Assembly (NCBI GenBank): GCA_903875215.1 | Contig: CAIQVH010000016.1 | Location: 62,001-126,000 of the forward strand | DNA length: 64,000 nt | Direction: 5' to 3' | DNA from: an uncultured Anaerolineae bacterium | GTDB lineage: Bacteria > Chloroflexota > Anaerolineae > Anaerolineales > Villigracilaceae | Shown here: in pieces, positions 1 through 64,000 of the stretch | Numbering within the stretch: the stretch's first letter is position 1 | How the letters are laid out: every line of letters starts with the position of its first letter | Made by a program: the position numbers and the translations under genes | The notes under the pieces: generated by a model | Seen by the model: the letters and a program-made list of their open reading frames with translations, nothing else | Database searches by the model: none | What the model was told of the DNA's origin: nothing

Positions 1-55
1 TGTCTCCGGGATAGAGGGTATCGTCGAGGTCGATGAACAGGGTGGTGAATTGCAT
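1..55 (-). CDS. HAD-superfamily hydrolase, N-terminal fragment
   Basis: Only the first 18 codons lie in the window; the rest continues past the left edge. They read MQFTTLFIDLDDTLYPGD, which contains HAD motif I (DLDDTLYP, DxDxT with the nucleophile Asp). The TLYPGD continuation resembles the pyrimidine 5'-nucleotidase / phosphoglycolate-phosphatase-like group, but the substrate cannot be told from this piece. There is no ribosome binding site; a TATAAT box ends 6 bases before the ATG, so translation is probably leaderless. Confidence 0.75.
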   Translation of the reverse strand, partial: MQFTTLFIDLDDTLYPGD

Positions 56-61
56 CCGGCG

Positions 62-67
62 ATTATA
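62..67 (-). promoter_or_regulatory. -10 box of the HAD gene (leaderless layout)
   Basis: Perfect TATAAT on the minus strand, six bases before the ATG. Transcription would start at or next to the start codon. Confidence 0.6.
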
Positions 68-70
68 CTC

Positions 71-1159
71 TCAGGGGCCGGGTGTGGCGCTTGGAGCGGG
101 GTTTTTTAAGTGGGTGGTGAAGAAATTCAACATGCGCTGTTCCAGTTTGAGGCCGGCGTTGCCGCTGAAAACGTGGTCGGAGTTTTCGTAGTAGTAGCAA
201 TGCACGGTTTTTCCCAGCCGGGTCAACTCTTCGCAGGCCTTTTTTGACCAGTCGACCGGGATGGCGCGGTCGGCGGTGCCATGGTGGATGTCCACTGCGG
301 CTTGAATGGCGGGGTAAAAATTATCGGGCGAGAGGCTGGCAAACGCGTAGGCGGGCAGGGTGAGGACTTTTTCGGCTTCCGGGTCGGTTCCACTGGCTGC
401 CAGGAAGGCGGCGTTCTGAGAATCGTTGGCGCTCATGGGGGAATACAGAAAGGCTGCTCGGATATCTGGGCTGATGACCAGTACGCGCCAGGCCAGCGCG
501 CCGCCCATGCTGAAAGCCCACAGGCCAATTTTTGCGGGCGCAGCCGCTTGGAGAAGCCCCGGCTGGCCGCTTTCGGTCTTGACGAGTGCAATCAGGTTGA
601 GCACATCCACGGCCATGCCGGCCAGGAAGTAGTTTTCACCCGGGTCGGAGGGAGGGTAGTTGCGCAGGTTGGGGTGCAGGACGATGAATCCGTGGCTGGC
701 ATACAGGCGGGCGTATTCATCATTTTCTTTCAAGGTCTCATACCCGTCGAGGGCGGCGCGGCCATGTAACATGATGATGACCGGGAAGGGCCCCGCTCCG
801 CGTGGGAGGTTGGCGTAGCCGTAGATGGTCAGATTGTCGCTCGGATAGCGAATCAGATAGCGGCTGAACGAGTCGTTTTCCTCCACCTGTTCAACGATCT
901 CCAATTGCCCCGTGCCATAGGGACGCTCGCGCAGGCTGGGCACAGAATAGCGCAGATACCAGGCCTCGGGCGTGGGGCTCAGGGTGCTTTCGGGCGTCCA
1001 GGTGGGGGCGCGGGTGGGAGTGGGGTAGGGGGTGACGGTGGGGCGCGGCGTGCGTGTGACGGGTGGGCGGGTTGGCAGCGGCGTGGAAGTCGCTTCCACA
1101 GCCGGTGACAGACAGGCAGTCAGTAAACATAATTCCAGCACCCATAAAAATGCGCGCAT
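71..1159 (-). CDS. Alpha/beta-hydrolase lipoprotein (dienelactone hydrolase / S9-like)
   Basis: A 362-residue exported hydrolase of unknown substrate. Residues 1-16 form a lipoprotein signal peptide ending in LLTAC, with lipidated Cys16. Residues 24-65 are a Pro/Thr-rich linker, and an alpha/beta-hydrolase domain follows. The nucleophile elbow is AFSMGG (Ser217; the first Gly of GxSxG is Ala), the acid is probably Asp297 (HGTADRAIP) and the base His329 (NSDHVF); LHGR near residue 131 fits the oxyanion side. I chose the ATG at 1159 because it starts the signal peptide and sits 7 bases after a TATAAT box; the open frame extends upstream into mutL antisense, which is not coding. It is divergent from mutL. 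Confidence 0.85.
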   Translation of the reverse strand: MRAFLWVLELCLLTACLSPAVEATSTPLPTRPPVTRTPRPTVTPYPTPTRAPTWTPESTLSPTPEAWYLRYSVPSLRERPYGTGQLEIVEQVEENDSFSRYLIRYPSDNLTIYGYANLPRGAGPFPVIIMLHGRAALDGYETLKENDEYARLYASHGFIVLHPNLRNYPPSDPGENYFLAGMAVDVLNLIALVKTESGQPGLLQAAAPAKIGLWAFSMGGALAWRVLVISPDIRAAFLYSPMSANDSQNAAFLAASGTDPEAEKVLTLPAYAFASLSPDNFYPAIQAAVDIHHGTADRAIPVDWSKKACEELTRLGKTVHCYYYENSDHVFSGNAGLKLEQRMLNFFTTHLKNPAPSATPGP

Positions 1160-1166
1160 TAAAAAG

Positions 1167-1172
1167 ATTATA
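1167..1172 (-). promoter_or_regulatory. -10 box of the lipoprotein hydrolase
   Basis: TATAAT on the minus strand, 7 bases before the ATG at 1159. It faces away from the mutL -10 box, with 16 bp between the two hexamers. Confidence 0.6.
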
Positions 1173-1188
1173 CAATGTTTGCGCGGGG

Positions 1189-1194
1189 TATAAT
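1189..1194 (+). promoter_or_regulatory. -10 box of mutL
   Basis: TATAAT with its last base 7 bases before the mutL ATG at 1202, and no Shine-Dalgarno between. Together with the opposite box at 1167-1172 it forms an inverted GATTATA...TATAATC arrangement, so each -10 lies in the zone where the other promoter's -35 would be. Confidence 0.6.
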
Positions 1195-1201
1195 CGGCCG
1201 C

Positions 1202-2968
1202 ATGCCGATCCGTTTGCTTGCCCCCGAAGTCGCCTCGCAAATCGCCGCCGGAGAAGTAGTGGAGCGCCCGGCTTCTGTCGTCAAAGAATTGGTGGAAAAC
1301 GCGCTCGATTCTGGCGCCAAAACCATCCAGGTTGTCATCCAGGAAGCCGGCCGCCGCCTGATCGAAGTCGCCGACGATGGCGCGGGCATCCCGGCCGCCG
1401 AACTGCCGCTGGCTGTTGAGCGGCACGCCACCAGCAAGCTGGCCTCGGCTGCCGACCTGTTCCAGATCGTCACGCTCGGCTTTCGCGGCGAGGCGCTGGC
1501 CTCGATCGGCTCTGTTGCGCGGCTGACCATCACCAGCCGCGTACAGTCTGCCGCCGCCGGGGCGCGCCTGCGGGTGGAAGGGGGCCATTGCGGCCCGGTG
1601 GAGCCGGTCGCAGCGCCGGTTGGCACGCTCATCCGCGTCGAGGATCTCTTCTACAACGTTCCGGCGCGCCTGAAATTTTTGAAACAGGATTTGACCGAAC
1701 GACGCGCCATCGATGGATTTTTCACCCGTTACGCGCTCGCCTACCCCGCAGCGCGCTTCCGTTTAACCGACGGCGCCACCACCTCGCTGCAAACCAGTGG
1801 CGATGGCGACCGCCGCGCGATCATGGCCGCGCTCTACGGCGTCGACGTGGCCCGCCAGATGCTGGAAGTATACGCCCAGGAAGACCAGCTCAAATTGACC
1901 GGCTACATCTCTCCCGCCGCGCTGACCCGCTCTAACCGCAAAGAGATGACCTTTTTTATCAACGGGCGCTGGGTTTCGGATACCCCGCTGACCCAGGCCG
2001 TGCTGCAAGCCTACCACACCCTGTTGATGGTCGGGCGCTACCCGCTGGCCGCCCTGTTCCTGGAAATTGACCCCAGCGAAGTGGATGTCAACGTTCACCC
2101 GGCCAAGGCCGAGGTGCGGTTTAGAAGCCAGGAACGAATTTTCAGCTTTGTGCAACGCTCGGTGCGGCGCGTGCTGCTGGCTTACTCGCCCGTGCCGGCC
2201 CTGCCCCCGGCTCAAGCCCTGTGGGGCGGTGCGCCGCGTCCGGCACAATCCCCGTCCTCTGCCGCCGGGCTGGATTGGATGCTGGGACATCCCAGCGAGC
2301 TGGCTTCTTTGCCGGGAGAAGAGACCAGCCCGCTGACCGCCCTGCCCGTTTCGACGGCCAATCTGCCCCCAGAAACGTTCAACCTGCCCATCCTGCGCCT
2401 GATCGGGCAAATTGGCGCCACCTACCTGATTGCCGAAGGCCCCGACGGGCTGTATCTGATCGACCAACACGCGGCTCACGAGCGGGTGCTGTTTGAAAAG
2501 CTGATGGCCCAACACGACCAGAAAAACATTCCCGCCCAGGCCCTGCTGACGCCTGCCGTGGTCACGCTGCCGGCCTCCAGCGCGGCCATGCTCGAGTCGC
2601 AGATGCACCTGTTGAGCCATTTCGGTTTCCAGGTGGAGTCGTTTGGGCCGGGCACTTTCCAGGTGCGGGCCATGCCGGTCTTGTTTGGCAGTGCCGACCC
2701 GGCGGCGGCTTTACGCGCTTTGGTGGAAGATTTTGAAGAGGATGAATCACCCCTCCAGAACGAATTGGAGGCCAAAATTGCCGGGCGGGTTTGCAAACGG
2801 CTGGCGGTCAAGGCTGGGCAGGCGCTGACGCCTGAGGAACAGCGCGGCCTGCTGATTGACCTGGAAAATTGTGATTCTCCGCGCACCTGCCCGCATGGCC
2901 GCCCGACGATGATCCATCTCTCGGTGGATATGCTTGAGCGGCAGTTCGGCCGCCGCGGAGCGAGGTGA
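1202..2968 (+). CDS. mutL: DNA mismatch repair protein MutL
   Basis: 588 residues, normal for bacterial MutL. It couples MutS mismatch recognition to strand incision. The N-terminal GHKL ATPase motifs are visible: ELVENALDSGA (catalytic Glu and metal-binding Asn) near residue 35, DDGAGIP near 62 and GFRGEALASI near 100. The C-terminal domain carries the endonuclease motif DQHA-x2-E-x4-E (DQHAAHERVLFE, near residue 420) plus CKRLAVKAGQ and CPHGRP, so this is a nicking-competent MutL, as in organisms without MutH. The start is the ATG at 1202 (PIRLLAPEVASQIAAGE is the family N-terminus), not the longer frame at 1175. It overlaps or abuts the dehydrogenase gene downstream. Confidence 0.97.
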   Translation: MPIRLLAPEVASQIAAGEVVERPASVVKELVENALDSGAKTIQVVIQEAGRRLIEVADDGAGIPAAELPLAVERHATSKLASAADLFQIVTLGFRGEALASIGSVARLTITSRVQSAAAGARLRVEGGHCGPVEPVAAPVGTLIRVEDLFYNVPARLKFLKQDLTERRAIDGFFTRYALAYPAARFRLTDGATTSLQTSGDGDRRAIMAALYGVDVARQMLEVYAQEDQLKLTGYISPAALTRSNRKEMTFFINGRWVSDTPLTQAVLQAYHTLLMVGRYPLAALFLEIDPSEVDVNVHPAKAEVRFRSQERIFSFVQRSVRRVLLAYSPVPALPPAQALWGGAPRPAQSPSSAAGLDWMLGHPSELASLPGEETSPLTALPVSTANLPPETFNLPILRLIGQIGATYLIAEGPDGLYLIDQHAAHERVLFEKLMAQHDQKNIPAQALLTPAVVTLPASSAAMLESQMHLLSHFGFQVESFGPGTFQVRAMPVLFGSADPAAALRALVEDFEEDESPLQNELEAKIAGRVCKRLAVKAGQALTPEEQRGLLIDLENCDSPRTCPHGRPTMIHLSVDMLERQFGRRGAR

Positions 2969-2973
2969 GCAGG

Positions 2974-3945
2974 ATGCGGGCCCTATGGTTGGAAAATAAC
3001 CGGATTCAAGTTCGAGAAAACCTGCCCCAGCCTGACAGGCCAGGGGAAGCCCTGCTGAAAGTGCGCCTGGCTGGTGTTTGCGGGACAGATTTGGAACTTG
3101 TAAAGGGTTATTACCCATTTACAGGCATTCCGGGGCACGAATTTGTCGGGGAGGTGGTCTCTATCCCGGCGGGAGCCAGCCCGGAATGGTTGGGCCGGCG
3201 CGTGGTGGGGGAGATCAATGCCTGGTGTGGGTCCTGTGAGCAGTGCCTGGGCGGGCGTCCGACCCATTGTGAGCGGCGCAGTGTGCTGGGAATTAAGGAT
3301 CGCGACGGGGTGTTTGCAGAATATGTCAGTTTGCCGCTCGGTAATTTGCACCTGGTTCCAGACGCGGTCACTGACCGGCAGGCGGTTTTCACCGAGCCGC
3401 TGGCGGCGGCGTTGGAGATTCAACAGCAGGTGCAGATCAGGCCGTCTGACCGGATTTTATTGGTGGGTGCGGGCCGGCTGGGGCAGTTGATTGCCCAGAC
3501 GCTGGCGCTGACGGGCGCGGGCTTGCGGGTGGTGGCGCGTCATGCCGTGCAGCGAGAATTGCTGCGCGGGCGGGGGATTGCGCTGATTGATGAGGCGGAG
3601 GTGCAGGACTGGCGCTATGACCTGGTGGTGGAAGCGACCGGGTCGCCGCAGGGGTTTGACCTGGCGCGCCGGGCGGTGCGTCCGCGCGGGACGCTGGTGC
3701 TTAAGAGCACGTATAAGGGGGCGCTGACACTCAATTTTTCGCCGCTGGTGGTGGATGAGGTGACGTTGGTCGGCTCGCGCTGCGGGCCGTTTGCGCCGGC
3801 TTTGCGCCTGTTGGAGCAGGGCCGGGTGGATCCGGCTGGCTTGATTGCGGCGGAATATGGCCTGGCAGAGGCGTTGCAGGCGTTTGCAGAGGCTGAAAAA
3901 CGGGGTATGTTGAAGGTGCTGGTGAATTGTCAGCCTGCGGGGTGA
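2974..3945 (+). CDS. Zinc-dependent alcohol/polyol dehydrogenase (MDR family)
   Basis: 323 residues of the medium-chain dehydrogenase/reductase family, oxidising an alcohol with NAD(P). Motifs in order: GVCGTD (catalytic-zinc Cys), PGHEFVGEV (GHE zinc region), the structural-zinc Cys tetrad within WCGSCEQC...THC, and a Rossmann motif VGAGRLGQ. Residues later in the chain match threonine/sorbitol dehydrogenase-like proteins; the substrate is not known. Start: ATG 2974 is placed 6 bases after GAGGTGA, which itself overlaps the mutL stop; a GTG at 2965 would also work and would overlap mutL by 4 bases. It is probably co-transcribed with mutL. Confidence 0.88.
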   Translation: MRALWLENNRIQVRENLPQPDRPGEALLKVRLAGVCGTDLELVKGYYPFTGIPGHEFVGEVVSIPAGASPEWLGRRVVGEINAWCGSCEQCLGGRPTHCERRSVLGIKDRDGVFAEYVSLPLGNLHLVPDAVTDRQAVFTEPLAAALEIQQQVQIRPSDRILLVGAGRLGQLIAQTLALTGAGLRVVARHAVQRELLRGRGIALIDEAEVQDWRYDLVVEATGSPQGFDLARRAVRPRGTLVLKSTYKGALTLNFSPLVVDEVTLVGSRCGPFAPALRLLEQGRVDPAGLIAAEYGLAEALQAFAEAEKRGMLKVLVNCQPAG

Positions 3946-3996
3946 TGGGGCCTGGTGGCAGCGGCCAGCGGGGTTTCTTTTTTCAGCGTAAGATAA

Positions 3997-4025
3997 CGTC
4001 TCCGGCGCGGGGTTGGCCGGAGACG
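3997..4025. terminator. Bidirectional terminator hairpin
   Basis: Perfect 9-bp stem CGTCTCCGG / CCGGAGACG with an 11-base loop, followed on the plus strand by GGGGTTTTG. It lies between the convergent dehydrogenase (+) and histidine kinase (-) genes. Confidence 0.65.
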
Positions 4026-4060
4026 GGGTTTTGTCTTGCGGGGGATTTTTCCTTTTTCTT

Positions 4061-5236
4061 TTAGTTGGGGATGTGGACGATGAAGGTGGTGCCTTCGCCG
4101 ACTTTGCTTTTGACTTCGATGCGCCCGTTGTGCCCCAGGACAATCTGTTTGCAGATGGAGAGCCCCAGCCCGGTGCCGGTGGTTTTGGTTTCCATGCCTT
4201 TGAAACGGTAGAATTTTTGGAAGAGGTTGGGCAGGGCTTCTTCGGGGATGCCGGGGCCGGTGTCGGTGACGGAGAAGTACCAGCTTTTTTCTTCCTGTCC
4301 GGCGCGGAGCGTGACCTGGCCGCCGGGCCGGTTGTATTTGATGGCGTTGCTGACCAGGTTCATGACGACTTGTTTGATTTTTTCGCGGTCGGCCTGGACG
4401 ATGGGCATGTCGGAGGGGATTTCCAGATGGATCTGGATCTGGGATTCTTCGGCCTTGGAGTTCATCACGCCTTTGCATTCTTCGCAGACCAGCTGGAACG
4501 GGAAGCTGGATTTCTGGAAGCGTACGCGGCCTGATTCGAGCCGGGCCAGGTCGAGGAAGGAGGTGGCCAGGGCGTTGAGGCGGTTGGTTTCCTGGTGGAT
4601 GTTGTGGATGATGATTTCGCCTTGTTCGCGGGAGATTTCGGGGCGTAGCAGCAGGTAGGTGGCGGTGCTGAGGGAGGCGAGCGGGGTGCGCAGTTCGTGG
4701 ACGAATTCGGCGATCAGGTCGGATTGTTGGAACAGGCGGGTGTTTTCGATGGCGATGGCGGCCTGGGCGCCGAGGACGCTGAGCATGTCTTCATCGGTGG
4801 CGGTGAATTCTCCGCCAGATTTGTTGAGTACTTCGAGCACGCCGATGACTTTGTCTTTGGTGATGAGCGGAACGCCCATGATGGATTGGGTGGCGAAGCT
4901 GAGGGTTTTGGCGATGTTTTTGAAGTAGCGTGTGTCGTTTTTGACATCGCCAATGCGGACGGCTTTTCGATTGGCGACGATCCAGCCGGCGATGCTGTCC
5001 ATTGGGATGACGAGCCCGCGCATCATGGGGCTGGGGTTGGTGGCAACCTGGAAGTAGAGTTCGCGGGCGGTGTCGTCGTAGAGCAGGATGGATGCGGCCT
5101 GGGCGTCGGTGATGTCTTTGGCGGCGTGGATGATGCGGTTGAGGAGAGGGTCCAGGTCTAGGGTGGAGGCCAGGTCGCGGGAGATTTCGATCAGCCGTTT
5201 GTAGCGCTCGAGTCGTTGGGATGTGTTTTCAATCAT
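4061..5236 (-). CDS. GAF-domain sensor histidine kinase
   Basis: 391 residues, no membrane segment, so probably cytoplasmic. A GAF sensor domain spans about residues 20-165, followed by a HisKA domain with FVHELRTPL (phospho-acceptor His) and a HATPase_c domain with NLVSNAIKYN (N box), DTGPGIP (G1) and GTGLGLSI (G2). The start is ATG 5236 (MIENTSQ); it overlaps the last 8 bases of the sirtuin gene upstream, so the two are translationally coupled. Third gene of an operon with a response-regulator/ParA-like protein and a sirtuin; the regulator two genes upstream is a reasonable partner, but this is inferred. Confidence 0.9.
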   Translation of the reverse strand: MIENTSQRLERYKRLIEISRDLASTLDLDPLLNRIIHAAKDITDAQAASILLYDDTARELYFQVATNPSPMMRGLVIPMDSIAGWIVANRKAVRIGDVKNDTRYFKNIAKTLSFATQSIMGVPLITKDKVIGVLEVLNKSGGEFTATDEDMLSVLGAQAAIAIENTRLFQQSDLIAEFVHELRTPLASLSTATYLLLRPEISREQGEIIIHNIHQETNRLNALATSFLDLARLESGRVRFQKSSFPFQLVCEECKGVMNSKAEESQIQIHLEIPSDMPIVQADREKIKQVVMNLVSNAIKYNRPGGQVTLRAGQEEKSWYFSVTDTGPGIPEEALPNLFQKFYRFKGMETKTTGTGLGLSICKQIVLGHNGRIEVKSKVGEGTTFIVHIPN

Positions 5237-6008
5237 GGAGTACCTGTTCTGAGATGGCGGGGAGGATGGCGGCCACGTTTTCGCGCAGGACGATATCGGC
5301 GCGGACATTGATGTAGGTGAGGTTGTTGTTGATGATGATCAGGTGCGCGCCACGGTCAATGGCTTGCATGGGCAGGCCAGCCACGGGCAGGACTTCCAGG
5401 GATGAGCCGGCGACGATCATCAGGTCGCACTGGCGGGCTTCACGCTGGGCTTCGAACCAGGCTTTTTGGGGTAGTTGTTCGCCAAACAGGATGACATCTG
5501 GTTTGAGCAGGGCGCCGCAGCTCTGGCAGCGCGGCAGGGTGCCGTCTTCGACAAAGGGTGCCAGGTGGGTTTCGTAGCCGTATTGCTGGTAGCACTGCGT
5601 GCAGGAAAGAGTGCGCAGGGTGCCGTGCATCTCGATGATGTGCCTGGAGCCGGCTTTATGGTGCAGCATGTCAATGTTCTGGGTGATGATGGCATGTAAT
5701 CGCCCGTGTTGTTCCAATTCTGCAATGGCAAGGTGTGCCGGGTTGGGTTGGGCATTGAAGATCTGGTTGGCGAGTGGGCGAAACCATTGGAAGAATTGCC
5801 CGGGGTTGGTGCGGAAGGTGGTCAGCGAGGCGGCTTCGAGGGGTTCGTCGCGTGACCACAGGCCGGTGCCTTCCGAGCGAAAGTCGGGAATTCCAGATGG
5901 GGTGGAGAGGCCTGCTCCGGTCAGGATGACGGTGTGCCGGGCTTTACGGAGCAGCTCGGCGGCATAGTTGATTAATTCCGGCGTCTGACCTGTGAAGGAT
6001 GACCTCAT
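5229..6008 (-). CDS. cobB: NAD-dependent protein deacylase, Sir2 family
   Basis: 259 residues. Removes acyl groups from lysines using NAD. Seen: the NAD-binding signature GAGLSTPSGIPDFRS, TQNIDMLHH, the catalytic His in EMHGTL, a four-Cys zinc site (CTQC and CQSC), FGEQLP and AGSSLEVLPV. The start ATG overlaps the stop of the upstream gene as ATGA (6005-6008), and the 3' end overlaps the histidine kinase gene by 8 bases, so all three are tightly coupled. A sirtuin between a regulator and a kinase is unusual and suggests acylation linked to this signalling path (inference). Confidence 0.93.
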   Translation of the reverse strand: MRSSFTGQTPELINYAAELLRKARHTVILTGAGLSTPSGIPDFRSEGTGLWSRDEPLEAASLTTFRTNPGQFFQWFRPLANQIFNAQPNPAHLAIAELEQHGRLHAIITQNIDMLHHKAGSRHIIEMHGTLRTLSCTQCYQQYGYETHLAPFVEDGTLPRCQSCGALLKPDVILFGEQLPQKAWFEAQREARQCDLMIVAGSSLEVLPVAGLPMQAIDRGAHLIIINNNLTYINVRADIVLRENVAAILPAISEQVLHD

Positions 6009-7174
6009 GACGAAGTGATACGCGGGGCGCGTGTCTCAATTTTAGCGATCAGGTTATTGTATTGCTGGCTGGTCAGGCTTTCTTGTTGAAACAAGTAGGC
6101 CATGGTTTGCATGCGCACGGCCTGCAGCAGCAGTTCGGGGGCGGGCGTAAAGGTGACGTCGATGCCGTATTTCAGGCGCTCTTGCACCTGCGGCACGGAA
6201 AGTTGCGCTTCGGATCGCAAGCGGTAGTTTGTGACGATATGCAGACGGGTTTTATCAATGCCGAGGGATATTAAATCATCAATCAGGGTGCGGGAATGTT
6301 GCAGGGAGTGTTCAAAGGGTTCCACGACGATGATGATTTCGTTCAAACTGGAAATCAATTTTTGGTTGACCGGTCCCAGCCCGCAACCCAGATCTGCGAT
6401 TACGAAGCGGGCCATGAAGCGCAGACGGTTCAGGATGGTTTCGAAGTTTTCCACTTTGGCCTGGAGAATTCCGTCTTTCGGGTGCGGGGACGCCACCAGG
6501 ATATCCACGCCGGAGGCATGGAAAAGCAGTTGTTCCTTGACGGCTTTGCGGGTGATCAGGTTTGGCTGCATCTGCAGCAGTTCGGATAATCCCTTGGTTT
6601 TGCTGAGGCTCAGATCGTGTGCCAGTGTTCCCTGGCCCGAGCGGCATTCCGCCAGGATGACCGGCACTTCGTACCTTTTTTGCAGGGCAACCGCCAGATT
6701 GGCCGAAATCGTGGTTACGCCCAGGCCGCCGCGTGCCGCGATCACTCCGATCATGTAGGCGGTTTGTTCGACGACCCCGGCAGACAGTTCGCTGGTTTTC
6801 TTTGTGGAACGTGACAAAAGGGCCTTGACGTGTGCCTGCAATTCGGAAGGATGGGTGGGCTTGGTGAGGTAGTCATCCGCGCCGGCTTCGAATCCAGTTA
6901 CTTTATCATCGAGCTGACTTTTGGCCGTGAACATCAAAATTGGGATGTGCGCCGTGGAGGCGTTGGCGCGTAATTTGCGCGCCACTTCGTAACCATCCAT
7001 GCCCGGCATCATCACATCCAATAAAACCAGGCTGGGGATGTTTTCCAGGGCCAGTTCCAGCCCTTGCATGCCCGAGCTGGCAGCCAGGATGTTATAGCCT
7101 TGTTTTTGAAGCATCAGGCCAACCAGGCGCAGGGTATCCAAGTCATCATCAATGATTAATATTTTTTCAGCCAT
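6005..7174 (-). CDS. Response regulator receiver fused to CpaE/MinD-like domain
   Basis: 389 residues. Residues 1-120 are a receiver domain (IIDDD acidic pocket, LLDVMMPGMDG with the phospho-Asp, TAK and KPTHP). A linker leads to a ParA/MinD-fold domain from about residue 140. Its P-loop reads ARGGLGVTTISANLA: the usual GKTT lysine is Val, as in degenerate CpaE proteins, so ATP hydrolysis is doubtful. CpaE proteins help place pilus or secretion machinery, but no pilus genes are nearby. Start ATG 7174 follows GGAGATGG. First gene of the sirtuin/kinase operon. Confidence 0.85.
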   Translation of the reverse strand: MAEKILIIDDDLDTLRLVGLMLQKQGYNILAASSGMQGLELALENIPSLVLLDVMMPGMDGYEVARKLRANASTAHIPILMFTAKSQLDDKVTGFEAGADDYLTKPTHPSELQAHVKALLSRSTKKTSELSAGVVEQTAYMIGVIAARGGLGVTTISANLAVALQKRYEVPVILAECRSGQGTLAHDLSLSKTKGLSELLQMQPNLITRKAVKEQLLFHASGVDILVASPHPKDGILQAKVENFETILNRLRFMARFVIADLGCGLGPVNQKLISSLNEIIIVVEPFEHSLQHSRTLIDDLISLGIDKTRLHIVTNYRLRSEAQLSVPQVQERLKYGIDVTFTPAPELLLQAVRMQTMAYLFQQESLTSQQYNNLIAKIETRAPRITSS

Positions 7175-7330
7175 ACCATCTCCATGGAGAAAACCTACAT
7201 CAGTTTAGCATTAAGAGAATATTCAATCAAGCCATTTTTTGTCAGCCGCGATGAACTTGTAACACATCAGCTCTAATTTTATCCTTACAGCCTATAATAT
7301 GGATGAAATTCTTTCCATCGGAGGCCCAAC

Positions 7331-8317
7331 ATGGCATTTTTGGTAGCTCTTTTTTTTGGTTTCGTCCCCATGTTCTTTTTTGCGGGAATTCTCTACTGGC
7401 TTGATCGTTACGAAAAAGAGCCGTTACCCCTGCTGGCGGGGGTCTTTGCCTGGGGGATGATCGTTGCCGCGGGTGGCGCTTACGTCCTGAACACGCTCTT
7501 TGGCCTGAGCGTTGCGGCCATCACCGGCTCCGATGCTCTTTCCGATCTGACGACCGGCTCGATCAGCGCCCCGTTTGTGGAGGAAGGCCTGAAAGGTCTG
7601 GCCGTCCTGTTGGTTTTCCTTTTCTTCCGTTGGGAATTTGACTCCATTTTGGATGGCATCGTTTATGCCGGCATTGCCGCCCTGGGCTTTGCCGCCACTG
7701 AAAACAGCCTCTACATTTGGCGCGGCTACGAATCGGGAGGCTGGGCCGGGCTGATGGCGCTGGTGGGCATCCGCGTCCTCCTCGTTGGCTGGCAGCACCC
7801 GGTTTACACTGCTTTTACCGGGATTGGATTGGCCATTGCGCGCAACAATCGTTCCACGCTGCTCAAGCTCCTGGCCGGGTTCGGCGGCTGGGCGCTGGCC
7901 ATGTTCACGCATTCTCTGCATAATACCCTGGCATCCTTTACCTCCATCGAGGATCTGACCTGCCTGATTGGTCTGTTCCTTGACTGGATGGGGGTGGCTT
8001 TTATGTTCCTGATGATTGTGTGGGCCAACTGGATGGAACGCCGCAACATCGCCCGCCACCTGCAGCCCGAGCAAGCAGCCGGGTTGATCAGCGCCGCGCA
8101 GTATCAGACCGCCTGCTCTGCCTGGCGGCAATTTTACGCCCGGCTGGCCGCCCTGATGAGCGGTAAATACCGGGCGACGAATCGCTTCTACCAGGTGGTG
8201 GGGGAACTGGCCCATAAAAAGCAGCAGCTCAAGGCGGGCGATGAAAGCGGCGCGAGCCTCATCGTTGAAAAATACCGCGCCGAACTGGCCCGCCTGGCCC
8301 CGCGGGCCGAAGCATAA
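7331..8317 (+). CDS. PrsW-family intramembrane protease
   Basis: 328 residues with about eight hydrophobic segments. PrsW proteins are glutamic-type membrane proteases that cut anti-sigma factors in some bacteria. The family motifs are present: EKEP in the first loop, APFVEEGLKG (paired Glu), GFAATENSLYI and HSLHNT. A roughly 75-residue soluble C-terminal tail follows the last membrane segment. The ATG follows GGAGG by 6 bases, and a TATAAT lies at 7293-7298. The gene is monocistronic; no anti-sigma gene is next to it, so its target is unknown. Confidence 0.87.
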   Translation: MAFLVALFFGFVPMFFFAGILYWLDRYEKEPLPLLAGVFAWGMIVAAGGAYVLNTLFGLSVAAITGSDALSDLTTGSISAPFVEEGLKGLAVLLVFLFFRWEFDSILDGIVYAGIAALGFAATENSLYIWRGYESGGWAGLMALVGIRVLLVGWQHPVYTAFTGIGLAIARNNRSTLLKLLAGFGGWALAMFTHSLHNTLASFTSIEDLTCLIGLFLDWMGVAFMFLMIVWANWMERRNIARHLQPEQAAGLISAAQYQTACSAWRQFYARLAALMSGKYRATNRFYQVVGELAHKKQQLKAGDESGASLIVEKYRAELARLAPRAEA

Positions 8318-8357
8318 TAAACGCCGCCCTGCAGGCCTCCCGCCCGCCACAATATGG

Positions 8358-8363
8358 TAAAAT
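8358..8363 (+). promoter_or_regulatory. Extended -10 promoter of tRNA-Arg
   Basis: TGG-TAAAAT (extended -10) placed 9 bases before the tRNA 5' end. Confidence 0.5.
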
Positions 8364-8372
8364 CTCCTGCGC

Positions 8373-8447
8373 GCCCCTGTAGCTCAGTGGATAGAGCGTT
8401 GGCCTCCGGAGCCAAAAGCGACGGTTCGAGTCCGTCCAGGGGTACCA
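8373..8447 (+). tRNA. tRNA-Arg (anticodon CCG)
   Basis: A complete cloverleaf can be folded: acceptor GCCCCTG / CAGGGGT (one G-U pair), D stem GCTC/GAGC, anticodon stem TTGGC/GCCAA around loop CTCCGGA (anticodon CCG, reads CGG), T arm GACGG-TTCGAGT-CCGTC, discriminator A and encoded CCA at 8445-8447. Confidence 0.95.
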
Positions 8448-8448
8448 C

Positions 8449-8471
8449 AAACCCGCTTACAGGCGGGTTTT
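8449..8471 (+). terminator. Terminator after tRNA-Arg
   Basis: 8-bp stem AAACCCGC / GCGGGTTT with a 6-base loop and a short T run, directly after the CCA end. Confidence 0.7.
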
Positions 8472-8567
8472 GATGATTAAAATGGCTACCTCTGGGGCCG
8501 GTTTTTCCGCCGCGGAGAGAATTCGGGTATATTTAGCTCAATATCAGATTTTGAAAAGGAGCCCACC

Positions 8568-11297
8568 ATGCGGAACCTTCTCCCCTTTGAATTTCATGTT
8601 TCCCGCAAAGCCAGGGACACGTACCACTTCGACGCCGCGCTGTTTTCCAGCGATGGACGCGTGCTACTGGCTGATTTTTCTGCCGCGCGGCGCTTTGCGG
8701 CCCGGATGTCTGAGGTGCGCGGTGCGCCTGTTCCGGCTGGCGAGATCAATGCGATGGGGCTGATCGATGAAATCCTGCACATTATCATTCGCCAGTATGA
8801 ATTACAAAACCCCGGCGCGCTGGAACGCGCTTTCCGCTGGATGCATGAGCGTGTGGGGCATGAATCTTTTGAACAGGCGCAACTGCGCTTTGTGGAGGAG
8901 TTCCCCCCGCTGGCGGTGTATCAGGATCAGATGCGGGCGAGTGACTACCTCAACGGCCAGACCGGCGGGCGCCAACATCGCCAGGTTGTGCTGGAAGAGA
9001 TGCTCATCTTGCACATTACCAACCTGAACCCGGCAGCTTCGGCGTACCGGGAATTGTTCGATGATACACCGTTGAAGTACGCAACTGCCTACGAGGCGCT
9101 TGTCAGCGGGGTGGTCGATTTCTTTAACGGCGAGCCCGGATTCGGCGGGAAAGGTTCACCGGAGACTTTAATCAGCGTGCTGCGCGCTCCGGCGCTGGCG
9201 TCGCCTTATTCACTGGAGGGTCAGCTCCAATTCCTGCTGAAAAAATGGGCGGTGATGTTGGGTGATGCGTTTGTCCAGCGGATTTTGCGCGCGGTGGATT
9301 TTGTCAAAGAAGAAGCGATCCGTGGGAATTTTGCGGGTGGTTTTGCGGGCGAGGCGCAGGTGATCAGCTTCGGCGGGGCGTATGAAGAATATGAGCGTTT
9401 CAGCCCGGATAAGGACTGGATGCCGCGCTGTATTTTGATGGCGAAGAATTCATACGTCTGGCTGGAGCAGCTGAGCCGCCAGTATCAGCGGGATATTCAT
9501 ACTCTCGATGCCATTCCTGATGAGGAGTTGGATACTCTGGCGGCGCGCGGGATCACCGGGCTGTGGCTGATTGGGCTGTGGGAGCGCAGCCGCGCCAGCC
9601 AGCGCATCAAGCAGCGCATGGGCGATCATGATGCGGTGGCGTCGGCGTATTCGCTGTATTCTTATGATATTGCGGCTGACCTGGGCGGCTGGGGCGCGCT
9701 GGAAAATTTGCGTTGGCGTGCCTGGCAGCGCGGCATCCGGCTTTCGGCTGATATGGTGCCCAATCATATGGGGATTGATTCGCGCTGGGTGAATGAACAT
9801 CCCGATTGGTTCCTGTCGCTGCGGCAGACGCCGTATCCGGGGTACAGTTTCAACAGTGAGGATTTATCAGAGGATGGGCGGGTGGCCGTGATCTTGGAAG
9901 ATCATTATTATTCCAGGTCGGATGCGGCGGTGGTCTTCAAGCGCATTGACAAGTGGACTGGCGATGTGCGCTATGTCTATCATGGCAATGACGGCACGTC
10001 GATGCCGTGGAATGATACGGCCCAACTGGATTATCTCAAGGCCGAGGTGCGCGAGGCGGTCATTCAGACGATTTTGCATGTGGCGCGCAACTTTCCCATT
10101 ATCCGCTTTGATGCGGCCATGACGCTGGCCAAGAAACACATCCAGCGCTTGTGGTTCCCCGAGCCGGGTTCGGGCGGGGCCATTCCATCGCGCTCGGAAC
10201 ATGGCCTGACGCGCGAACAATTTGACGCGGCCATTCCCGAAGAATTTTGGCGCGAAGTGGTTGACCGTGTGGCTGTGGAAGTGCCCGACACTTTGTTGCT
10301 GGCCGAGGCTTTCTGGTTGATGGAAGGCTACTTTGTCCGCACGTTGGGGATGCACCGCGTCTATAATTCGGCCTTCATGCACATGCTGCGCGACGAAGAC
10401 AACGCCAAGTATCGTTCGGTGATGAAAAATACGCTGGAATTCGACCCGCAAATCATGAAGCGTTATGTCAACTTTATGAGCAACCCCGATGAAAAGACCG
10501 CCATCGAGCAATTCGGCGACGGCGACAAATATTTCGGTACTGCAACTCTGATGGCCACCCTGCCGGGCCTGCCGATGTTCGGGCATGGTCAGTTTGAAGG
10601 TTTTCGTGAGAAGTACGGCATGGAGTTTCGCCGCCCGAAGTGGGAAGAGTGGCCCAACGAAGGCCTGCTCCGCGGTCATGATTGGAAGATTTTCCCGCTT
10701 CTGCACAAGCGCCACATCTTTGCCGAAGTTGAGCATTTCCTGCTCTACGATTTCTTCACTCCTGATGGCCATGTCAACGAGGATGTCTTCGCTGTCAGCA
10801 ACCGCCTGACCGAGGAGCGCGGGCTGGTGGTTTTTCACAACAAGTACGCCGAAACCAATGGCTGGCTGAAGACCTCGGTAGGCTACATGGACAAAGCCGG
10901 CGGGCAGCTCGTTCAGCGCACGCTGGCTGATGGGCTGGCTCTGCCCGAGGGCGGCTACGCCATCTTCCGCGATTACACCACCCACCTCGAATACATCCGC
11001 GCCTGCGCCGAGCTCCGCGAAAAGGGCCTGTATGTGGCCCTGGGCGCTTACCAGTGCCATGCCTTCCTCGATTGGCGCTTTGTGGGCGGGCAGGAGTGGC
11101 AAAAGGTTTTTGAATCGTTGAACGGCGCCGGGGTTGATTCGCTGCAAGCCCGCTTCGACGAGTTATTCCCGCCCGTAAAGATCGAAGTCAAAGTGGAGAA
11201 GAAAGCCAAATCCGCGCGGAAGCAGGTTCCCGCCGCGAAGAAATCATCGGCAAAAAAGCCGCGCGCCGGGAAAAAATCCACTGCCGGGTTGAAGTGA
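8568..11297 (+). CDS. GH13 alpha-amylase-family protein with lysine-rich tail
   Basis: 909 residues, no signal peptide, so cytoplasmic. About 300 residues at the N-terminus match nothing I recognise. The following (beta/alpha)8 GH13 domain has SADMVPNHMG (region I), IIRFDAAMTLAKKH (nucleophile Asp, region II) and LLAEAFW (acid/base Glu, region III). Region IV, usually NHD, reads FMSNPDEKTA, so His is replaced by Pro. The last 30 or so residues are rich in Lys, Ala and Ser (KKAKSARKQVPAAKKSS...), like a histone-H1 tail. It probably acts on an alpha-glucan or maltose/trehalose-type sugar; the exact reaction is not known. Start ATG follows AAAAGGAGCCCACC. Confidence 0.85.
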   Translation: MRNLLPFEFHVSRKARDTYHFDAALFSSDGRVLLADFSAARRFAARMSEVRGAPVPAGEINAMGLIDEILHIIIRQYELQNPGALERAFRWMHERVGHESFEQAQLRFVEEFPPLAVYQDQMRASDYLNGQTGGRQHRQVVLEEMLILHITNLNPAASAYRELFDDTPLKYATAYEALVSGVVDFFNGEPGFGGKGSPETLISVLRAPALASPYSLEGQLQFLLKKWAVMLGDAFVQRILRAVDFVKEEAIRGNFAGGFAGEAQVISFGGAYEEYERFSPDKDWMPRCILMAKNSYVWLEQLSRQYQRDIHTLDAIPDEELDTLAARGITGLWLIGLWERSRASQRIKQRMGDHDAVASAYSLYSYDIAADLGGWGALENLRWRAWQRGIRLSADMVPNHMGIDSRWVNEHPDWFLSLRQTPYPGYSFNSEDLSEDGRVAVILEDHYYSRSDAAVVFKRIDKWTGDVRYVYHGNDGTSMPWNDTAQLDYLKAEVREAVIQTILHVARNFPIIRFDAAMTLAKKHIQRLWFPEPGSGGAIPSRSEHGLTREQFDAAIPEEFWREVVDRVAVEVPDTLLLAEAFWLMEGYFVRTLGMHRVYNSAFMHMLRDEDNAKYRSVMKNTLEFDPQIMKRYVNFMSNPDEKTAIEQFGDGDKYFGTATLMATLPGLPMFGHGQFEGFREKYGMEFRRPKWEEWPNEGLLRGHDWKIFPLLHKRHIFAEVEHFLLYDFFTPDGHVNEDVFAVSNRLTEERGLVVFHNKYAETNGWLKTSVGYMDKAGGQLVQRTLADGLALPEGGYAIFRDYTTHLEYIRACAELREKGLYVALGAYQCHAFLDWRFVGGQEWQKVFESLNGAGVDSLQARFDELFPPVKIEVKVEKKAKSARKQVPAAKKSSAKKPRAGKKSTAGLK

Positions 11298-11318
11298 TCC
11301 ATCCAACAAGGAGATGAA

Positions 11319-11720
11319 ATGATCCGCACCTTTTTGAAACACTACCTGTTGACTTTGCTGCCCTTCGTCGTGCTCGACGCGCTCTGGCTGGGCACTGTGG
11401 CCCCCAAGTTTTACCAGGCCCAGATCGGTCACCTGATGACTCCCACTCCCAATTGGCTGGCGGCAATCCTGTTTTACCTGCTGTTCATTGTGGGGGTGGT
11501 GGTGTTTGTCAGTGGGCCGGGCATCCAATCGGGAGATTGGAAGGGTGCCGCGCTGCGCGGGGCTTTGTTCGGGCTGGTAAGCTACGCCACTTACGATCTG
11601 ACCAATCTCGCCACGCTGACGGGCTGGCCGGTGCTTGTCACACTGGTGGATCTGTGCTGGGGCACCTTCCTGAGCGCGACAACGGCCATTCTGGCTGTCT
11701 GGCTGGGGCGCAGATTTTGA
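11319..11720 (+). CDS. DUF2177-family membrane protein
   Basis: 133 residues with four predicted membrane helices. The sequence (LDALWLG near residue 20; YDLTNLATL; VDLCWG) fits the DUF2177 family, whose function is unknown. SD AAGGAG 6 bases before the ATG. It follows the GH13 gene by 21 bases on the same strand, so the two are probably co-transcribed. Confidence 0.85.
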   Translation: MIRTFLKHYLLTLLPFVVLDALWLGTVAPKFYQAQIGHLMTPTPNWLAAILFYLLFIVGVVVFVSGPGIQSGDWKGAALRGALFGLVSYATYDLTNLATLTGWPVLVTLVDLCWGTFLSATTAILAVWLGRRF

Positions 11721-11793
11721 ATTATGCTATAATCTATGCACCAAGTTTTCCCAGTCAAAATTTTCTAAAAACATCAACACAGGAAGGTGGAAG

Positions 11794-12336
11794 ATGTCAC
11801 CCAGAGTTCAACCTCACAAATTCATATTGTCTATGCTGGTCCTGTTGTTGCTGGTCACGCTGACGGCGGTCAATGTTTCGCCTGCGCGCGCCGATGAAGC
11901 CAAGCCGCTGCCCGGGTTTGGCAAGGTTACGGATGCCGAATTGACCAAAATGCTGTTGAAGAAGCGCGCCTGGTATCAGGATCAATATACCATCGTGGTC
12001 AAGTCCAATCAGCTGGCGGTTGTGTTCAATGATCTGATCACCAACATGAAGGGCAAGAAACGGGAAGTCTCCACGCTGGAAGATGCGCTGGCGCAGTTCC
12101 AGCAGGCTATCCTGGAGACAGAAGCGGCGCGCACCGATCAGCTCAATATCATGAACCGGAACGCCGGGTTTAACGGCTTCTTCAATGTCCTCGACCGCAC
12201 CCTGGCCGGGCAGACAATCCTCGACCTGCACACCTCGTTAAGAGGCACCCATGAGAAGTTTGAACTTTCGGTTCAGGCCTTCTACAAGTCCTTCCATGAC
12301 TGGAAAGTGTGGATCCTGGAAACAGGCAAAAAATAA
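11794..12336 (+). CDS. Secreted helical protein of unknown function
   Basis: 180 residues. A signal peptide spans about residues 1-33 (hydrophobic SMLVLLLLVTLTAV, probable cut after ARA). The mature part is rich in Lys, Gln, Leu and Asp and is predicted mostly alpha-helical; it has no cysteine and no motif I recognise. TATAAT at about 11728 and SD AGGAAGGTGG before the ATG support its own promoter. The lipoprotein gene 12 bases downstream is probably in the same transcript. Confidence 0.7.
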   Translation: MSPRVQPHKFILSMLVLLLLVTLTAVNVSPARADEAKPLPGFGKVTDAELTKMLLKKRAWYQDQYTIVVKSNQLAVVFNDLITNMKGKKREVSTLEDALAQFQQAILETEAARTDQLNIMNRNAGFNGFFNVLDRTLAGQTILDLHTSLRGTHEKFELSVQAFYKSFHDWKVWILETGKK

Positions 12337-12348
12337 CAACCCCATTCC

Positions 12349-12669
12349 ATGAGAAAATTCTTCAGTGGGCTGGCGCTGGTGAGTTTGATGGTGTTGGTTG
12401 CCTGCGGTTCTGGCTCAGATTCTGAAGCCAGCCAGGCCACCAGCCTGCCCGCGCCGCAAATTCGCGTGGAGTTGCTGCCTTCGGCCACGCCGCTGCCGCC
12501 TGTGCCGACCGACACACCCGCCCCCGATACACCTACGCCTGCCCCCACCGTCTACGTCCAGCCTTTGCCGACCCTGGATGAAACCCAGTACCTGGTGGAC
12601 CAGGTCGAAAGCCTGCTGAGCGACATCACCTCGAAACTCAAGCAGGCCGATACGCGGCTAAAACCGTAG
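12349..12669 (+). CDS. Small lipoprotein with Pro/Thr linker
   Basis: 106 residues. Lipoprotein signal peptide with lipobox LVAC (Cys19), then Gly/Ser and a Pro/Thr-rich linker to about residue 65, then a 40-residue amphipathic, possibly coiled-coil end (YLVDQVESLLSDITSKLKQ). Function unknown. Its end resembles a simple helical tether, perhaps partnering the secreted helical protein just upstream (inference). Confidence 0.7.
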   Translation: MRKFFSGLALVSLMVLVACGSGSDSEASQATSLPAPQIRVELLPSATPLPPVPTDTPAPDTPTPAPTVYVQPLPTLDETQYLVDQVESLLSDITSKLKQADTRLKP

Positions 12670-12697
12670 CACAGTCCTGATCTGATGAAAGCCATTT

Positions 12698-12727
12698 CCC
12701 GAAGGCGCAGTCCGCTGCGCCTTCGGG
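12698..12727. terminator. Strong hairpin before nadD
   Basis: Perfect 12-bp stem CCCGAAGGCGCA / TGCGCCTTCGGG with a 6-base loop, in the 119-base gap after the lipoprotein gene. It has no T run, so factor-independent termination is uncertain. Confidence 0.5.
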
Positions 12728-12775
12728 GCGTTAATCGGGCCAAGGCTTGGCAGGGGGTGGCCGTGCCAAATCGGG

Positions 12776-12781
12776 TATACT
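12776..12781 (+). promoter_or_regulatory. -10 box of nadD (leaderless layout)
   Basis: TATACT with 7 bases to the nadD ATG and no Shine-Dalgarno. Confidence 0.55.
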
Positions 12782-12788
12782 TCGGCGC

Positions 12789-13391
12789 ATGACGGAAGCG
12801 CTCGGAGTTTTCGGTGGCAGCTTTGACCCGCCTCACCTCGGACATTTGATTTTGGCTGCGGAAGCATTGCACCAACTCAACCTGGCCCGTGTGTTATGGG
12901 TGCTGACGCCCCAGCCGCCGCATAAGCCCGGCCGGGCCCTGAGCTCGCTTGCGCACCGCCTCGAAATGTTGCGCCGTACGATCGCTGGCGCGCCTGCCTT
13001 TGAACTCTCCACTGTCGAAATTGATCGCCCTGGCCCGCACTACACCATCGATACGCTCGATATGCTTCAAGCCAGGTATCCCGCCGCGCATCTGACCCTG
13101 CTCATCGGGGGCGATTCGTTGCGAGACCTGCCCGATTGGTACAGCCCGGCTGAAATCATCAGCGCGGTCGTTGCACTGGGCGTCATGCGCCGCCCCGGCG
13201 ATGCCGTGGAAATTGACCGGCTGGAAAAACTATATCCTGGCCTGCGAACCAAACTCCGGTTTGTCGATGCTCCACAGCTCGAAATCTCCTCCACCACCAT
13301 CCGCCAGCGGATCGAGGCCGGGGGCCATTATCAATATTATCTCGTCCCCCAGGTTTATGACTACATCCAGCGAAACCACCTTTACCGGTAA
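12789..13391 (+). CDS. nadD: Nicotinate-nucleotide adenylyltransferase
   Basis: 200 residues. Joins nicotinate mononucleotide and ATP to give deamido-NAD. The nucleotidyltransferase motifs are clear: GVFGGSFDPPHLGHL (HxGH type) at residues 6-20 and ISSTTIRQRI near residue 175. The start is ATG 12789, in line with the family N-terminus and 7 bases after TATACT; the longer frame from 12747 is rejected. The 3' end overlaps the MFS gene by 35 bases. Confidence 0.95.
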   Translation: MTEALGVFGGSFDPPHLGHLILAAEALHQLNLARVLWVLTPQPPHKPGRALSSLAHRLEMLRRTIAGAPAFELSTVEIDRPGPHYTIDTLDMLQARYPAAHLTLLIGGDSLRDLPDWYSPAEIISAVVALGVMRRPGDAVEIDRLEKLYPGLRTKLRFVDAPQLEISSTTIRQRIEAGGHYQYYLVPQVYDYIQRNHLYR

Positions 13392-14559
13392 ACCCACCAC
13401 GCCCCTGAAAATTTTTCGCAACGGGGTATTTTCCTCCATTGCAATCGGCCACTTCAGCGTTGACCTGTTGAATGGCACACGTCCGGTCTCACTCACCTTC
13501 CTCAGCACCGCGCTCGGATTGAACAATACCGCCCTGGCCGCCATCAGCACCGGCTACGTCTGGGCTGCTTCAGCCTCGCAGCCCCTTTTTGGCTGGCTGG
13601 CCGACCGGCTGGGAACGCGCTGGCTGGCCTCGTTGGGCATCTTGTGGATGTCGGTATTCTTCAGCCTGGCCATGCTGATCAGCGGGCCGCTCTCCATTGC
13701 CTGCCTGATCCTGGGCAGCCTCGGCTCGGCGGCTTTTCACCCCGCTGGGACGATGGAATCTACCCTGGTAGGCCGCGAGCTGTATGCCGGGCGGGAGACC
13801 ACCACCGCCTCGATCTTCTTTTTCAGCGGACAATTGGGTTACTTCCTCGGCCCGATCGTCAGCGGCCCGATTTTGGAGCGCTATGGCGACATAGGCCTGG
13901 TGGCGCTGGCTGTTCTACTCCTGCCGGTTGGACTGAACACCGGCTGGCAATTGCGCGACCGGCAGACAGCCCATCTTGCCCACAAAAAGGCCGAAGCCGA
14001 TCATCCGCGCGTTGGAGCTGGTTGGCAGACCCTCACCCTGCTGGCGCTGGCCGGCGCACTGCAAGCCTGGGCCCAGCAGAACATGATCACCTTTGTTCCA
14101 AAATACCTGCACGATCTTGGCCAGTCGCCCATCACCTACGGGCTGATTGCCGGGTTGTTCATGGGCGGATCGGCGTTTGGCAATGTGCTGGGTGGCAGCC
14201 TGGCGGATCGTTTTGGCAAACAACGTGTCGCGCTGACCGTGCTTATCCTGGCTTCGATTCCCCTCTTTTTTATCTCGCAAATTGGCTGGTCGCCCTGGCT
14301 GTATATCCTGGTTCCGCTGGCCGGGGCGCTGACTGGTTCTGTGCATAGCATTGTGGTCGTACTGGCCCAGCGCGCCCTGCCGATGGGAATGGCCACTGCC
14401 TCTGGGTTGACGCTTGGATTTATCTTCTCTGCCGGGGCACTTGGCACGCTGCTATGCGGCCCACTGGCTGATCGGGTTGGCTGGCCGCCGGTCTTTTTGC
14501 TGACCTCTGGCCTGACATTGGGCGCGGCGCTGTTGATGCTTGCTCTGCGCGACGAATAA
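13357..14559 (+). CDS. MFS transporter, fosmidomycin-resistance-like
   Basis: 400 residues, twelve hydrophobic segments. The opening IAIGHFSVDLLNGTRPVSLTFLS and the LADRLGTRW loop 2-3 motif are like the Fsr-type branch of the major facilitator superfamily, which exports fosmidomycin or unknown small molecules; the true substrate is not known. The ATG at 13357 lies inside nadD (35-base overlap), suggesting coupling. Confidence 0.85.
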   Translation: MTTSSETTFTGKPTTPLKIFRNGVFSSIAIGHFSVDLLNGTRPVSLTFLSTALGLNNTALAAISTGYVWAASASQPLFGWLADRLGTRWLASLGILWMSVFFSLAMLISGPLSIACLILGSLGSAAFHPAGTMESTLVGRELYAGRETTTASIFFFSGQLGYFLGPIVSGPILERYGDIGLVALAVLLLPVGLNTGWQLRDRQTAHLAHKKAEADHPRVGAGWQTLTLLALAGALQAWAQQNMITFVPKYLHDLGQSPITYGLIAGLFMGGSAFGNVLGGSLADRFGKQRVALTVLILASIPLFFISQIGWSPWLYILVPLAGALTGSVHSIVVVLAQRALPMGMATASGLTLGFIFSAGALGTLLCGPLADRVGWPPVFLLTSGLTLGAALLMLALRDE

Positions 14560-14560
14560 A

Positions 14561-14595
14561 CAGCCTGACCTTTCCACCGCGGAAAGGTCAGGCTG
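14561..14595. terminator. Bidirectional terminator
   Basis: Perfect 15-bp inverted repeat CAGCCTGACCTTTCC / GGAAAGGTCAGGCTG with a 5-base loop between the convergent MFS (+) and cupin (-) genes. Confidence 0.75.
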
Positions 14596-14628
14596 ACTGA
14601 AATTTAGATTGGAGCGTTGGGGGCTGAT

Positions 14629-14994
14629 TTAGCAGCTTTTTTCTTCCAGCAGTGTGGTTACATCTGGCAGGTTGGGGATGATGCACAGAAATTCAAAAAC
14701 ATCGTCGCCGGTGTTCTGGTACCAGTGGGGAATGCCGCCCGGGATGAAGACCACATCCCCTTTTTTAACCTCGAACGTTTCCTCGCCGATGCCGATGCGC
14801 GCCCGGCCGCCCAGGATAAACTGCTCGTGTTCCACGGTGTTGGTATGGCGGGGCATGCCGCCGCCCGGCTCCATAATGAAGCGGCGCATGGCAAAATTGG
14901 GGCCTTCCTGCGCCGATATCAGGACTTGCCGGGTGGTTTTAACGCCGCTGGGGACAACGGTTGCTTCAACATCACGGGTGTGTTTGACGGACAT
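14629..14994 (-). CDS. Single-domain cupin protein
   Basis: 121 residues. One cupin barrel: motif 1 PRHTNTVEHEQFILGG (His and Glu metal ligands) and motif 2 VFIPGGIPHWYQN (His ligand). Probably a small metal-binding enzyme or sugar-binding protein; no specific reaction can be assigned. Start ATG follows GGAGG. It lies 67 bases after recF on the same strand. Confidence 0.85.
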   Translation of the reverse strand: MSVKHTRDVEATVVPSGVKTTRQVLISAQEGPNFAMRRFIMEPGGGMPRHTNTVEHEQFILGGRARIGIGEETFEVKKGDVVFIPGGIPHWYQNTGDDVFEFLCIIPNLPDVTTLLEEKSC

Positions 14995-15061
14995 GCGGGC
15001 CTCCAGGGTTGGTTTGACTTTTCAGATTTGCTTTCATTGTATCAATTTCCGGGCGGCGAAA

Positions 15062-16270
15062 CTACCCCCGCGCCGTTACCGCGCCATTATGAACCTGCCA
15101 GAGGGTGGAATCTTGCAAAAAGGTGGGTGTGAAGAAGTGCTCGTCGGTAGTGGTCAACAGGGCCTGGTCGGGGTCGGAGAGTGTGGAGAGTAAATCGGCG
15201 CGGCGATCCTGATCCAGCTCTGCCATGACTTCATCGAGCAGGACGACCGGCCATTCGCCGGTTTTTTCTTTCATCCAGGCCACTTCGGCCAATTTCAGCG
15301 CCAGCAGGGTGGTGCGCATTTGGCCGCGTGAGCCGTAAAGGCCCAGGTTAATGCCATTGGCGAGGAATCGCAGTTCATCGCGGTGCGGGCCGATGGTGGT
15401 GATGCCGCGTGAAATTTCTTCGGGGCGGAGCTTTTTCAGTGCCTCGGTAAATCCTTTTTTAATGGTGGGCAGGTCGAGGCCGGAGCGGTCGGCGGGGGTA
15501 TCAAGTTTCAGGGCGAATTGTCCGCTTGGGCGTGGCAGTGGGTCGTAGGCCGGGTCGTAGGCCAGCCGCAGGACTTCCTTGCCGCGCGTCAGACTCAGGT
15601 GGGTGCGCGTGGCCAGCCGTTCCAGCTCCTGAATGGCCTGGATGCGCCACAGGATGATTTGCGCGCCAGATTCGACCAGGTTGCCATCCCAAAAATCGAG
15701 CTGGGCCGGGTCGCCGCCGCGTTCGGCGAGCTGTTTGAGCAGGGCGTTGCGCTGTTCGAGCGTTTTTTGGTAAACCCCCAGGGTTTGGGCGTAGCCGGGG
15801 ATGATCTGGGCCAGCGTCAGGTTGAGATTGCGGCGGCGTTCCTCGGGGCCGCCTTCCAGCACCTGTGACATTTGTGGAATGTAGAGCGCCGCGTTGAACT
15901 GGCCGATGATTTCGCTGGATGGTCGTTTGACGCCATCCAGCAGGATTTCTTTGCGGGTGCGTTGTCCGTTGAGTACGCCGACCGGTTCGACGATGATGCG
16001 TACCTCCAGGTGGTGGGAGCGTCCGCCGCGCACGAAGTCGGCGACCAGGCGGGCCACGGCCAGGTTTTCCTGGGCGGCGACGAAGTTGACCAGCTGCCGG
16101 TCGGTGTGGGTCTGGAAGGAGGCAAAGGTGGCGAGGAAGTAAACTGCTTCGAGAATGCTGGTCTTGCCCTGGGCATTGCTCCCAACCAGCAAAACAGCCC
16201 GCCGTGGAACATCAAGATCCAGGCGGGCAAAATTTCGGAAGTTGGTCAGCGAGAGATGCTTCAGGTGCAT
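15062..16270 (-). CDS. recF: DNA replication and repair protein RecF
   Basis: 402 residues, slightly longer than usual (about 360-375). An SMC-like ATPase that helps load RecA at single-strand gaps. Seen: N-terminal LTNFRNF, Walker A GSNAQGKTS near residue 31, ABC-type signature YGSRGQMRTTLLALKLAE and Walker B VVLLDEVMAELD near the C-terminus. It begins 4 bases after the def stop, so the two are coupled; recF is away from dnaA/dnaN here. Confidence 0.95.
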   Translation of the reverse strand: MHLKHLSLTNFRNFARLDLDVPRRAVLLVGSNAQGKTSILEAVYFLATFASFQTHTDRQLVNFVAAQENLAVARLVADFVRGGRSHHLEVRIIVEPVGVLNGQRTRKEILLDGVKRPSSEIIGQFNAALYIPQMSQVLEGGPEERRRNLNLTLAQIIPGYAQTLGVYQKTLEQRNALLKQLAERGGDPAQLDFWDGNLVESGAQIILWRIQAIQELERLATRTHLSLTRGKEVLRLAYDPAYDPLPRPSGQFALKLDTPADRSGLDLPTIKKGFTEALKKLRPEEISRGITTIGPHRDELRFLANGINLGLYGSRGQMRTTLLALKLAEVAWMKEKTGEWPVVLLDEVMAELDQDRRADLLSTLSDPDQALLTTTDEHFFTPTFLQDSTLWQVHNGAVTARG

Positions 16271-16274
16271 GCGA

Positions 16275-16799
16275 TTAGACGCGGTCTTCCACCGGGCCTT
16301 CAGGTTTCCAGATGCGGGTGGCGCGATCGGTGAACAGCACGCCGGTCAGGTGGTCAATTTCGTGCTGGAAAATGCGCGCTGTCCAGTCTTTGAGTTTGAG
16401 CGTGACGGGCTGTCCACGGCGGTTTTGGCCTTTGACGGTGATGGTCTCGAAGCGTTCCACTTCGCCCAAATAGCCGGGGATGGAGAGACAGCCTTCGGGG
16501 CCTTCCACTGTTTCGGTCGATGTGCGCGTGATTTCGGGGTTGATGACCACATACAGGCGTTTGGGCGCTGATTCGGCATCCTCCGCTTCTTCGTCTTCTT
16601 CGTTTTCGAAATATTCCACCACGATGACCTGTTCCAGCACGCCAATTTGTGGTGCGGCCAGGCCGACGCCGGGTGCGGCGCGCATGGTCTCGATCATGTC
16701 ATCGACCAGCGTTTGTAGTTTTTCGTCGAATTGCGTTACTTTCTGCGTTTTTCGGCGCAGCACAGGGTCGGGAACGGTTACGATTTCTCGGATTGTCAT
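16275..16799 (-). CDS. def: Peptide deformylase
   Basis: 174 residues. Removes the formyl group from nascent proteins. All three family motifs are intact: GVGLAAPQIG, EGCLSIPG (Cys metal ligand) and HEIDHLTG (two His ligands and catalytic Glu). A very acidic stretch (ENEEDEEAEDAESA, about residues 66-80) is inserted before the conserved VINPEI strand. SD-like AGGTAAGAG before the ATG. Confidence 0.96.
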   Translation of the reverse strand: MTIREIVTVPDPVLRRKTQKVTQFDEKLQTLVDDMIETMRAAPGVGLAAPQIGVLEQVIVVEYFENEEDEEAEDAESAPKRLYVVINPEITRTSTETVEGPEGCLSIPGYLGEVERFETITVKGQNRRGQPVTLKLKDWTARIFQHEIDHLTGVLFTDRATRIWKPEGPVEDRV

Positions 16800-16838
16800 G
16801 GATTTCTCTTACCTTTAGGGTGGTCTCAGGCCCCGATT

Positions 16839-18491
16839 TTACCCCGGATTTCCAGGGTGGGATTGTTTTTTCTCGGCTTCGATTTCTTGCATGGTTTTAT
16901 GATAATACGCCAGCCAGGAGGCCATCCGGTCACGCTCCACGGCGGTTTCGGCTTCTTTTTTTCGGATGAGCTTGATTTCCTGGCGGCGCAAGATGTCCTG
17001 CAAAACGGTTGGCGGATCTGCCACGTCTTCAAAATCAAATTTTGCGCCGCCGACGTTGATAAAGACCGTCCCGTAGTTGAATAGATATTGGAACAGTCCG
17101 GAACGTTTATATTCGGTGCTGAGGATGCCTTCCAGCGGGGCGGCTTTGCGGTCTTCCACGCCAAAGGGCCGTTTGTAGACATCAATAATCTGGTCGGGGG
17201 TTACCTGGTACTGGTCATTCCGCCAGTCTTCAAACCCATAGATCCACCAGCCAATAATCCCGAGCAGGATGGCCAGCTCAATCAAGACCAGCCAGAGCGG
17301 CGGCGTGCCGATCACAAACGGGGATGCGAAACTCGCCACCAGCAGGCCGAGCAGGCTGATGATCTGCAGGAAAGTGTCGCGCAGCAGCACCACCCAGTGT
17401 TTGCGGTAGGTGACCAGATCTCCGGTTTCGCTGCGCAGCGTGAACAACTCGCGCCAGGATTTGGCCAGTTTGCTTTCTCTGGTTGCCGGCCCGGAAGTGG
17501 CGGTGGACAGGGCGGGCGGCTGGGCGGGGCGCGCCACACCCAGCTTGGTGCGTATGGCGTTCTTGATGCTTTCTTCGTCCATCTGGCGCGTGGCGCTCTT
17601 GGCGCGGTTCCAGTATTCTTCGATCATCCCGGCGGCCTGCTTGGGATGACGTACATAGGTCATGCGAATCTGACCGGTAAAAATCCGTACGATGACGGTG
17701 CCATAATCCAAATAGCGGCCCCAGAAATCTGATTCGGTGTTAACCGACAGGATGGTGCTCATCGGCGCTTCCTGGCGGCTGTCATACAGACCGATCACCT
17801 TCTCCAGCCAGATAACGCGCTGATTGGTGACGATGTAGAAGTCATTGCCCCAATCCACATAGCGCCAGAGGCCCCAGGCCAGGTCGATGACCAGAAAGAA
17901 CCCTCCAGCAGCGCCCAGCCATAACCATTGGAATAAATAGGCCAGCATCAACAGCCCCAAAATCCCTGACAAGCCCAAAACGGGTAGCACCAGCGCGCGC
18001 ACCAGCAGGAAAACGTGCTTGCGCGCCAGAAAATAGATTACCTCGTTTTCCTTCAGCCAGCCAAATTTTAACTGCGTTGCCAGTTGGCGGCTGTCCATCA
18101 TCAGGTCAAAGTTTTCCCACAGGTGCGGCGCTTTTTTCAACAGCTTCTTGAAATCATCGCGGTAGAGGATTAACAGCGTGGTCGCCTCGGCCGCTTTCAC
18201 CGTCGCATTGCGGAATGCCCCCTTGATCAACCCGCGCTCACCAAAATAATCTCCTTCAAACAGGGTGGCCAGCCGTCTGCCCTGCTCCCGGTTTTGCCGG
18301 CTCAACTGCACCCGGCCCTTGTAGACCATGTAAAACGCATCCGCTGCGGCGCCCTCGGTAAAAACCAACTCGTTGGCTTGATACGAATTTTCCTGCATCG
18401 TTTCGGCTACCGAAACCAGTTCCTGATCGCTCAGGCCATGAAACAGGTGCGATTTTCTTAAAAAAGCAACGCGGAACGGAATATCGGGCAT
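16839..18491 (-). CDS. Cyclic-nucleotide-binding membrane protein with two PH-like repeats
   Basis: 550 residues. Residues 1-130 are a cNMP-binding domain (GDYFGERGLIKG...RNATVKA is the phosphate-binding cassette region). Two repeated units follow, each a pair of membrane helices plus a bacterial PH-like domain (first ending near VRIFTGQIRMTYV, second near YGTVFINVGGAKF). Probably a membrane-bound effector of a cyclic nucleotide; function not known. TAGAAT ends 6 bases before the ATG, so the start is probably leaderless. It is likely the first gene of an operon with def, recF and the cupin gene (39-base gap to def). Confidence 0.8.
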   Translation of the reverse strand: MPDIPFRVAFLRKSHLFHGLSDQELVSVAETMQENSYQANELVFTEGAAADAFYMVYKGRVQLSRQNREQGRRLATLFEGDYFGERGLIKGAFRNATVKAAEATTLLILYRDDFKKLLKKAPHLWENFDLMMDSRQLATQLKFGWLKENEVIYFLARKHVFLLVRALVLPVLGLSGILGLLMLAYLFQWLWLGAAGGFFLVIDLAWGLWRYVDWGNDFYIVTNQRVIWLEKVIGLYDSRQEAPMSTILSVNTESDFWGRYLDYGTVIVRIFTGQIRMTYVRHPKQAAGMIEEYWNRAKSATRQMDEESIKNAIRTKLGVARPAQPPALSTATSGPATRESKLAKSWRELFTLRSETGDLVTYRKHWVVLLRDTFLQIISLLGLLVASFASPFVIGTPPLWLVLIELAILLGIIGWWIYGFEDWRNDQYQVTPDQIIDVYKRPFGVEDRKAAPLEGILSTEYKRSGLFQYLFNYGTVFINVGGAKFDFEDVADPPTVLQDILRRQEIKLIRKKEAETAVERDRMASWLAYYHKTMQEIEAEKKQSHPGNPG

Positions 18492-18497
18492 GCGCTG

Positions 18498-18503
18498 ATT
18501 CTA
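18498..18503 (-). promoter_or_regulatory. -10 box of the cNMP-binding gene
   Basis: TAGAAT on the minus strand with 6 bases to the ATG at 18491. Confidence 0.5.
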
Positions 18504-18517
18504 GCATTAAAACGGCA

Positions 18518-18538
18518 GCGCGGGATGCTCTCCCGCGC
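18518..18538 (-). terminator. Terminator after the redoxin gene
   Basis: 8-bp GC stem GCGCGGGA / TCCCGCGC with a 5-base loop, followed on the minus strand by TGCCGTTTTAA. Confidence 0.6.
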
Positions 18539-18542
18539 CACG

Positions 18543-19043
18543 TTAAAATCTCACAATCGTGCAGCCATAGGGCGGCGCTTCCTGCAGCGGCGGCAGGCGT
18601 TTTTCCAGCAGCGCTTCCACCGCTTCTTTAACGTAAAACCGCTCCGGGGTGCGCTTGCGGAAGGTGACATCGTCGACTGCGCCCTGGTAGCGCAGCAGGC
18701 CGGATGGGTCGATGACGAAGGCGTGGGGCGTGGTCTGCGCCTGCCAGAGATCCGCCAACCCGCAGCCGGAATCCCGTAAAACAAAACTCAGGCCACGCTG
18801 AAGAATGGCCTCGTTAATCAGCGCGTCTGATTCGTTTCCGTTGGATGCGACGGGCAGCAGCGCCACCTGATTCGGGTGTTGATTGCAGATTGCCAGCAAA
18901 GCCTGATCGGCGCGTTCGCTCCACGGGCATTCCGCTGACCAGAAATTGACGATCGTCACTTTGCCGGGATAGTCACTCAAACGATGCACCTGTCCATTTT
19001 GGTCTGGCAGGGAAAAATCGGGGATGGGTTGGTTGAGTTGCAT
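18543..19043 (-). CDS. Thioredoxin-fold redoxin (AhpC/TlpA-like)
   Basis: 166 residues. N-terminal IPDFSLPDQNGQ and NFWSAECPWSERA are typical of the AhpC-TSA/redoxin family. The active site reads CPWS: the first Cys (residue 39) is present but the second Cys of CxxC is Ser, so it may act as a peroxidase-like or one-Cys enzyme; two other Cys (94 and 161) could resolve it. No signal peptide. The start is ATG 19043; the open frame continues far upstream through the next gene's antisense and is not coding there. Confidence 0.85.
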   Translation of the reverse strand: MQLNQPIPDFSLPDQNGQVHRLSDYPGKVTIVNFWSAECPWSERADQALLAICNQHPNQVALLPVASNGNESDALINEAILQRGLSFVLRDSGCGLADLWQAQTTPHAFVIDPSGLLRYQGAVDDVTFRKRTPERFYVKEAVEALLEKRLPPLQEAPPYGCTIVRF

Positions 19044-19050
19044 GGGGAAA

Positions 19051-19056
19051 ATTATA
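19051..19056 (-). promoter_or_regulatory. -10 box of the redoxin gene
   Basis: TATAAT on the minus strand, 7 bases before the ATG at 19043; no Shine-Dalgarno. Confidence 0.6.
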
Positions 19057-19073
19057 CCTTCTTGCAGACATGA

Positions 19074-19079
19074 TAAAAT
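19074..19079 (+). promoter_or_regulatory. -10 box of the flippase-like gene
   Basis: TAAAAT on the plus strand, 9 bases before the ATG at 19089. It is 17 bp from the opposing redoxin -10, the same back-to-back layout as at mutL. Confidence 0.5.
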
Positions 19080-19088
19080 CACCGGACT

Positions 19089-20090
19089 ATGAAAAAATGG
19101 CAATTCTGGCTCGGTGTACTCATCAGCGTATTTTTTGTCTGGATTTCCCTGCGCGGATTGCGCCTGGGAGAGTTCTGGGACGTCGTCAAAAGCGCGAATT
19201 ACTGGTGGATTTTGCCCGGTATCGCGGTTTATTTTGTGGGAGTCTGGGTGCGGGCCTGGCGATGGCATTATCTGCTCAAGCCCATCAAGGAAATACCCAC
19301 GCGGAAGATGTTCCCGATCACGGCCATCGGTTACATGGGCAATAACATCTACCCGGCGCGCGCCGGGGAAATTTTGCGCGCGGTCATTTTGAAGCGCAAA
19401 GAAGGCGTGCCGGTTTCGGCTTCGCTGGCTACCATCATCGTCGAGCGCATTTTTGACGGCGTGGTGATGCTGGCGTTTGTGTTCATCAACCTGCCCGAAC
19501 TGGCCCGGCTGACGGGCGACTCCGGTTTTGTGGGCAATATTCAGCAGGTGGCGGTGTATGGCACGGCGGCTTTTGTGGCGGCGCTGATTATTTTCCTGCT
19601 GGCGGCCATGTTCCCGGCCATCACGGCGCGCATTGGGCAGTGGTTCATTGACCGTGTACTGCCCGTTCGCCTGCGCGAAAAAACGAGCGGCATCATGCAC
19701 AAATTTTTGGACGGGCTGGCCTCGCTGCGCTCGCCGCTCAATATTTTGATGGTTTTTGTCACGTCTGTCATCATCTGGTTGTTTGAAACCATGAAATACT
19801 GGTTTGTGATGCACGCCTTCGGTTTCACCGTTTCCTTCTTTGCGCTGATGCTGATGAACGGCATCGTCAACCTGGCGACGACCATTCCATCTGCGCCGGG
19901 GTATATCGGCACCTTTGACGCGCCCGGCATCGCCGTCTTGGGCGCGTACGGCGTGGAACAGGCCACAGCGGCCGGGTACACGCTGACCCTGCACGCTGCG
20001 CTGTGGATTCCGATCACCGTTCTGGGAGCGTATTACCTGGCCAAAGAAGGCATCAAATGGAACGATTCACTGCGCGCTGAAGCGGAATAA
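19089..20090 (+). CDS. Lysylphosphatidylglycerol-synthase-like membrane protein (UPF0104)
   Basis: 333 residues with about eight membrane helices. Matches the LPG_synthase_TM / AglD-type family: GYMGNNIYPARAGEILRA, the Glu-Arg pair in VERIFDGVVML and PSAPGYIGTFDA. No catalytic C-terminal synthase domain, so it is more likely a lipid or glycolipid translocase or accessory protein than an aminoacyl-PG synthase. It precedes a flavoprotein gene by 54 bases; the pair may serve glycolipid synthesis (inference). Confidence 0.85.
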   Translation: MKKWQFWLGVLISVFFVWISLRGLRLGEFWDVVKSANYWWILPGIAVYFVGVWVRAWRWHYLLKPIKEIPTRKMFPITAIGYMGNNIYPARAGEILRAVILKRKEGVPVSASLATIIVERIFDGVVMLAFVFINLPELARLTGDSGFVGNIQQVAVYGTAAFVAALIIFLLAAMFPAITARIGQWFIDRVLPVRLREKTSGIMHKFLDGLASLRSPLNILMVFVTSVIIWLFETMKYWFVMHAFGFTVSFFALMLMNGIVNLATTIPSAPGYIGTFDAPGIAVLGAYGVEQATAAGYTLTLHAALWIPITVLGAYYLAKEGIKWNDSLRAEAE

Positions 20091-20144
20091 GAAAAATACA
20101 TGTAGGGGCGAGCCGACGGCTTGCTCCTGCTACGGAGGATGAAC

Positions 20145-21449
<1,305 letters not shown>

Positions 21450-21476
21450 CCGGTGCGCCGGATTGAGGGTGAAATG

Positions 21477-21518
21477 AAAAAACTCCAGCCGGAGGCAGGT
21501 TGCCGGCTGGAGTTTTTG
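21477..21518. terminator. Bidirectional rho-independent terminator
   Basis: Stem AAAAAACTCCAGCCGG / CCGGCTGGAGTTTTT, T runs on both strands, between the convergent flavoprotein (+) and diguanylate cyclase (-) genes. Confidence 0.9.
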
Positions 21519-21528
21519 TGGGCGGGGG

Positions 21529-22869
21529 TCAGGCGGCTGTCTTGTGTAAGGGTTTCTGCCAGAAGATGCGGTTCCGTCCGGTTTCTTTGGCCTGGTACAG
21601 GGCGGCGTCGGCGGCAATGAGCAGACTTTCGAGATTGGGATAGTCCTCGGTTAAGTTGGACAGGCCCAGGCTGGCAGTGACGGTGACGCTGCCGGCGCGG
21701 GTGGTGATCTTGCGGGTGGCGATGTTCTCGCGCAGGCGTTCGGCTACTTGCATGGCGGTTTCGATGTCAATTTCAGGCAGGAGAAAGATGAATTCTTCAC
21801 CGCCGTAGCGAGCTACGATGTCGACTTTGCGGGTTTCCTGGCGGCAGCTTTCGGCTATTTCCTGCAAGACCTGGTCCCCGATGATGTGGCCGTAGGTGTC
21901 GTTGACCATTTTGAAGTCGTCAATATCGAGCATGATCACGGATAGTTCACGCTGATAGCGATGCGCGCGCTGAAATTCGAACTCGGCCAGCTCAAAAAAA
22001 TGGCGGCGGTTGTAAAGGCCGGTCAGGGCATCGATGATGGCCAGCTTTTGCACTTCTTCGAGGGCATTGCGAAGCGCTGTTTCGCTTTGTTTGAGGTTGC
22101 GGAACAGGACACGGTGCGGGCGTTCCAATCCCATTTTTACGATGGCCTGGTAGACAAAATAGAAGGCGATCAGTTTGAGAAAGTGGCCGATCATGTTGGC
22201 TGGCCCATAGACGCTGACGTAGGATGTAAAGGCCACTTCCGCGCAAATGGTCAGGAATTGGGAGGTCATTAACCAGCCCAGCACTTCACTGTCGAAGGCC
22301 TGGCGCTGGCGCCACAGGATGAAATTTCCGGTAAGCATGATGGCAATGATGATGTATTCGCTGACGATTTTGAAGCGTGTCAGACCACTGCCTTCCACAT
22401 AACAGGCGGGAAAAACGCCGGTGAAAATGGAGATCACCAGACCAGCGGAAATGATCAGGGAGATCCAGATAATGGCAACAGGATTGAGTTTACGCTGAAA
22501 AAATAATGCCGCAGCCAGCATGGAAAGACTTTGCAGGTAGCGCGACGCGATCCAGAGTTGGGTGGGCAGGTTGGCATCATAGCCGGTGAAAACGCCCATG
22601 CCCTTATACGCCAGCGTATGGATCAGATCGAGGCTGGTGACGAATAGCAGGGAAATCCCCAACCAGATCATGTAATTATTGTCGAGCTGGTGACGGGTGT
22701 TCCAGGTAATCACAAACGCGGTAAACCCGATTGTGATGCTAAAAAATTCTGCCAGGCTGTGAAAAAGGATGTAGCTGATATGGCTGGTCATGTACAATCC
22801 CCAAAGCGCCAGCCCAAAAACGACCACGGTGCGCATCTTGATCATCCAATAATTAAAATTGTTTTTCAT
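21529..22869 (-). CDS. Membrane diguanylate cyclase (MASE3-like + GGDEF)
   Basis: 446 residues. About seven N-terminal membrane helices (residues 12-260) resemble a MASE3 sensor domain. A short coiled linker leads to a GGDEF domain with an active GGEEF signature near residue 366 and an RKVD sequence five residues before it, the RxxD inhibitory site for product feedback. It therefore probably makes cyclic di-GMP under membrane-sensed control. No clear promoter; AAGGA lies 7 bases before the ATG. Confidence 0.92.
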   Translation of the reverse strand: MKNNFNYWMIKMRTVVVFGLALWGLYMTSHISYILFHSLAEFFSITIGFTAFVITWNTRHQLDNNYMIWLGISLLFVTSLDLIHTLAYKGMGVFTGYDANLPTQLWIASRYLQSLSMLAAALFFQRKLNPVAIIWISLIISAGLVISIFTGVFPACYVEGSGLTRFKIVSEYIIIAIMLTGNFILWRQRQAFDSEVLGWLMTSQFLTICAEVAFTSYVSVYGPANMIGHFLKLIAFYFVYQAIVKMGLERPHRVLFRNLKQSETALRNALEEVQKLAIIDALTGLYNRRHFFELAEFEFQRAHRYQRELSVIMLDIDDFKMVNDTYGHIIGDQVLQEIAESCRQETRKVDIVARYGGEEFIFLLPEIDIETAMQVAERLRENIATRKITTRAGSVTVTASLGLSNLTEDYPNLESLLIAADAALYQAKETGRNRIFWQKPLHKTAA

Positions 22870-22990
22870 CCCAATCCTTTGATTTTCAGCTCTGGTTTTA
22901 CCGGTAAGAGGAGTTGAAAATCGTCGTTTCTGTAACCCGATACCATTATTAAATAAATTATACCGTATCGGTCAAAAAATATCTCCGGGT

Positions 22991-24826
22991 TTATTTCAGC
23001 TCGCGTAAACGCTGTGCCATCAGGAAAAATGCGGTGACCAGCAGGCTGCCGATCAGGATCCAGTACCAGAAATGCAGGAGCAGGATCACACTGCTGACGA
23101 CCGCCAGCAGCGTGGTGATGACCGTTACCGTCTCTACAAAGGCCCCGCGCAGGAACGACTCGAGCACCACGAACAGCAGCGTGATGACGGCCAGCCCGGC
23201 GGGCAGGTAATGCGGGTCGAACAGCATCAATCCCACGATGGCCAGAAGGAGCAGGCTCAGGCTCATCGCGGCCCAGGTTTGCGCGGCGCGTTCAAAGCGC
23301 ATGTGCGCCGTCTTGACCGGCTCTGCCAGGTGGCGGAGATGTGCCTGCGGTTCATCTGCCTGGCCCAATTTGAGCTGTTCCAGACGCTCATTCAGTCCCT
23401 GCAGCAGGGCGGCATTTTCTGAATATTCCCGCCGCAGGGTGCGCACTTCTGCCGCCAGTGTATCCTTTTCCTTTTCGAGCGCGGCATGCTGGCGGGCGAG
23501 ATGGGGATTCCCCTCCATGCTTTTGAGCTTGATCCCCAGCGCCTGCAATTCTCCCCCCTTTTGGGGAATCAAGGTTTCCAGCCTCGTCTGCCGGGTGGCC
23601 GTTTTCGAGCAGTTTTCTGCCAGCAGGCGTAAGGCAGCGGGCGGCGGTGGGACTTTATCCAGCCCGGCAAAGCCGAGCGGGTCGTACCAGGCCCCGCGCG
23701 GCGAGCCATCGCGGTTATACATGGGCCCGGCGGGCGCATTCTCACCCGAGATTGGGTCACGCGCGAACAACCCCCACAACCCGCGATACTGGCTGACCCA
23801 GGGTGTCGTTTCGTCGATCAGGACCGGCGCCCAGGGGGCGGGCTGCCCTGCGCCGATGGAGAATCCATCGCCGCGGGCGTAATCTACAAACGGAATGCGG
23901 AAGGGATCGACCGGCTGTTGGCCGAGAGTTTCCGTCCACAGTTTGCTGAAGGCCGCAAATCCGCCTCGCACCCAGGCGGGCAGATCGAGGTTGACTGTCG
24001 CCATATATTCGCCATGGCGGAAGTAGGAGGCGTGCGAACCGGCGCCGACATACACGACCGGGTGCCCGTCTACGAACTCGAGTTCGCTGGAATCATCCCA
24101 GCGGCGGCGCAGGTCATCGCCCTTGAAATCATGCGAGGCGTAAGCTGCCCAGGCCGGGAGGTAGCGTCCCTGCTCCTGGTACAGATACACATTGACCAGT
24201 TCCCAATCTGATTCGTGATCGTTGACGCCATTAAAGCCCGAACGCCAGCTGTTGTAGCAATAAAAATACCAGTATTGCAGCACTGTCCAGCCGTTGTGCT
24301 GTACCACGCGCGCGTAATATGGGTAGGGTTGGTCGACCTGGTGCAGGCGTTGGTAGGCCAGCTCTGCGGCGGCGGCCAGGGCAGCCGGCACGCGCCCGCG
24401 CAGCAGAAACGAAGCTGAAAATAGCGCATCGACGATGCGCGGCAGCAACCCGCCGCGCGCCAGACGGCCAAGCCCGGCATGGAAGGCAGCCTGGCGGTTA
24501 CTGTGCAGCGCGGCCTGCTCGGCCAGGGCCTGGGCAGCTTCGGAAAGGCTGAGAGGCTCAATGAAGCGTAGATAATGAACGGTGCCAAACTCAGCCGGAC
24601 GCGGCTGGATCAGCTTTTCCAGGTCCAGCTCGCCTTGCGCGATGAGCAGGTTGTCACGCCCATCGGGGGCGTGTGCCCACAGGCTGGATTCTTTCACGTA
24701 GGTTTCAACGTCAGTAGGGAGGAACTGCTCTCCCTGGGTGAAGCGCAGCACCGGTTCAAAGTGGCGCAACAGTTCCAGGGCGGTGGAATCCGTTGGCAGG
24801 CCGGGCAAGTCAGTCGAGTCGTTCAC
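22991..24826 (-). CDS. Vps62-like domain protein with C-terminal membrane helices
   Basis: 611 residues from GTG 24826 (ATG 24862 would add 12). The middle, about residues 195-400, has YWYFYCYNSW, NDHESDWELVNVYL and HPVVYVGAGSHASYF, which match the Vps62/DUF946-like pattern in eukaryotes and bacteria. About residues 430-510 form a coiled coil (LEKEKDTLAAEVRTLRREY), and four hydrophobic helices end the protein. Function unknown. The GTG start overlaps the stop of the upstream gene by 17 bases and follows AGGATGGATCCAG. Confidence 0.72.
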   Translation of the reverse strand: MNDSTDLPGLPTDSTALELLRHFEPVLRFTQGEQFLPTDVETYVKESSLWAHAPDGRDNLLIAQGELDLEKLIQPRPAEFGTVHYLRFIEPLSLSEAAQALAEQAALHSNRQAAFHAGLGRLARGGLLPRIVDALFSASFLLRGRVPAALAAAAELAYQRLHQVDQPYPYYARVVQHNGWTVLQYWYFYCYNSWRSGFNGVNDHESDWELVNVYLYQEQGRYLPAWAAYASHDFKGDDLRRRWDDSSELEFVDGHPVVYVGAGSHASYFRHGEYMATVNLDLPAWVRGGFAAFSKLWTETLGQQPVDPFRIPFVDYARGDGFSIGAGQPAPWAPVLIDETTPWVSQYRGLWGLFARDPISGENAPAGPMYNRDGSPRGAWYDPLGFAGLDKVPPPPAALRLLAENCSKTATRQTRLETLIPQKGGELQALGIKLKSMEGNPHLARQHAALEKEKDTLAAEVRTLRREYSENAALLQGLNERLEQLKLGQADEPQAHLRHLAEPVKTAHMRFERAAQTWAAMSLSLLLLAIVGLMLFDPHYLPAGLAVITLLFVVLESFLRGAFVETVTVITTLLAVVSSVILLLHFWYWILIGSLLVTAFFLMAQRLRELK

Positions 24827-25262
24827 CTGGATCCATCCTGATCTTGAAAATGCGCTGGACATCGGCCTGGTTCAGCGCGAAGGCGATGACGGTGTCGGAG
24901 GCCATGACGATGTAGTTTGGTTGCTGGTAAAAGTAGGCCAGCAGGCTGACGGTGAGTGAAATGGCTGTCCAGACCATCAACACGATCCAGCTCCAGCGCT
25001 GGAGGCGCAGGAAACCGACCAACACGCTGATACCGCTCAGTGACAAAAAGGCATACACGGCACTGGTCAGGATGGCTCCGCCCTGCGTTGTCAGCCACAA
25101 CCCCTCCACGAGCGGGCCGCGCAGGCCTTTTTCAAAAATGCCTGCCGTGACGAGCGGTTCAAAGACCTGATACAGGCGTACCAGGAACAGGATGAAGATA
25201 GCCCAGGCAATAATGGTCACGGCGATCGGGCGCTTGGAGCGATTGCGTCGCAGTTTGAACAT
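24810..25262 (-). CDS. Four-helix membrane protein of unknown function
   Basis: 150 residues; four membrane helices after a basic start (MFKLRRNRSKRP). The last 30 residues (SDTVIAFALNQADVQRIF) are soluble. No family recognised. It overlaps the Vps62-like gene by 17 bases and lies 12 bases after the small gene upstream, so these three probably form one transcript. Confidence 0.7.
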   Translation of the reverse strand: MFKLRRNRSKRPIAVTIIAWAIFILFLVRLYQVFEPLVTAGIFEKGLRGPLVEGLWLTTQGGAILTSAVYAFLSLSGISVLVGFLRLQRWSWIVLMVWTAISLTVSLLAYFYQQPNYIVMASDTVIAFALNQADVQRIFKIRMDPGERLD

Positions 25263-25274
25263 AAGAGTCCCCGT

Positions 25275-25511
25275 TCAGGGCAATAAAGGTTCCAGCTTGC
25301 GAATGTGCTTGATGTTGAAGACTGAAATGAATTCTATGCGCCCGCCCTGGGCTGAGGTGACGGCCTGATCCAGTTCCACCCAATAAAAACTGCGGTGTGT
25401 CGAATAGGGATCAATGCGCACTACGCTGCCAGAAAACCAACCCTGATTTTTCCATGCTTCTCCGCCGAGATAGATTTCCACCCGATCGCCGGTGTGAATG
25501 ATTTCAGACAT
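25275..25511 (-). CDS. Small SH3-like / CarD-like beta protein, hypothetical
   Basis: 78 residues from ATG 25511 (MSEIIHTGDRVEIYLGGE); an upstream ATG at 25544 would add 11 residues but lies inside a large inverted repeat. The protein is predicted all-beta (GDRVEIYLGG...WFSGSVVRIDP...FYWVELDQ), similar to small SH3-like domains. Function unknown. It follows the kimA-like gene by 78 bases on the same strand. Confidence 0.55.
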   Translation of the reverse strand: MSEIIHTGDRVEIYLGGEAWKNQGWFSGSVVRIDPYSTHRSFYWVELDQAVTSAQGGRIEFISVFNIKHIRKLEPLLP

Positions 25512-25521
25512 GGCCAGCTGC

Positions 25522-25575
25522 CGGCCGGAAAAGGAAGGTTGCATTCATCTGCTTGATTTTATCCTTTTCCGGCCG
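25522..25575. repeat. 14-bp inverted repeat after the first kimA-like gene
   Basis: Perfect arms CGGCCGGAAAAGGA and TCCTTTTCCGGCCG with a 26-base spacer that holds TAAAAT. Either a weak terminator for the permease gene or an element in the leader of the small gene. Confidence 0.6.
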
Positions 25576-25589
25576 ATTCTGCCAGCGGG

Positions 25590-27416
25590 TTACGCTTGCT
25601 CTTCGCCGGGGCTGGTTTCCTTTGGGGCGCCGCCCAACCGGGGGTGTTCTTTGGGTTGTTGTTCCAGGTAGTTTTCCAGGAAGGTTTGATTGCCGGAGTG
25701 ATTCAAGGCGGATTCAAAATCTCCCGCCGGGGATGGGATCGATTGATCAAAGCGCAGAGGTTTCATGACGCCAAACAGGGCAAAGAACCTGGCGATGCTC
25801 ATCAGCAGGGTGTAACGATATTCCTGCATTTTGAGCGATTGCCACTCCACAATATTTCCCATGGCGCCCTGTACGCGTGATTTTTCGCGGATAATGCGGT
25901 GAATATCGCCCGGGTCGCGGTAGCCGGCGGGGGAGATCAGAATCAGGTTGGCGAGCACGATCAGCACCGAGAAGGTGATCAGCACTACCCAGCCGCCCTC
26001 ATTCCACTTGCTGACAATTTGCCCAACGAAAATAAAAGTTGCCAGGGCTGTGGCAAAGGAAGCGCCAAACAGGCCCCAGGCGCGGGCGCGGGCGGTCAGA
26101 TGTTGTTTGATGTGCTGGCGCAAAGCCAGCCCCATGACGGCGATGGGCATGAAAACGCCCACGCCGTAATAGGGCACGGCAGCCGATGTGCGTCCCTGCA
26201 CGAGGAATTGGATCAAAATGGCGGTAATTGCTGCTGCCGTTACCGGGCGGGTGAAGGTGCCTTTGGGATTGCGATAGACCACGATTTCAGGAATCTCGCC
26301 AATCGCCACGTTGCGCCAGGTGATGGCCTGTAAGTCTTGAAAAGCGGTCATCGAGGCGGCCGTTAATAGCCCGACAGCCAGGATCTGGTAGGCCCAGAAC
26401 AGGATGACGCCTCCCGGCAGTTGGGTAAAGCCAATGTAAGCCAGGTTCCCTACCAGCGAGCGGCCTTCCACACCATCAAATGCCTGAAAATGGATGGCGA
26501 AATAGGTCAGCAGCAGGGTGGTGATGGCGCCATAGAACAGAAAAGTGGTCTGCACCACGCGCCCAATGCCCGATTTCCCGCTGTAAAAATGCCAGAGCCA
26601 GCCCAGGCGCGGCAGATGGGCTTTGCCCCATTTGACAAAACTGGCGTCTTCATCAATGACGAACTGGATGCCGTTCGACATGGCTTCCAGGCCGGTTAAT
26701 GCCACCAGGCCCTTCATTGAGGCCGCCAGCAAATGGAAGAGCGCCTGCCCGATGGAAACGGCTTCGCCGGTTTTTTCGCTCGGCAGAGGGGGGACCTGTA
26801 GAGTTTTGGCAATGAACAGCCCAATGGCCATGACGATGGTCATCAGGATGAACATGGCCAGGCCGGTGAAAACCACTTGCGCTGATTCACCACGGCCGCG
26901 GATGGTGATGTACCAGGTGACGACGACCATGGATGCGCCAATCAGGAAGTGCCAGATCCAATTGATGCCGCCGGTGTTCTGGAGCGAGAGCAACTGATCC
27001 ACGCCGGAAAGGGTGGAAACCACGATCGTGAAGATGTAATCCTGCAGCAGGATGACGGCCACGACCAGGCTGAGCGATGGCCCCAGGTAGCGCATGGCTG
27101 CCGTGAAGGACCCTCCGCCTTCGTTGAAAATTCCCAGCGAATACATATACAACGCGCCAAAAACCAGGTTCGCCAGGCCGATGATGGCTACGGCATAATA
27201 GGCGTAGTGTTCCAGCCCGTAGGGATGCAGGGCGTGCATCATCTCCCCGGTGGCATAAAAATAGGAGGTGAAATAATCCACCCCGAAAAGCGCCACCGCA
27301 GCGAGCATGCCAACCTGACCCGCGCCATGGATTTGGGCGCTTTCTTCTTTTTCAACCGGCGCTGCTTTATAAGCGACGGTGATGATGACAATTAAAAGCG
27401 CAACAGAGAAGATCAT
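25590..27416 (-). CDS. KimA-like APC-superfamily permease (copy 1)
   Basis: 608 residues, about twelve membrane helices and an 80-residue soluble C-terminal end. The fold and motifs (LQDYIFTIVVSTLSGVDQLL; ALTGLEAMSNGI; YYGVGVFMPI) correspond to the KimA/YdaO potassium transporter group of the APC superfamily, but the N-terminus is its own (APVEKEE...HGAGQVGMLAA). A potassium substrate is inferred from the nearby KdpD/KdpE genes. Copies 2 and 3 are close paralogs. It has its own promoter (27497-27529), and a terminator separates it from copy 2. GAGG lies 8 bases before the ATG. Confidence 0.8.
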   Translation of the reverse strand: MIFSVALLIVIITVAYKAAPVEKEESAQIHGAGQVGMLAAVALFGVDYFTSYFYATGEMMHALHPYGLEHYAYYAVAIIGLANLVFGALYMYSLGIFNEGGGSFTAAMRYLGPSLSLVVAVILLQDYIFTIVVSTLSGVDQLLSLQNTGGINWIWHFLIGASMVVVTWYITIRGRGESAQVVFTGLAMFILMTIVMAIGLFIAKTLQVPPLPSEKTGEAVSIGQALFHLLAASMKGLVALTGLEAMSNGIQFVIDEDASFVKWGKAHLPRLGWLWHFYSGKSGIGRVVQTTFLFYGAITTLLLTYFAIHFQAFDGVEGRSLVGNLAYIGFTQLPGGVILFWAYQILAVGLLTAASMTAFQDLQAITWRNVAIGEIPEIVVYRNPKGTFTRPVTAAAITAILIQFLVQGRTSAAVPYYGVGVFMPIAVMGLALRQHIKQHLTARARAWGLFGASFATALATFIFVGQIVSKWNEGGWVVLITFSVLIVLANLILISPAGYRDPGDIHRIIREKSRVQGAMGNIVEWQSLKMQEYRYTLLMSIARFFALFGVMKPLRFDQSIPSPAGDFESALNHSGNQTFLENYLEQQPKEHPRLGGAPKETSPGEEQA

Positions 27417-27443
27417 AAGCCTGCCTCATCGTGATTAAGATCA

Positions 27444-27487
27444 CTTGCCGCGCCGTTGCAGAATTGTCAGAGGGTTGGCGCGGCAAG
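27444..27487 (-). promoter_or_regulatory. Leader hairpin of the kimA-like gene 1
   Basis: Perfect 11-bp arms CTTGCCGCGCC / GGCGCGGCAAG around a 22-base loop, at the expected 5' end of the transcript (start near 27490). Could be an RNA structure or an operator; the right arm contains a TTGCCG half-site on the minus strand. Confidence 0.5.
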
Positions 27488-27529
27488 AAAAGGTCAATTT
27501 TATGGTTAATTGTATCAAGAAAATGTCAA
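27481..27529 (-). promoter_or_regulatory. Promoter and KdpE-like operator of kimA-like gene 1
   Basis: Read on the minus strand: TTGACA (27529-27524), 5 bases, TTGATA (27518-27513), 10 bases, -10 TAAAAT (27502-27497), then TTGACC (27497-27492), 5 bases, TTGCCG (27486-27481). The 11-bp repeat step and the 10-bp distance to the -10 match the layout of OmpR/PhoB-class activated promoters. Confidence 0.65.
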
Positions 27530-27574
27530 TATGCGCCGGTCAGTTATGAGAGGCAGGCTTACCCGGGTCGGTGC

Positions 27575-27612
27575 AAAAAAAACAGGCTGAATGGGTTTTC
27601 TATTCAGCCTGT
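27575..27612 (-). terminator. Rho-independent terminator of the copy-2 operon
   Basis: 11-bp stem ACAGGCTGAAT / ATTCAGCCTGT, 9-base loop, then eight T on the minus strand, 18 bases after the copy-2 stop codon. Confidence 0.92.
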
Positions 27613-27629
27613 CGTTTTCTACCAGGTGG

Positions 27630-29498
27630 CTATTCGTGCGAGTCGGTTTCCTTCGGCGCACCGCCCAGCTTGGGCTCGGGTTTCTCGAGATACTGGTCGA
27701 GTAGTGAGGGCGCTTCCGGGTGATCGACGTGCAGGGCGTGGTCGTAATCTCCGGCCGGGATGGGAGCGGCCAGCTCGAAGCGTACCGGCCGGCGCACGCC
27801 AAATAATCCAGCAAATCGAGAAAGTGCTTCAACGATCCGGCTCAAAATGTTATAGCGATATTCCTGCATTTTGAGCGACTGCCATTCCACGATCGAGGCC
27901 ATGGCGCCTTGCACGCGCGCTTTTTCGCGCACGATGCGGTGAATTTGGGTTGGGTCGCGGTAGCCGCCGGGTGAGAGCAGAATGGCATTGGCGATTAAGA
28001 CCAGCACGCTGAAAGTGATCAGCACGACCCAGCCGCCTTCTGTCCACTTGCCCACAATCTGGCCGACAAAGACCAGCGCGCCCAATGTCCCGGCGAACCC
28101 GGCAAAAAAAGCTCCCCAGCGGCGTTTGCGGCCTGTGAATGTGGCCAGGATATGTTTACGGATGGCGAAGCCCATCACTGTGATGGGCATAAACACGCCC
28201 ACGCCGTAATAGGGGACGGCGGTGGTGGTTTTTCCACGCACCAGCAACATCAAGGCCACCGAGATGATAAATCCGGCTGTCACCGAACGGGTGAAGGTGC
28301 CCGCCGGGTTGCGGTAAACCACGATTTCTGGAATTTCACCAATTGCCACGTCGCGCCAGGCAGTTGCCTGCAGATCTTGCATGGCGGTCATCGAGGCAGC
28401 TGCCAGCAGGAAAACCGCCAACAACTGGTAGACCCAGAACAGCAGCGGCCCTTCAGCCGTCACGCCGCCCGCCAGAGGAATGGCAATGTTCCCGCCCAGT
28501 TGATTGAAGCCGATAAAGGCCAGGTTGCCGACCAGGGTCCGCCCAAGCGTGCCATCAAACATATTGAACCGGATGGCGAAGGCCGTCAGCATGAACGTTG
28601 TCACACCGCCGTAGAATAGAAAGGAGGTCTGCACCATCCGCCCGATGCCCGATTTGCCGCTGTAAAATTCCCAGACGCCAGCCCATTTGGGCAGGTGTTT
28701 CTTGCCCCATTTCACCAGGCCGAAATCTTCGCTGCGGACAAACTGAATGCCGTTGGACATGGCCTCCAGGCCCGAGAGCGCCACCATGCCTTTCATCGAG
28801 GCGGTCAGCAGGTGGTACAGTGCCTCCCATATACTGGCTGGCTGGGTAACCGCTTCGGTGGCGGGCAGTGCCGGGATGCCTTTCAAGTGGGCGATCACCA
28901 GGCCGATCAGCAGAACAATCGTCAATAGGATGAAAATTCCCAGCAGAATAAAGACGACCTGCGCCGATTCGCCGCGCCCGCGGATGGTCAGCCAGTAGGT
29001 GACCGAAGCCAGCACCGCGCCGATCAGGAAATGAAGCCACCAGTATTTTCCATATAGGTTCAAGATTGAAAGCATCTGGTCGCCGCCCGAAAGCGCCGAA
29101 ACGACGATGGTCAAAATGTAATCCTGGATTAAAACCACCGCAACGACCAGGCTTAATCCCGGGCTGAGATAGCGCATCGCCGCTGTATACGCTCCGCCGC
29201 CTTCGTTGAAAATTCCCAGCGAGTACATGTAAAGGAATCCGAAGGTCATGTTGGCTATGGCGATAATCGCTGCCGCGGTATAGCCCCAGTGTTCCAACCC
29301 GTAAGGATGCAGGGCGCTCATCATTTCACCGGTGGCATAAAAATACGAGGTGAAATAATCCACGCCAAAGAGCGCCACTGCGGCCAACAGGCCAATCTGC
29401 CCGGCGCCGTGAACGCTGGCGTGCTCTTCTTTCTCAACCGGGGCGGCCCGGTAAGCCAGGAAGGAGATAACGATTAATAGTGCGATTGAGTAAATCAT
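27630..29498 (-). CDS. KimA-like APC-superfamily permease (copy 2)
   Basis: 622 residues, same layout as copies 1 and 3: N-terminal APVEKEEHASVHGAGQIG, twelve or so membrane helices, LIQDYILTIVVSALSG, GLEAMSNGIQF, YYGVGVFMPI and a soluble end with HALHVDHPEAPSLLDQY and EPKLGGAP. Start ATG 29498, after AAGGGAACC; the longer frame (29660) is antisense-like sequence over the regulator. It lies 25 bases downstream of a KdpE-like regulator gene, in one operon with it and a small membrane protein gene. Potassium uptake is inferred from context. Confidence 0.8.
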   Translation of the reverse strand: MIYSIALLIVISFLAYRAAPVEKEEHASVHGAGQIGLLAAVALFGVDYFTSYFYATGEMMSALHPYGLEHWGYTAAAIIAIANMTFGFLYMYSLGIFNEGGGAYTAAMRYLSPGLSLVVAVVLIQDYILTIVVSALSGGDQMLSILNLYGKYWWLHFLIGAVLASVTYWLTIRGRGESAQVVFILLGIFILLTIVLLIGLVIAHLKGIPALPATEAVTQPASIWEALYHLLTASMKGMVALSGLEAMSNGIQFVRSEDFGLVKWGKKHLPKWAGVWEFYSGKSGIGRMVQTSFLFYGGVTTFMLTAFAIRFNMFDGTLGRTLVGNLAFIGFNQLGGNIAIPLAGGVTAEGPLLFWVYQLLAVFLLAAASMTAMQDLQATAWRDVAIGEIPEIVVYRNPAGTFTRSVTAGFIISVALMLLVRGKTTTAVPYYGVGVFMPITVMGFAIRKHILATFTGRKRRWGAFFAGFAGTLGALVFVGQIVGKWTEGGWVVLITFSVLVLIANAILLSPGGYRDPTQIHRIVREKARVQGAMASIVEWQSLKMQEYRYNILSRIVEALSRFAGLFGVRRPVRFELAAPIPAGDYDHALHVDHPEAPSLLDQYLEKPEPKLGGAPKETDSHE

Positions 29499-29523
29499 AA
29501 AGGTTCCCTTTTTGGTGTTTCGG

Positions 29524-30216
29524 CTATTCGATGTCTCGAAGCCGGTATCCAACGCCCGGCTCGGTGATGATGTGCCGCGGGCGCAGGGGATCTGGCTCGA
29601 TTTTTTTGCGCAGGTTGCTGATGTTGACCCGCAAAAGGTGCGAATCGGTGTTGTAATCACTCCCCCAAACGAGTTGGATCAACTGTTTGTGGGTCAGCAC
29701 CTTCCCGGCATGATTGACCAGGACGCGCAAAATCTCATATTCAGTGGGTGTTAGTGCAATGGGTTCGCCTCCCACGGTGACCAGGCGCAAGGCCAGGTTG
29801 ATTGTCAATCTATCGCTCTGATAGACAGGTGTATTTTCTGGTTGGGAGCGATGCCGCAACGCGACCCGGATCCGCGCCATTAACTCCACTGTACTGAAAG
29901 GCTTGGTCAGGTAATCATCGGCTCCGGCATCCAGGGCGGCCACCTTTTCCTCTTCGCGATCGCGCACCGAGATGACGATAATGGGCATCTCAGTCCATTC
30001 GCGCAAACGGCGAGTCACTTCCAGCCCATCCACATCTGGCAGGCCCAGGTCAAGAATCATCACATCGGGTCGATTGGTGGAAACCATGCGCAAGGCTTCC
30101 TCGCCATTTTCAGCTTCGAAAACGAGATAAGTGCTGGCCAGCGAAGAGCGCAAAAAACGCCTGATGGGGCGCTCGTCATCCACCACCAGGACGCGTAGGG
30201 GTTGGGGTTCGGTCAA
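29524..30216 (-). CDS. KdpE-like response regulator (copy 1)
   Basis: 230 residues of the OmpR/PhoB class. Receiver: VVDDERPIRRFL, phospho-Asp in LDLGLPDVDG, and KPFSTVELMARI. Winged-helix DNA-binding domain: LTPTEYEILRVLVNHAGKVLTHKQL, ending with TEPGVGYRL, which is typical of KdpE. The start codon is TTG (30216), 3 bases after the stop of the small membrane protein gene. The upstream open frame and the TTG support coupling to that gene. Confidence 0.92.
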   Translation of the reverse strand: MTEPQPLRVLVVDDERPIRRFLRSSLASTYLVFEAENGEEALRMVSTNRPDVMILDLGLPDVDGLEVTRRLREWTEMPIIVISVRDREEEKVAALDAGADDYLTKPFSTVELMARIRVALRHRSQPENTPVYQSDRLTINLALRLVTVGGEPIALTPTEYEILRVLVNHAGKVLTHKQLIQLVWGSDYNTDSHLLRVNISNLRKKIEPDPLRPRHIITEPGVGYRLRDIE

Positions 30217-30219
30217 GGG

Positions 30220-30393
30220 TTATTTCCTGAAAATTTCAAGGAGAAAAAGGGTCTGGAACCAAATTAGAACAATCATGATCAGAAATTGATGCGCCTGCCA
30301 AGAGATGGGGAACAGATTGGCGATCGCTGCTCCCGCCAATGGCAGGCCGCGGAATAGATAACGTACAACCTGCCTGAATTTTCCTTTTGACAT
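30220..30393 (-). CDS. Small hydrophobic protein before KdpE-like regulator (family member 1)
   Basis: 57 residues. Basic start (MSKGKFRQVVRYLFR), then GLPLAGAAIANLFP and LIMIVLIWFQTLFLLEIF, giving one or two membrane segments. It aligns without gaps to the 60-residue protein at 34276-34458: both have GLPL-x-G about 20 residues in, a Pro 10 residues later, and IWFQT near the C-terminus. The stop is 3 bases from the TTG start of the regulator. The ATG at 30393 is the only in-frame ATG after an upstream TAG; AAGGAAGG lies about 20 bases before it, so initiation is weak. I know no family like it. Confidence 0.75.
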   Translation of the reverse strand: MSKGKFRQVVRYLFRGLPLAGAAIANLFPISWQAHQFLIMIVLIWFQTLFLLEIFRK

Positions 30394-30463
30394 GCGAGCC
30401 CAAGAGTGGTGAAAGCCTTCCTTAAATTGCCTAACAAACTAATGACAAATTTCGGCATGCTTA

Positions 30464-30480
30464 CATCAAGAGATTGTCAA
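30464..30480 (-). promoter_or_regulatory. Second 11-bp direct repeat in the leader of the copy-1 regulator operon
   Basis: TTGACA (30480-30475), 5 bases, TTGATG (30469-30464). It lies downstream of the putative start site and has no -10 at the proper distance, so it may be a repression site. Confidence 0.45.
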
Positions 30481-30490
30481 GATGATGGCT

Positions 30491-30555
30491 ATTCTACGTT
30501 GGGCGTCATCAAATTCTGCGCAAGAAAATTGGAAAATATGTCAAGAATATGTCAA
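30491..30555 (-). promoter_or_regulatory. Promoter with phased half-sites, operon of small protein 1 / KdpE 1 / KimA 2
   Basis: On the minus strand: TTGACA (30555), TTGACA (30544), TTCCAA (30534), TTGCGC (30523) and TTGATG (30512), stepped 11, 10, 11 and 11 bp, then 10 bases and -10 TAGAAT (30496-30491). The first two sites lie in a perfect tandem 11-mer CTTGACATATT. The core TTGATG-N10-TAGAAT equals that of the other two operons. Confidence 0.65.
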
Positions 30556-30573
30556 GATGCCGTTTCGCATATG

Positions 30574-30611
30574 AAAACCCCGCAAGGTGCTTTTGACACC
30601 TGCGGGGTTTT
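30574..30611 (-). terminator. Terminator of the copy-3 operon
   Basis: Stem AAAACCCCGCAAGGTG / CACCTGCGGGGTTTT with one bulged A; on the minus strand it is followed by TTTTC. Confidence 0.8.
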
Positions 30612-30643
30612 GGGTTGTTTTTTTCACTATCGGGAAGACGGTT

Positions 30644-32458
30644 TTACTTTTCTATTTCAGGTATTTCAGTCACGTGGGGTGCTCCGCCCAGTTTGGGTTC
30701 TGGTTTGTGAATATATTGTTCCAGTAGCGATGGCGCTTCGGGATGATCAACATGCAGGGCATGGTTGTAATCGCCAGCGGCCACCGGGGCTTCACGGACA
30801 GAGCGTCGGAGGCCGAATAGTTCCAAGAAACGGGCCAGGGTCACCAGCACCGTATACCGGTATTCCTGCATCCGCAGCGACTGCCATTCGACGATGGAAG
30901 CCATCGCACCCTGGACCCGCGCCTTATCACGCACGATGCGATGGATGGTGACCGGATCACGCGCGCCGATCGGCGAAATCAGAACCAGATTGGCGACAAT
31001 GATCAGAACGCTGAACGAAATCAGCACCACCCAACCGCCTTCCTGCCACTTGCCCACAATCTGCCCGATAAAGACAAATCCGGAAAGGACTGCCGCGAAA
31101 CCAGCCGCCAGGCTGCCCCAGCGACGGGAACGACCGCTAAAAGTAGCCAGGATATGTTTGCGAATGGCAAAGCCCATCATCATGATTGGCATAAAGACGC
31201 CAATCCCGTAGTATGGCACACCAGCCGAGGTTTCACCTTTGATCAGGAAGGTAATCAGAATGGTCACGGCAAAGGCAATCGTCACGGAGCGCGTAAAGGT
31301 GCCGCGCGGGTCGCGGTAGACAATAATTTCCGGGATTTCGCCCATCGCCACGTCGCGCCATTCGGTGGCCTGCAAGTCCTGGAAGGCGGTCATCGAGGCG
31401 GCCGCCAATAAGCCCACCGCCAGGATTTGGTAAGCCCAGTAGAGGATATTGCCACCAGGGAGTTGGTCGAAACCGATAAAAGCCAGGTTGGCAACCAGCG
31501 AACGTCCCAATGTGCCATCAAAAACATTGAAGTGGAAGGCGAAATAAGCCAGGAACGATGTGGTGATCCCACCATAAAATAGGAAGGAGGTTTGCACCAG
31601 GCGGCCAATGCCAGCCTTTCCGCTGTAGAAGTGCCACAAACCTTGCAGTTTTGGATAATGCTTTTTGCCCCATTTAACGATCCCGGCATCTTCATTGATC
31701 ACAAATTGAATGCCGTTCGACATGGCTTCGAGACCAGAGAGCGCCACCAGGCCCTTCATGGAGGCAGTCAGCATGTGAAAGGCTGCCTGCCAGAAGGAAG
31801 CCGGTTTAATATCTTCAGGGTAGATGATGGCTGGCACGCCACGTTCCTTGGCCATAATCAGCCCGATTGCCATGGCAACCGTCATCAGCACAAAAAGCCC
31901 CAGCATGGTGAAGACCACGCGCGCTGATTCGCCGCGTCCACGAATAGTCAGGTACCAGGTCACCCCCATCAGGAAAATGCCCATACCCACGCGGATCAAC
32001 CAATCGATGTGATACAGATTAAAGATCGAAAGTAACTGATCCACACCTGAAAGGCTGGAAACCACGATTGTGAAAATGTAATCCTGAAGCAATACCACAG
32101 CGACGATCAAGCTCAAGCCAGGGCTGAGATAGCGCATCGTGGCGGTATACGAACCGCCACCCTCGTTAAAAATCCCGAGCGAGTACATGTACAGGAACCC
32201 AAAAACCGCATTGGCGAAAGCGATCACTAGAACGGCGATCCAGGCATATTGCTGCAAGTTGTACGGATGCAAAGCACTCATCAGTTCGCCGGTGGCATAG
32301 AAATACGAGGTGAAATAGTCCACACCGAACAGCGCCAGCGCCGCCAGCAAGCCAATTTGCCCGGCACCATGCACGTGAGCGTGCTCTTCCTTTTCGACCG
32401 GAGCGGCTTTGAAAGCAATAACGATAAAAACGATCAAGAGACCAATTGAGAAAATCAT
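30644..32458 (-). CDS. KimA-like APC-superfamily permease (copy 3)
   Basis: 604 residues; all features of copies 1 and 2: APVEKEEHAHVHGAGQIG at the N-terminus, about twelve membrane helices, LLQDYIFTIVVSSLSG, GLEAMSNGIQF, YYGIGVFMPI, and a soluble end with NHALHVDHPEAPSLLEQY and EPKLGGAP. Closest to copy 2. It lies 24 bases downstream of an unknown 362-residue protein gene. Potassium uptake is inferred from the Kdp-type regulators in the same operon. Confidence 0.8.
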   Translation of the reverse strand: MIFSIGLLIVFIVIAFKAAPVEKEEHAHVHGAGQIGLLAALALFGVDYFTSYFYATGELMSALHPYNLQQYAWIAVLVIAFANAVFGFLYMYSLGIFNEGGGSYTATMRYLSPGLSLIVAVVLLQDYIFTIVVSSLSGVDQLLSIFNLYHIDWLIRVGMGIFLMGVTWYLTIRGRGESARVVFTMLGLFVLMTVAMAIGLIMAKERGVPAIIYPEDIKPASFWQAAFHMLTASMKGLVALSGLEAMSNGIQFVINEDAGIVKWGKKHYPKLQGLWHFYSGKAGIGRLVQTSFLFYGGITTSFLAYFAFHFNVFDGTLGRSLVANLAFIGFDQLPGGNILYWAYQILAVGLLAAASMTAFQDLQATEWRDVAMGEIPEIIVYRDPRGTFTRSVTIAFAVTILITFLIKGETSAGVPYYGIGVFMPIMMMGFAIRKHILATFSGRSRRWGSLAAGFAAVLSGFVFIGQIVGKWQEGGWVVLISFSVLIIVANLVLISPIGARDPVTIHRIVRDKARVQGAMASIVEWQSLRMQEYRYTVLVTLARFLELFGLRRSVREAPVAAGDYNHALHVDHPEAPSLLEQYIHKPEPKLGGAPHVTEIPEIEK

Positions 32459-32482
32459 GGCATTACCTTTTTGTGAATATTT

Positions 32483-33571
32483 TTAGGATTGAAAAGCCGT
32501 TTCGAGGGCTTTTAACTGTTTCAATAAATGCCGCCGCGTGGATGAGTTCAACCGCGTATCCTGGCTGACCTTGGCTTGTTCGCCGCGCGAGGCGCGCACC
32601 ACAAACGCTGGGATGAACATAATTCGCCCGGCCGGGATAACTTCGAAGCGCATTTCGGCCATTTCCAGGTTCTGGTCATCAAAATAGGGCAGCGAGAGGC
32701 TCAATCCCCGATTGAGGGTTCCTCGTTCGGCACGTTTCTTGATCTCGCCAACGATGGATTCTGTTTTGAAGTTGGCCAAAGCCCGCCCCTGGTTGATTAA
32801 TTGCCCCAGGATGCCATAGCGCTTGCGCTGGTAGGTTTCACAGGCCACCATGTAGGAGGCCAGCGAACTGGCCCGATGCAGCACCTGCACATAGTTCTGC
32901 ATCGATCGAACATGGGCTTCAGCTTCCTTCTCCGAACCGACCAGCAATTTGCCCTCCGCATCGAAGGCCACCCACTGCGGCAGGAAAAAGCGGCGCGCCG
33001 CCGGGACAAACGGCGTCTGGAGCTCTCCTCGCCCCGCCTCGGCACTCCCCTGTTCTGCAATGGCATCGCTGGCCTGGATGATGGCTGATTCAGGCATCTC
33101 ACCCTCAACCGGGATGCTCGGGATGGCTTCATCGGCATCGGGACGGTAAGTCATGGAACGGCCATCGGGCAGCATGTTCGCAACCAGGTGACTGGCCGCC
33201 GCAAAACGCAGCAGGCTGGCGCTGGCCGAGATAGCCTGGTCAGGGGTCTGCTCCAGAGCTTGCAGGCGCTGCAGAACCGCCTCGCGCAACTCATGCCGCG
33301 AAAGGGCTAAGAGGAGCCCACCCGATTTTTGTTCCCGTTGAGTTTCCGGGATGGTGATGGGGGCTGCCTGCCCAACCTGTTTGACATGCAAAACCACCCG
33401 ATCGGGCAGTGTGAAGCGCACCTGGACATTTTCCGAAATCAGCGCTTCAGCCAAGTGTCGTGCCTGGCTTTCGATAAAACGTTGGACGATCGGCGGTTGA
33501 TTGTCGAACAGTGCTTTGTGTTGCTCATACTCCTGCCGCAAGTGAGTGGCAGGAATAGGGAATTTGGTCAT
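32483..33571 (-). CDS. Unknown protein between KdpE-like and KimA-like genes
   Basis: 362 residues, soluble, no signal peptide. It starts MTKFPIPATHLRQEYEQHK at 33571, only 4 bases after the regulator stop. The N-terminal 100 residues are helix-rich (VQRFIESQARHLAEALI); the middle is low in order; the C-terminal part has MRFEVIPAGRIMFIPAFVVRASRGEQ, which looks like a beta domain, and ends in a basic helix. I recognise no family. There is no counterpart in the copy-2 operon. Confidence 0.75.
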   Translation of the reverse strand: MTKFPIPATHLRQEYEQHKALFDNQPPIVQRFIESQARHLAEALISENVQVRFTLPDRVVLHVKQVGQAAPITIPETQREQKSGGLLLALSRHELREAVLQRLQALEQTPDQAISASASLLRFAAASHLVANMLPDGRSMTYRPDADEAIPSIPVEGEMPESAIIQASDAIAEQGSAEAGRGELQTPFVPAARRFFLPQWVAFDAEGKLLVGSEKEAEAHVRSMQNYVQVLHRASSLASYMVACETYQRKRYGILGQLINQGRALANFKTESIVGEIKKRAERGTLNRGLSLSLPYFDDQNLEMAEMRFEVIPAGRIMFIPAFVVRASRGEQAKVSQDTRLNSSTRRHLLKQLKALETAFQS

Positions 33572-33575
33572 AGTT

Positions 33576-34286
33576 TTAAGCCTCGATTTCCCGTAAACGG
33601 TAACCCACACCCGGCTCGGTGATGATGTATCGTGGACGTAGGGGATCTGGCTCGATTTTCTTCCGCAGGTTGCTGACGTTGACCCGCAGCAGATGCGAAT
33701 CGGCGACATAATCACTGCCCCACACAGCCAGAATAAGTTGTTTGTGAGTAAGTACTTTTCCCACATGATTGACCAGGGTACGCAATATGTCATACTCGGT
33801 GGGAGTTAACGTGACTGCTTGATCGTTCACCCGAATTATCCGGCGCGTTAAATTAACTGATAACCCACCACTTTCATAGGCCGACTCGATTTCCGGTTTG
33901 GTAGAGTGTCGCAAGGCTGCGCGAATTCGAGCGGTTAACTCATTGACGCTGAAAGGCTTGGTCAGGTAATCATCGGCTCCGGCATCGAGGGCAGCTACTT
34001 TATCTTCTTCGCGGTCACTTACTGAGACGATAATCACCGGGATTAAGGTCCATTCGCGCAGTCGGCGGGTGATTTCTATACCATCCAGGTCAGGCAAGCC
34101 CAGATCGAGTAGAATCAGATCCGGGCGGCTAGTGGCCACGCTTTGCAAGGCTACCATGCCAGTTTCCGCTTCAAAAATAGCATACTGGCTGCCAAGGGCG
34201 ATTTGCAAAAAACGCCGGATGGGCCGTTCATCATCCACCACCAGGATGCGCAAGGGATTGACCTTTTGAGTCAGTTCATTTTCCAT
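33576..34286 (-). CDS. KdpE-like response regulator (copy 2)
   Basis: 236 residues. Receiver with VVDDERPIRRFLQIAL, LDLGLPDLDG (phospho-Asp), KPFSVNELTARI; winged helix with LTPTEYDILRTLVNHVGKVLTHKQL and C-terminal TEPGVGYRL. ATG 34286 lies 11 bases inside the end of the small membrane protein gene, so translation is coupled. Very similar to copy 1 over the whole length, as expected from duplication of a regulator-permease unit. Confidence 0.92.
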   Translation of the reverse strand: MENELTQKVNPLRILVVDDERPIRRFLQIALGSQYAIFEAETGMVALQSVATSRPDLILLDLGLPDLDGIEITRRLREWTLIPVIIVSVSDREEDKVAALDAGADDYLTKPFSVNELTARIRAALRHSTKPEIESAYESGGLSVNLTRRIIRVNDQAVTLTPTEYDILRTLVNHVGKVLTHKQLILAVWGSDYVADSHLLRVNVSNLRKKIEPDPLRPRYIITEPGVGYRLREIEA

Positions 34287-34458
34287 TCGAAACCGCATTG
34301 AACAGGATGGAAGTTTGGAACCAGATCCGCAAAAGGATGACCAGCAATTTCTGCTCACCAACCGTGAGCGGCAAGAATGGGCTGGAAGAAATTCCCACCA
34401 GCGGCAGCCCACAGAGGATCGAACACCAGCTATTTTTAAGACTGAATTTCTTTAACAT
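34276..34458 (-). CDS. Small hydrophobic protein before KdpE-like regulator (family member 2)
   Basis: 60 residues from ATG 34458 (SD-like AGGAT 9 bases upstream); an in-frame ATG at 34485 would add 9. Basic start MLKKFSLKNS, then GLPLVGISSSPFLPL and LLVILLRIWFQTSILF, one or two membrane segments. Homologous to the protein at 30220-30393 (GLPL-x-G, central Pro, IWFQT). Overlaps the regulator start by 11 bases. Function unknown; a membrane partner or sensor for the regulator pathway is a guess. Confidence 0.75.
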   Translation of the reverse strand: MLKKFSLKNSWCSILCGLPLVGISSSPFLPLTVGEQKLLVILLRIWFQTSILFNAVSNGK

Positions 34459-34484
34459 TGGACACACATCCTGCAGCCAAATCA

Positions 34485-34519
34485 TTGATACGCCCGCATT
34501 TTACAGGTTGGCGTATCAA
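34485..34519 (-). promoter_or_regulatory. Palindrome around the copy-2 operon -10 box
   Basis: Perfect 10-bp inverted repeat TTGATACGCC / GGCGTATCAA with a 15-base spacer that contains the -10 box. The right arm is the TTGATA half-site of the shared promoter; the left arm is the same half-site reversed. Confidence 0.65.
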
Positions 34520-34562
34520 ATCTTGAGCAGGAAAGTTGCCCGGATTATCAAGAATGGCTCAA
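34498..34562 (-). promoter_or_regulatory. Promoter with phased half-sites, operon of small protein 2 / KdpE 2 / unknown / KimA 3
   Basis: On the minus strand: TTGAGC (34562-34557), 5 bases, TTGATA (34551-34546), then 32 bp on, TTGATA (34519-34514), 10 bases, -10 TAAAAT (34503-34498). The core TTGATA-N10-TAAAAT is identical to that of kimA-like gene 1. Confidence 0.65.
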
Positions 34563-34601
34563 GAAAAAATCCCCCAAACCCTGGAAATCGGATTTGGGGG
34601 A
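34563..34601 (-). terminator. Rho-independent terminator of the kdpD operon
   Basis: 9-bp stem TCCCCCAAA / TTTGGGGGA (loop 14) followed by six T on the minus strand, just after the third regulator gene. Confidence 0.9.
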
Positions 34602-34616
34602 GGCCTGGCAGTGTGA

Positions 34617-35300
34617 TCAATCTATTTTTAATCTGTAACCGACGCCTGGTTCAGTGACAAGATGGATTGGGCGGGACGGATCGGGCTCGATTTTACGGCG
34701 CAGATTGCTGATATTGACCTGCAGGATATGCGTTTCAGCCTCGTATGACCCACCCCAAACAGTACGGAGCAACTGGCGGTGGGTGAGCACCTTCCCGGCA
34801 TGTTTGACCAGGGTTTTGAGCAAATCGTATTCATTGGGAGTGAGAGTCACCATTTCGCCATTGGCTGTCACGGCCCGAGTATTCAAGTCGACAGAGAGGC
34901 CCGGCACCTGAAAGACCGGTTCGCCAGTTTCTTGAATCGTTCGCCGCAGCACCACCCGCAGACGCGCCATCAACTCGCCGGCGCCGAAAGGCTTGGTCAG
35001 GTAATCGTCGGCGCCGGCATCAAGCGCGGCAATTTTGTCGCTTTCTTGTTCGCGAACCGAGACGATAATGATGGGGATTTGCGTCCACTCGCGCAGGCGG
35101 CGGGTGACTTCCACGCCATTGATGTCGGGGAGGCCAAGGTCAAGCAGGATGACTTCAGGGCGTTCGGTTACCGCCTGACGCAACGCATCCTCACCGTTGG
35201 CGGCTTCGAGAACAGTGTAGTGCTCGCCCAGCAGGGTTGTCAAAAAACGCCGGATTGGACGCTCATCATCCACTATCAAAACACGCGGTAAATCGACCAT
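34617..35300 (-). CDS. kdpE: Response regulator KdpE (partner of KdpD)
   Basis: 227 residues. Receiver: IVDDERPIRRFLTTLL, LDLGLPDING (phospho-Asp), KPFGAGELMARL; winged helix with LTPNEYDLLKTLVKHAGKVLTHRQL and C-terminal LVTEPGVGYRLKID. ATG 35300, 23 bases after kdpD, in one operon with it and closed by a terminator. KdpE binds DNA upstream of potassium-uptake genes. Here no kdpFABC is present; the likely targets are the permease operons next to it. Confidence 0.93.
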   Translation of the reverse strand: MVDLPRVLIVDDERPIRRFLTTLLGEHYTVLEAANGEDALRQAVTERPEVILLDLGLPDINGVEVTRRLREWTQIPIIIVSVREQESDKIAALDAGADDYLTKPFGAGELMARLRVVLRRTIQETGEPVFQVPGLSVDLNTRAVTANGEMVTLTPNEYDLLKTLVKHAGKVLTHRQLLRTVWGGSYEAETHILQVNISNLRRKIEPDPSRPIHLVTEPGVGYRLKID

Positions 35301-35323
35301 TCCCTCGATTGTACACCAGGCGG

Positions 35324-37936
35324 CTAGCTTTCGGAAACAGGCAGCGCAATTGTGATAATGGTTCCACCGCCGGCGTGATTGGCAGCCCAGATTCGCCCGC
35401 CGTGGGCTTCGATAATCCCTTTGCAGATGGCCAATCCCAGGCCGGTGCCGGTGACTTGCTCGGGGCGTTGAACGCGGTAGAACTTATCGAAGACGCGCTC
35501 CAGATCACCTTCAGGGATGCCCAAACCGTGATCGGTGACACTGATATGAATTTCGTTTTTGACAATTTGCGCGCGCAGTTCGAGCGGAGAACCTGCGGGT
35601 GAATATTTCAGCGCGTTATCGAGCAGGTTGTTGATCACATGGACGATCAGTACGAAATCAAGCGCCACCAGCGGCAAGGAATCGGGAATCGCGATCTTCA
35701 GATTACGCCCGATTAATCGAGCTTCCAGCTGCCCGACAGAAGCGCCGATCACATCCTGGATATCGGAAGGGTCCCGTTTTGCCTTGAGTGCTCCGGCCTC
35801 CAGGCGGGTCATATCCAGCAGGTTGCCGACCAGCCGGTTCAGCCGGTCGGCTTCTTCGCGGGCGGTTTCGACCAGGCTCTGGCGTGAAGCCGGGTCGAGC
35901 AGGTCGCTTTGCGCCTCGAGTGTGGTCAATGTCCCGGTGATGGAGACGAGCGGGGTACGAAGGTCGTGTGAGATGGAGTTGAGCAGTGCGTTTTGCAGTT
36001 TTTCGGCGGCCTGCAGCAGTTTCATCTGCCGGGTTTGTTCGGCCAGCGAGACACGTTCCAGGGCTTGGGCGGCCTGGTTGGAGAAGGCTTCCAGCAGGCG
36101 GCGCTGATCGGGGGTGGGCTGGATTTCAGGTTCGAGCGGTTGCAGGCTGAGTACGCCGATGGTGCGTTGGGAAGTTTTGAGCGGCAGGCAGCGGGTTTCG
36201 GCGTCTGGGAAAGCGTTGGTGCCGCGCCCGGCTGGTTCACCGTGCTTCCAGACCCAGGTGGCGATCTCCAGGTCGGGTGTTTGGGTGGGGCCTCCGTGGG
36301 GGCGCAGGCTGTCGCCTTCGGCCAGGTAGATGATGCCTTCCCGGCCAAAATCGGGGATGAGGTGCTGGCGGATGGCCTGCAGGACGGATTCCAGCCCGTC
36401 TGCGGCGGCCAGGTCGCGGCTGAGGGCGTAAAGGACCGCGGTGTCAGCTTCGCGTTGCTGGGCAGCTTCGGCCTGTTCGCGGGCGCGCGCAGTGAGCGCG
36501 CTGATGACGGTGCCAACCAGAAACAGGCCGATGAAGGTGATGATGTATTCCGTGTCGGCGATGGAGAGGGTCATGGTGGGCGGGATAAAGAAGAAGTCGA
36601 AGGCGGCCACGCCCAGGATGGAGACCAGAATGGCCGGGCCGCGGCCAAGGTACACGGCAGCGATGACCACATCCAGCAGGTAGAGCATCACCAGGTTGGT
36701 GGGTGAAATATCCAGCTCGATGGCAAAGCCGATGGCGGTGGTGACCAGCGTCAGCAGAATTCCCCACAGGTAACGGGAGAGGGGCGGGTGGGGCGTGGTG
36801 GCCGGTTCGGGTGTGACCGTTTCGGCGTTGCTGATCAGATACAGGTCGATTCCGCCGCTGCGTTGGCTAAGCTCGGAGATGAGCGAGGGGCGCAATTGGC
36901 CAAAGCGGCGCGGGTGGGCGGGTTTTCCGGCCATGATTTTGGCGATGTTGTGGCGGCGGGCATAGTCCAGGATGGCGTTGGCCATCGCTGGCGCAGAATC
37001 GTTGGCCGGGATGATTTTGGTGCGCGCGCCCAGTTCTTCGGCCAGTTGCAGGGCGCGGGTGATCTGGTCGCGCCGGGCGGGGGAGAGCATGGCTTGCGAG
37101 GGTGTTTCAACGTACAGGGCGAACCATTCGGCGTTGGAACGTTTGGCCAGGCGCTGTGCGGCGCGAATCAGGCTGTCTCCGGCGCGATTGGGGCCAACAC
37201 AGACCAGCAGACGCTCGGCTGCCGGCCACGGCCCGGGAATGGAGCTGGCGCGCATATAGGCGCGCAGCTGGCCATCGACGCGCTCAGCGGTGCGGCGCAT
37301 GGTCATTTCGCGCAGGGCGGTCAGGTTGCCCTTGCGATAGAATTTTTCGATCGTGCGGGCCGCCTGTTCGGGGATCATGACTTTACCTTCATGCAGGCGC
37401 GCCATCAATTCGTCGGGTGAAAGATCGATCAGCTCGAGTTCGCTGGCCTCGTCGAGCAGCTGATCGGGCAGGGTGTCGGTCACCGGCTCCCCGGTGATGC
37501 GGGTTACGATGTCGTTGAGACTTTCGAGGTGCTGAATGTTGAGAGTGGTGTAGACATCGATCCCGGCTTCCAGCAGTTCCTGCACATCCTGAAAGCGGCG
37601 CGGATGCCGCGCTCCGGGTGCATTGGTGCCCGCCAATTCATCCACCAGCGCCAGGGCGGGTTTGCGCGCCAGCAGTGCCTCCATATCCATATCCGTCAGG
37701 GTCAGGCCGTTCACTGTGCTGGTGCGGCGCGGCAAGCTTTCCAACCCAACGGTAAGCGCCTCTGTTTCGGCGCGCCCATAGGTTTCGATGTAGCCGATCA
37801 CGACATCCACGCCCTGATTTTTCCGCTGGCGGGCGGCATCCAGCATTGCGTAGGTTTTTCCCACCCCGGCTGCATAGCCGATGAAAATCTTCAGGTTGCC
37901 GCGCCGGGCGGCAGAAGGGAGAGGCGCAATCGTCAT
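35324..37936 (-). CDS. kdpD: Sensor histidine kinase KdpD
   Basis: 870 residues, close to the usual 890-900. Senses potassium or turgor and phosphorylates KdpE. Domains: KdpD N-terminal ATP-binding domain (IFIGYAAGVGKTY, P-loop at residues 20-28; VIGYIETYGR; LVDELAGTNAPG) to about 220; UspA-like domain about 245-370; four membrane helices (DUF4118) about 400-500; GAF-like about 520-640; HisKA with SISHDLRTPL (His657); HATPase_c with NLLDNALKYS, DHGLGIP, GTGLGLAI. ATG 37936 has no Shine-Dalgarno and overlaps the stop of a 9-codon upstream frame as ATGA. Confidence 0.95.
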   Translation of the reverse strand: MTIAPLPSAARRGNLKIFIGYAAGVGKTYAMLDAARQRKNQGVDVVIGYIETYGRAETEALTVGLESLPRRTSTVNGLTLTDMDMEALLARKPALALVDELAGTNAPGARHPRRFQDVQELLEAGIDVYTTLNIQHLESLNDIVTRITGEPVTDTLPDQLLDEASELELIDLSPDELMARLHEGKVMIPEQAARTIEKFYRKGNLTALREMTMRRTAERVDGQLRAYMRASSIPGPWPAAERLLVCVGPNRAGDSLIRAAQRLAKRSNAEWFALYVETPSQAMLSPARRDQITRALQLAEELGARTKIIPANDSAPAMANAILDYARRHNIAKIMAGKPAHPRRFGQLRPSLISELSQRSGGIDLYLISNAETVTPEPATTPHPPLSRYLWGILLTLVTTAIGFAIELDISPTNLVMLYLLDVVIAAVYLGRGPAILVSILGVAAFDFFFIPPTMTLSIADTEYIITFIGLFLVGTVISALTARAREQAEAAQQREADTAVLYALSRDLAAADGLESVLQAIRQHLIPDFGREGIIYLAEGDSLRPHGGPTQTPDLEIATWVWKHGEPAGRGTNAFPDAETRCLPLKTSQRTIGVLSLQPLEPEIQPTPDQRRLLEAFSNQAAQALERVSLAEQTRQMKLLQAAEKLQNALLNSISHDLRTPLVSITGTLTTLEAQSDLLDPASRQSLVETAREEADRLNRLVGNLLDMTRLEAGALKAKRDPSDIQDVIGASVGQLEARLIGRNLKIAIPDSLPLVALDFVLIVHVINNLLDNALKYSPAGSPLELRAQIVKNEIHISVTDHGLGIPEGDLERVFDKFYRVQRPEQVTGTGLGLAICKGIIEAHGGRIWAANHAGGGTIITIALPVSES

Positions 37937-37962
37937 CGGCGGTTCTCGCAAAAGTTCTTCAT
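37933..37962 (-). CDS. Possible 9-residue leader peptide before kdpD
   Basis: ATG-led frame MKNFCENRR, whose TGA overlaps the kdpD ATG (ATGA). TAGGAT preceded by TGC (extended -10) lies 8 bases upstream, the same spacing as the leaderless genes here. kdpD itself has no ribosome binding site, so it may depend on this frame by coupling. Real translation is unproven. Confidence 0.35.
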   Translation of the reverse strand: MKNFCENRR

Positions 37963-37970
37963 GGTTATTA

Positions 37971-37976
37971 ATCCTA
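37971..37976 (-). promoter_or_regulatory. Extended -10 promoter of kdpD
   Basis: TGC-TAGGAT on the minus strand, 8 bases before the mini-ORF and 34 bases before the kdpD ATG. No TTGA repeats of the permease-operon type are seen here. Confidence 0.45.
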
Positions 37977-38052
37977 GCACAACTCGGGGATTTCGGCGCA
38001 ACCTGCCTGCCGGTTGGCCCAACAGCCCTCGCGCAGAGAGTAAATGAGGATG

Positions 38053-38061
38053 TGGTAAAAT
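38053..38061 (+). promoter_or_regulatory. Extended -10 promoter of the polysaccharide genes
   Basis: TGG-TAAAAT, 63 bases before the glycosyltransferase ATG, in the 188-base gap divergent from kdpD. Confidence 0.4.
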
Positions 38062-38124
38062 TTTCCCACCTAGAAAGTTCAGGCAAGCCCCAAAAAGGTT
38101 CCGAATGGTGGACAGCTAATCCTT

Positions 38125-39282
38125 ATGACCCCCAAAATTGCCATTGTTCATGATTGGTTGGTTACCTATGCCGGTTCCGAGCGGGTCATCGAGCAGCTTT
38201 TCCAAATCTTCCCCTCCGCCGACCTGTTCACCCTGCTCGATTTTTTACCGCAAGAAGATCGCGGTTTTTTAAGCGGCCGCCAGATCAAAACCTCCTTTTT
38301 GCAAACCTTCCCACTGCTCAACGCCAAAAACTATCGCAGTTTTCTGCCGCTCATGCCCCTGGCCATCGAGCAATTCGATTTTAGCGGCTACGATGTCATT
38401 CTCTCCAACTGCCATGCTGTTTCCAAGGGCATTCTCACCCACCCCGGCCAACTCCACATCAGTTACATCCACAGCCCCATGCGTTATGCCTGGGATATGC
38501 AAAACAACTACCTTTCGGTCAGCGGATTCAACAGCCTGAAATCCTGGCTGGCGCGTTCCCTTCTACACTACATCCGCCTGTGGGATTTCGCCGCCGCCTA
38601 CCGCCCCGATCATTTGCTGGGAAACTCCGGCTTCATCTGCCAGCGCATCGAAAAAACCTACCGGCGCGCCGCCAGCATTTTCTACCCGCCAGTCAATACC
38701 GACGCCTTTCCCCTGCACCTCGCAAAAGAAGACTACTACCTCACCGCCTCGCGGCTGGTTCCGTACAAACGCATCGACCTGATCGTAGACGCCTTCGCCG
38801 GCCTGCCCGATAAACGCCTGATCGTCATCGGCGACGGCCCCGAATCTCACAAACTCAAAGACCTCAACCTGCCCAATGTCACCTGGCTAGGCTACCAACC
38901 CGGAGACGTTTTACGCGACCACATGCAGCGCGCCCGCGCTTTCATTTTTGCCGCCAAGGAAGATTTTGGCATTATCCCACTCGAAGCGCAGGCCTGCGGC
39001 ACCCCGGTCATTGCTTTTGGGCAGGGCGGCGTCCGCGAAACCATCCTCGGCATCGACCAGCCTCAGCCCACCGGCCTCTTTTTCCACGAACAAACCGTCC
39101 CGGCCTTGCAGCACGCCATCCAGGAATTTGAGCACAATTCGGCGCGCTTCACGCCACAGGCCTGCCGCGCCAACGCCGAACGCTTCTCCAATCAACGCTT
39201 CCAGCGTGATTTCAAAAACCTCGTCGAAACCGCCTGGCGGGAATTCCAGGCCACCCAACAAGCATTCCCCGAGTCGCAATGA
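38125..39282 (+). CDS. Glycosyltransferase, GT4 family
   Basis: 385 residues, GT-B fold. N-terminal IVHDWLVTYAGSERVIEQ; C-terminal glycosyltransferase group 1 domain with SRLVPYKRIDLIV, GDGPESHKL, and FAAKEDFGIIPLEAQACGTPVIAF (the EDFGI..E motif that binds the donor). Adds a sugar to a polysaccharide repeat or lipid-linked intermediate; donor and acceptor unknown. The stop overlaps the start of the priming transferase as ATGA, so the two are coupled. Confidence 0.9.
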   Translation: MTPKIAIVHDWLVTYAGSERVIEQLFQIFPSADLFTLLDFLPQEDRGFLSGRQIKTSFLQTFPLLNAKNYRSFLPLMPLAIEQFDFSGYDVILSNCHAVSKGILTHPGQLHISYIHSPMRYAWDMQNNYLSVSGFNSLKSWLARSLLHYIRLWDFAAAYRPDHLLGNSGFICQRIEKTYRRAASIFYPPVNTDAFPLHLAKEDYYLTASRLVPYKRIDLIVDAFAGLPDKRLIVIGDGPESHKLKDLNLPNVTWLGYQPGDVLRDHMQRARAFIFAAKEDFGIIPLEAQACGTPVIAFGQGGVRETILGIDQPQPTGLFFHEQTVPALQHAIQEFEHNSARFTPQACRANAERFSNQRFQRDFKNLVETAWREFQATQQAFPESQ

Positions 39283-40736
39283 CCCCCGTCATCCTGCACC
39301 AGGACAACGAATACTTCTCGCAAAACACCGCCACCCCGGCCTGGCTCTATCGGCGCTGGCTGATGACCGCCTTCATGCTGAGCAGTGACCTGCTCTGTGT
39401 GCTGGGTTCCATCGCCCTGGCCGTCTTTCTCTGGCAATTCATTCGCGTCGAACTGACACCCGGGCAATATAGCTCGCTCATGCTGCCTGTCGCCGGCCTC
39501 TTCATCATTATCTATCTGGTCATGGGCCTGTATCCGGGTATCGGTGTCGGCCCGGTGGAAGAATTGCGCCGCCTGTCCATAGGCTCCACCCTGGGCATGT
39601 TCGCCCTGATGAGCCTGAGTTTTTACCTGCGCAATACCACTATCTGGTCGCGGGCGGTTTTGGGGCTGACCTGGTTTTTCCTGCTGGTCAGCGCCCCGCT
39701 GGTGCGGAAGCTCTTCCGTCGCCTGGCGGTACGCCTCCGTTTGTGGGGATTGCCCGTCGTCGTGGTCGGCGAAACCAGCGGCGCAGAATTCATCTATAAA
39801 AGCCTGCGCCGCAACCGGCTGACGGGTCTTTGGCCGGTTTTGTGCGTCAAGGCGGGTTCGCTCGGCACCATTTTCCCCCCGCCTTCCGATCTGCACTCTG
39901 CAAATTGGGAAGGTCGGTCCTTATTCAAAAATATTGATATTCTCATCATTGTTCCCGAAAAAGCCCCTCTCGGAGCAGTCAAAAACGTCCTGCTCGATAA
40001 AAGCCATCAGTTCAAACGCATCATCGTCATGTTTGACGACGCCCGGATGGGGTCGGTCTGGTTCACCCCTCTCCATCTGGTCGAAAACCTCGGCCTAGAA
40101 GTCACCCATCAGCTGATCAACCCGTCTCAGCGCATCATCAAGCGCAGCCTCGATGTCCTCCTGGTGCTGATCTCGCTCCCGGTCATGCTCCCGGTCTTTC
40201 TAATTTTGGCCCTACTGATCCGGCTGGATAGCCCCGGCCCGGTCTTTTACACTCAAAAACGTGTCGGCCATGCTGGCAAAGAAATTCGCATCTGGAAATT
40301 CCGCACCATGATGGCCAATGCCGAACAAATCTTGCAAGACTACCTGGCGCGTGACCCCGAACTGCGCGTCGAATGGGATCAGAACTTCAAACTCAAAAAA
40401 GACCCGCGCATCACCCGCGTCGGGAACTTTTTACGCCGCACCAGCCTGGATGAACTGCCCCAAATCTGGAACGTGGTGTGCAAAGAAATGAGCCTGATCG
40501 GCCCCCGGCCCATCGTTGCAGAAGAGATCCCGCTTTACAGCGACGACTTCGACATTTATAAACAGGTAGTTCCCGGTATGACCGGCCTGTGGCAGATCTC
40601 GGGCCGCAATGACCTGACCTACCAGGAACGCGTCAATCTGGACGTATATTACGTCCAAAACTGGTCCATCTGGCTGGACATCCACATTCTCATCCACACC
40701 CTGATCATTGCCACACAGGGTCGCGGAGCCTATTAA
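39279..40736 (+). CDS. Polyprenyl-phosphate sugar-1-phosphate transferase (exopolysaccharide priming enzyme)
   Basis: 485 residues, WbaP/CpsE type. Four or five N-terminal membrane helices (residues 27-150), a Rossmann-like middle with VVVVGETSG, a further helix near 295-315 and the bacterial sugar transferase domain with [36 protein letters not shown] and [12 protein letters not shown]. Moves a sugar phosphate onto undecaprenyl phosphate to start a repeat unit at the inner face of the membrane. Confidence 0.93.
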
Positions 40737-40770
40737 CCCGGGAAATTCCCCGGCACACAGGAGCGGAACC

Positions 40771-41646
40771 ATGAAAGGAATCATCCTGGCTGGCGGGCGA
40801 GGAACACGCCTGCACCCACTGACCCTGGCCATGAGCAAACAACTGCTGCCGGTCTACGACAAGCCGATGATCTATTACCCGCTCTCCATGCTGATGCTGG
40901 CCGGGATACACGAGATTCTCATCATCAGCACCCCCGAAGACCTGCCGCTTTTCCAACGCCTGCTGCGTGACGGCAGCCAGTGGGGTCTGACATTTTCTTA
41001 CGCCGAGCAGGATCAGCCGCGCGGCCTGGCCGACGCGTTTCGAGTCGGCGCGGATTTTGTGGGCAAATCTCCGGTCTGCCTCGTGTTGGGTGATAACATC
41101 TTCTTTGGCCAGGGCCTGATTGGCATGCTGCGCCGCGCAGTGGAATTAAATACCGGCGCGACGATTTTTGCCTATTCCGTGCGGGACCCCCAGCGTTACG
41201 GCATTGTCGAATTCGACCAGGCTGGGGGCGTGCTCAGCCTCGAGGAAAAACCCGCCAACCCGCGTTCCACTTACGCCGTTCCCGGAATCTATTTTTACAA
41301 TTCTGAAGTCGTTGAACTGGTCAAGCACCTGAAGGCTTCTCCGCGCGGGGAGCTGGAAATCACTGACCTGAACCGTCTCTACCTCGAGCGCGGCCAATTG
41401 CGCGCTGAAGTATTCAGCCGCGGCGTCGCCTGGCTGGATGCCGGGACACACGAATCTCTGCTCCAGGCCGCGAATTTTGTCCAGGCTGTGCAGGAACGCC
41501 AGGGTTTGATGATCGCCTCGCCGGAAGAAATTGCTTATCGTCAGGGATTTATCAGCCCGGAACAACTGCAACACCTGGCCCGGACTGCCAACAACTCTTA
41601 TGGTGATTACTTGCTGCGCCTTTTGCAATTTCCCGATCCATTTTAG
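40771..41646 (+). CDS. rmlA: Glucose-1-phosphate thymidylyltransferase
   Basis: 291 residues. Makes dTDP-glucose, the first step to dTDP-rhamnose. Motifs: [13 protein letters not shown] near the start, [33 protein letters not shown] and [12 protein letters not shown]. Start ATG 40771 follows AGGAG by 7 bases; the longer frame from 40708 is rejected. rmlB, C and D are not in the window. Confidence 0.95.
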
Positions 41647-41668
41647 AAAGATGATGCAAATTTCCCCA

Positions 41669-41697
41669 TTGACGCGGTAGGCTAATTGTGCTTTAAT
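41669..41697 (+). promoter_or_regulatory. Promoter of the LacI-type regulator gene
   Basis: -35 TTGACG (41669-41674), 17-bp spacer, -10 TTTAAT (41692-41697). Confidence 0.7.
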
Positions 41698-41710
41698 GTA
41701 ACCGGTTACA
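41697..41710 (+). promoter_or_regulatory. LacI-family operator
   Basis: Perfect 14-bp palindrome TGTAACCGGTTACA with the central CG of LacI/GalR operators. It touches the -10 box and covers the expected start site, so the regulator should repress its own gene. Confidence 0.75.
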
Positions 41711-41721
41711 CAGCCCCTACC

Positions 41722-42756
41722 ATGACCCGTCGCTCCTCTTCTGTTACGATCCGTGATGTCGCCAGGCACGCTGCAGTTTCTGTAGCCACGGTCAGCCGTT
41801 ACCTTAACCAAAACGCACCCGTTTCTCAAGAAGTTTCAGAGCGTATCCAGCAAGTCATGTTGGACTTAAGCTACAAACCCCTGGCGGTTGCGCGCAATCT
41901 GGCTACCCGGCGCACGCAGACCATTGGGCTTGTGTTGCACAATATGCATACCGATTTTTTTGCTCCGTTATTGCGCGGTATTGAAGCGGTAGTCAGCGAG
42001 TATCAATATAATTTATTGGTTGCCACGTACAAACATACTTCCCGCCCCGAGAATTTGTCGCCGCTGGGCCCGCAAAATACGGACGGCATCCTGGTCTATG
42101 CTGACAGTTTCAACGAAGAACAACTCATTGACCTTTGCCGGGTTAAATTTCCAGTAGTGCTAATCCATCGTACGTCGCCAGCCCATCTGAAAATCCCTTT
42201 TGTGACGGTAGAAAACCGGACCGCCACGCGCAAAATCATCACACATTTGATTGAAACACACGGGCGGCGTTCGATCGCTTTTTTACGCGGCCCCTTTGAA
42301 CAGGAAGATTCCCGCTTGCGCGAACAAGGGTACCGGGATGCGTTGGATGCCCATGGGCTGATTGTCAAACCAGCCCTGATCATTGATGGCGAGTTTGACC
42401 AATTTGTCGCCTATCGCAATGTAAAAAAATTGCTAAGCGGAGAGGGTCAAAGGTTCGACGCCGTTTTTACTGGTGATGATGAAGCGGCGATCGGTGCTTT
42501 ACGCGCCATTCAGGAAGCTGGTTTGCGGGTTCCCGAAGATGTTGCCGTGGTTGGGTTTGACGATTCTCGCCTTTCGCCATTTCTCAACCCGCCACTGACA
42601 ACCGTCTGCGCCCCCACGGAAGATGTTGGCCGTACTGCTGCCAGGCTCTTATTCAATTTATTGCAAGAACAACCCGCCGAAATGGCGACGTTACTTCCCA
42701 CTGACATTATCATTCGTCGTTCGTGTGGCTGCCCAGCTTCGGCAGCAATGAACTAA
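41722..42756 (+). CDS. LacI-family transcriptional regulator
   Basis: 344 residues. N-terminal helix-turn-helix TIRDVARHAAVSVATVSRYLNQ with hinge LATRRTQTIGLV, then a periplasmic-binding-protein-like sugar sensor domain. It should bind the 14-bp palindrome just upstream. It precedes a sugar importer and glycosidase genes and most likely controls them. Start ATG 41722, the first Met before the helix-turn-helix. Confidence 0.93.
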   Translation: MTRRSSSVTIRDVARHAAVSVATVSRYLNQNAPVSQEVSERIQQVMLDLSYKPLAVARNLATRRTQTIGLVLHNMHTDFFAPLLRGIEAVVSEYQYNLLVATYKHTSRPENLSPLGPQNTDGILVYADSFNEEQLIDLCRVKFPVVLIHRTSPAHLKIPFVTVENRTATRKIITHLIETHGRRSIAFLRGPFEQEDSRLREQGYRDALDAHGLIVKPALIIDGEFDQFVAYRNVKKLLSGEGQRFDAVFTGDDEAAIGALRAIQEAGLRVPEDVAVVGFDDSRLSPFLNPPLTTVCAPTEDVGRTAARLLFNLLQEQPAEMATLLPTDIIIRRSCGCPASAAMN

Positions 42757-42854
42757 AAAAAATGCAGGAGGTGACCCGGTTCCCAACACATACTCTCTGA
42801 CCCCGTTAAATCTGACCATCATTTCCACCAATCTATAAGAGGAGAAATTTCACC

Positions 42855-44399
42855 ATGAAAAAGACCGTTTACATCTTGACCGCATTGGTCATGGTCGTCT
42901 CGATGATGCTGGCCGCCTGCGGCGCCCCGGCTGCCACCGAGGCCCCTGCTGCCCCGGCTGCCACCGAGGCCCCTGCCGCCACCGAGGCTCCTACCGCCGA
43001 ACCGGCTGCCCCTGCCGCTACCGAAGCCCCCACGGCTGTTCCGGCTACCCCCACGCTGACCCCTTACCCGATTGCTGAATGCGCCGCCGGTAAAGTCTGC
43101 GTTCGCTGGTTCGTTGGTCTCGGCACCGGTACCGATGCTCCCCAGATCGCTGCCCAGGAAGAAGTTGTGAAAGACTTCAACGCCTCCCAGGACAAGATCC
43201 AGCTCATCCTGGAGATCATCCCCCACGCCAGCGGCCGTGACACCCTCTCGACCGAAATTGCCTCCGGCAATGGCCCCGATATCGTTGGCCCAGTGGGTTG
43301 GGCTGGCTCGAACGACTTCTATGGCCAGTGGCTCGATATGGCCCCCTACATGGGCGGTTTTGACCAGTCGATCTTCGACCCGGCTCTGATCAAGTTCTAC
43401 CAGACCGAAGAAGGCCAGGTTGGCCTGCCCTTCGCCGTCTTCCCCGGCGCGATCTACTTTGTGCCTGCCATGTTCGACGAAGCCGGCCTCGCCTATCCTC
43501 CCCAGAAATACGGCGACAAGTACGTTCTCGATGGCAAGGAAGTTGACTGGAACTGGGAAACCGTTACCGAAGTTGCCAAGCGCCTGACCGTTGACAAGAA
43601 CGGCAATGACGCCACCCAGGAAGGCTTCGACCCGACCCAGATCGTTCAGGTTGGTTACAATGCCCAGTGGCAGTCCCTCCAGTCGGTCGGCACCTTCTAC
43701 GGTGGCGCCGTCAAGATTTACTCCGGCGAAGCTGCTGGCGAATACAAGTCCACCCTTCCCGATAGCTGGAAAGAAGGCTTCAAGTGGTACTATGATGGCA
43801 TGTGGGGCAAGCAGCCCTATATGGCGAATGGTCCTCTGGCCGGCGCGACTGAATTCGGCGCGGGCAACGTCTTCAACTCCGGCAAGGCCGCGATGGGCCT
43901 GACCCAGACCTGGTACACCTGCTGCTTGGGTGACTTCGCCAAGGCCGGCAATGAATTCCAGCTCGGCATCCAGCCCATGGGCTCCGATGGTGCGGTTCAC
44001 GGCCGTGTTGACGCCGACACCTTCCGCATCTGGAAAGGCACCAAGAACCCCGCCGAAGCTTTCACCGTCCTGGCCTACCTGGTCACCACCGGCGCTGACA
44101 AACTGCTGCCCGTCTACGGCGCCATGCCCGCTGTGCCCGCCAAGACCGAAGCCTTCTTCGCCGCCAAGAAAGCCCAGTATCCGTTCGTCACCGACGAAAG
44201 CTGGAACGTGTTCATCCAGGGCCTGAGCTACCCCGATGCCCCGAGCTCGGAACAGTACCAGCCCAATTCCATCAAGGCCAGTGCCCGCTTTGCGACCTTC
44301 ATGGACTTGATGAACAACACCACTCCTGACAAGTTTGACTTCGAAACCGAGTACCAGAAGTTCGTTGACGATCTGAACGCGATCTACAACGAGAAGTAA
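42855..44399 (+). CDS. Sugar ABC transporter substrate-binding lipoprotein
   Basis: 514 residues. Lipoprotein signal peptide with lipobox LAAC (Cys22), then an Ala/Thr/Glu/Pro linker made of ATEAP-type repeats to about residue 75, then an extracellular solute-binding protein (family 1 type) with GNGPDIVG, NSGKAAMGLTQTW and a C-terminal helix. AGGAGA precedes the ATG by 9 bases. First structural gene of the importer. The sugar is not known; the neighbours suggest a beta-glycan or amino-sugar oligomer. Confidence 0.92.
   Translation: MKKTVYILTALVMVVSMMLAACGAPAATEAPAAPAATEAPAATEAPTAEPAAPAATEAPTAVPATPTLTPYPIAECAAGKVCVRWFVGLGTGTDAPQIAAQEEVVKDFNASQDKIQLILEIIPHASGRDTLSTEIASGNGPDIVGPVGWAGSNDFYGQWLDMAPYMGGFDQSIFDPALIKFYQTEEGQVGLPFAVFPGAIYFVPAMFDEAGLAYPPQKYGDKYVLDGKEVDWNWETVTEVAKRLTVDKNGNDATQEGFDPTQIVQVGYNAQWQSLQSVGTFYGGAVKIYSGEAAGEYKSTLPDSWKEGFKWYYDGMWGKQPYMANGPLAGATEFGAGNVFNSGKAAMGLTQTWYTCCLGDFAKAGNEFQLGIQPMGSDGAVHGRVDADTFRIWKGTKNPAEAFTVLAYLVTTGADKLLPVYGAMPAVPAKTEAFFAAKKAQYPFVTDESWNVFIQGLSYPDAPSSEQYQPNSIKASARFATFMDLMNNTTPDKFDFETEYQKFVDDLNAIYNEK
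42923..43050 (+). repeat. Coding micro-repeats for the ATEAP linker
   Basis: GCTGCCACCGAGGCCCCT-type units repeated about six times, encoding the Ala/Thr/Glu/Pro tether of the binding protein. Confidence 0.7.
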
Positions 44400-44415
44400 T
44401 CCGCTTTGAAACTCC

Positions 44416-44446
44416 GGGCGGGCTGGCCTGCAATGCCAGCCCGCCC
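44416..44446 (+). promoter_or_regulatory. Intercistronic hairpin between binding protein and permease genes
   Basis: Perfect 12-bp stem GGGCGGGCTGGC / GCCAGCCCGCCC, 7-base loop, only a weak T tract (CTATCTTTTC). Likely stabilises the upstream mRNA or causes partial termination, giving more binding protein than permease. Confidence 0.7.
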
Positions 44447-44498
44447 GCTCTATCTTTTCACTTGACCCGCGTTTTCCCCGTGGGAAAGGAGTGTCCAC

Positions 44499-45500
44499 AT
44501 GTTTGAACAACTTAGTAAATTTCCCCAACTTCCTTCGTTGGCTGCTTTTCGCAGTCTGACCCCCTTGGCGCGCCGGGAAATGAGAAATGGATTGATTTTT
44601 CTCTCTCCCTGGATTTTTGGGTTCCTGGCGTTCACTCTGCTGCCCACCATCGCTACGCTGTTCTTCAGCTTTCTCGACCTGAAGATTACTGACCAGATCC
44701 TGAGCGCGCCAAAATTTGTCGGTCTGCAAAATTACATTCAGTTGTTCAATGATCCGCTGATTTGGAGCACAGGCTCCACGCCCGGATCGCTCTGGGTGAC
44801 CGTCCTGTTTGGCCTGGTTGCTCTGCCCGTTGGCATTTTCGTTCCCCTGGGCCTCGCACTCTTAATGAACAGCCCCTACCTGCGTGGTCAATGGGTTTTC
44901 CGCACCCTGTTTTACATGCCTTATATCGTCCCCTTTGTGGCTGCCATCTATCTGTGGGGTGGCATGCTAAACACCGAATCCGGCTGGATCAATCGCTCAC
45001 TCATGTTCCTGGGAGTGGCCAAAGAAAACCTGCCGGGCTGGGCCAACAGCACCAGCCTGTTGACCGGCGTTTACCCGGCTTATGTGATCATGGGCATCTG
45101 GGGCGTCGGCAACGCCATGCTGATCATGCTTTCGGGCTTGCAGGGCGTTCCCACAGAATTGTATGACGCCGCCAAAGTGGATGGCGCCAACGGCTGGCAA
45201 ACCTTCTGGAACGTCACTTTCCCGATGATTTCGCCCGTAATTTTCTATAATCTCGTTCTCAGCATCGTCGGCTTATTCCAATATTTCCAGGTTCCACTGG
45301 TGGTCAACCAGGGGACCGGGCGGCCCGGCGGCTGGACATTGTTCTACAACCTGTACTTATATAAAACCTTTTTCACTTATCAAAACATGTCTTATGGATC
45401 CACTCTGGCCTGGTTCCTGTTCCTGATCGTGTTGCTCGTAACGATCGTATTGTTCAGCACGGCCAAATACTGGGTTTATTATGCCGGCGAATCGCGCTAA
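44499..45500 (+). CDS. Sugar ABC transporter permease (MalF/UgpA type)
   Basis: 333 residues, six membrane helices plus a basic cytoplasmic start. The EAA-type loop is visible as ELYDAAKVDGANGWQTFWNVTFPM. SD AAAGGAG 8 bases before the ATG. Lies between the binding protein and second permease genes; no ATPase gene is present, so a shared MsmX-like ATPase encoded elsewhere is expected. Confidence 0.93.
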   Translation: MFEQLSKFPQLPSLAAFRSLTPLARREMRNGLIFLSPWIFGFLAFTLLPTIATLFFSFLDLKITDQILSAPKFVGLQNYIQLFNDPLIWSTGSTPGSLWVTVLFGLVALPVGIFVPLGLALLMNSPYLRGQWVFRTLFYMPYIVPFVAAIYLWGGMLNTESGWINRSLMFLGVAKENLPGWANSTSLLTGVYPAYVIMGIWGVGNAMLIMLSGLQGVPTELYDAAKVDGANGWQTFWNVTFPMISPVIFYNLVLSIVGLFQYFQVPLVVNQGTGRPGGWTLFYNLYLYKTFFTYQNMSYGSTLAWFLFLIVLLVTIVLFSTAKYWVYYAGESR

Positions 45501-45512
45501 GGAGAAGACAAG

Positions 45513-46583
45513 ATGAACAAGTCTATTCGACACAAGTTTCTCAAAGGCGTCAATATCACCATGGTGACCGGCGTTACCATGGGGGTCCTGGTGATTTTCC
45601 TGGCTCCTTTTGTTTTCATGGTCTTCACATCCCTCAAAACCCAGGGACAGTTGGCCCAAATTGGTGCGCCCATCTGGCCGGCCAAGCCTGCCGTGTACTC
45701 CTACAATGACGCAGAACTCGAAGTGTTCAAAGTCCCCATGGCCAATTGCAGTGGACAGGACCCTAACAGCACCGCGATTAAAGAGCTGGCTGCCAAGAAA
45801 AAAGGTCGGCAGTCCACCGTTTTTATCGACCCATCCAATCCCGAAGCTGGCGAGATCACATGCAAAGTGTCCTGGCGCGCCCTGGAACGCCCCTGGACCT
45901 GGTCGGCTGAATGGGGGAACTACTCCGAGGTGATCAAAACCCTCGACTACCCCCGTCTGCTCTGGAACACCAGCTTCTACGCCATCATGACCGAAATCGG
46001 TGTGTTGATTTCCTGCACACTGGTTGCCTTTGGTTTTTCACGTTTCCGCTTCCCCGGTCGCGACTTCCTGTTCACCCTGCTCGTCTCGACAATTTTCCTG
46101 CCGGGGTTCGTCACGCTCATCCCCACGTATACTTTCTTCCAGAAAATCGGATGGGTTGGCACCTGGCTCCCGTTGATCATTCCCTCCTTCTTTGCCAACG
46201 CCTATGACGTCTTCCTGTTGCGACAGTATTTCATGACCCTGCCGCGCGAACTGGATGAAGCCGCCATGATGGATGGGGCCGGCCCACTGCGGGTACTCTG
46301 GTCGATCATCATCCCGCAATCTTATCCGGCCCTGATTGCTATCACCGTCTTTCACATCGTCTTCGCCTGGAACGACTACTTCGGCCCGTTGGTTTACCTT
46401 TCCACCAACCGTGCCGCCTGGCCGATCTCGGTCGCGCTGCCCATTTTCAACGGCATTTACGGCTCCAAGCCCGAGCTGATCCAGGCCGGTGCCTTGATGG
46501 CCATTATCCTGCCCTTGATCCTGTTCTTCGTTGCCCAGCGCTTCTTTGTGCAGGGGATCGTCATCACCGGGGTTGAAAAATAA
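45513..46583 (+). CDS. Sugar ABC transporter permease (MalG/UgpE type)
   Basis: 356 residues, longer than the usual 270-300. The extra length is an extracytoplasmic insert of about 100 residues between helices 1 and 2 (two Cys, NCSGQDP and ITCKVSW). The EAA loop reads ELDEAAMMDGAGPLRVLWSIIIPQ. Start ATG 45513 after AAGGAGAAGACAAG, 12 bases from the first permease. The stop overlaps the next start (TAATG). Confidence 0.92.
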   Translation: MNKSIRHKFLKGVNITMVTGVTMGVLVIFLAPFVFMVFTSLKTQGQLAQIGAPIWPAKPAVYSYNDAELEVFKVPMANCSGQDPNSTAIKELAAKKKGRQSTVFIDPSNPEAGEITCKVSWRALERPWTWSAEWGNYSEVIKTLDYPRLLWNTSFYAIMTEIGVLISCTLVAFGFSRFRFPGRDFLFTLLVSTIFLPGFVTLIPTYTFFQKIGWVGTWLPLIIPSFFANAYDVFLLRQYFMTLPRELDEAAMMDGAGPLRVLWSIIIPQSYPALIAITVFHIVFAWNDYFGPLVYLSTNRAAWPISVALPIFNGIYGSKPELIQAGALMAIILPLILFFVAQRFFVQGIVITGVEK

Positions 46584-47983
46584 TGCCCGGTTCACGCCCA
46601 GCCTGCTACAGGCTGGCAGCTCTCCTGCTCCTCTATGTTTCCTTCATCAGCCTGACCGCGTGTCAGGCTGTTGTTGTTTCTCCCACCCTGGTGCCGACGG
46701 TCGAACCATCCCCCACCAGCGGCCCAACCGCCACGCCGCTGCCGCCGGCCGGAGTATTTTGGGTTGACCTGACACGCGACCAGGGCGAGCTCAGCAAATT
46801 TGTGTTGGGTGTCAACCACGGCCCCTGGTCAGATTTCAGCCTCGACTCGTTCAAAAAAACCATCGCATTGGGCGTCACTTTTATGCGCTGGCCGGGCGGC
46901 AATTGGGGCGATCGCAACGATATTCGCTCTTTAATGATCGACAATTACATCGCCCAGGCTCGCACGATCGGAGCGGAACCCAGTATCAGCGTGCGCGTGC
47001 CGGGCAGCACTCCGGCCCGGGCGGCGGAAATTGTCCGGTACGCGAATCTCACCAAGGGCTACGCCGTCAAATACTGGAATATCGGCAACGAACCCAACCT
47101 GTATGAAAACGATCCCGGCCTGAACATTGACGAAAAGTGGACCCCCCAGCGTTACGCCAGAGTCTGGCGCGAATTCGCGCTTGCCATGCGCGCCGTTGAC
47201 CCGGGCATTCTGTTCTACGGGCCGGATATCAGCCAGTTTGTGGATGACCCGCAAAACCCCGGCGCAGATGCGGTGGCCCGCGCATATTTGACCGAGTTTC
47301 TCAAGGTTAACGGCGATCTGGTCAACATTGTCACTGTCCATCGTTACCCTTTCCCGGCCTGTCTGACCTGTGGCAACCCCGACTGGGAAGACATGCGCGC
47401 CAATACCGCCGAATGGGATCAGATCCTGGTCAAACTGCGCCGAGTCATCCGTGAAACCACCGGAAAAGAGTTGCCGGTGGGCGTGACGGAGTACAACTCC
47501 AACTATTCCAGCGCCGCCGGGGCCGAGACTTCGCCCGATAGTTTTTACAGCGCCCTGTGGCTGGCAGATGTATACGGCCGGTTGCTGCGCCAGCAGCCTG
47601 AACTGCTGGCCTACTGGCAGATTAAAAACAATGCCGCCGGGTACGGTCTGTTGACATCGTTTGACGTGCGCCCATCCTACTATTCTTTTGTGATGTGGAA
47701 GAAGTTCGGCAATCATCTGCTGTTTGCCAGCACAGATGCGCAGTATGTTTCAGTCTATGCCGCCAGGGCCGAAGATGGCCGCCTGACCGTGATGCTGATC
47801 AATTTGAACGCCACGCCGCTCAACCAGCCGCTCCAACTGAAGGGCGGTGACCAGCTTCAGCTGGTTGAAGCCTTCCTTTTCGACGCCACTCACCCGGCTG
47901 AAGCATTGCCCATCCCGAATTTTACCAACGGCGCAGGAGTGACCCTGCCCCCCGAATCGGTCACCTTATTGATTTTCCGTTAA
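46583..47983 (+). CDS. Secreted clan-A glycoside hydrolase (GH39/GH51-like) lipoprotein
   Basis: 466 residues. Lipoprotein signal peptide with LTAC (Cys27), Pro/Thr linker to about residue 57, then a TIM barrel. Acid/base Glu in YWNIGNEPN and nucleophile Glu in GVTEYNSN match the two glutamates of clan GH-A; MRWPGGNWGDRND resembles GH51/GH30/GH79. The substrate could be a beta-xyloside, arabinoside or other beta-glycan. It overlaps the permease gene by one base, so it probably supplies the imported sugar. Confidence 0.82.
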   Translation: MPGSRPACYRLAALLLLYVSFISLTACQAVVVSPTLVPTVEPSPTSGPTATPLPPAGVFWVDLTRDQGELSKFVLGVNHGPWSDFSLDSFKKTIALGVTFMRWPGGNWGDRNDIRSLMIDNYIAQARTIGAEPSISVRVPGSTPARAAEIVRYANLTKGYAVKYWNIGNEPNLYENDPGLNIDEKWTPQRYARVWREFALAMRAVDPGILFYGPDISQFVDDPQNPGADAVARAYLTEFLKVNGDLVNIVTVHRYPFPACLTCGNPDWEDMRANTAEWDQILVKLRRVIRETTGKELPVGVTEYNSNYSSAAGAETSPDSFYSALWLADVYGRLLRQQPELLAYWQIKNNAAGYGLLTSFDVRPSYYSFVMWKKFGNHLLFASTDAQYVSVYAARAEDGRLTVMLINLNATPLNQPLQLKGGDQLQLVEAFLFDATHPAEALPIPNFTNGAGVTLPPESVTLLIFR

Positions 47984-48002
47984 ATTCTGACAGGAGAACA
48001 AA

Positions 48003-49301
48003 ATGTTAAAAGTAACTGTCATTGGTGGAGGCTCCACCTATACCCCGGAACTGGTCAACGGCTTTCTCGAACGGCTTGCACAGTTTCCGCTGAATGAATT
48101 GTGGCTGATGGATATTGACCCGGAACGGCTGGATATTGTCGGCGGGTTTGCCCGGCGCATGGTGGAGTATAAGGGCAACCCCTTCAAGGTTGTGCTGACC
48201 ACCGACCAGCGGCAGGCCGTCCGGGATGCCGATTATGTCACCACGCAGCTGCGTGTTGGCCACATGGAAGCCCGCCGCCGCGATGAATATCTCGGTTTGC
48301 GGCACGGCCTGATCGGGCAGGAAACCACCGGGGTGGGCGGCATGGGCAAGGCGTTGCGTACCATTCCGGTCATTTTGAAGATTGCCCACGACATGCGCGA
48401 GCTGGCGAAGCCGGGCGCGCCGCTGGTCAATTTTACCAACCCGGCTGGCCTTGTCACCCAGGCCCTTAGCAAGTATGCCCCTGAGACGCCGGCGGTTGGC
48501 GTGTGCAATGTGCCCATCTCAGCCAGGATGATGATCATCGAAGGCCTCGAAAAGGCCACCGGGAAGCGGATTGATCTGGCCCGGACGGAGTTAAAAACCC
48601 TCGGACTGAATCATCTCTCCTGGCACCGTGGCTTCACCGTCGACGGGGAGGATGTCTGGCCGCAGGTCATCAATGGTTTCATCCAGGAGCTGAAAGGCGA
48701 GGCAGAGCCCGAATGGGATCCGCGCATGATCGAGATTATTCGCATGATCCCCAATTACTATCTGCAATATTTTTATTACACCGCTAAAAAACTTGCCAGT
48801 CAGAAGAAGTGGCCGCCTTCGCGTGCGGAGGAAGTCATCGAAGTGGAGAAGGATTTGCTGCGCCAGTATGCCGACCCGGCCCTGAAAGAGCCCCCGGCGG
48901 ATTTGATGAAGCGCGGCGGGGCCTATTATTCCACCGTGGCGACGCAGTTGCTGAACGCCCATTACAATGACTTGGGCGAGACGCACGTCGTCAACTTGAA
49001 GAATGACGGGGCCATCAAGGAATGGCCGGCTGATTGGGTATTGGAAATGCCTGCAACGGTCCGCAAGAGCGGGATTACACCCATTCCGGCTGAGCCGTTG
49101 CCCCCGGCGCAATTTGGGCTGATTGCGGCGGTGAAATCGTATGAATTGCTGACTGTGGAGGCGGCGGTGCATGGTGATCGGGATGCAGCCTATCAGGCTT
49201 TGCTCGCCAATCCGATTGGGCCGCAGGCCGACCAGGTGCAGGCGGTGCTGGATGACATGCTCGAAACCCATAAAGAGCATCTTCCGCAGTTCTGGAAATA
49301 A
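48003..49301 (+). CDS. Family 4 glycosidase (6-phospho-beta-glucosidase-like)
   Basis: 432 residues. GH4 uses NAD and a metal ion. Seen: NAD-binding VIGGGSTYTPELVNGF, the phosphate-loop region NFTNPAGLVTQAL, and metal ligands Cys (GVCNVP) and His (NHLSWHRGF). Closest in feel to LicH/CelF 6-phospho-beta-glucosidases. No phosphotransferase system genes are in view, so the substrate may be unphosphorylated or phosphorylated by the kinase gene downstream. SD AGGAG. Confidence 0.9.
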   Translation: MLKVTVIGGGSTYTPELVNGFLERLAQFPLNELWLMDIDPERLDIVGGFARRMVEYKGNPFKVVLTTDQRQAVRDADYVTTQLRVGHMEARRRDEYLGLRHGLIGQETTGVGGMGKALRTIPVILKIAHDMRELAKPGAPLVNFTNPAGLVTQALSKYAPETPAVGVCNVPISARMMIIEGLEKATGKRIDLARTELKTLGLNHLSWHRGFTVDGEDVWPQVINGFIQELKGEAEPEWDPRMIEIIRMIPNYYLQYFYYTAKKLASQKKWPPSRAEEVIEVEKDLLRQYADPALKEPPADLMKRGGAYYSTVATQLLNAHYNDLGETHVVNLKNDGAIKEWPADWVLEMPATVRKSGITPIPAEPLPPAQFGLIAAVKSYELLTVEAAVHGDRDAAYQALLANPIGPQADQVQAVLDDMLETHKEHLPQFWK

Positions 49302-49305
49302 CCGG

Positions 49306-49334
49306 CAAAGGCGCACTTAAGCAGTGCGCCTTTG
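49306..49334 (+). terminator. Hairpin between GH4 and kinase genes
   Basis: 12-bp stem CAAAGGCGCACT / AGTGCGCCTTTG, loop TAAGC, then TTACTTTTC. Partial terminator or mRNA stabiliser. Confidence 0.6.
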
Positions 49335-49358
49335 TTACTTTTCTTTTGAAAGGTGCTT

Positions 49359-50348
49359 ATGCCGTATTTTCTTGGCGTCGACCTGGGAGGCACGAAAACG
49401 CATTGTTTGATCGCGGATGAAAGCGGGCACGTCGTTGGGTTTGGCGAGGCGGGCCCAGGCAACCACCAGACGGTTGGCTATGATGGCATGTTGGAAACCC
49501 TGCGTACCGGTCTCGACCGGGCGCTCGGTCTGGCAGGTCTGCAGGCGGCGAGCCTGAGTGGCGCCGGGTTTGGGATTGCCGGGTATGACTGGCCTTCCGA
49601 ACAGGCTGTCATGGCGGCAACGATTGCGCGGCTCGGCCTGTCTTGCCCGGTGCAGATGGTCAATGATGCGGTGCCGGGCATTGTGGCGGGCGCGCAGGAG
49701 GGCTGGGGCGTGGGGCTGGTTTCTGGCACTGGTTGTAACTGCTGGGGCCTGGCTCCCGATTTTCAGCGCATGGGCCGCGTCACTGGTTACGGGTTTTTGA
49801 TGGGTGAAGCCGCTGGCGGCACTGAACTGGTCATGCGTGCTCTGCAGCTTGTCAATTATGCCTGGATCAAGCGCGGCCCGGCCACTGCTCTGACCGAGGC
49901 CTTTTGCAAGGCGGTTGGCGCGCCGGATGTAGAAGCTTTACTGGACGGCTACACCCGGGAACGCCTGCAGCTCGGCGCGGAACTGGCTCCACTGGTTTTC
50001 AGGGTGGCCGAAGCGGGCGATGCTGTCGCGCGCGAGGTCATCCACTGGGCTGGTTGTGAGCTGGGTGAGATGGCCTGTGCCGTCATCCGCCAGTTGGAAT
50101 TTGAAACGCAGGCTTTTGATGTTGTCCTGGCGGGCAGTATGTTTGCAGGCGGCCCGCTCTTGATTTCACCATTACAAGAGACGATTTTGCAACTTGCGCC
50201 CCGCGCCCGACTCGTGCGCCTGGCTGCGCCTCCCGTGACGGGCGCTGTTTTACTCGGCATGGGGTTGGGCGGCGTGAAACCGACCGCCTCTATCCGCCAG
50301 ACCCTGCACGAAAACACACGGGCTGCACGTCCGGGTGATAAGATCTAA
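49359..50348 (+). CDS. N-acetylglucosamine kinase-like protein (BadF/BadG family)
   Basis: 329 residues, ASKHA fold. Phosphate-1 motif GVDLGGTKTHCLIAD at the start, SGTGCNCWG and GFLMGEAAGG. Members phosphorylate GlcNAc or related amino sugars. ATG 49359 lies 6 bases after AAAGG; a GTG at 49353 is next to the SD and less likely. Between GH4 and GH18 genes, which fits an amino-sugar route. Confidence 0.88.
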   Translation: MPYFLGVDLGGTKTHCLIADESGHVVGFGEAGPGNHQTVGYDGMLETLRTGLDRALGLAGLQAASLSGAGFGIAGYDWPSEQAVMAATIARLGLSCPVQMVNDAVPGIVAGAQEGWGVGLVSGTGCNCWGLAPDFQRMGRVTGYGFLMGEAAGGTELVMRALQLVNYAWIKRGPATALTEAFCKAVGAPDVEALLDGYTRERLQLGAELAPLVFRVAEAGDAVAREVIHWAGCELGEMACAVIRQLEFETQAFDVVLAGSMFAGGPLLISPLQETILQLAPRARLVRLAAPPVTGAVLLGMGLGGVKPTASIRQTLHENTRAARPGDKI

Positions 50349-50385
50349 ATGTACACCCACATCCTCCGGCTTTGTGGAAAACACC

Positions 50386-51384
50386 ATGCAAACTGATAAA
50401 ATATTGACCCTGTTCGCCGGCTTTGCGCTTGTTTTTGGCGCTTGTGCTGCCCCCACTCCGCAAATCACCCCTACCTCACCCCCCATGGACACTCCCACTC
50501 CGCTTCCCTCGCCAACGGCTACGCCGCTGCCGGCCGTTTTCCGCGTCATTGGCTATGTCACCGAAGGCGTGGTCGCAGACGCGCTGCCCCTCGACCAGGT
50601 CACGCATCTCAACTACGCGTTTCTCCTACCTCGCGCCGATGGCACGGTTGAACCGTTTACCAGTTCCTGGAGCCTGAAAACCCTCATCCAGCGCGCCCAT
50701 CAGCACCAGGTGCAGGTGCTGGTCTCCGTCGGCGGCTGGGGGCTCGACCAGCAGTTTGAACAGCTGGCATCCGCCGCCTCGACGCGGGCAGTCTTTATCA
50801 GCGAATTGTTGAGAGTCAGCGGCGAATACGGCTTTGACGGCATCGATATCGACTGGGAATATCCGCGGGCCGGGGTTTCCTCCCAAAATTTCCTGGCGCT
50901 GATGACCGAACTGCGCGCCGCACTGCCTGCCGGAAAACTGCTCACCGCTGCGCTGCCCGTTTACGGCGAACATGCCGACGCCATCCCCGCTGAAGCGATC
51001 ACCCTGCTCGATTTTGTCAACGTCATGGCCTATGATGAACCCGGCCACGGCAGCCTCGACCAGTTTACCCAGGGCCTCGACTACTGGCTGGCGCGTGGTG
51101 TACCTCCCGAAAAACTGGTCATGGGCGTGCCGTTTTATTCCAGGCCCGGCGAAGTGCCTTACCGCAAGCTGGTCGAAGCCAACCCGGCTGCCGCCCAGGG
51201 CGATGAGCTGGAGTTTCATGGCAACCTCCAGCGTTACAATGGCCAGCCCACGATCCGGCAGAAAACCCGCCTGGCACTGCAACGCGCTTCCGGGCTGATG
51301 ATTTGGACGCTCCAGAACGATGCGCCCGGCGACGCCTCGCTGCTCAACGCCATTCACCAGGTCCTGACCGGGCTCCAGCCCTGA
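50386..51384 (+). CDS. GH18 chitinase-like lipoprotein
   Basis: 332 residues. Lipoprotein signal peptide with FGAC (Cys20), Pro/Thr linker to about residue 50, then a GH18 barrel with VLVSVGGW and the catalytic motif DGIDIDWEYP (Glu acid). Probably cuts chitin-like, peptidoglycan-like or N-glycan material outside the membrane. ATG 50386 begins the signal peptide; the upstream in-frame start at 50335 overlaps the kinase gene and is rejected. Confidence 0.9.
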   Translation: MQTDKILTLFAGFALVFGACAAPTPQITPTSPPMDTPTPLPSPTATPLPAVFRVIGYVTEGVVADALPLDQVTHLNYAFLLPRADGTVEPFTSSWSLKTLIQRAHQHQVQVLVSVGGWGLDQQFEQLASAASTRAVFISELLRVSGEYGFDGIDIDWEYPRAGVSSQNFLALMTELRAALPAGKLLTAALPVYGEHADAIPAEAITLLDFVNVMAYDEPGHGSLDQFTQGLDYWLARGVPPEKLVMGVPFYSRPGEVPYRKLVEANPAAAQGDELEFHGNLQRYNGQPTIRQKTRLALQRASGLMIWTLQNDAPGDASLLNAIHQVLTGLQP

Positions 51385-51410
51385 CCGAATTACCTTGTTT
51401 CGGAGAACCC

Positions 51411-52241
51411 ATGTCCCTACGCCTGATCTTTAACTCTGACGACTACGGCCGCACCCCCGACATCTCGCGCGGCATTCGCGAATGCCACCTGCGCGGTCTG
51501 GTCACTTCCACCACCGCCATGATGAATATGCCCTCGGCCGCCGCTGACTTGCGCCTAGCGCTGGCCCAGACCCCCAACCTTGGCCTGGGCGTGCACCTCG
51601 TTCTGACAGCTGGCCGGCCGCTCCTGCCGCCCGCACAAGTCGCATCACTGGTAGACCCCGGCGGCGAATTTCTCAAGCTGGGCACACTCATCGCCCGCGC
51701 CGAAAGCCTCCAGGCCGCCGAAGCCAAAGCCGAATGGCGCGCCCAGATCGAAGCCTTCATGGCGGCAACCGGCCAACGGCCCACCCATCTCGATTCGCAT
51801 CATCACTCCTCCTACATAACCCCCGGCCTGCTCCAGTCCATGTTGGAACTTGCGCGCGAATACCAACTTGCCCTGCGTCTGCCTGTCTCCGGGCGCGGCC
51901 AGACCACGCTGAATGGCATTCCCGGGCATCTGGAAGCGGCCCTGCGCCAAGCCTCGCCCCGCCTGTTGGCCCAATTCCAGCCGCGTCACCCCGACGCCTT
52001 CTTCGACACGTTTTATGATGAAGGTGCCACCCGCGCCGAGCTCGGGCGCATCCTCGCAAGCCTGCCCGCCGAGGGTGTATTCGAGATCATGTGCCATCCC
52101 GGCTATGTGGACGAAGCCTTCGCCCGCGAATCCAGCTATGCCTGGCAGCGCCAGCAGGAATTGGAAATTCTGACAGACCCGCAGGTGCGCGCCGAAATGG
52201 ACCGGCGCGGCGTCCAATTGGTCAGTTTTGCCCGGCTCTGA
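51411..52241 (+). CDS. YdjC/ChbG-family carbohydrate deacetylase
   Basis: 276 residues. Family motifs: NSDDYGRTPDISRGI (two Asp), THLDSHHH (metal His) and EIMCHPGYVD. ChbG removes one acetyl group from chitooligosaccharides, which suits the GH18 and GlcNAc-kinase neighbours. ATG 51411 after CGGAGA; the frame open from 51303 overlaps GH18 and is not used. Confidence 0.92.
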   Translation: MSLRLIFNSDDYGRTPDISRGIRECHLRGLVTSTTAMMNMPSAAADLRLALAQTPNLGLGVHLVLTAGRPLLPPAQVASLVDPGGEFLKLGTLIARAESLQAAEAKAEWRAQIEAFMAATGQRPTHLDSHHHSSYITPGLLQSMLELAREYQLALRLPVSGRGQTTLNGIPGHLEAALRQASPRLLAQFQPRHPDAFFDTFYDEGATRAELGRILASLPAEGVFEIMCHPGYVDEAFARESSYAWQRQQELEILTDPQVRAEMDRRGVQLVSFARL

Positions 52242-52254
52242 TTTCGCTTCTGCC

Positions 52255-52300
52255 AAAAAAAAGTCCGCCCGGAGAAATTTTCTCCGGGCGGACTTTTTAA
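52255..52300. terminator. Bidirectional rho-independent terminator
   Basis: About 20-bp stem AAAAAAGTCCGCCCGGAGAAA / TTTCTCCGGGCGGACTTTTT with T runs on both strands, between the convergent deacetylase (+) and SIS (-) genes. Confidence 0.95.
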
Positions 52301-53334
52301 TGCGTCTCGGTCACCTTGCTGATGCTGCGCGGCTTCTCCGTATCATAACCTTTGGCGCGCGTCAGATGCGCCGCGAACAATTGCCCCGCCACGATCGCCA
52401 CGATCGGGGTCAACCACTCCGGGATGCCCGCCGGCAATTGGATGGGCGACTGAGCCAGCGCCAACGCCTGCTCATCGTCCGAAACCACCACCAGCTCCGC
52501 GGCATGCTCGCGGCGCAGGCGCGTCAGCATCTCCAGCATCGAATCGAACACCCGCCCCCGTGGAGCCACCGCCAGCACCGGGAATCCGCCCTCCACCATC
52601 GCAATCGGCCCGTGCTGGAAATCTGCCGAAGAATACGGCTCGGCCACCACGTAGGTCAGCTCTTTCATTTTCAACGCCCATTCAAACGCCGTGGCATAGT
52701 TAAACCCGCGTCCCAGCACCACGCACTGCGTCATATAACGGTAACGCTGCGCCATGCGCTCAATCTCCGCATCCTGCTTCAGCAGCGTCTCGATCCAGCC
52801 AGGCACCTGCGCCAGCTCTTGCCAGGCCTGCGCCTCGCCGCTCAGCGCCGCCGAGATCATCGCCAGCCCCATCAGCTCGGTGGTATACGTCTTCGTAGCC
52901 GCCACCGCTTTTTCGGCCCCGGCCTGAATATCCAGCACCAGATCAGCGGCCTGCGCCAGCGGCGAGACCGGCGCATTCGTCACAGCCAGCGTCAGGCAGC
53001 CCTGCCGGCGACCCTCCTCCAGCACACTGACAATATCCGGCGATTGGCCCGATTGCGAAACGCCCATCACCAGTGCCCCCTCCAGGCGGGGTATCTGCCC
53101 GTAAAAGGTGAACAGCGAAGGCGTGGCCAGCGCCAGCGGCAGATGATTCCGCGCCCCCCAGACATAATTCGCATACCGCCCGGCATTATCCGAAGTGCCG
53201 CGCGCCGCCAGGAAAACATACCGCACCTGCTGTGCCTCAATCGCCTGCGCAATATGATGCGCCGCGTCGCGTTGGTGCACCAGTAAATCACGCAAGCGCT
53301 GCGGCTGTTCGAAAATTTCATCATGCAATGTCAT
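52297..53334 (-). CDS. Double-SIS sugar isomerase / glucosamine-6-phosphate deaminase-like
   Basis: 345 residues, two SIS domains: first with ARGTSDNAG and VSQSGQSPDIV, second with LGRGFNYATAFEWALKMKEL and SSADFQHGP. Like the C-terminal half of GlmS or AgaS/NagB-II proteins, it probably converts glucosamine-6-phosphate to fructose-6-phosphate, finishing the amino-sugar path. ATG 53334 overlaps the methyltransferase stop by 14 bases. Confidence 0.9.
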   Translation of the reverse strand: MTLHDEIFEQPQRLRDLLVHQRDAAHHIAQAIEAQQVRYVFLAARGTSDNAGRYANYVWGARNHLPLALATPSLFTFYGQIPRLEGALVMGVSQSGQSPDIVSVLEEGRRQGCLTLAVTNAPVSPLAQAADLVLDIQAGAEKAVAATKTYTTELMGLAMISAALSGEAQAWQELAQVPGWIETLLKQDAEIERMAQRYRYMTQCVVLGRGFNYATAFEWALKMKELTYVVAEPYSSADFQHGPIAMVEGGFPVLAVAPRGRVFDSMLEMLTRLRREHAAELVVVSDDEQALALAQSPIQLPAGIPEWLTPIVAIVAGQLFAAHLTRAKGYDTEKPRSISKVTETH

Positions 53335-54244
53335 CTGAGCCTCTTTTATTTTGAGATTTGGGAATTTGCCTCGCACCCCAGCGCGCATACACCGCCTGAG
53401 AGAGCAACCGCCCGCGGGAAGATTCACGCGTTACCAGCTCACCCGCCTCCGTTATCCCGTTAAACGGGCGCAGCAACTCCTCCAGGCTTTGGTACACATG
53501 CACTGCTGACGCGCGCACTGCGTACATCGTCAACGCCATAAACAGCGGACGGTCGCCAAGGATCCTGCGGCAATCGGCCAACAGTTCCGGCAACCCCGCA
53601 TACACTTCCCAGACCTCCCCCTTCGGCCCGCGGCCAAACTTGGGCGGATCCAGGATAATGCCATCATACCGCGCCCCGCGCCGCCCCTCACGCTGGACAA
53701 ATTTCAGCGCATCCTCCACGATCCAGCGGATGGGTTTTTCCCCCAGCCCTGAAAGCTCCTGATTTTCTCGAGCCCACATCACCGACTTTTTGGATGCATC
53801 GATGTGTGTCACCTGCGCCCCGGCGCGCGCCACCGCCAGTGAAGCGATCCCCGTATACCCAAACAGGTTCAAAACCTTCACCGGTCGTCCCGCTCGGGTC
53901 ACCAGGTCTTCCACCCAGTCCCAGTGCGCTGCCGTCTCGGGAAACACACCCAGGTGACGGCCGGGGGTTGTCATTACTGCAAAGCGCAGCCCCTTATAGT
54001 CCAGCGTCCACTTCTCCGGCAGCTTCCGGCGCACCTGCCAGTGACCGCCGCTCTCCTCACTTGTCGGCTCAAAAACCGCGTGTGCCTCGCTCCAGGCCGC
54101 TTCAGGCAAGCCGCGCTTCCAGATCGCCTGTGCTTCAGGTCGTACAAAGCGGTAAACCCCAAAGCGTTCCAGCTTAAGCCCGTCGCCGCTATCCAGCAGC
54201 TCGTAATCCTTCCAATCCGGTGACTCTAGCAACGTGATATTCAT
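53321..54244 (-). CDS. RlmI-like class I SAM methyltransferase
   Basis: 307 residues. SAM-binding motif LNLFGYTGIASLAVARAGA and motif IV DPPKFGRG match the RlmI/RlmK-type rRNA cytosine-C5 methyltransferases; the N-terminal PUA domain of RlmI is missing or very divergent. So the target may be 23S rRNA, but this is not certain. ATG 54244; the 5-codon longer start is less likely. Same operon as the SIS gene. Confidence 0.82.
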   Translation of the reverse strand: MNITLLESPDWKDYELLDSGDGLKLERFGVYRFVRPEAQAIWKRGLPEAAWSEAHAVFEPTSEESGGHWQVRRKLPEKWTLDYKGLRFAVMTTPGRHLGVFPETAAHWDWVEDLVTRAGRPVKVLNLFGYTGIASLAVARAGAQVTHIDASKKSVMWARENQELSGLGEKPIRWIVEDALKFVQREGRRGARYDGIILDPPKFGRGPKGEVWEVYAGLPELLADCRRILGDRPLFMALTMYAVRASAVHVYQSLEELLRPFNGITEAGELVTRESSRGRLLSQAVYARWGARQIPKSQNKRGSDDIA

Positions 54245-54365
54245 GGTCAATCCAGCCAAGGCTCCTCAAAAAGCTCAAAACCTGCCCAAAAGCCCCCCGG
54301 TGGGGCAGATAGGGTCCCAAACCTTACAGAACTCTAACAATCTGTAATGAAATAGCAATATTAAC

Positions 54366-54394
54366 TTGAAATACACGCAAAAAGGTTGTAAAAT
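54366..54394 (+). promoter_or_regulatory. Promoter of the dcw cluster
   Basis: -35 TTGAAA (54366-54371), 17-bp spacer, -10 TAAAAT (54389-54394). Confidence 0.8.
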
Positions 54395-54429
54395 ATGGGT
54401 GTAAGTGGGAGAAAGTGGGTCGAAGTGGA
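54395..54429 (+). promoter_or_regulatory. MraZ-binding repeats
   Basis: Four TGGG/TGGA units at 54396, 54406, 54416 and 54426, exactly 10 bp apart, at the start site of the promoter. MraZ binds such repeats and represses its own operon. Confidence 0.85.
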
Positions 54430-54480
54430 GCGCCGGGCCGGGAGTCCGGCGTTCCGTACATTAAGGAGATATTAGAACGT

Positions 54481-54915
54481 ATGTTCTTAGGGCAGTATCA
54501 ACACTCTCTCGATGACAAAGGACGCCTGACTATTCCGGCGGCTTTTCGCGCATCTCTTGCCGAGGGTGCCTTCATCTCCCAGGGCTACGACCGCAATCTC
54601 ATGGTCATGACGACGGCTTACTTTCAGCAGGTTTATGCTGGCGTTAATGCCATGAGCGTCACTGACGCCACTGCCCGCTTGCTGCGCCGCATGATCTTCT
54701 CCACTGCCTATCAGGTCGAAGTGGACAAAGCCGGCCGCGTTCTCGTACCACAGAATCTGCGTGAGTTCCTTGGCATGGACGGCGAAGCGATGGTCGTGGG
54801 GCAGGGCGAATACTTTGAAGTCTGGACGCCCGGCGAGTGGCAGCGGCAAACCAAATCCATGCAGGATGTGGATACCGACCCACAACGCTTCCAGGCGCTC
54901 AACCTGGGCGTGTAA
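54481..54915 (+). CDS. mraZ: Transcriptional regulator MraZ
   Basis: 144 residues, two SpoVT-AbrB-like repeats: FLGQYQHSLDDKGRLTIPAAFR and VEVDKAGRVLVPQNLREF. Binds the TGGG repeats 50 bases upstream and controls the cell division and wall cluster. ATG 54481 follows AAGGAG at 12 bases. The longer frame from 54415 would run through the operator and is rejected. Confidence 0.96.
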   Translation: MFLGQYQHSLDDKGRLTIPAAFRASLAEGAFISQGYDRNLMVMTTAYFQQVYAGVNAMSVTDATARLLRRMIFSTAYQVEVDKAGRVLVPQNLREFLGMDGEAMVVGQGEYFEVWTPGEWQRQTKSMQDVDTDPQRFQALNLGV

Positions 54916-54938
54916 ATCACAGGCAACCGCCCAAACTC

Positions 54939-55856
54939 ATGGACGCGCCACACCTGCCCGTACTTTACAAAGAAATTATACACGCTTTACAGCCGAAAAC
55001 TGCCGGACATTATATCGACGGCACTCTCGGCGCGGGCGGCCACAGCGCCGGAATATTACAGGCCAGCGCACCCGCCGGAGAAATCCTCGGCTTCGATCTA
55101 GACCCGCAGGCGCTCAGCCTGGCTCGCGAGCGGCTTTCCCCCTTTGGAGCCCGCGCCCATCTCGTTCAGGCCTCCTACCTTGAGATGCGCGCCTCCGCCC
55201 AGGCGCTCGGCTGGGAAACCGTAGACGGAATTCTACTGGACTGGGGAGTCTCGTCGATGCAGATTGATACCGCCGCGCGCGGATTCTCCTTCCTGCAAGA
55301 GGGTCCGCTCGATATGCGCTTCGACCCGCACGCCGCGCTGACTGCCGCCGATCTGGTCAACACCCTGCCCGAAGAAGAACTGGCCGACATCCTCTTTCGA
55401 TATGGAGAGGAACGCCTTTCCCGCCGCATCGCCCGCGCCGTTGTTCAGCAGCGGCCTGTCAGCACCACCCGTCAGCTGGCAGATCTGGTTCTGAAGGCGG
55501 TCGGCCGGCCCGAGCGGATTCACCCCGCCACGCGCACCTTCCAGGCTCTGCGCATTGCTGTCAACGGAGAGTTGGAAGCCGTCGAACAGGTTTTGCCCAT
55601 TGCGTTGGGATTGCTCAAGCCAGGCGGGCGGTTGGCTGTCATCGCCTTCCATTCGCTTGAAGACCGGATTGCCAAGGAAACCTTCCGGCGTGAAAGTACC
55701 GATTGTCTATGTCCGCCGCGTCAGCCGGTCTGCACCTGTGGACATATGGCCAGCATAAAACTGATTAATCGCAAGCCCATCGAGGCCGGCGAGGCAGAAA
55801 TCAAGGAAAATCCGCGGGCGCGAAGCGCCAAACTACGCATAGCAGAGAAACTATGA
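54939..55856 (+). CDS. rsmH: 16S rRNA (cytosine-N4) methyltransferase RsmH
   Basis: 305 residues. Methylates C1402 of 16S rRNA. Motifs: HLPVLYKEI at the start, DGTLGAGGHSAGIL (SAM site), DLDPQAL, ILLDWGVSSMQID, RLAVIAFHSLEDRI and NPRARSAKLR at the end. The second member of the dcw order. The stop overlaps the ftsL start as ATGA. Confidence 0.97.
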   Translation: MDAPHLPVLYKEIIHALQPKTAGHYIDGTLGAGGHSAGILQASAPAGEILGFDLDPQALSLARERLSPFGARAHLVQASYLEMRASAQALGWETVDGILLDWGVSSMQIDTAARGFSFLQEGPLDMRFDPHAALTAADLVNTLPEEELADILFRYGEERLSRRIARAVVQQRPVSTTRQLADLVLKAVGRPERIHPATRTFQALRIAVNGELEAVEQVLPIALGLLKPGGRLAVIAFHSLEDRIAKETFRRESTDCLCPPRQPVCTCGHMASIKLINRKPIEAGEAEIKENPRARSAKLRIAEKL

Positions 55857-56398
55857 ACATCGTCGACAAATTCTTAAGCCCTTTTTCTCGTTCGCGCGAC
55901 GCCGGCAAAACGGCTGGCACTCATCCGTATCAAGCCGTGGCTGATCTGGCTGGGTCTTTGCGTAGTTATCAAGAGATGCCCATCCATATTCAGCGCGAAG
56001 GATTGGCCATGTTCGTGGCAGGTGTGATGCTCCTGGGGCTGGTGGCTGGCATGTATTTGAATGTCACGGCCAGCGCAGCGATCGCCGGGCGCGAAATTCA
56101 GATTCTGGAGACGGAAATTGTAGTGAATCAGCGCATCAATGCCGATTTGCAGACGAAGATTGCCGGCTTGCTTTCCAGCCAGCGGCTGGCCGAGCGCGCC
56201 AGGGCGGCAGGTTATGAATCCGTGACCCGCGATAATTTGGAGTATATGGTCGTTCCCGGTTATTTCCCAGCCACAGGGCTGAACCTGATTCCGCCGGTGG
56301 CCGAGCCAGCGCGCCCGGCTTTGTTGCCAGAATATTCTGAATCTTTGTTGGATTGGGTTTCCCGCCAGCTCGATTCGGCTTCGAAACCGTTACAGTAA
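55853..56398 (+). CDS. ftsL: FtsL/DivIC-like division protein
   Basis: 181 residues: a 50-residue cytoplasmic start, one membrane helix (about residues 56-78), a coiled-coil region (about 80-125, EIQILETEIVVNQRINADLQTKI) and a variable end. This is the FtsL pattern, assigned mainly by position between rsmH and ftsI; the sequence itself is weakly conserved. Longer than typical (about 120). Confidence 0.75.
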   Translation: MNIVDKFLSPFSRSRDAGKTAGTHPYQAVADLAGSLRSYQEMPIHIQREGLAMFVAGVMLLGLVAGMYLNVTASAAIAGREIQILETEIVVNQRINADLQTKIAGLLSSQRLAERARAAGYESVTRDNLEYMVVPGYFPATGLNLIPPVAEPARPALLPEYSESLLDWVSRQLDSASKPLQ

Positions 56399-56428
56399 GG
56401 CCGAGTATTGATTTAACGATGGGTGTCT

Positions 56429-58168
56429 ATGAAACGCCAATATCAGCGACGTTCACTTTTTCTGTCAGTCATGTTTGCCTTCCTGGCGGCCACCATTATT
56501 GTCCAAATGGTGCGTATTCAGACCAGTGCGGAGGCCAGTACGTTCAAAGAGCAGGCTGAAAAATATGGCTGGACCCCAACAACGCTCTTCCCTGAGCGGG
56601 GCCAGATTTATGACCGCCACGGCTATTTATTGGCAGGAAACAAGACTGTCTATGAGGTCGGTGTCAGCCTGAGTGAAGTCAAGGATGTTCGCACCGTTGC
56701 GATGACGATGAGTTCCATCCTCGGCCTGAACTACGACCAGGTCTACAATGTAATCCAGGCGCCTCCCGCTAACGTGATGTATCTCGTTTTGGCGGATTTT
56801 GTCAGCGCGGAGAAGGCGGATGAGCTGAAAGAGTTGAAAAAGCGCATGTCCGAGCAGTATGCCAAGGATGGCGACCCAACCCTGGCGGGGTTGGGCTTCA
56901 AGGCTCATTTCATGCGCTCCTATCCAGAAAAAACGCTGGCTTCCAATGTGATGGGCTTTTCGACCCGTGAAAATCACGGCAGTTATGGCGTGGAGCAGAC
57001 CTATGACAGCCTGCTGGCCGGCATGCCGGTTCAGGCCTGGTCCCCGGAAGACCCCAACCTGGCGGGAGAATTACCTGAAACTCCGCGCGGCTCGGATTTG
57101 ATTCTGACCATTGACCGCGAAATCCAGGCCATGGTGGAAGAACAACTTAAGCGTGGCATGGAAGAGACCGGTTCAAAGTCTGGCACGATCGTGGTGATGG
57201 ATCCGACCACCGGGGAAATCCTGGCTATGGCATCCACTCCGCAGATCGATTTGAATGATTTCTACAACTCGTTGGATACCACCATCCCCTATAATCGCGC
57301 CATTTCGGAGCAGTACGAACCCGGCTCAGTCTTCAAGATTTTGACCATGGCTGCCGCCATTGACTCCAATCTGGTGGCGCCCAACTCAACGTATCTGGAT
57401 GTCGGTTTTTACGAAATTGGTGGTGCCTATATCTATAACTGGGATAAAGGTGCCTGGGGGCCGCAGGATATGGTCGGGTGCCTGGAGCATTCGCTCAACG
57501 TCTGCATGGCTCGCCTGGCAGACCAGATGGGCCGAGACACGTTCTATACCTATATGCGCCGTTTTGGCATCGGGCATCCGACAGGTATTGACCTGGCCGG
57601 GGAGGCCAGTGGCCGTCTCAAGTCTCCGGGGGATGATGATTGGACCGAGGTTGACCTTGGAACAAATTCCTTCGGGCAGGGCGTGGCGGTCACGCCCATC
57701 CAGATGATGGCGGCAGCTTCGGCGCTGGCCAATGGTGGGCGGATGGTGTACCCGCATGTGTTGTATGGCATGGTCAGCAATGGCTATCAGTACAATACCC
57801 CGGTGCAGACTCTTGATACCCCGGTCTCGCCGCAAACAGCGCGCACGGTGAGCGAGATGCTCGCAACCGCCATGGAAAATGGCGAACTTCCTTCCAAGGT
57901 GGAGGGCTATCGCATCGCCGGGAAAACTGGAACTGCGCAGATTCCCGGGCCGGATGGTTATGACCCCAAACGTATCAACGCTTCGTTTGTTGGCTGGGGG
58001 CCCATTGATGCGCCGAAGTTCATGGTCTACATTTGGTTTGAAGAACCAACCTCGCACGAATGGGCTTCATCGGTGGCTGCCCCGGTCTTTCATGATGTTG
58101 TCGAAAAACTGGTCGTGCTGATGGGTTTGCCGCCCGATGATGTGCGCCATCAACTGTTGGGACAATGA
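56429..58168 (+). CDS. ftsI: Division transpeptidase FtsI (PBP3/PBP2 type)
   Basis: 579 residues. N-terminal membrane helix, a PBP dimer domain with ERGQIYDRHGYLLA, then the transpeptidase with SxxK (GSVFK, Ser near 300), SxN (HSLNVC near 355) and KTG (GKTGTAQ near 498). Crosslinks septal peptidoglycan. ATG 56429; GTG 56423 is an alternative. No ribosome binding site is clear; 30 bases after ftsL. Confidence 0.95.
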   Translation: MKRQYQRRSLFLSVMFAFLAATIIVQMVRIQTSAEASTFKEQAEKYGWTPTTLFPERGQIYDRHGYLLAGNKTVYEVGVSLSEVKDVRTVAMTMSSILGLNYDQVYNVIQAPPANVMYLVLADFVSAEKADELKELKKRMSEQYAKDGDPTLAGLGFKAHFMRSYPEKTLASNVMGFSTRENHGSYGVEQTYDSLLAGMPVQAWSPEDPNLAGELPETPRGSDLILTIDREIQAMVEEQLKRGMEETGSKSGTIVVMDPTTGEILAMASTPQIDLNDFYNSLDTTIPYNRAISEQYEPGSVFKILTMAAAIDSNLVAPNSTYLDVGFYEIGGAYIYNWDKGAWGPQDMVGCLEHSLNVCMARLADQMGRDTFYTYMRRFGIGHPTGIDLAGEASGRLKSPGDDDWTEVDLGTNSFGQGVAVTPIQMMAAASALANGGRMVYPHVLYGMVSNGYQYNTPVQTLDTPVSPQTARTVSEMLATAMENGELPSKVEGYRIAGKTGTAQIPGPDGYDPKRINASFVGWGPIDAPKFMVYIWFEEPTSHEWASSVAAPVFHDVVEKLVVLMGLPPDDVRHQLLGQ

Positions 58169-58174
58169 GGTAGA

Positions 58175-59596
58175 GTGCTGACGCTTGCCGATGTGATCGA
58201 AGCCCTGACTCACACCCGCCCGGAGATGAAACCGTTTTTCATCACCGAAGCGGCCATTGATTCTCGGCAGGTCATTCCCGGCGGGCTATTTGTTGCCCTG
58301 GCGGGTGAACGTGTCGATGGGCATGGATTCGTCGCCCAGGCTTTTCAGCGCGGCGCGACAGTCGCGTTGATCGAGCATGAAGTTGATGTGGCCGCCACGC
58401 TCCTCGATGTCCGCGCTGGGTTCCCGCAGGAAGATTTCTCCCGGCTCAAGGTGCCCGTCTGCCTGCGGGTGGAAAACACATTGGCCGCTTTGCAGCAAAT
58501 TGCCGCCTTCTGGCGGCGAAAACTGAATCTGCGCGTGGTTGGGATTACCGGCAGCATCGGTAAATCTACCACCAAGGAAGCGGTGGCACAGGTGCTCAGC
58601 CAGCGTTACACCACGCTGAAGAGCGCCGCGAACCTTAACAATGAAATTGGGTTGCCGCTCAATATCCTGAAACTCACGCCGGGGCATCAGGTTGCCGTCC
58701 TGGAGATGGGATTTTACGTTCCCGGTGAGATTGCCCAGTTGTGCGAAATTGCACTGCCGCAGGTCGGTGTGCTGACCAATGTTGGCACCGTCCATGCCGA
58801 GCGGGCGGGGTCTCAGGAAAACATTGCCCTTGGCAAGGGGGAGCTGGTCGAAGCGCTGCCGCCCGCGCCGGAAGGGGTTGCCATCCTGAACTACGATGAC
58901 CCCTGGGTTCGTCCGATGAGTCGACGCACCCGCGCCCGGGTCTTCTACTATGGCTTGAGCCCCGAAGCCCATCTCTGGGCGGACGAGGTGGAGGGTATGG
59001 GGTTGGAAGGCATCCGCTTCCGCCTGCACTACAAACAGGAAGCGATCTATCTGCGCGTGCCGTTGATTGGCCGCCACTCGGTTGAGACGGCCCTGCGGGC
59101 TGCCGCCGTTGGTCTGGTCGAAGGCCTGACCTGGGACGAGATCATCCGCGGGTTGCAGGAAAGCCCGGCCCAGTTGCGGCTCTCGGTTGTGCGGACGCAC
59201 AGTGGAGCCCTGCTGATTGACGATACGTACAATGCCGCGCCAGAATCGACGCTGGCCGCGCTCAACCTGCTGAGCGAAATGCCTGGCCGGAAAATTGCCG
59301 TCCTGGGCGATATGCTCGAGCTGGCTCAGTACGAGCGCGCCGGCCATGAAATGGTGGGGATGCGCGCCGCCCAGGTCGCTGACCTGCTCGTTACGCTGGG
59401 AACACGTGCCCACATGATCGCCGAAGCTGCGCGCAAAGCCGGGATGAAAAAGGCCCGGGTGCTGGAATATGAACAACCCGGCGAGATTATCGACTGGCTG
59501 AATCAAAACCTGGTTGCCGAAGACACTGTTCTGATCAAAGGCTCCCACGGCTTGCGGATGGATCAAATCGTTGCTGCGCTGGAGGCGTATTCATGA
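58175..59596 (+). CDS. murF: UDP-N-acetylmuramoyl-tripeptide-D-alanyl-D-alanine ligase
   Basis: 473 residues. Adds D-Ala-D-Ala to the UDP-MurNAc-tripeptide. P-loop GITGSIGKSTTKEAV near residue 122, SRQVIPGGLFVALAGER at the N-terminus, NNEIGLPL and DDTYNAAPES. GTG start at 58175, preceded by GAGGTAGA. It follows ftsI directly: murE, which normally lies between, is missing. The stop overlaps mraY by 4 bases. Confidence 0.95.
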   Translation: MLTLADVIEALTHTRPEMKPFFITEAAIDSRQVIPGGLFVALAGERVDGHGFVAQAFQRGATVALIEHEVDVAATLLDVRAGFPQEDFSRLKVPVCLRVENTLAALQQIAAFWRRKLNLRVVGITGSIGKSTTKEAVAQVLSQRYTTLKSAANLNNEIGLPLNILKLTPGHQVAVLEMGFYVPGEIAQLCEIALPQVGVLTNVGTVHAERAGSQENIALGKGELVEALPPAPEGVAILNYDDPWVRPMSRRTRARVFYYGLSPEAHLWADEVEGMGLEGIRFRLHYKQEAIYLRVPLIGRHSVETALRAAAVGLVEGLTWDEIIRGLQESPAQLRLSVVRTHSGALLIDDTYNAAPESTLAALNLLSEMPGRKIAVLGDMLELAQYERAGHEMVGMRAAQVADLLVTLGTRAHMIAEAARKAGMKKARVLEYEQPGEIIDWLNQNLVAEDTVLIKGSHGLRMDQIVAALEAYS

Positions 59597-60585
59597 AAGA
59601 CACCACCCTGGCAGCCAGCCTGGCAGGCCTGAGTTTTATGCTGACCGTGATCTGGGGCGCGCCACTGTTGCGGATTTTGCGGCACTTCAAAATCGGCAAG
59701 CTGATTCGGGTTGAAGAACCTGGCAAGCACCTGGTCAAGATGGGCACACCCACCATGGGCGGCGTGATGATCATTGCCCCCGTGCTGCTTCTGACCGTTC
59801 TGCTGAACGCCGCGGCGCTGATCGGCTTCAAAGTCACCGGTAAATCCGTTTTTGTCCCGCTCATCACCATGCTCACTTATGGCATCCTCGGCGCCATTGA
59901 CGACTGGGAAGGCATCCGCGGTAAACGCAAAGGCGAAGGCATGACCATCCGGGTCAAGTTCATCAGCCAGTGGCTGATTGCCGGTGTGATTGCCTGGGCG
60001 CTTAAATACCTGCTCGATGTGCCTGGCATGTTCATCCCCGGCGTGCCAGCCGAAGTGGAGCTGGGTTGGTGGTATGTGCCGATCGCCGCCTTTATCATCG
60101 TTGCCATGTCCAACGCCATCAACTTCACCGATGGCCTGGATGGCCTGGCCGGCATGATCTCCGCCACCATTTTTGCAGCCTACGGCATCATTGCGCTCAT
60201 GCAGGGCCAGACTTTCCTGGCAAAATTCTCCTTCACCATGGTGGGCGCCCTGTTCGGCTTTTTATGGTTCAACGCTCACCCCGCCCAGCTCTTTATGGGC
60301 GATACCGGTTCGCTCGCCCTCGGCGCAACGATCGGTGTGGTGGCTCTGATGACCGGCCAGTGGGTCATCCTGCCGTTGATTGCCATTGTCCCGGTGGCCG
60401 AGGCAATGAGTTCAACGATCCAGATTTTGTATTTCAAGGCCACCAAGGGCAAGCGGTTTTTCAAAATGGCACCCATCCACTTGCATTTTGAGCTGCTCGG
60501 ATGGAGCGAAACACAGATCGTCCAACGCTTTTGGCTGATCGGCCTGCTCGCCACCCTGATTGGCGTCGGCCTCGCCATGGTCTAA
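59593..60585 (+). CDS. mraY: Phospho-N-acetylmuramoyl-pentapeptide transferase
   Basis: 330 residues, ten membrane helices. Makes lipid I from UDP-MurNAc-pentapeptide and undecaprenyl phosphate. Motifs: GKLIRVEEPGKHLVKMGTPTMGG, GAIDDWEG (paired Asp), NFTDGLDGLAG, FMGDTGSLALG and APIHLHFELLGW. ATG overlaps the murF stop by four bases. Confidence 0.97.
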   Translation: MKDTTLAASLAGLSFMLTVIWGAPLLRILRHFKIGKLIRVEEPGKHLVKMGTPTMGGVMIIAPVLLLTVLLNAAALIGFKVTGKSVFVPLITMLTYGILGAIDDWEGIRGKRKGEGMTIRVKFISQWLIAGVIAWALKYLLDVPGMFIPGVPAEVELGWWYVPIAAFIIVAMSNAINFTDGLDGLAGMISATIFAAYGIIALMQGQTFLAKFSFTMVGALFGFLWFNAHPAQLFMGDTGSLALGATIGVVALMTGQWVILPLIAIVPVAEAMSSTIQILYFKATKGKRFFKMAPIHLHFELLGWSETQIVQRFWLIGLLATLIGVGLAMV

Positions 60586-60587
60586 CG

Positions 60588-61988
60588 ATGAAAATGATTA
60601 ATTGGCAGAACAAACGCGTCATCATCATCGGCGCAGCCCGGCAGGGGCTGGCGCTGGCGCGTTACCTTGCCCGTCACGGGGCACAGGTGGTCATCAACGA
60701 TCGCCGCACGCCCGACCAATTGCAGGCTGAGATGAAACAGCTACCCTCCAGCGCTGTGGAATGGATCACCGGCGGACATCCGCTCTCGATCATGGAACCT
60801 CGCCCCGACCTGCTCTGCATCTCCGGCGGCATCCCGCTAAACAATCCGCTCGTCGAGTATGCTCTTCAGAACGGCATCCCGCTCTCGAACGACACCCAGC
60901 TATTCCTGGATGCCGTTCCATGCCATACCCTTGGCATTACCGGTTCGGCAGGCAAGACCACCACCACCACGCTGGTCGGGCGCATTGCCCAGGCTGGCGC
61001 GGGCCGCGCCGCCCGCCGTATCTGGATCGGCGGTAATATCGGCGATCCGCTGATCAACTACGTGGATGAGATGCAGCCTTCCGACCTTGCCATCCTGGAA
61101 ATCTCCTCTTTTCAGGCCGAGCAGATGACCACTTCGCCGCACATCGCTGCCATCTTGAACATCACGCCCAACCACCTCGACCGGCACGGCACCATGGCAG
61201 CCTACACTGCCGCCAAAGCGCGCCTGCTCGACTTTCAGACGCCTGGCGACACCGCCATCCTGGGCCGCGATGACCCTGGGGCGTGGAGTCTGGTTGGAAA
61301 AGTGCGTGGTAAATTATTTTCTTTCGGGTTCAGTCCCCTGCCTGCCGGTCAGGATGGGGCTTATCTCCAGGCCGGTCAGTTTTTCCTGCGCGATGGCGCG
61401 CAAGTCAGCCGCCTGGCGGTGGAAGAACATGTTGCCCTGCGAGGAGAACACAACCGCCTGAATGTGCTCGCCGCCTGCGCCATCACCCACGCGGCCGGGT
61501 TCTCGGTGGACGAGATGCTGGCCGGCATCCGCGGGTTTGCCGGGGTTCCGCATCGGCTGGAACTGGTGTGCACCTGGCGCGGCACGCACTGGTACAACGA
61601 TTCAATCGCCACCGCCCCCGAGCGTGCCATGGCGGCTGTTCGGGCCTTTGATGGCCCGATTATCCTGCTGTTGGGCGGCCGCGATAAGAACCTGCCCTGG
61701 GAAGATCTGGCCCGCCTGGCGCAGGAACGCGTGGAGCACGTTGTGATTTTTGGTGAAGCTGCCGAAAAGATCCACGCCGCCCTGGCTGCCCAGCAGCCCC
61801 AAAAATGCAGCCTGACCCGCGTGGAAACCTGTCAGGACGCAGTCCGCGCGGCGGCGCGGCTGGCCCGCCCGGGTTTTTCCATCCTTTTCTCGCCCGGCGG
61901 AACGAGTTTTGACGAATTTAAAGATTTTGAAGAACGTGGAGAAAGGTATAAACAATGGGTACACGAGTTTACCGAGACACTTCCGTAG
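60588..61988 (+). CDS. murD: UDP-N-acetylmuramoylalanine-D-glutamate ligase
   Basis: 466 residues. Adds D-Glu to UDP-MurNAc-L-Ala. N-terminal Rossmann-like IIGAARQGLALARYL, ATP-binding GITGSAGKTTTTTLV near residue 116, ITPNHLDRHG, HRLELV and LLLGGRDKNLPW. ATG 60588, two bases after mraY; the longer frame from 60501 overlaps mraY. The 3' end overlaps ftsW by 34 bases. Confidence 0.95.
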   Translation: MKMINWQNKRVIIIGAARQGLALARYLARHGAQVVINDRRTPDQLQAEMKQLPSSAVEWITGGHPLSIMEPRPDLLCISGGIPLNNPLVEYALQNGIPLSNDTQLFLDAVPCHTLGITGSAGKTTTTTLVGRIAQAGAGRAARRIWIGGNIGDPLINYVDEMQPSDLAILEISSFQAEQMTTSPHIAAILNITPNHLDRHGTMAAYTAAKARLLDFQTPGDTAILGRDDPGAWSLVGKVRGKLFSFGFSPLPAGQDGAYLQAGQFFLRDGAQVSRLAVEEHVALRGEHNRLNVLAACAITHAAGFSVDEMLAGIRGFAGVPHRLELVCTWRGTHWYNDSIATAPERAMAAVRAFDGPIILLLGGRDKNLPWEDLARLAQERVEHVVIFGEAAEKIHAALAAQQPQKCSLTRVETCQDAVRAAARLARPGFSILFSPGGTSFDEFKDFEERGERYKQWVHEFTETLP

Positions 61989-63202
61989 GCGTGAATCCCT
62001 CGCCGGTTTCTGTAGCGCCTGGCAAGCCGGCCGGTGAAGTGGATCTGCTGCTCCTGCTGGTAATGCTCATCTTCCTGGTTTTTGGGCTGTTGATGGTTTA
62101 TTCCGCTTCGACGGATTTCTCGATGCTGATTTATAAGGCGCCGATGCATATGTTCAACCGCCAGGTCATCTGGCTTGGTCTTGGGCTTGTGGCTGCTTAT
62201 ATTTTGTCACGCACAGATTATCACTACTGGCGCAAACTTTCGGTGCCGCTGATGTTGGGAACCATTACCCTGCTGGCGGTGGTGCTGTTTGTCAATGAAA
62301 TTCGTAACGGGGCGGTACGCACCCTGCTCGGCGGCTCCATCCAGCCCTCGGAACTGGCAAAGGTGGTCACAATCATCTATCTCTCGGTCTGGATGCATTC
62401 CAAGCGCGAGCAAATGCACGAGCTCCAGTGGGGACTCTTCCCGCTGGGCATTATCCTGGGGATTGTCGGCGGTCTCATCTATATTCAACCAGATCTTTCA
62501 GCCGCCGCGACCGTGTTTGCGCTGGGCGGGCTGCTCTTCTTCCTGGCAGGCGGCGATCTGCGTCAAATCATCTTTCTGTTGATCCTGGCCATCATCGTTG
62601 GCATGATCGTCGTCCAGATCAGCTCAACCGGTCACCAGCGTGTCAACGATTACCTGGAAGGCCTGAAAGATCCGACCATGGCCTCCTACCATGTGCGCCG
62701 CGCTTTCGAAGCAATCGTCAAGGGTGGCTGGTTTGGTCGCGGTTTGGGTAACGCCACCACCAAGCTTACCGGCCTGCCGGTACCACCCACCGATAGCATT
62801 TTCGCCGTCATCGCCGAAGAACTTGGCTGGGTCGGCGCCAGCGCAACGGTATTGCTCTACGTCCTGCTGGCCTGGCGCGGTCTGCGCATTGCCGAAAAAG
62901 CGCCCGATATGCTGGGCAGTCTGCTGGCATCCGGCCTGACGTTCTGGCTGGCGATGGAAGCCGTCATCAATATGCTCGTCATGGTCGGCCTGATGCCCTT
63001 CGCCGGGAATGCCCTGCCCTTCATCAGCGCTGGTGGCTCGAACATGCTCGCCTCGCTGACGGCCATCGGCATCCTGCTCAATATTTCCCGGCAAGCGGAT
63101 GCCGGGACGGAAACAACCAACGAATGGAGAAACCTTGGTGCGACTGTTGATCTGCGCGGGCGGAACCGGCGGCGGAGTTTACCCCGCCTTGTCCGTTCAT
63201 AG
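61955..63202 (+). CDS. ftsW: Lipid II polymerase / division protein FtsW
   Basis: 415 residues, SEDS family with about ten membrane helices. Motifs: GLLMVYSASTDFS, QPSELAKV, QPDLSAAAT, FGRGLGNATTKL, FAVIAEELG and LPFISAGGSNM. Works with FtsI in septal wall synthesis. GGAGAAAGG precedes the ATG, inside murD. Its last 21 codons overlap the putative murG start. Confidence 0.95.
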   Translation: MGTRVYRDTSVGVNPSPVSVAPGKPAGEVDLLLLLVMLIFLVFGLLMVYSASTDFSMLIYKAPMHMFNRQVIWLGLGLVAAYILSRTDYHYWRKLSVPLMLGTITLLAVVLFVNEIRNGAVRTLLGGSIQPSELAKVVTIIYLSVWMHSKREQMHELQWGLFPLGIILGIVGGLIYIQPDLSAAATVFALGGLLFFLAGGDLRQIIFLLILAIIVGMIVVQISSTGHQRVNDYLEGLKDPTMASYHVRRAFEAIVKGGWFGRGLGNATTKLTGLPVPPTDSIFAVIAEELGWVGASATVLLYVLLAWRGLRIAEKAPDMLGSLLASGLTFWLAMEAVINMLVMVGLMPFAGNALPFISAGGSNMLASLTAIGILLNISRQADAGTETTNEWRNLGATVDLRGRNRRRSLPRLVRS

Positions 63203-64000
63203 TGCGCTGAAAAGCCTCCATCCACAAATGGAAACCCTGTGGGTGGGCGGCGAAGGCGGCATGGAAGCCAGGCTCGTGGAACGGGCCGGACTTCCCTTTA
63301 AAGCCATTCCCGCGGCGGGATTGCATGGCGTCGGCCTGCAGCGCCTGCCGGGCAACCTGGCGGCGATTTTGCGCGGCATCTTCAGAGCACATTCCATCCT
63401 GGCCCACTTCAAACCCGATGTTCTATTCTTTACCGGCGGCTACGTCGCCATTCCACTCGCCCTGGCTGGCTGGCGCATTCCATCCCTGCTGTATGTGCCC
63501 GATATCGAACCGGGTCTGGCGCTCAAAGTTCTTTCCCATTTTGCCCGCCAGATCACCCTCACCTCGCTTGATTCCCGCCAGTACTTCTCCACCCGCGCCG
63601 ATCTGCAGGTGACCGGCTACCCGGTGCGACCCGAACTGGCGCGCTGGACCAAGGCCCTCGGCCGCCAGCATTTACGCATCAGCGGCGACCGGCCCGTTTT
63701 ACTGGTCTTCGGCGGCAGCCTGGGCGCACGCTCCATCAACCTGGCCGCGCTCGCCCACCTTGATACCCTGCTGGATAAAGCGGAAATCATCCATCTGAGC
63801 GGCGAACTCGACTGGCCAGCCGTTGAAGCGGCCCGCCAGACTCTACCCGCCGACAAGGCCTCCCGTTACCATGCCTTCCCCTATCTGCATGAAGATATGG
63901 GGGCCGCGCTGGCCGCCGCCGACCTGGTTCTGTGTCGTGCCGGTGCCTCCACGCTCGGAGAACTACCGCTCTTTGGGCTGCCGGCCATCCTCGTCCCGTA
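63138..64000 (+). CDS. murG: MurG transferase, cut by the window edge
   Basis: 287 codons seen, C-terminus missing. Transfers GlcNAc to lipid I to form lipid II. Motifs: LLICAGGTGGGVYPALSV at the start, TGGYVAIPLALAG, FGGSLGARSIN and VLCRAGASTLGELPLFGLPAILVP. The start is a GTG at 63138 (TTG 63135 also possible) after GGAG; it lies 65 bases inside ftsW, a large overlap. A gene with this sequence is the normal neighbour of ftsW. Confidence 0.93.
   Translation, partial: MRLLICAGGTGGGVYPALSVHSALKSLHPQMETLWVGGEGGMEARLVERAGLPFKAIPAAGLHGVGLQRLPGNLAAILRGIFRAHSILAHFKPDVLFFTGGYVAIPLALAGWRIPSLLYVPDIEPGLALKVLSHFARQITLTSLDSRQYFSTRADLQVTGYPVRPELARWTKALGRQHLRISGDRPVLLVFGGSLGARSINLAALAHLDTLLDKAEIIHLSGELDWPAVEAARQTLPADKASRYHAFPYLHEDMGAALAAADLVLCRAGASTLGELPLFGLPAILVP

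Follow-up and report, generated by a model that had tools for sequence, protein, structure and literature searches.

We propose that positions 25590-37936 of the window, the 64,000-nucleotide stretch of DNA analysed here, probably constitute a potassium-uptake island in which the sensor kinase KdpD and its KdpE-type regulators switch on three KimA-like K+/H+ symporters through direct-repeat operators. In textbooks, KdpDE switches a single pump, and the initial annotation had suggested that it is coupled here to KimA-type transporters instead. This suggestion gains support from the gene order in relatives and the conserved residues for K+ and protons, together with the KimA fold, operators shared with the kdpA promoters of relatives, and the lack of matches to KdpA, TrkH and Kup in the genome. 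The features of the island are as follows.

35324-37936, minus strand: kdpD sensor kinase, from Pfam and NCBIfam domain matches and the Walker A letters
34617-35300, minus strand: kdpE1, the regulator adjoining kdpD, from Pfam and NCBIfam matches and the regulator tree
34563-34601, minus strand: intrinsic terminator 3' of kdpDE (fold z -3.2)
34548-34562, minus strand: putative KdpE operator TTGAGCCATTCTTGA upstream of the kdpE2 unit, the weakest of the sites (rank 7, 13.0 bits)
34276-34458, minus strand: s1, small, probably two-helix membrane protein of 60 aa (membrane nature judged by eye)
33576-34286, minus strand: kdpE2, KdpE of the permease-unit type, from Pfam and NCBIfam matches and the tree
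32483-33571, minus strand: unk362 (362 aa), conserved candidate permease partner gene without family or fold match
30644-32458, minus strand: permease A, KimA-like by PDB sequence match, predicted fold and residues
30574-30611, minus strand: intrinsic terminator 3' of permease A (fold z -5.5)
30541-30555, minus strand: putative KdpE operator TTGACATATTCTTGA upstream of the kdpE3 unit (motif match)
30466-30480, minus strand: second putative operator TTGACAATCTCTTGA of the kdpE3 unit, 75 bp downstream of TTGACATATTCTTGA (motif match)
30220-30393, minus strand: s2, small, probably two-helix membrane protein of 57 aa (membrane nature judged by eye)
29524-30216, minus strand: kdpE3, KdpE of the permease-unit type, from Pfam and NCBIfam matches and the tree
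27630-29498, minus strand: permease B, KimA-like by identity to permease A, tree and residues
27575-27612, minus strand: intrinsic terminator 3' of permease B (fold z -8.6)
27515-27529, minus strand: putative KdpE operator TTGACATTTTCTTGA upstream of permease C, the best match in the window (22.5 bits)
27483-27497, minus strand: second putative operator TTGACCTTTTCTTGC upstream of permease C, 32 bp after TTGACATTTTCTTGA (motif match)
25590-27416, minus strand: permease C, KimA-like by tree and residues, of a clade that occurs in the TrkA operons of relatives

Read from 37936 to 25590, the order is kdpD-kdpE1-terminator, s1-kdpE2-unk362-permease A-terminator, s2-kdpE3-permease B-terminator, and permease C. 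All genes originally described are present on one strand, namely kdpD, the three kdpE-type genes and three permeases, the two genes for small proteins and the unknown one; the three terminators were confirmed as well, each folding better than shuffled sequences. With an assembly in 38 contigs, one might suspect that unrelated DNA was joined during assembly or binning, but this is extremely improbable, as the island lies in the interior of a 592-kb contig and similar gene orders occur in other genomes, for example at the loci L104, L105, L116, L120, L125, L126 and L137 of the set described below. Downstream of permease C lie two small genes (window 25544-25275 and 25262-24810), encoding a protein of 89 aa with a sub-threshold Agenet match and one of 150 aa that is hydrophobic by eye; among the matches listed for L067-L182, both occur in this genome only. 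On the plus strand at 38125-41646, a glycosyltransferase, a sugar transferase and a sugar nucleotidyltransferase were read from the translations, a set resembling an exopolysaccharide cluster.

At E <= 0.01, neither Pfam nor NCBIfam yielded a family for permeases A, B and C, the Pfam models AA_permease_2 and K_trans being among those unmatched. Searched against PDB sequences, permease A returned KimA as the sole match at E <= 1 (E 3.2e-16), and a profile of 31 relatives returned KimA (E 4.6e-23) with no other match at E <= 0.001. Identity to permease A is 71% for permease B and 67% for permease C. A predicted model of permease A (mean pLDDT 79.5) retrieved KimA at ranks 1-3 in Foldseek, and VIA comparison of this model with KimA gave Z scores of 37.9-39.7 and an rmsd of 2.6-3.5 over 398-424 residues, the next family being ApcT with Z 31.8. 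The island permeases thus resemble KimA of Bacillus subtilis and the KUP family in their APC/LeuT-type fold and in their K+ and proton residues; they differ from KimA in identity (only 21-22% over the fold match) and in having a partner gene, unk362, and the structural match of the model ends at KimA residue 455.

The equivalents of KimA D36, Y43, D117, T121, S125, E233 and Y377 are identical in 95/95 permeases, the three of the window included, and that of T230 is S or T; these counts cover 95 of 96 permeases (those of 79 loci plus the window's island), one of less than 450 aa having been left out. In permease numbering D36 corresponds to D47, Y43 to Y54, E233 to E244, T121 to T130, Y377 to Y417 and D117 to D126. 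Mutants of D36, Y43 or E233 in KimA are reported to abolish uptake and those of T121 and Y377 to lower affinity, with E233 assigned a proton-coupling role, while D117, proposed to act in trans-inhibition, and T230 are described as dispensable for growth (PMC6994465). Because KimA is the best match in both sequence and fold and the essential residues are invariant, we take K+/H+ symport to be the most plausible function of permeases A, B and C, a reading drawn from sequence and a predicted model. An alternative is that these APC-superfamily proteins transport amino acids or other organic cations and are osmo- or K+-regulated by chance; the APC fold of the model is common also to ApcT and AdiC, identity to KimA is low and a K_trans match is lacking. 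We nevertheless consider this very unlikely in view of the invariant K+ site and proton residue, of KimA being the only PDB sequence match at E <= 0.001, and of neighbours that are Kdp and TrkA potassium genes. Membership of an amino-acid-transporter clade, which the initial annotation had listed as evidence against a KimA-type reading, was found neither by sequence nor by fold.

The cytosolic domain of KimA is reported to bind c-di-AMP (PMC10284832). No such domain was seen in the model of permease A, which contains only helices past residue 494; the protein may nevertheless have one. In contrast to the ydaO riboswitch of B. subtilis kimA, the island has putative two-component operators; no ydaO riboswitch was found in the window, where the sole Rfam match at gathering score is a tRNA. 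A c-di-AMP synthase is present in the genome, and control by c-di-AMP is therefore still possible.

The genome (G000; 3.77 Mb in 38 contigs, completeness 98.64, contamination 2.48) contains one KdpD match only. The absence of kdpFABC from the window, noted earlier, extends further, as KdpA is unmatched across the whole genome; TrkH gave 0 matches and Kup none. The kdpFABC pump thus seems to have been lost, although a failure to find kdpFABC, TrkH or Kup in a 38-contig assembly falls short of proving loss. A further, more divergent KimA-like or amino-acid-permease protein, matching Pfam AA_permease_2, is encoded at C31:575913. Outside the window, C31:434576-439983 (L184:9577-14984) encodes unk362, a P-type cation ATPase and two TrkA proteins in that order; the gap between the first two genes measures only 135 bp and holds no permease, a place where relatives encode one.

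In a set of 61 genomes of relatives, KdpA was reported in eight, seven of them credible because the weak match in G028 lies in a TrkH gene. KdpD exceeded the Pfam cut-off in 11 of the 61, and six of these 11 (G000, G004, G008, G023, G029 and G037) gave no KdpA match; the KimA-like permease family is present in all of the six except G029, and a permease adjoins kdpD and kdpE in G000, G004 and G023. TrkH occurs in six of the 61, and its absence was rejected as a mark of permease-bearing genomes, since TrkH is carried by 2/22 genomes with this permease family versus 4/39 others. GTDB genomes were also scanned with two conserved peptides, yielding 157 stretches that encode relatives; the best 80 were taken and gave 79 loci, so that this set leans to close relatives. 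According to their record titles, the loci come from Chloroflexota or its members, with the exception of two titled only 'uncultured bacterium', phyla other than Chloroflexota being covered by the peptide scan only. Among 301 sampled genomes of the phylum, the permease family is found in eight.

Two gene orders recur, their domains having been checked on one example of each. Layout I is (kdpABC)-s-kdpE-unk362-permease-kdpD-kdpE (for example L116, L125 and L126), with variants bearing two kdpE-permease units (L120) or lacking unk362 (L123, ordered kdpA-kdpB-(DUF4118 protein)-kdpC-s-kdpE-permease-kdpD-kdpE) or kdpABC (L137). Layout II is DUF4118 kinase-RR231-unk362-permease-P-type ATPase-TrkA-TrkA. 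As a side observation, L080:9140-9889 encodes a 249-aa DUF4118 protein without a kinase-domain match beside kdpC, and a similar-scoring HK-labelled gene stands beside kdpC in L116, L120, L125, L126 and L128. Among the 79 loci, many of them cut by contig ends, KdpD was counted in 14, kdpA or kdpB in 12 and both in 8, RR231 in 37, and at least two TrkA genes in 33. The juxtaposition of kdpE and KimA-like genes, which the initial annotation had recommended looking for in other genomes, accordingly recurs as layout I. It had also regarded kdpFABC beside the other Kdp genes of relatives as counting against its proposal; KdpD, kdpA or kdpB and a permease do occur together in 8 of the 79 loci, which favours the potassium reading. 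Some relatives keep kdpABC in this island, which on gene order is therefore a variant, without the pump, of a broader potassium island.

The KdpD protein contains the Pfam KdpD domain (297 bits) together with DUF4118, HisKA and HATPase_c, and its best NCBIfam model is PRK10490 at 806 bits, below the cut-off of 1123. Among NCBIfam models, kdpE1, kdpE2 and kdpE3 score highest with KdpE, at 245-249 bits and thus short of the equivalog cut-off of 325, and all three are OmpR-type regulators according to Pfam and NCBIfam. The serine-kinase domain of KdpD keeps its Walker A motif, G-X5-GKT. KdpB is the reported substrate of this domain (PMC11018627); loss of the whole pump would have taken this substrate with it, and a new target for the domain is possible. 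In a tree of 42 regulators, with RR231 thinned to 10 sequences, RR231 is split from the KdpE group with support 100/99. Of the 16 KdpE proteins of permease units, 14 cluster together, kdpE2 and kdpE3 included (weak support, 88/46), and the KdpD-adjacent KdpE proteins fall outside this cluster; a second, older KdpE lineage, found in many genomes, thus seems to have long travelled with permease units. KdpE2 and KdpE3 hardly differ at their C-terminal ends and therefore likely share an operator; the end of KdpE1 is similar but has several differences around the recognition helix, because of which KdpE1 may not read the operator of the other two.

Direct repeats before the three permease units were first spotted by eye. 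To avoid circularity, a motif (TTGACcCTTTCTTGA) was trained solely on the upstream regions of 10 kdpA genes from other genomes, 3 of 13 kdpA genes (L119, L126 and L068) being left out as lacking upstream DNA. A first run on kdpA upstream regions was discarded, its conserved stretch being read as KdpF codons and not as an operator, and the run was repeated after moving the region further upstream. The core of the resulting motif is the 11-bp repeat TTGAC-N6-TTGA. Over both strands of the 64-kb window, ranks 1-4 fell at 27515, 30466, 30541 and 27483, upstream of two units only, permease C and the kdpE3 unit. The site of the kdpE2 unit at 34548 is under the 14-bit cut used for relatives. Rank 5 (35035, 14.7 bits, plus strand, within the minus-strand kdpE1) and rank 6 (17563, 13.5 bits, plus strand) were deemed unrelated. 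The core TTGAC-N6-TTGA occurs three times in the window, always in permease-unit promoters.

Among relatives, a motif score of at least 14 bits is reached upstream of 12/12 counted kdpE-permease units, a count that admits a regulator only if it is labelled kdpE2 or kdpE3 and the next gene is unk362 or a permease, and that includes three units (L116, L123 and L125) from loci whose kdpA regions trained the motif. At the same cut the motif precedes 0/32 HK-RR231 pairs (one further pair had too little upstream DNA), 0/35 unk362 genes of RR231/HK-type units and 1/14 kdpD genes; since only one kdpD gene has a site, kdpDE is not obviously a member of its own regulon. Six loci outside the counting rule (L105, L143, L152, L155, L158 and L172) all have TTGA-N7-TTGA before the unit, a bare pattern that is not specific alone (131 matches, 52 of them upstream of listed genes). 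A scan of 72 of the 79 loci (2.28 million strand-bases, the 7 training loci left out) at 16 bits gave 30 matches for the motif, 6 of them away from listed genes, versus 2 for the reversed motif. A degenerate pattern derived from the window sites has five exact matches in the 3.77-Mb genome, four of them in the island; the fifth, at C10:23603, falls within a gene interpreted as encoding a carboxyltransferase and was dismissed as a chance match. With one mismatch allowed, 35 genome matches stand against 22 for the backward control, and the pattern is therefore specific only when exact.

The predicted sites are paired in 9/12 units of relatives at a spacing of 75-78 bp and single in the other three; the kdpE3 unit of the window has a spacing of 75 bp, and the 32-bp spacing before permease C recurs in 4/10 kdpA regions. 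The E. coli KdpE site is reported as TTTATA-N5-TTTACA (PMC3264566), which has the same 11-bp period as the island repeats. The two systems thus have in common operators of two half-sites, predicted ones in the island, that differ in their letters (TTGAC/TTGA versus TTTATA/TTTACA). They are further alike in the KdpD domain, DUF4118 and kinase domains of the sensor and in OmpR-family KdpE; unlike the KdpDE-kdpFABC system of E. coli, the island has three KdpE genes per one KdpD and stands in a genome without a KdpA match, where three KimA-like permeases are the apparent targets.

In the mechanism that we favour, low K+ would be sensed by KdpD, and the activated kinase would phosphorylate KdpE1 and probably also KdpE2 and KdpE3. 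At least one of the three regulators would bind the 11-bp direct repeats upstream of the three permease units, activating kdpE2-unk362-permease A, kdpE3-permease B and permease C and thereby supplying three K+/H+ symporters. KdpE2 and KdpE3 should amplify the response because they are encoded inside the units that they would control. That KdpD phosphorylates every KdpE, that these regulators bind DNA and that the permeases carry K+ are what we infer here from sequence. A different arrangement, in which the permeases import K+ while KdpD and KdpE1 survive on their own from a lost kdpFABC system and some other kinase acts on KdpE2 and KdpE3, would fit the separate kdpDE unit with its own terminator, the lack of an operator before kdpD, the distinct lineage of KdpE2 and KdpE3 with the differences of KdpE1 near the recognition helix, and the use of another pair, HK-RR231, by related permease units. 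We judge it unlikely, as the genome encodes a single KdpD-domain protein, the permease promoters bear the same motif as kdpA promoters, and kdpD still adjoins permease units in G004 and G023, genomes in which KdpA gave no match.

Because it is the nearest annotated upstream gene for 74/96 permeases (seven had none annotated upstream), unk362 is, on positional grounds, a conserved permease partner; it occurs in 15 of 298 sampled genomes of the class. Its protein matched nothing in Pfam, NCBIfam or PHROGs, nor any PDB sequence at E <= 1; the best Pfam E value among 26 members was 0.059, and the predicted fold had no Foldseek match at E <= 0.001 (best VIA Z 4.6), although it may still prove to be a known one. 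At one locus that carries kdpABC and kdpDE, a 218-aa gene without a Pfam match (L085:11485-12141) replaces unk362 upstream of a KimA-like permease (12151-14436), which is followed by two genes that are TrkA-like by eye. For the small protein s, a profile built from 10 copies and run on 24562 open frames of 80 loci (L103-L182) found 17 copies, 9 already in the profile and 8 new, all on the same strand as the next gene (kdpE, unk362 or permease). In this result s1 came as two pieces, and the kdpE frame as called overlaps both s1 and the L158 copy. Pairwise differences summed over six copies number 344 at third codon positions versus 161 and 112 at the others, a bias that points to translated genes. 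Roles of unk362, s1 and s2 in K+ uptake are what we infer for them.

For the history of the permeases, 50 of the 96 sequences were placed in a tree with SH-aLRT support only, which omits the unclassed permeases and roughly half of those in layout II. Permease A falls with L105 and L104 in this tree, permease B with L152, and permease C with three members from TrkA operons (L175, L180 and L182). The tandem copying of regulator-permease units first envisaged was not borne out, each permease grouping with those of other genomes, and a recent tandem duplication of the permeases was rejected, as A, B and C lie in different clades. The C31 copy of unk362 groups with unk362 of L180, L129 and L108, and the permeases of L180 and L129 lie in the wider permease C clade; unk362 of L175 and L182 group elsewhere. 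On one reading, with which the trees partly agree, a TrkA-operon permease would have moved to, or been replaced by a copy in, the KdpDE island.

To our knowledge, CeoB/CeoC systems are without TrkH. The mycobacterial CeoB and CeoC are described as Trk systems of two TrkA proteins, and the unk362-permease-P-type ATPase-TrkA-TrkA operons of relatives resemble them, as does the lack of a TrkH match in G000; unlike the relatives' operons, the TrkA operon of G000 has no permease, its permeases sitting in the KdpDE island. No membrane partner of TrkA-only systems was found in the available portions of the literature on CeoB/CeoC and Rv2690c or of PMC12136442, and titles and abstract openings revealed no pairing of KdpDE with KimA-type transporters. 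The parts appear to be of known kinds, and the wiring, the partner protein unk362 and the small protein s appear new. A bolder scheme, which we put forward tentatively and hold to be possible though somewhat doubtful, is that permease and unk362, with s where it is present, form a new multi-part K+ importer of Anaerolineae, that TrkA pairs, in the operons that have them, gate it instead of TrkH, that unk362 acts in trans as the c-di-AMP domain of KimA does in cis, and that KdpDE has been rewired to it from the pump.

Our results place one and the same putative operator signal upstream of kdpA or of KimA-like symporters, depending on the genome; if true, this would represent a regulon handed over from a pump to a secondary transporter. 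The conserved and unnamed unk362 and s would be candidate parts of bacterial K+ uptake, and the permease-TrkA operons offer a concrete candidate for the membrane partner of TrkA in genomes lacking TrkH.
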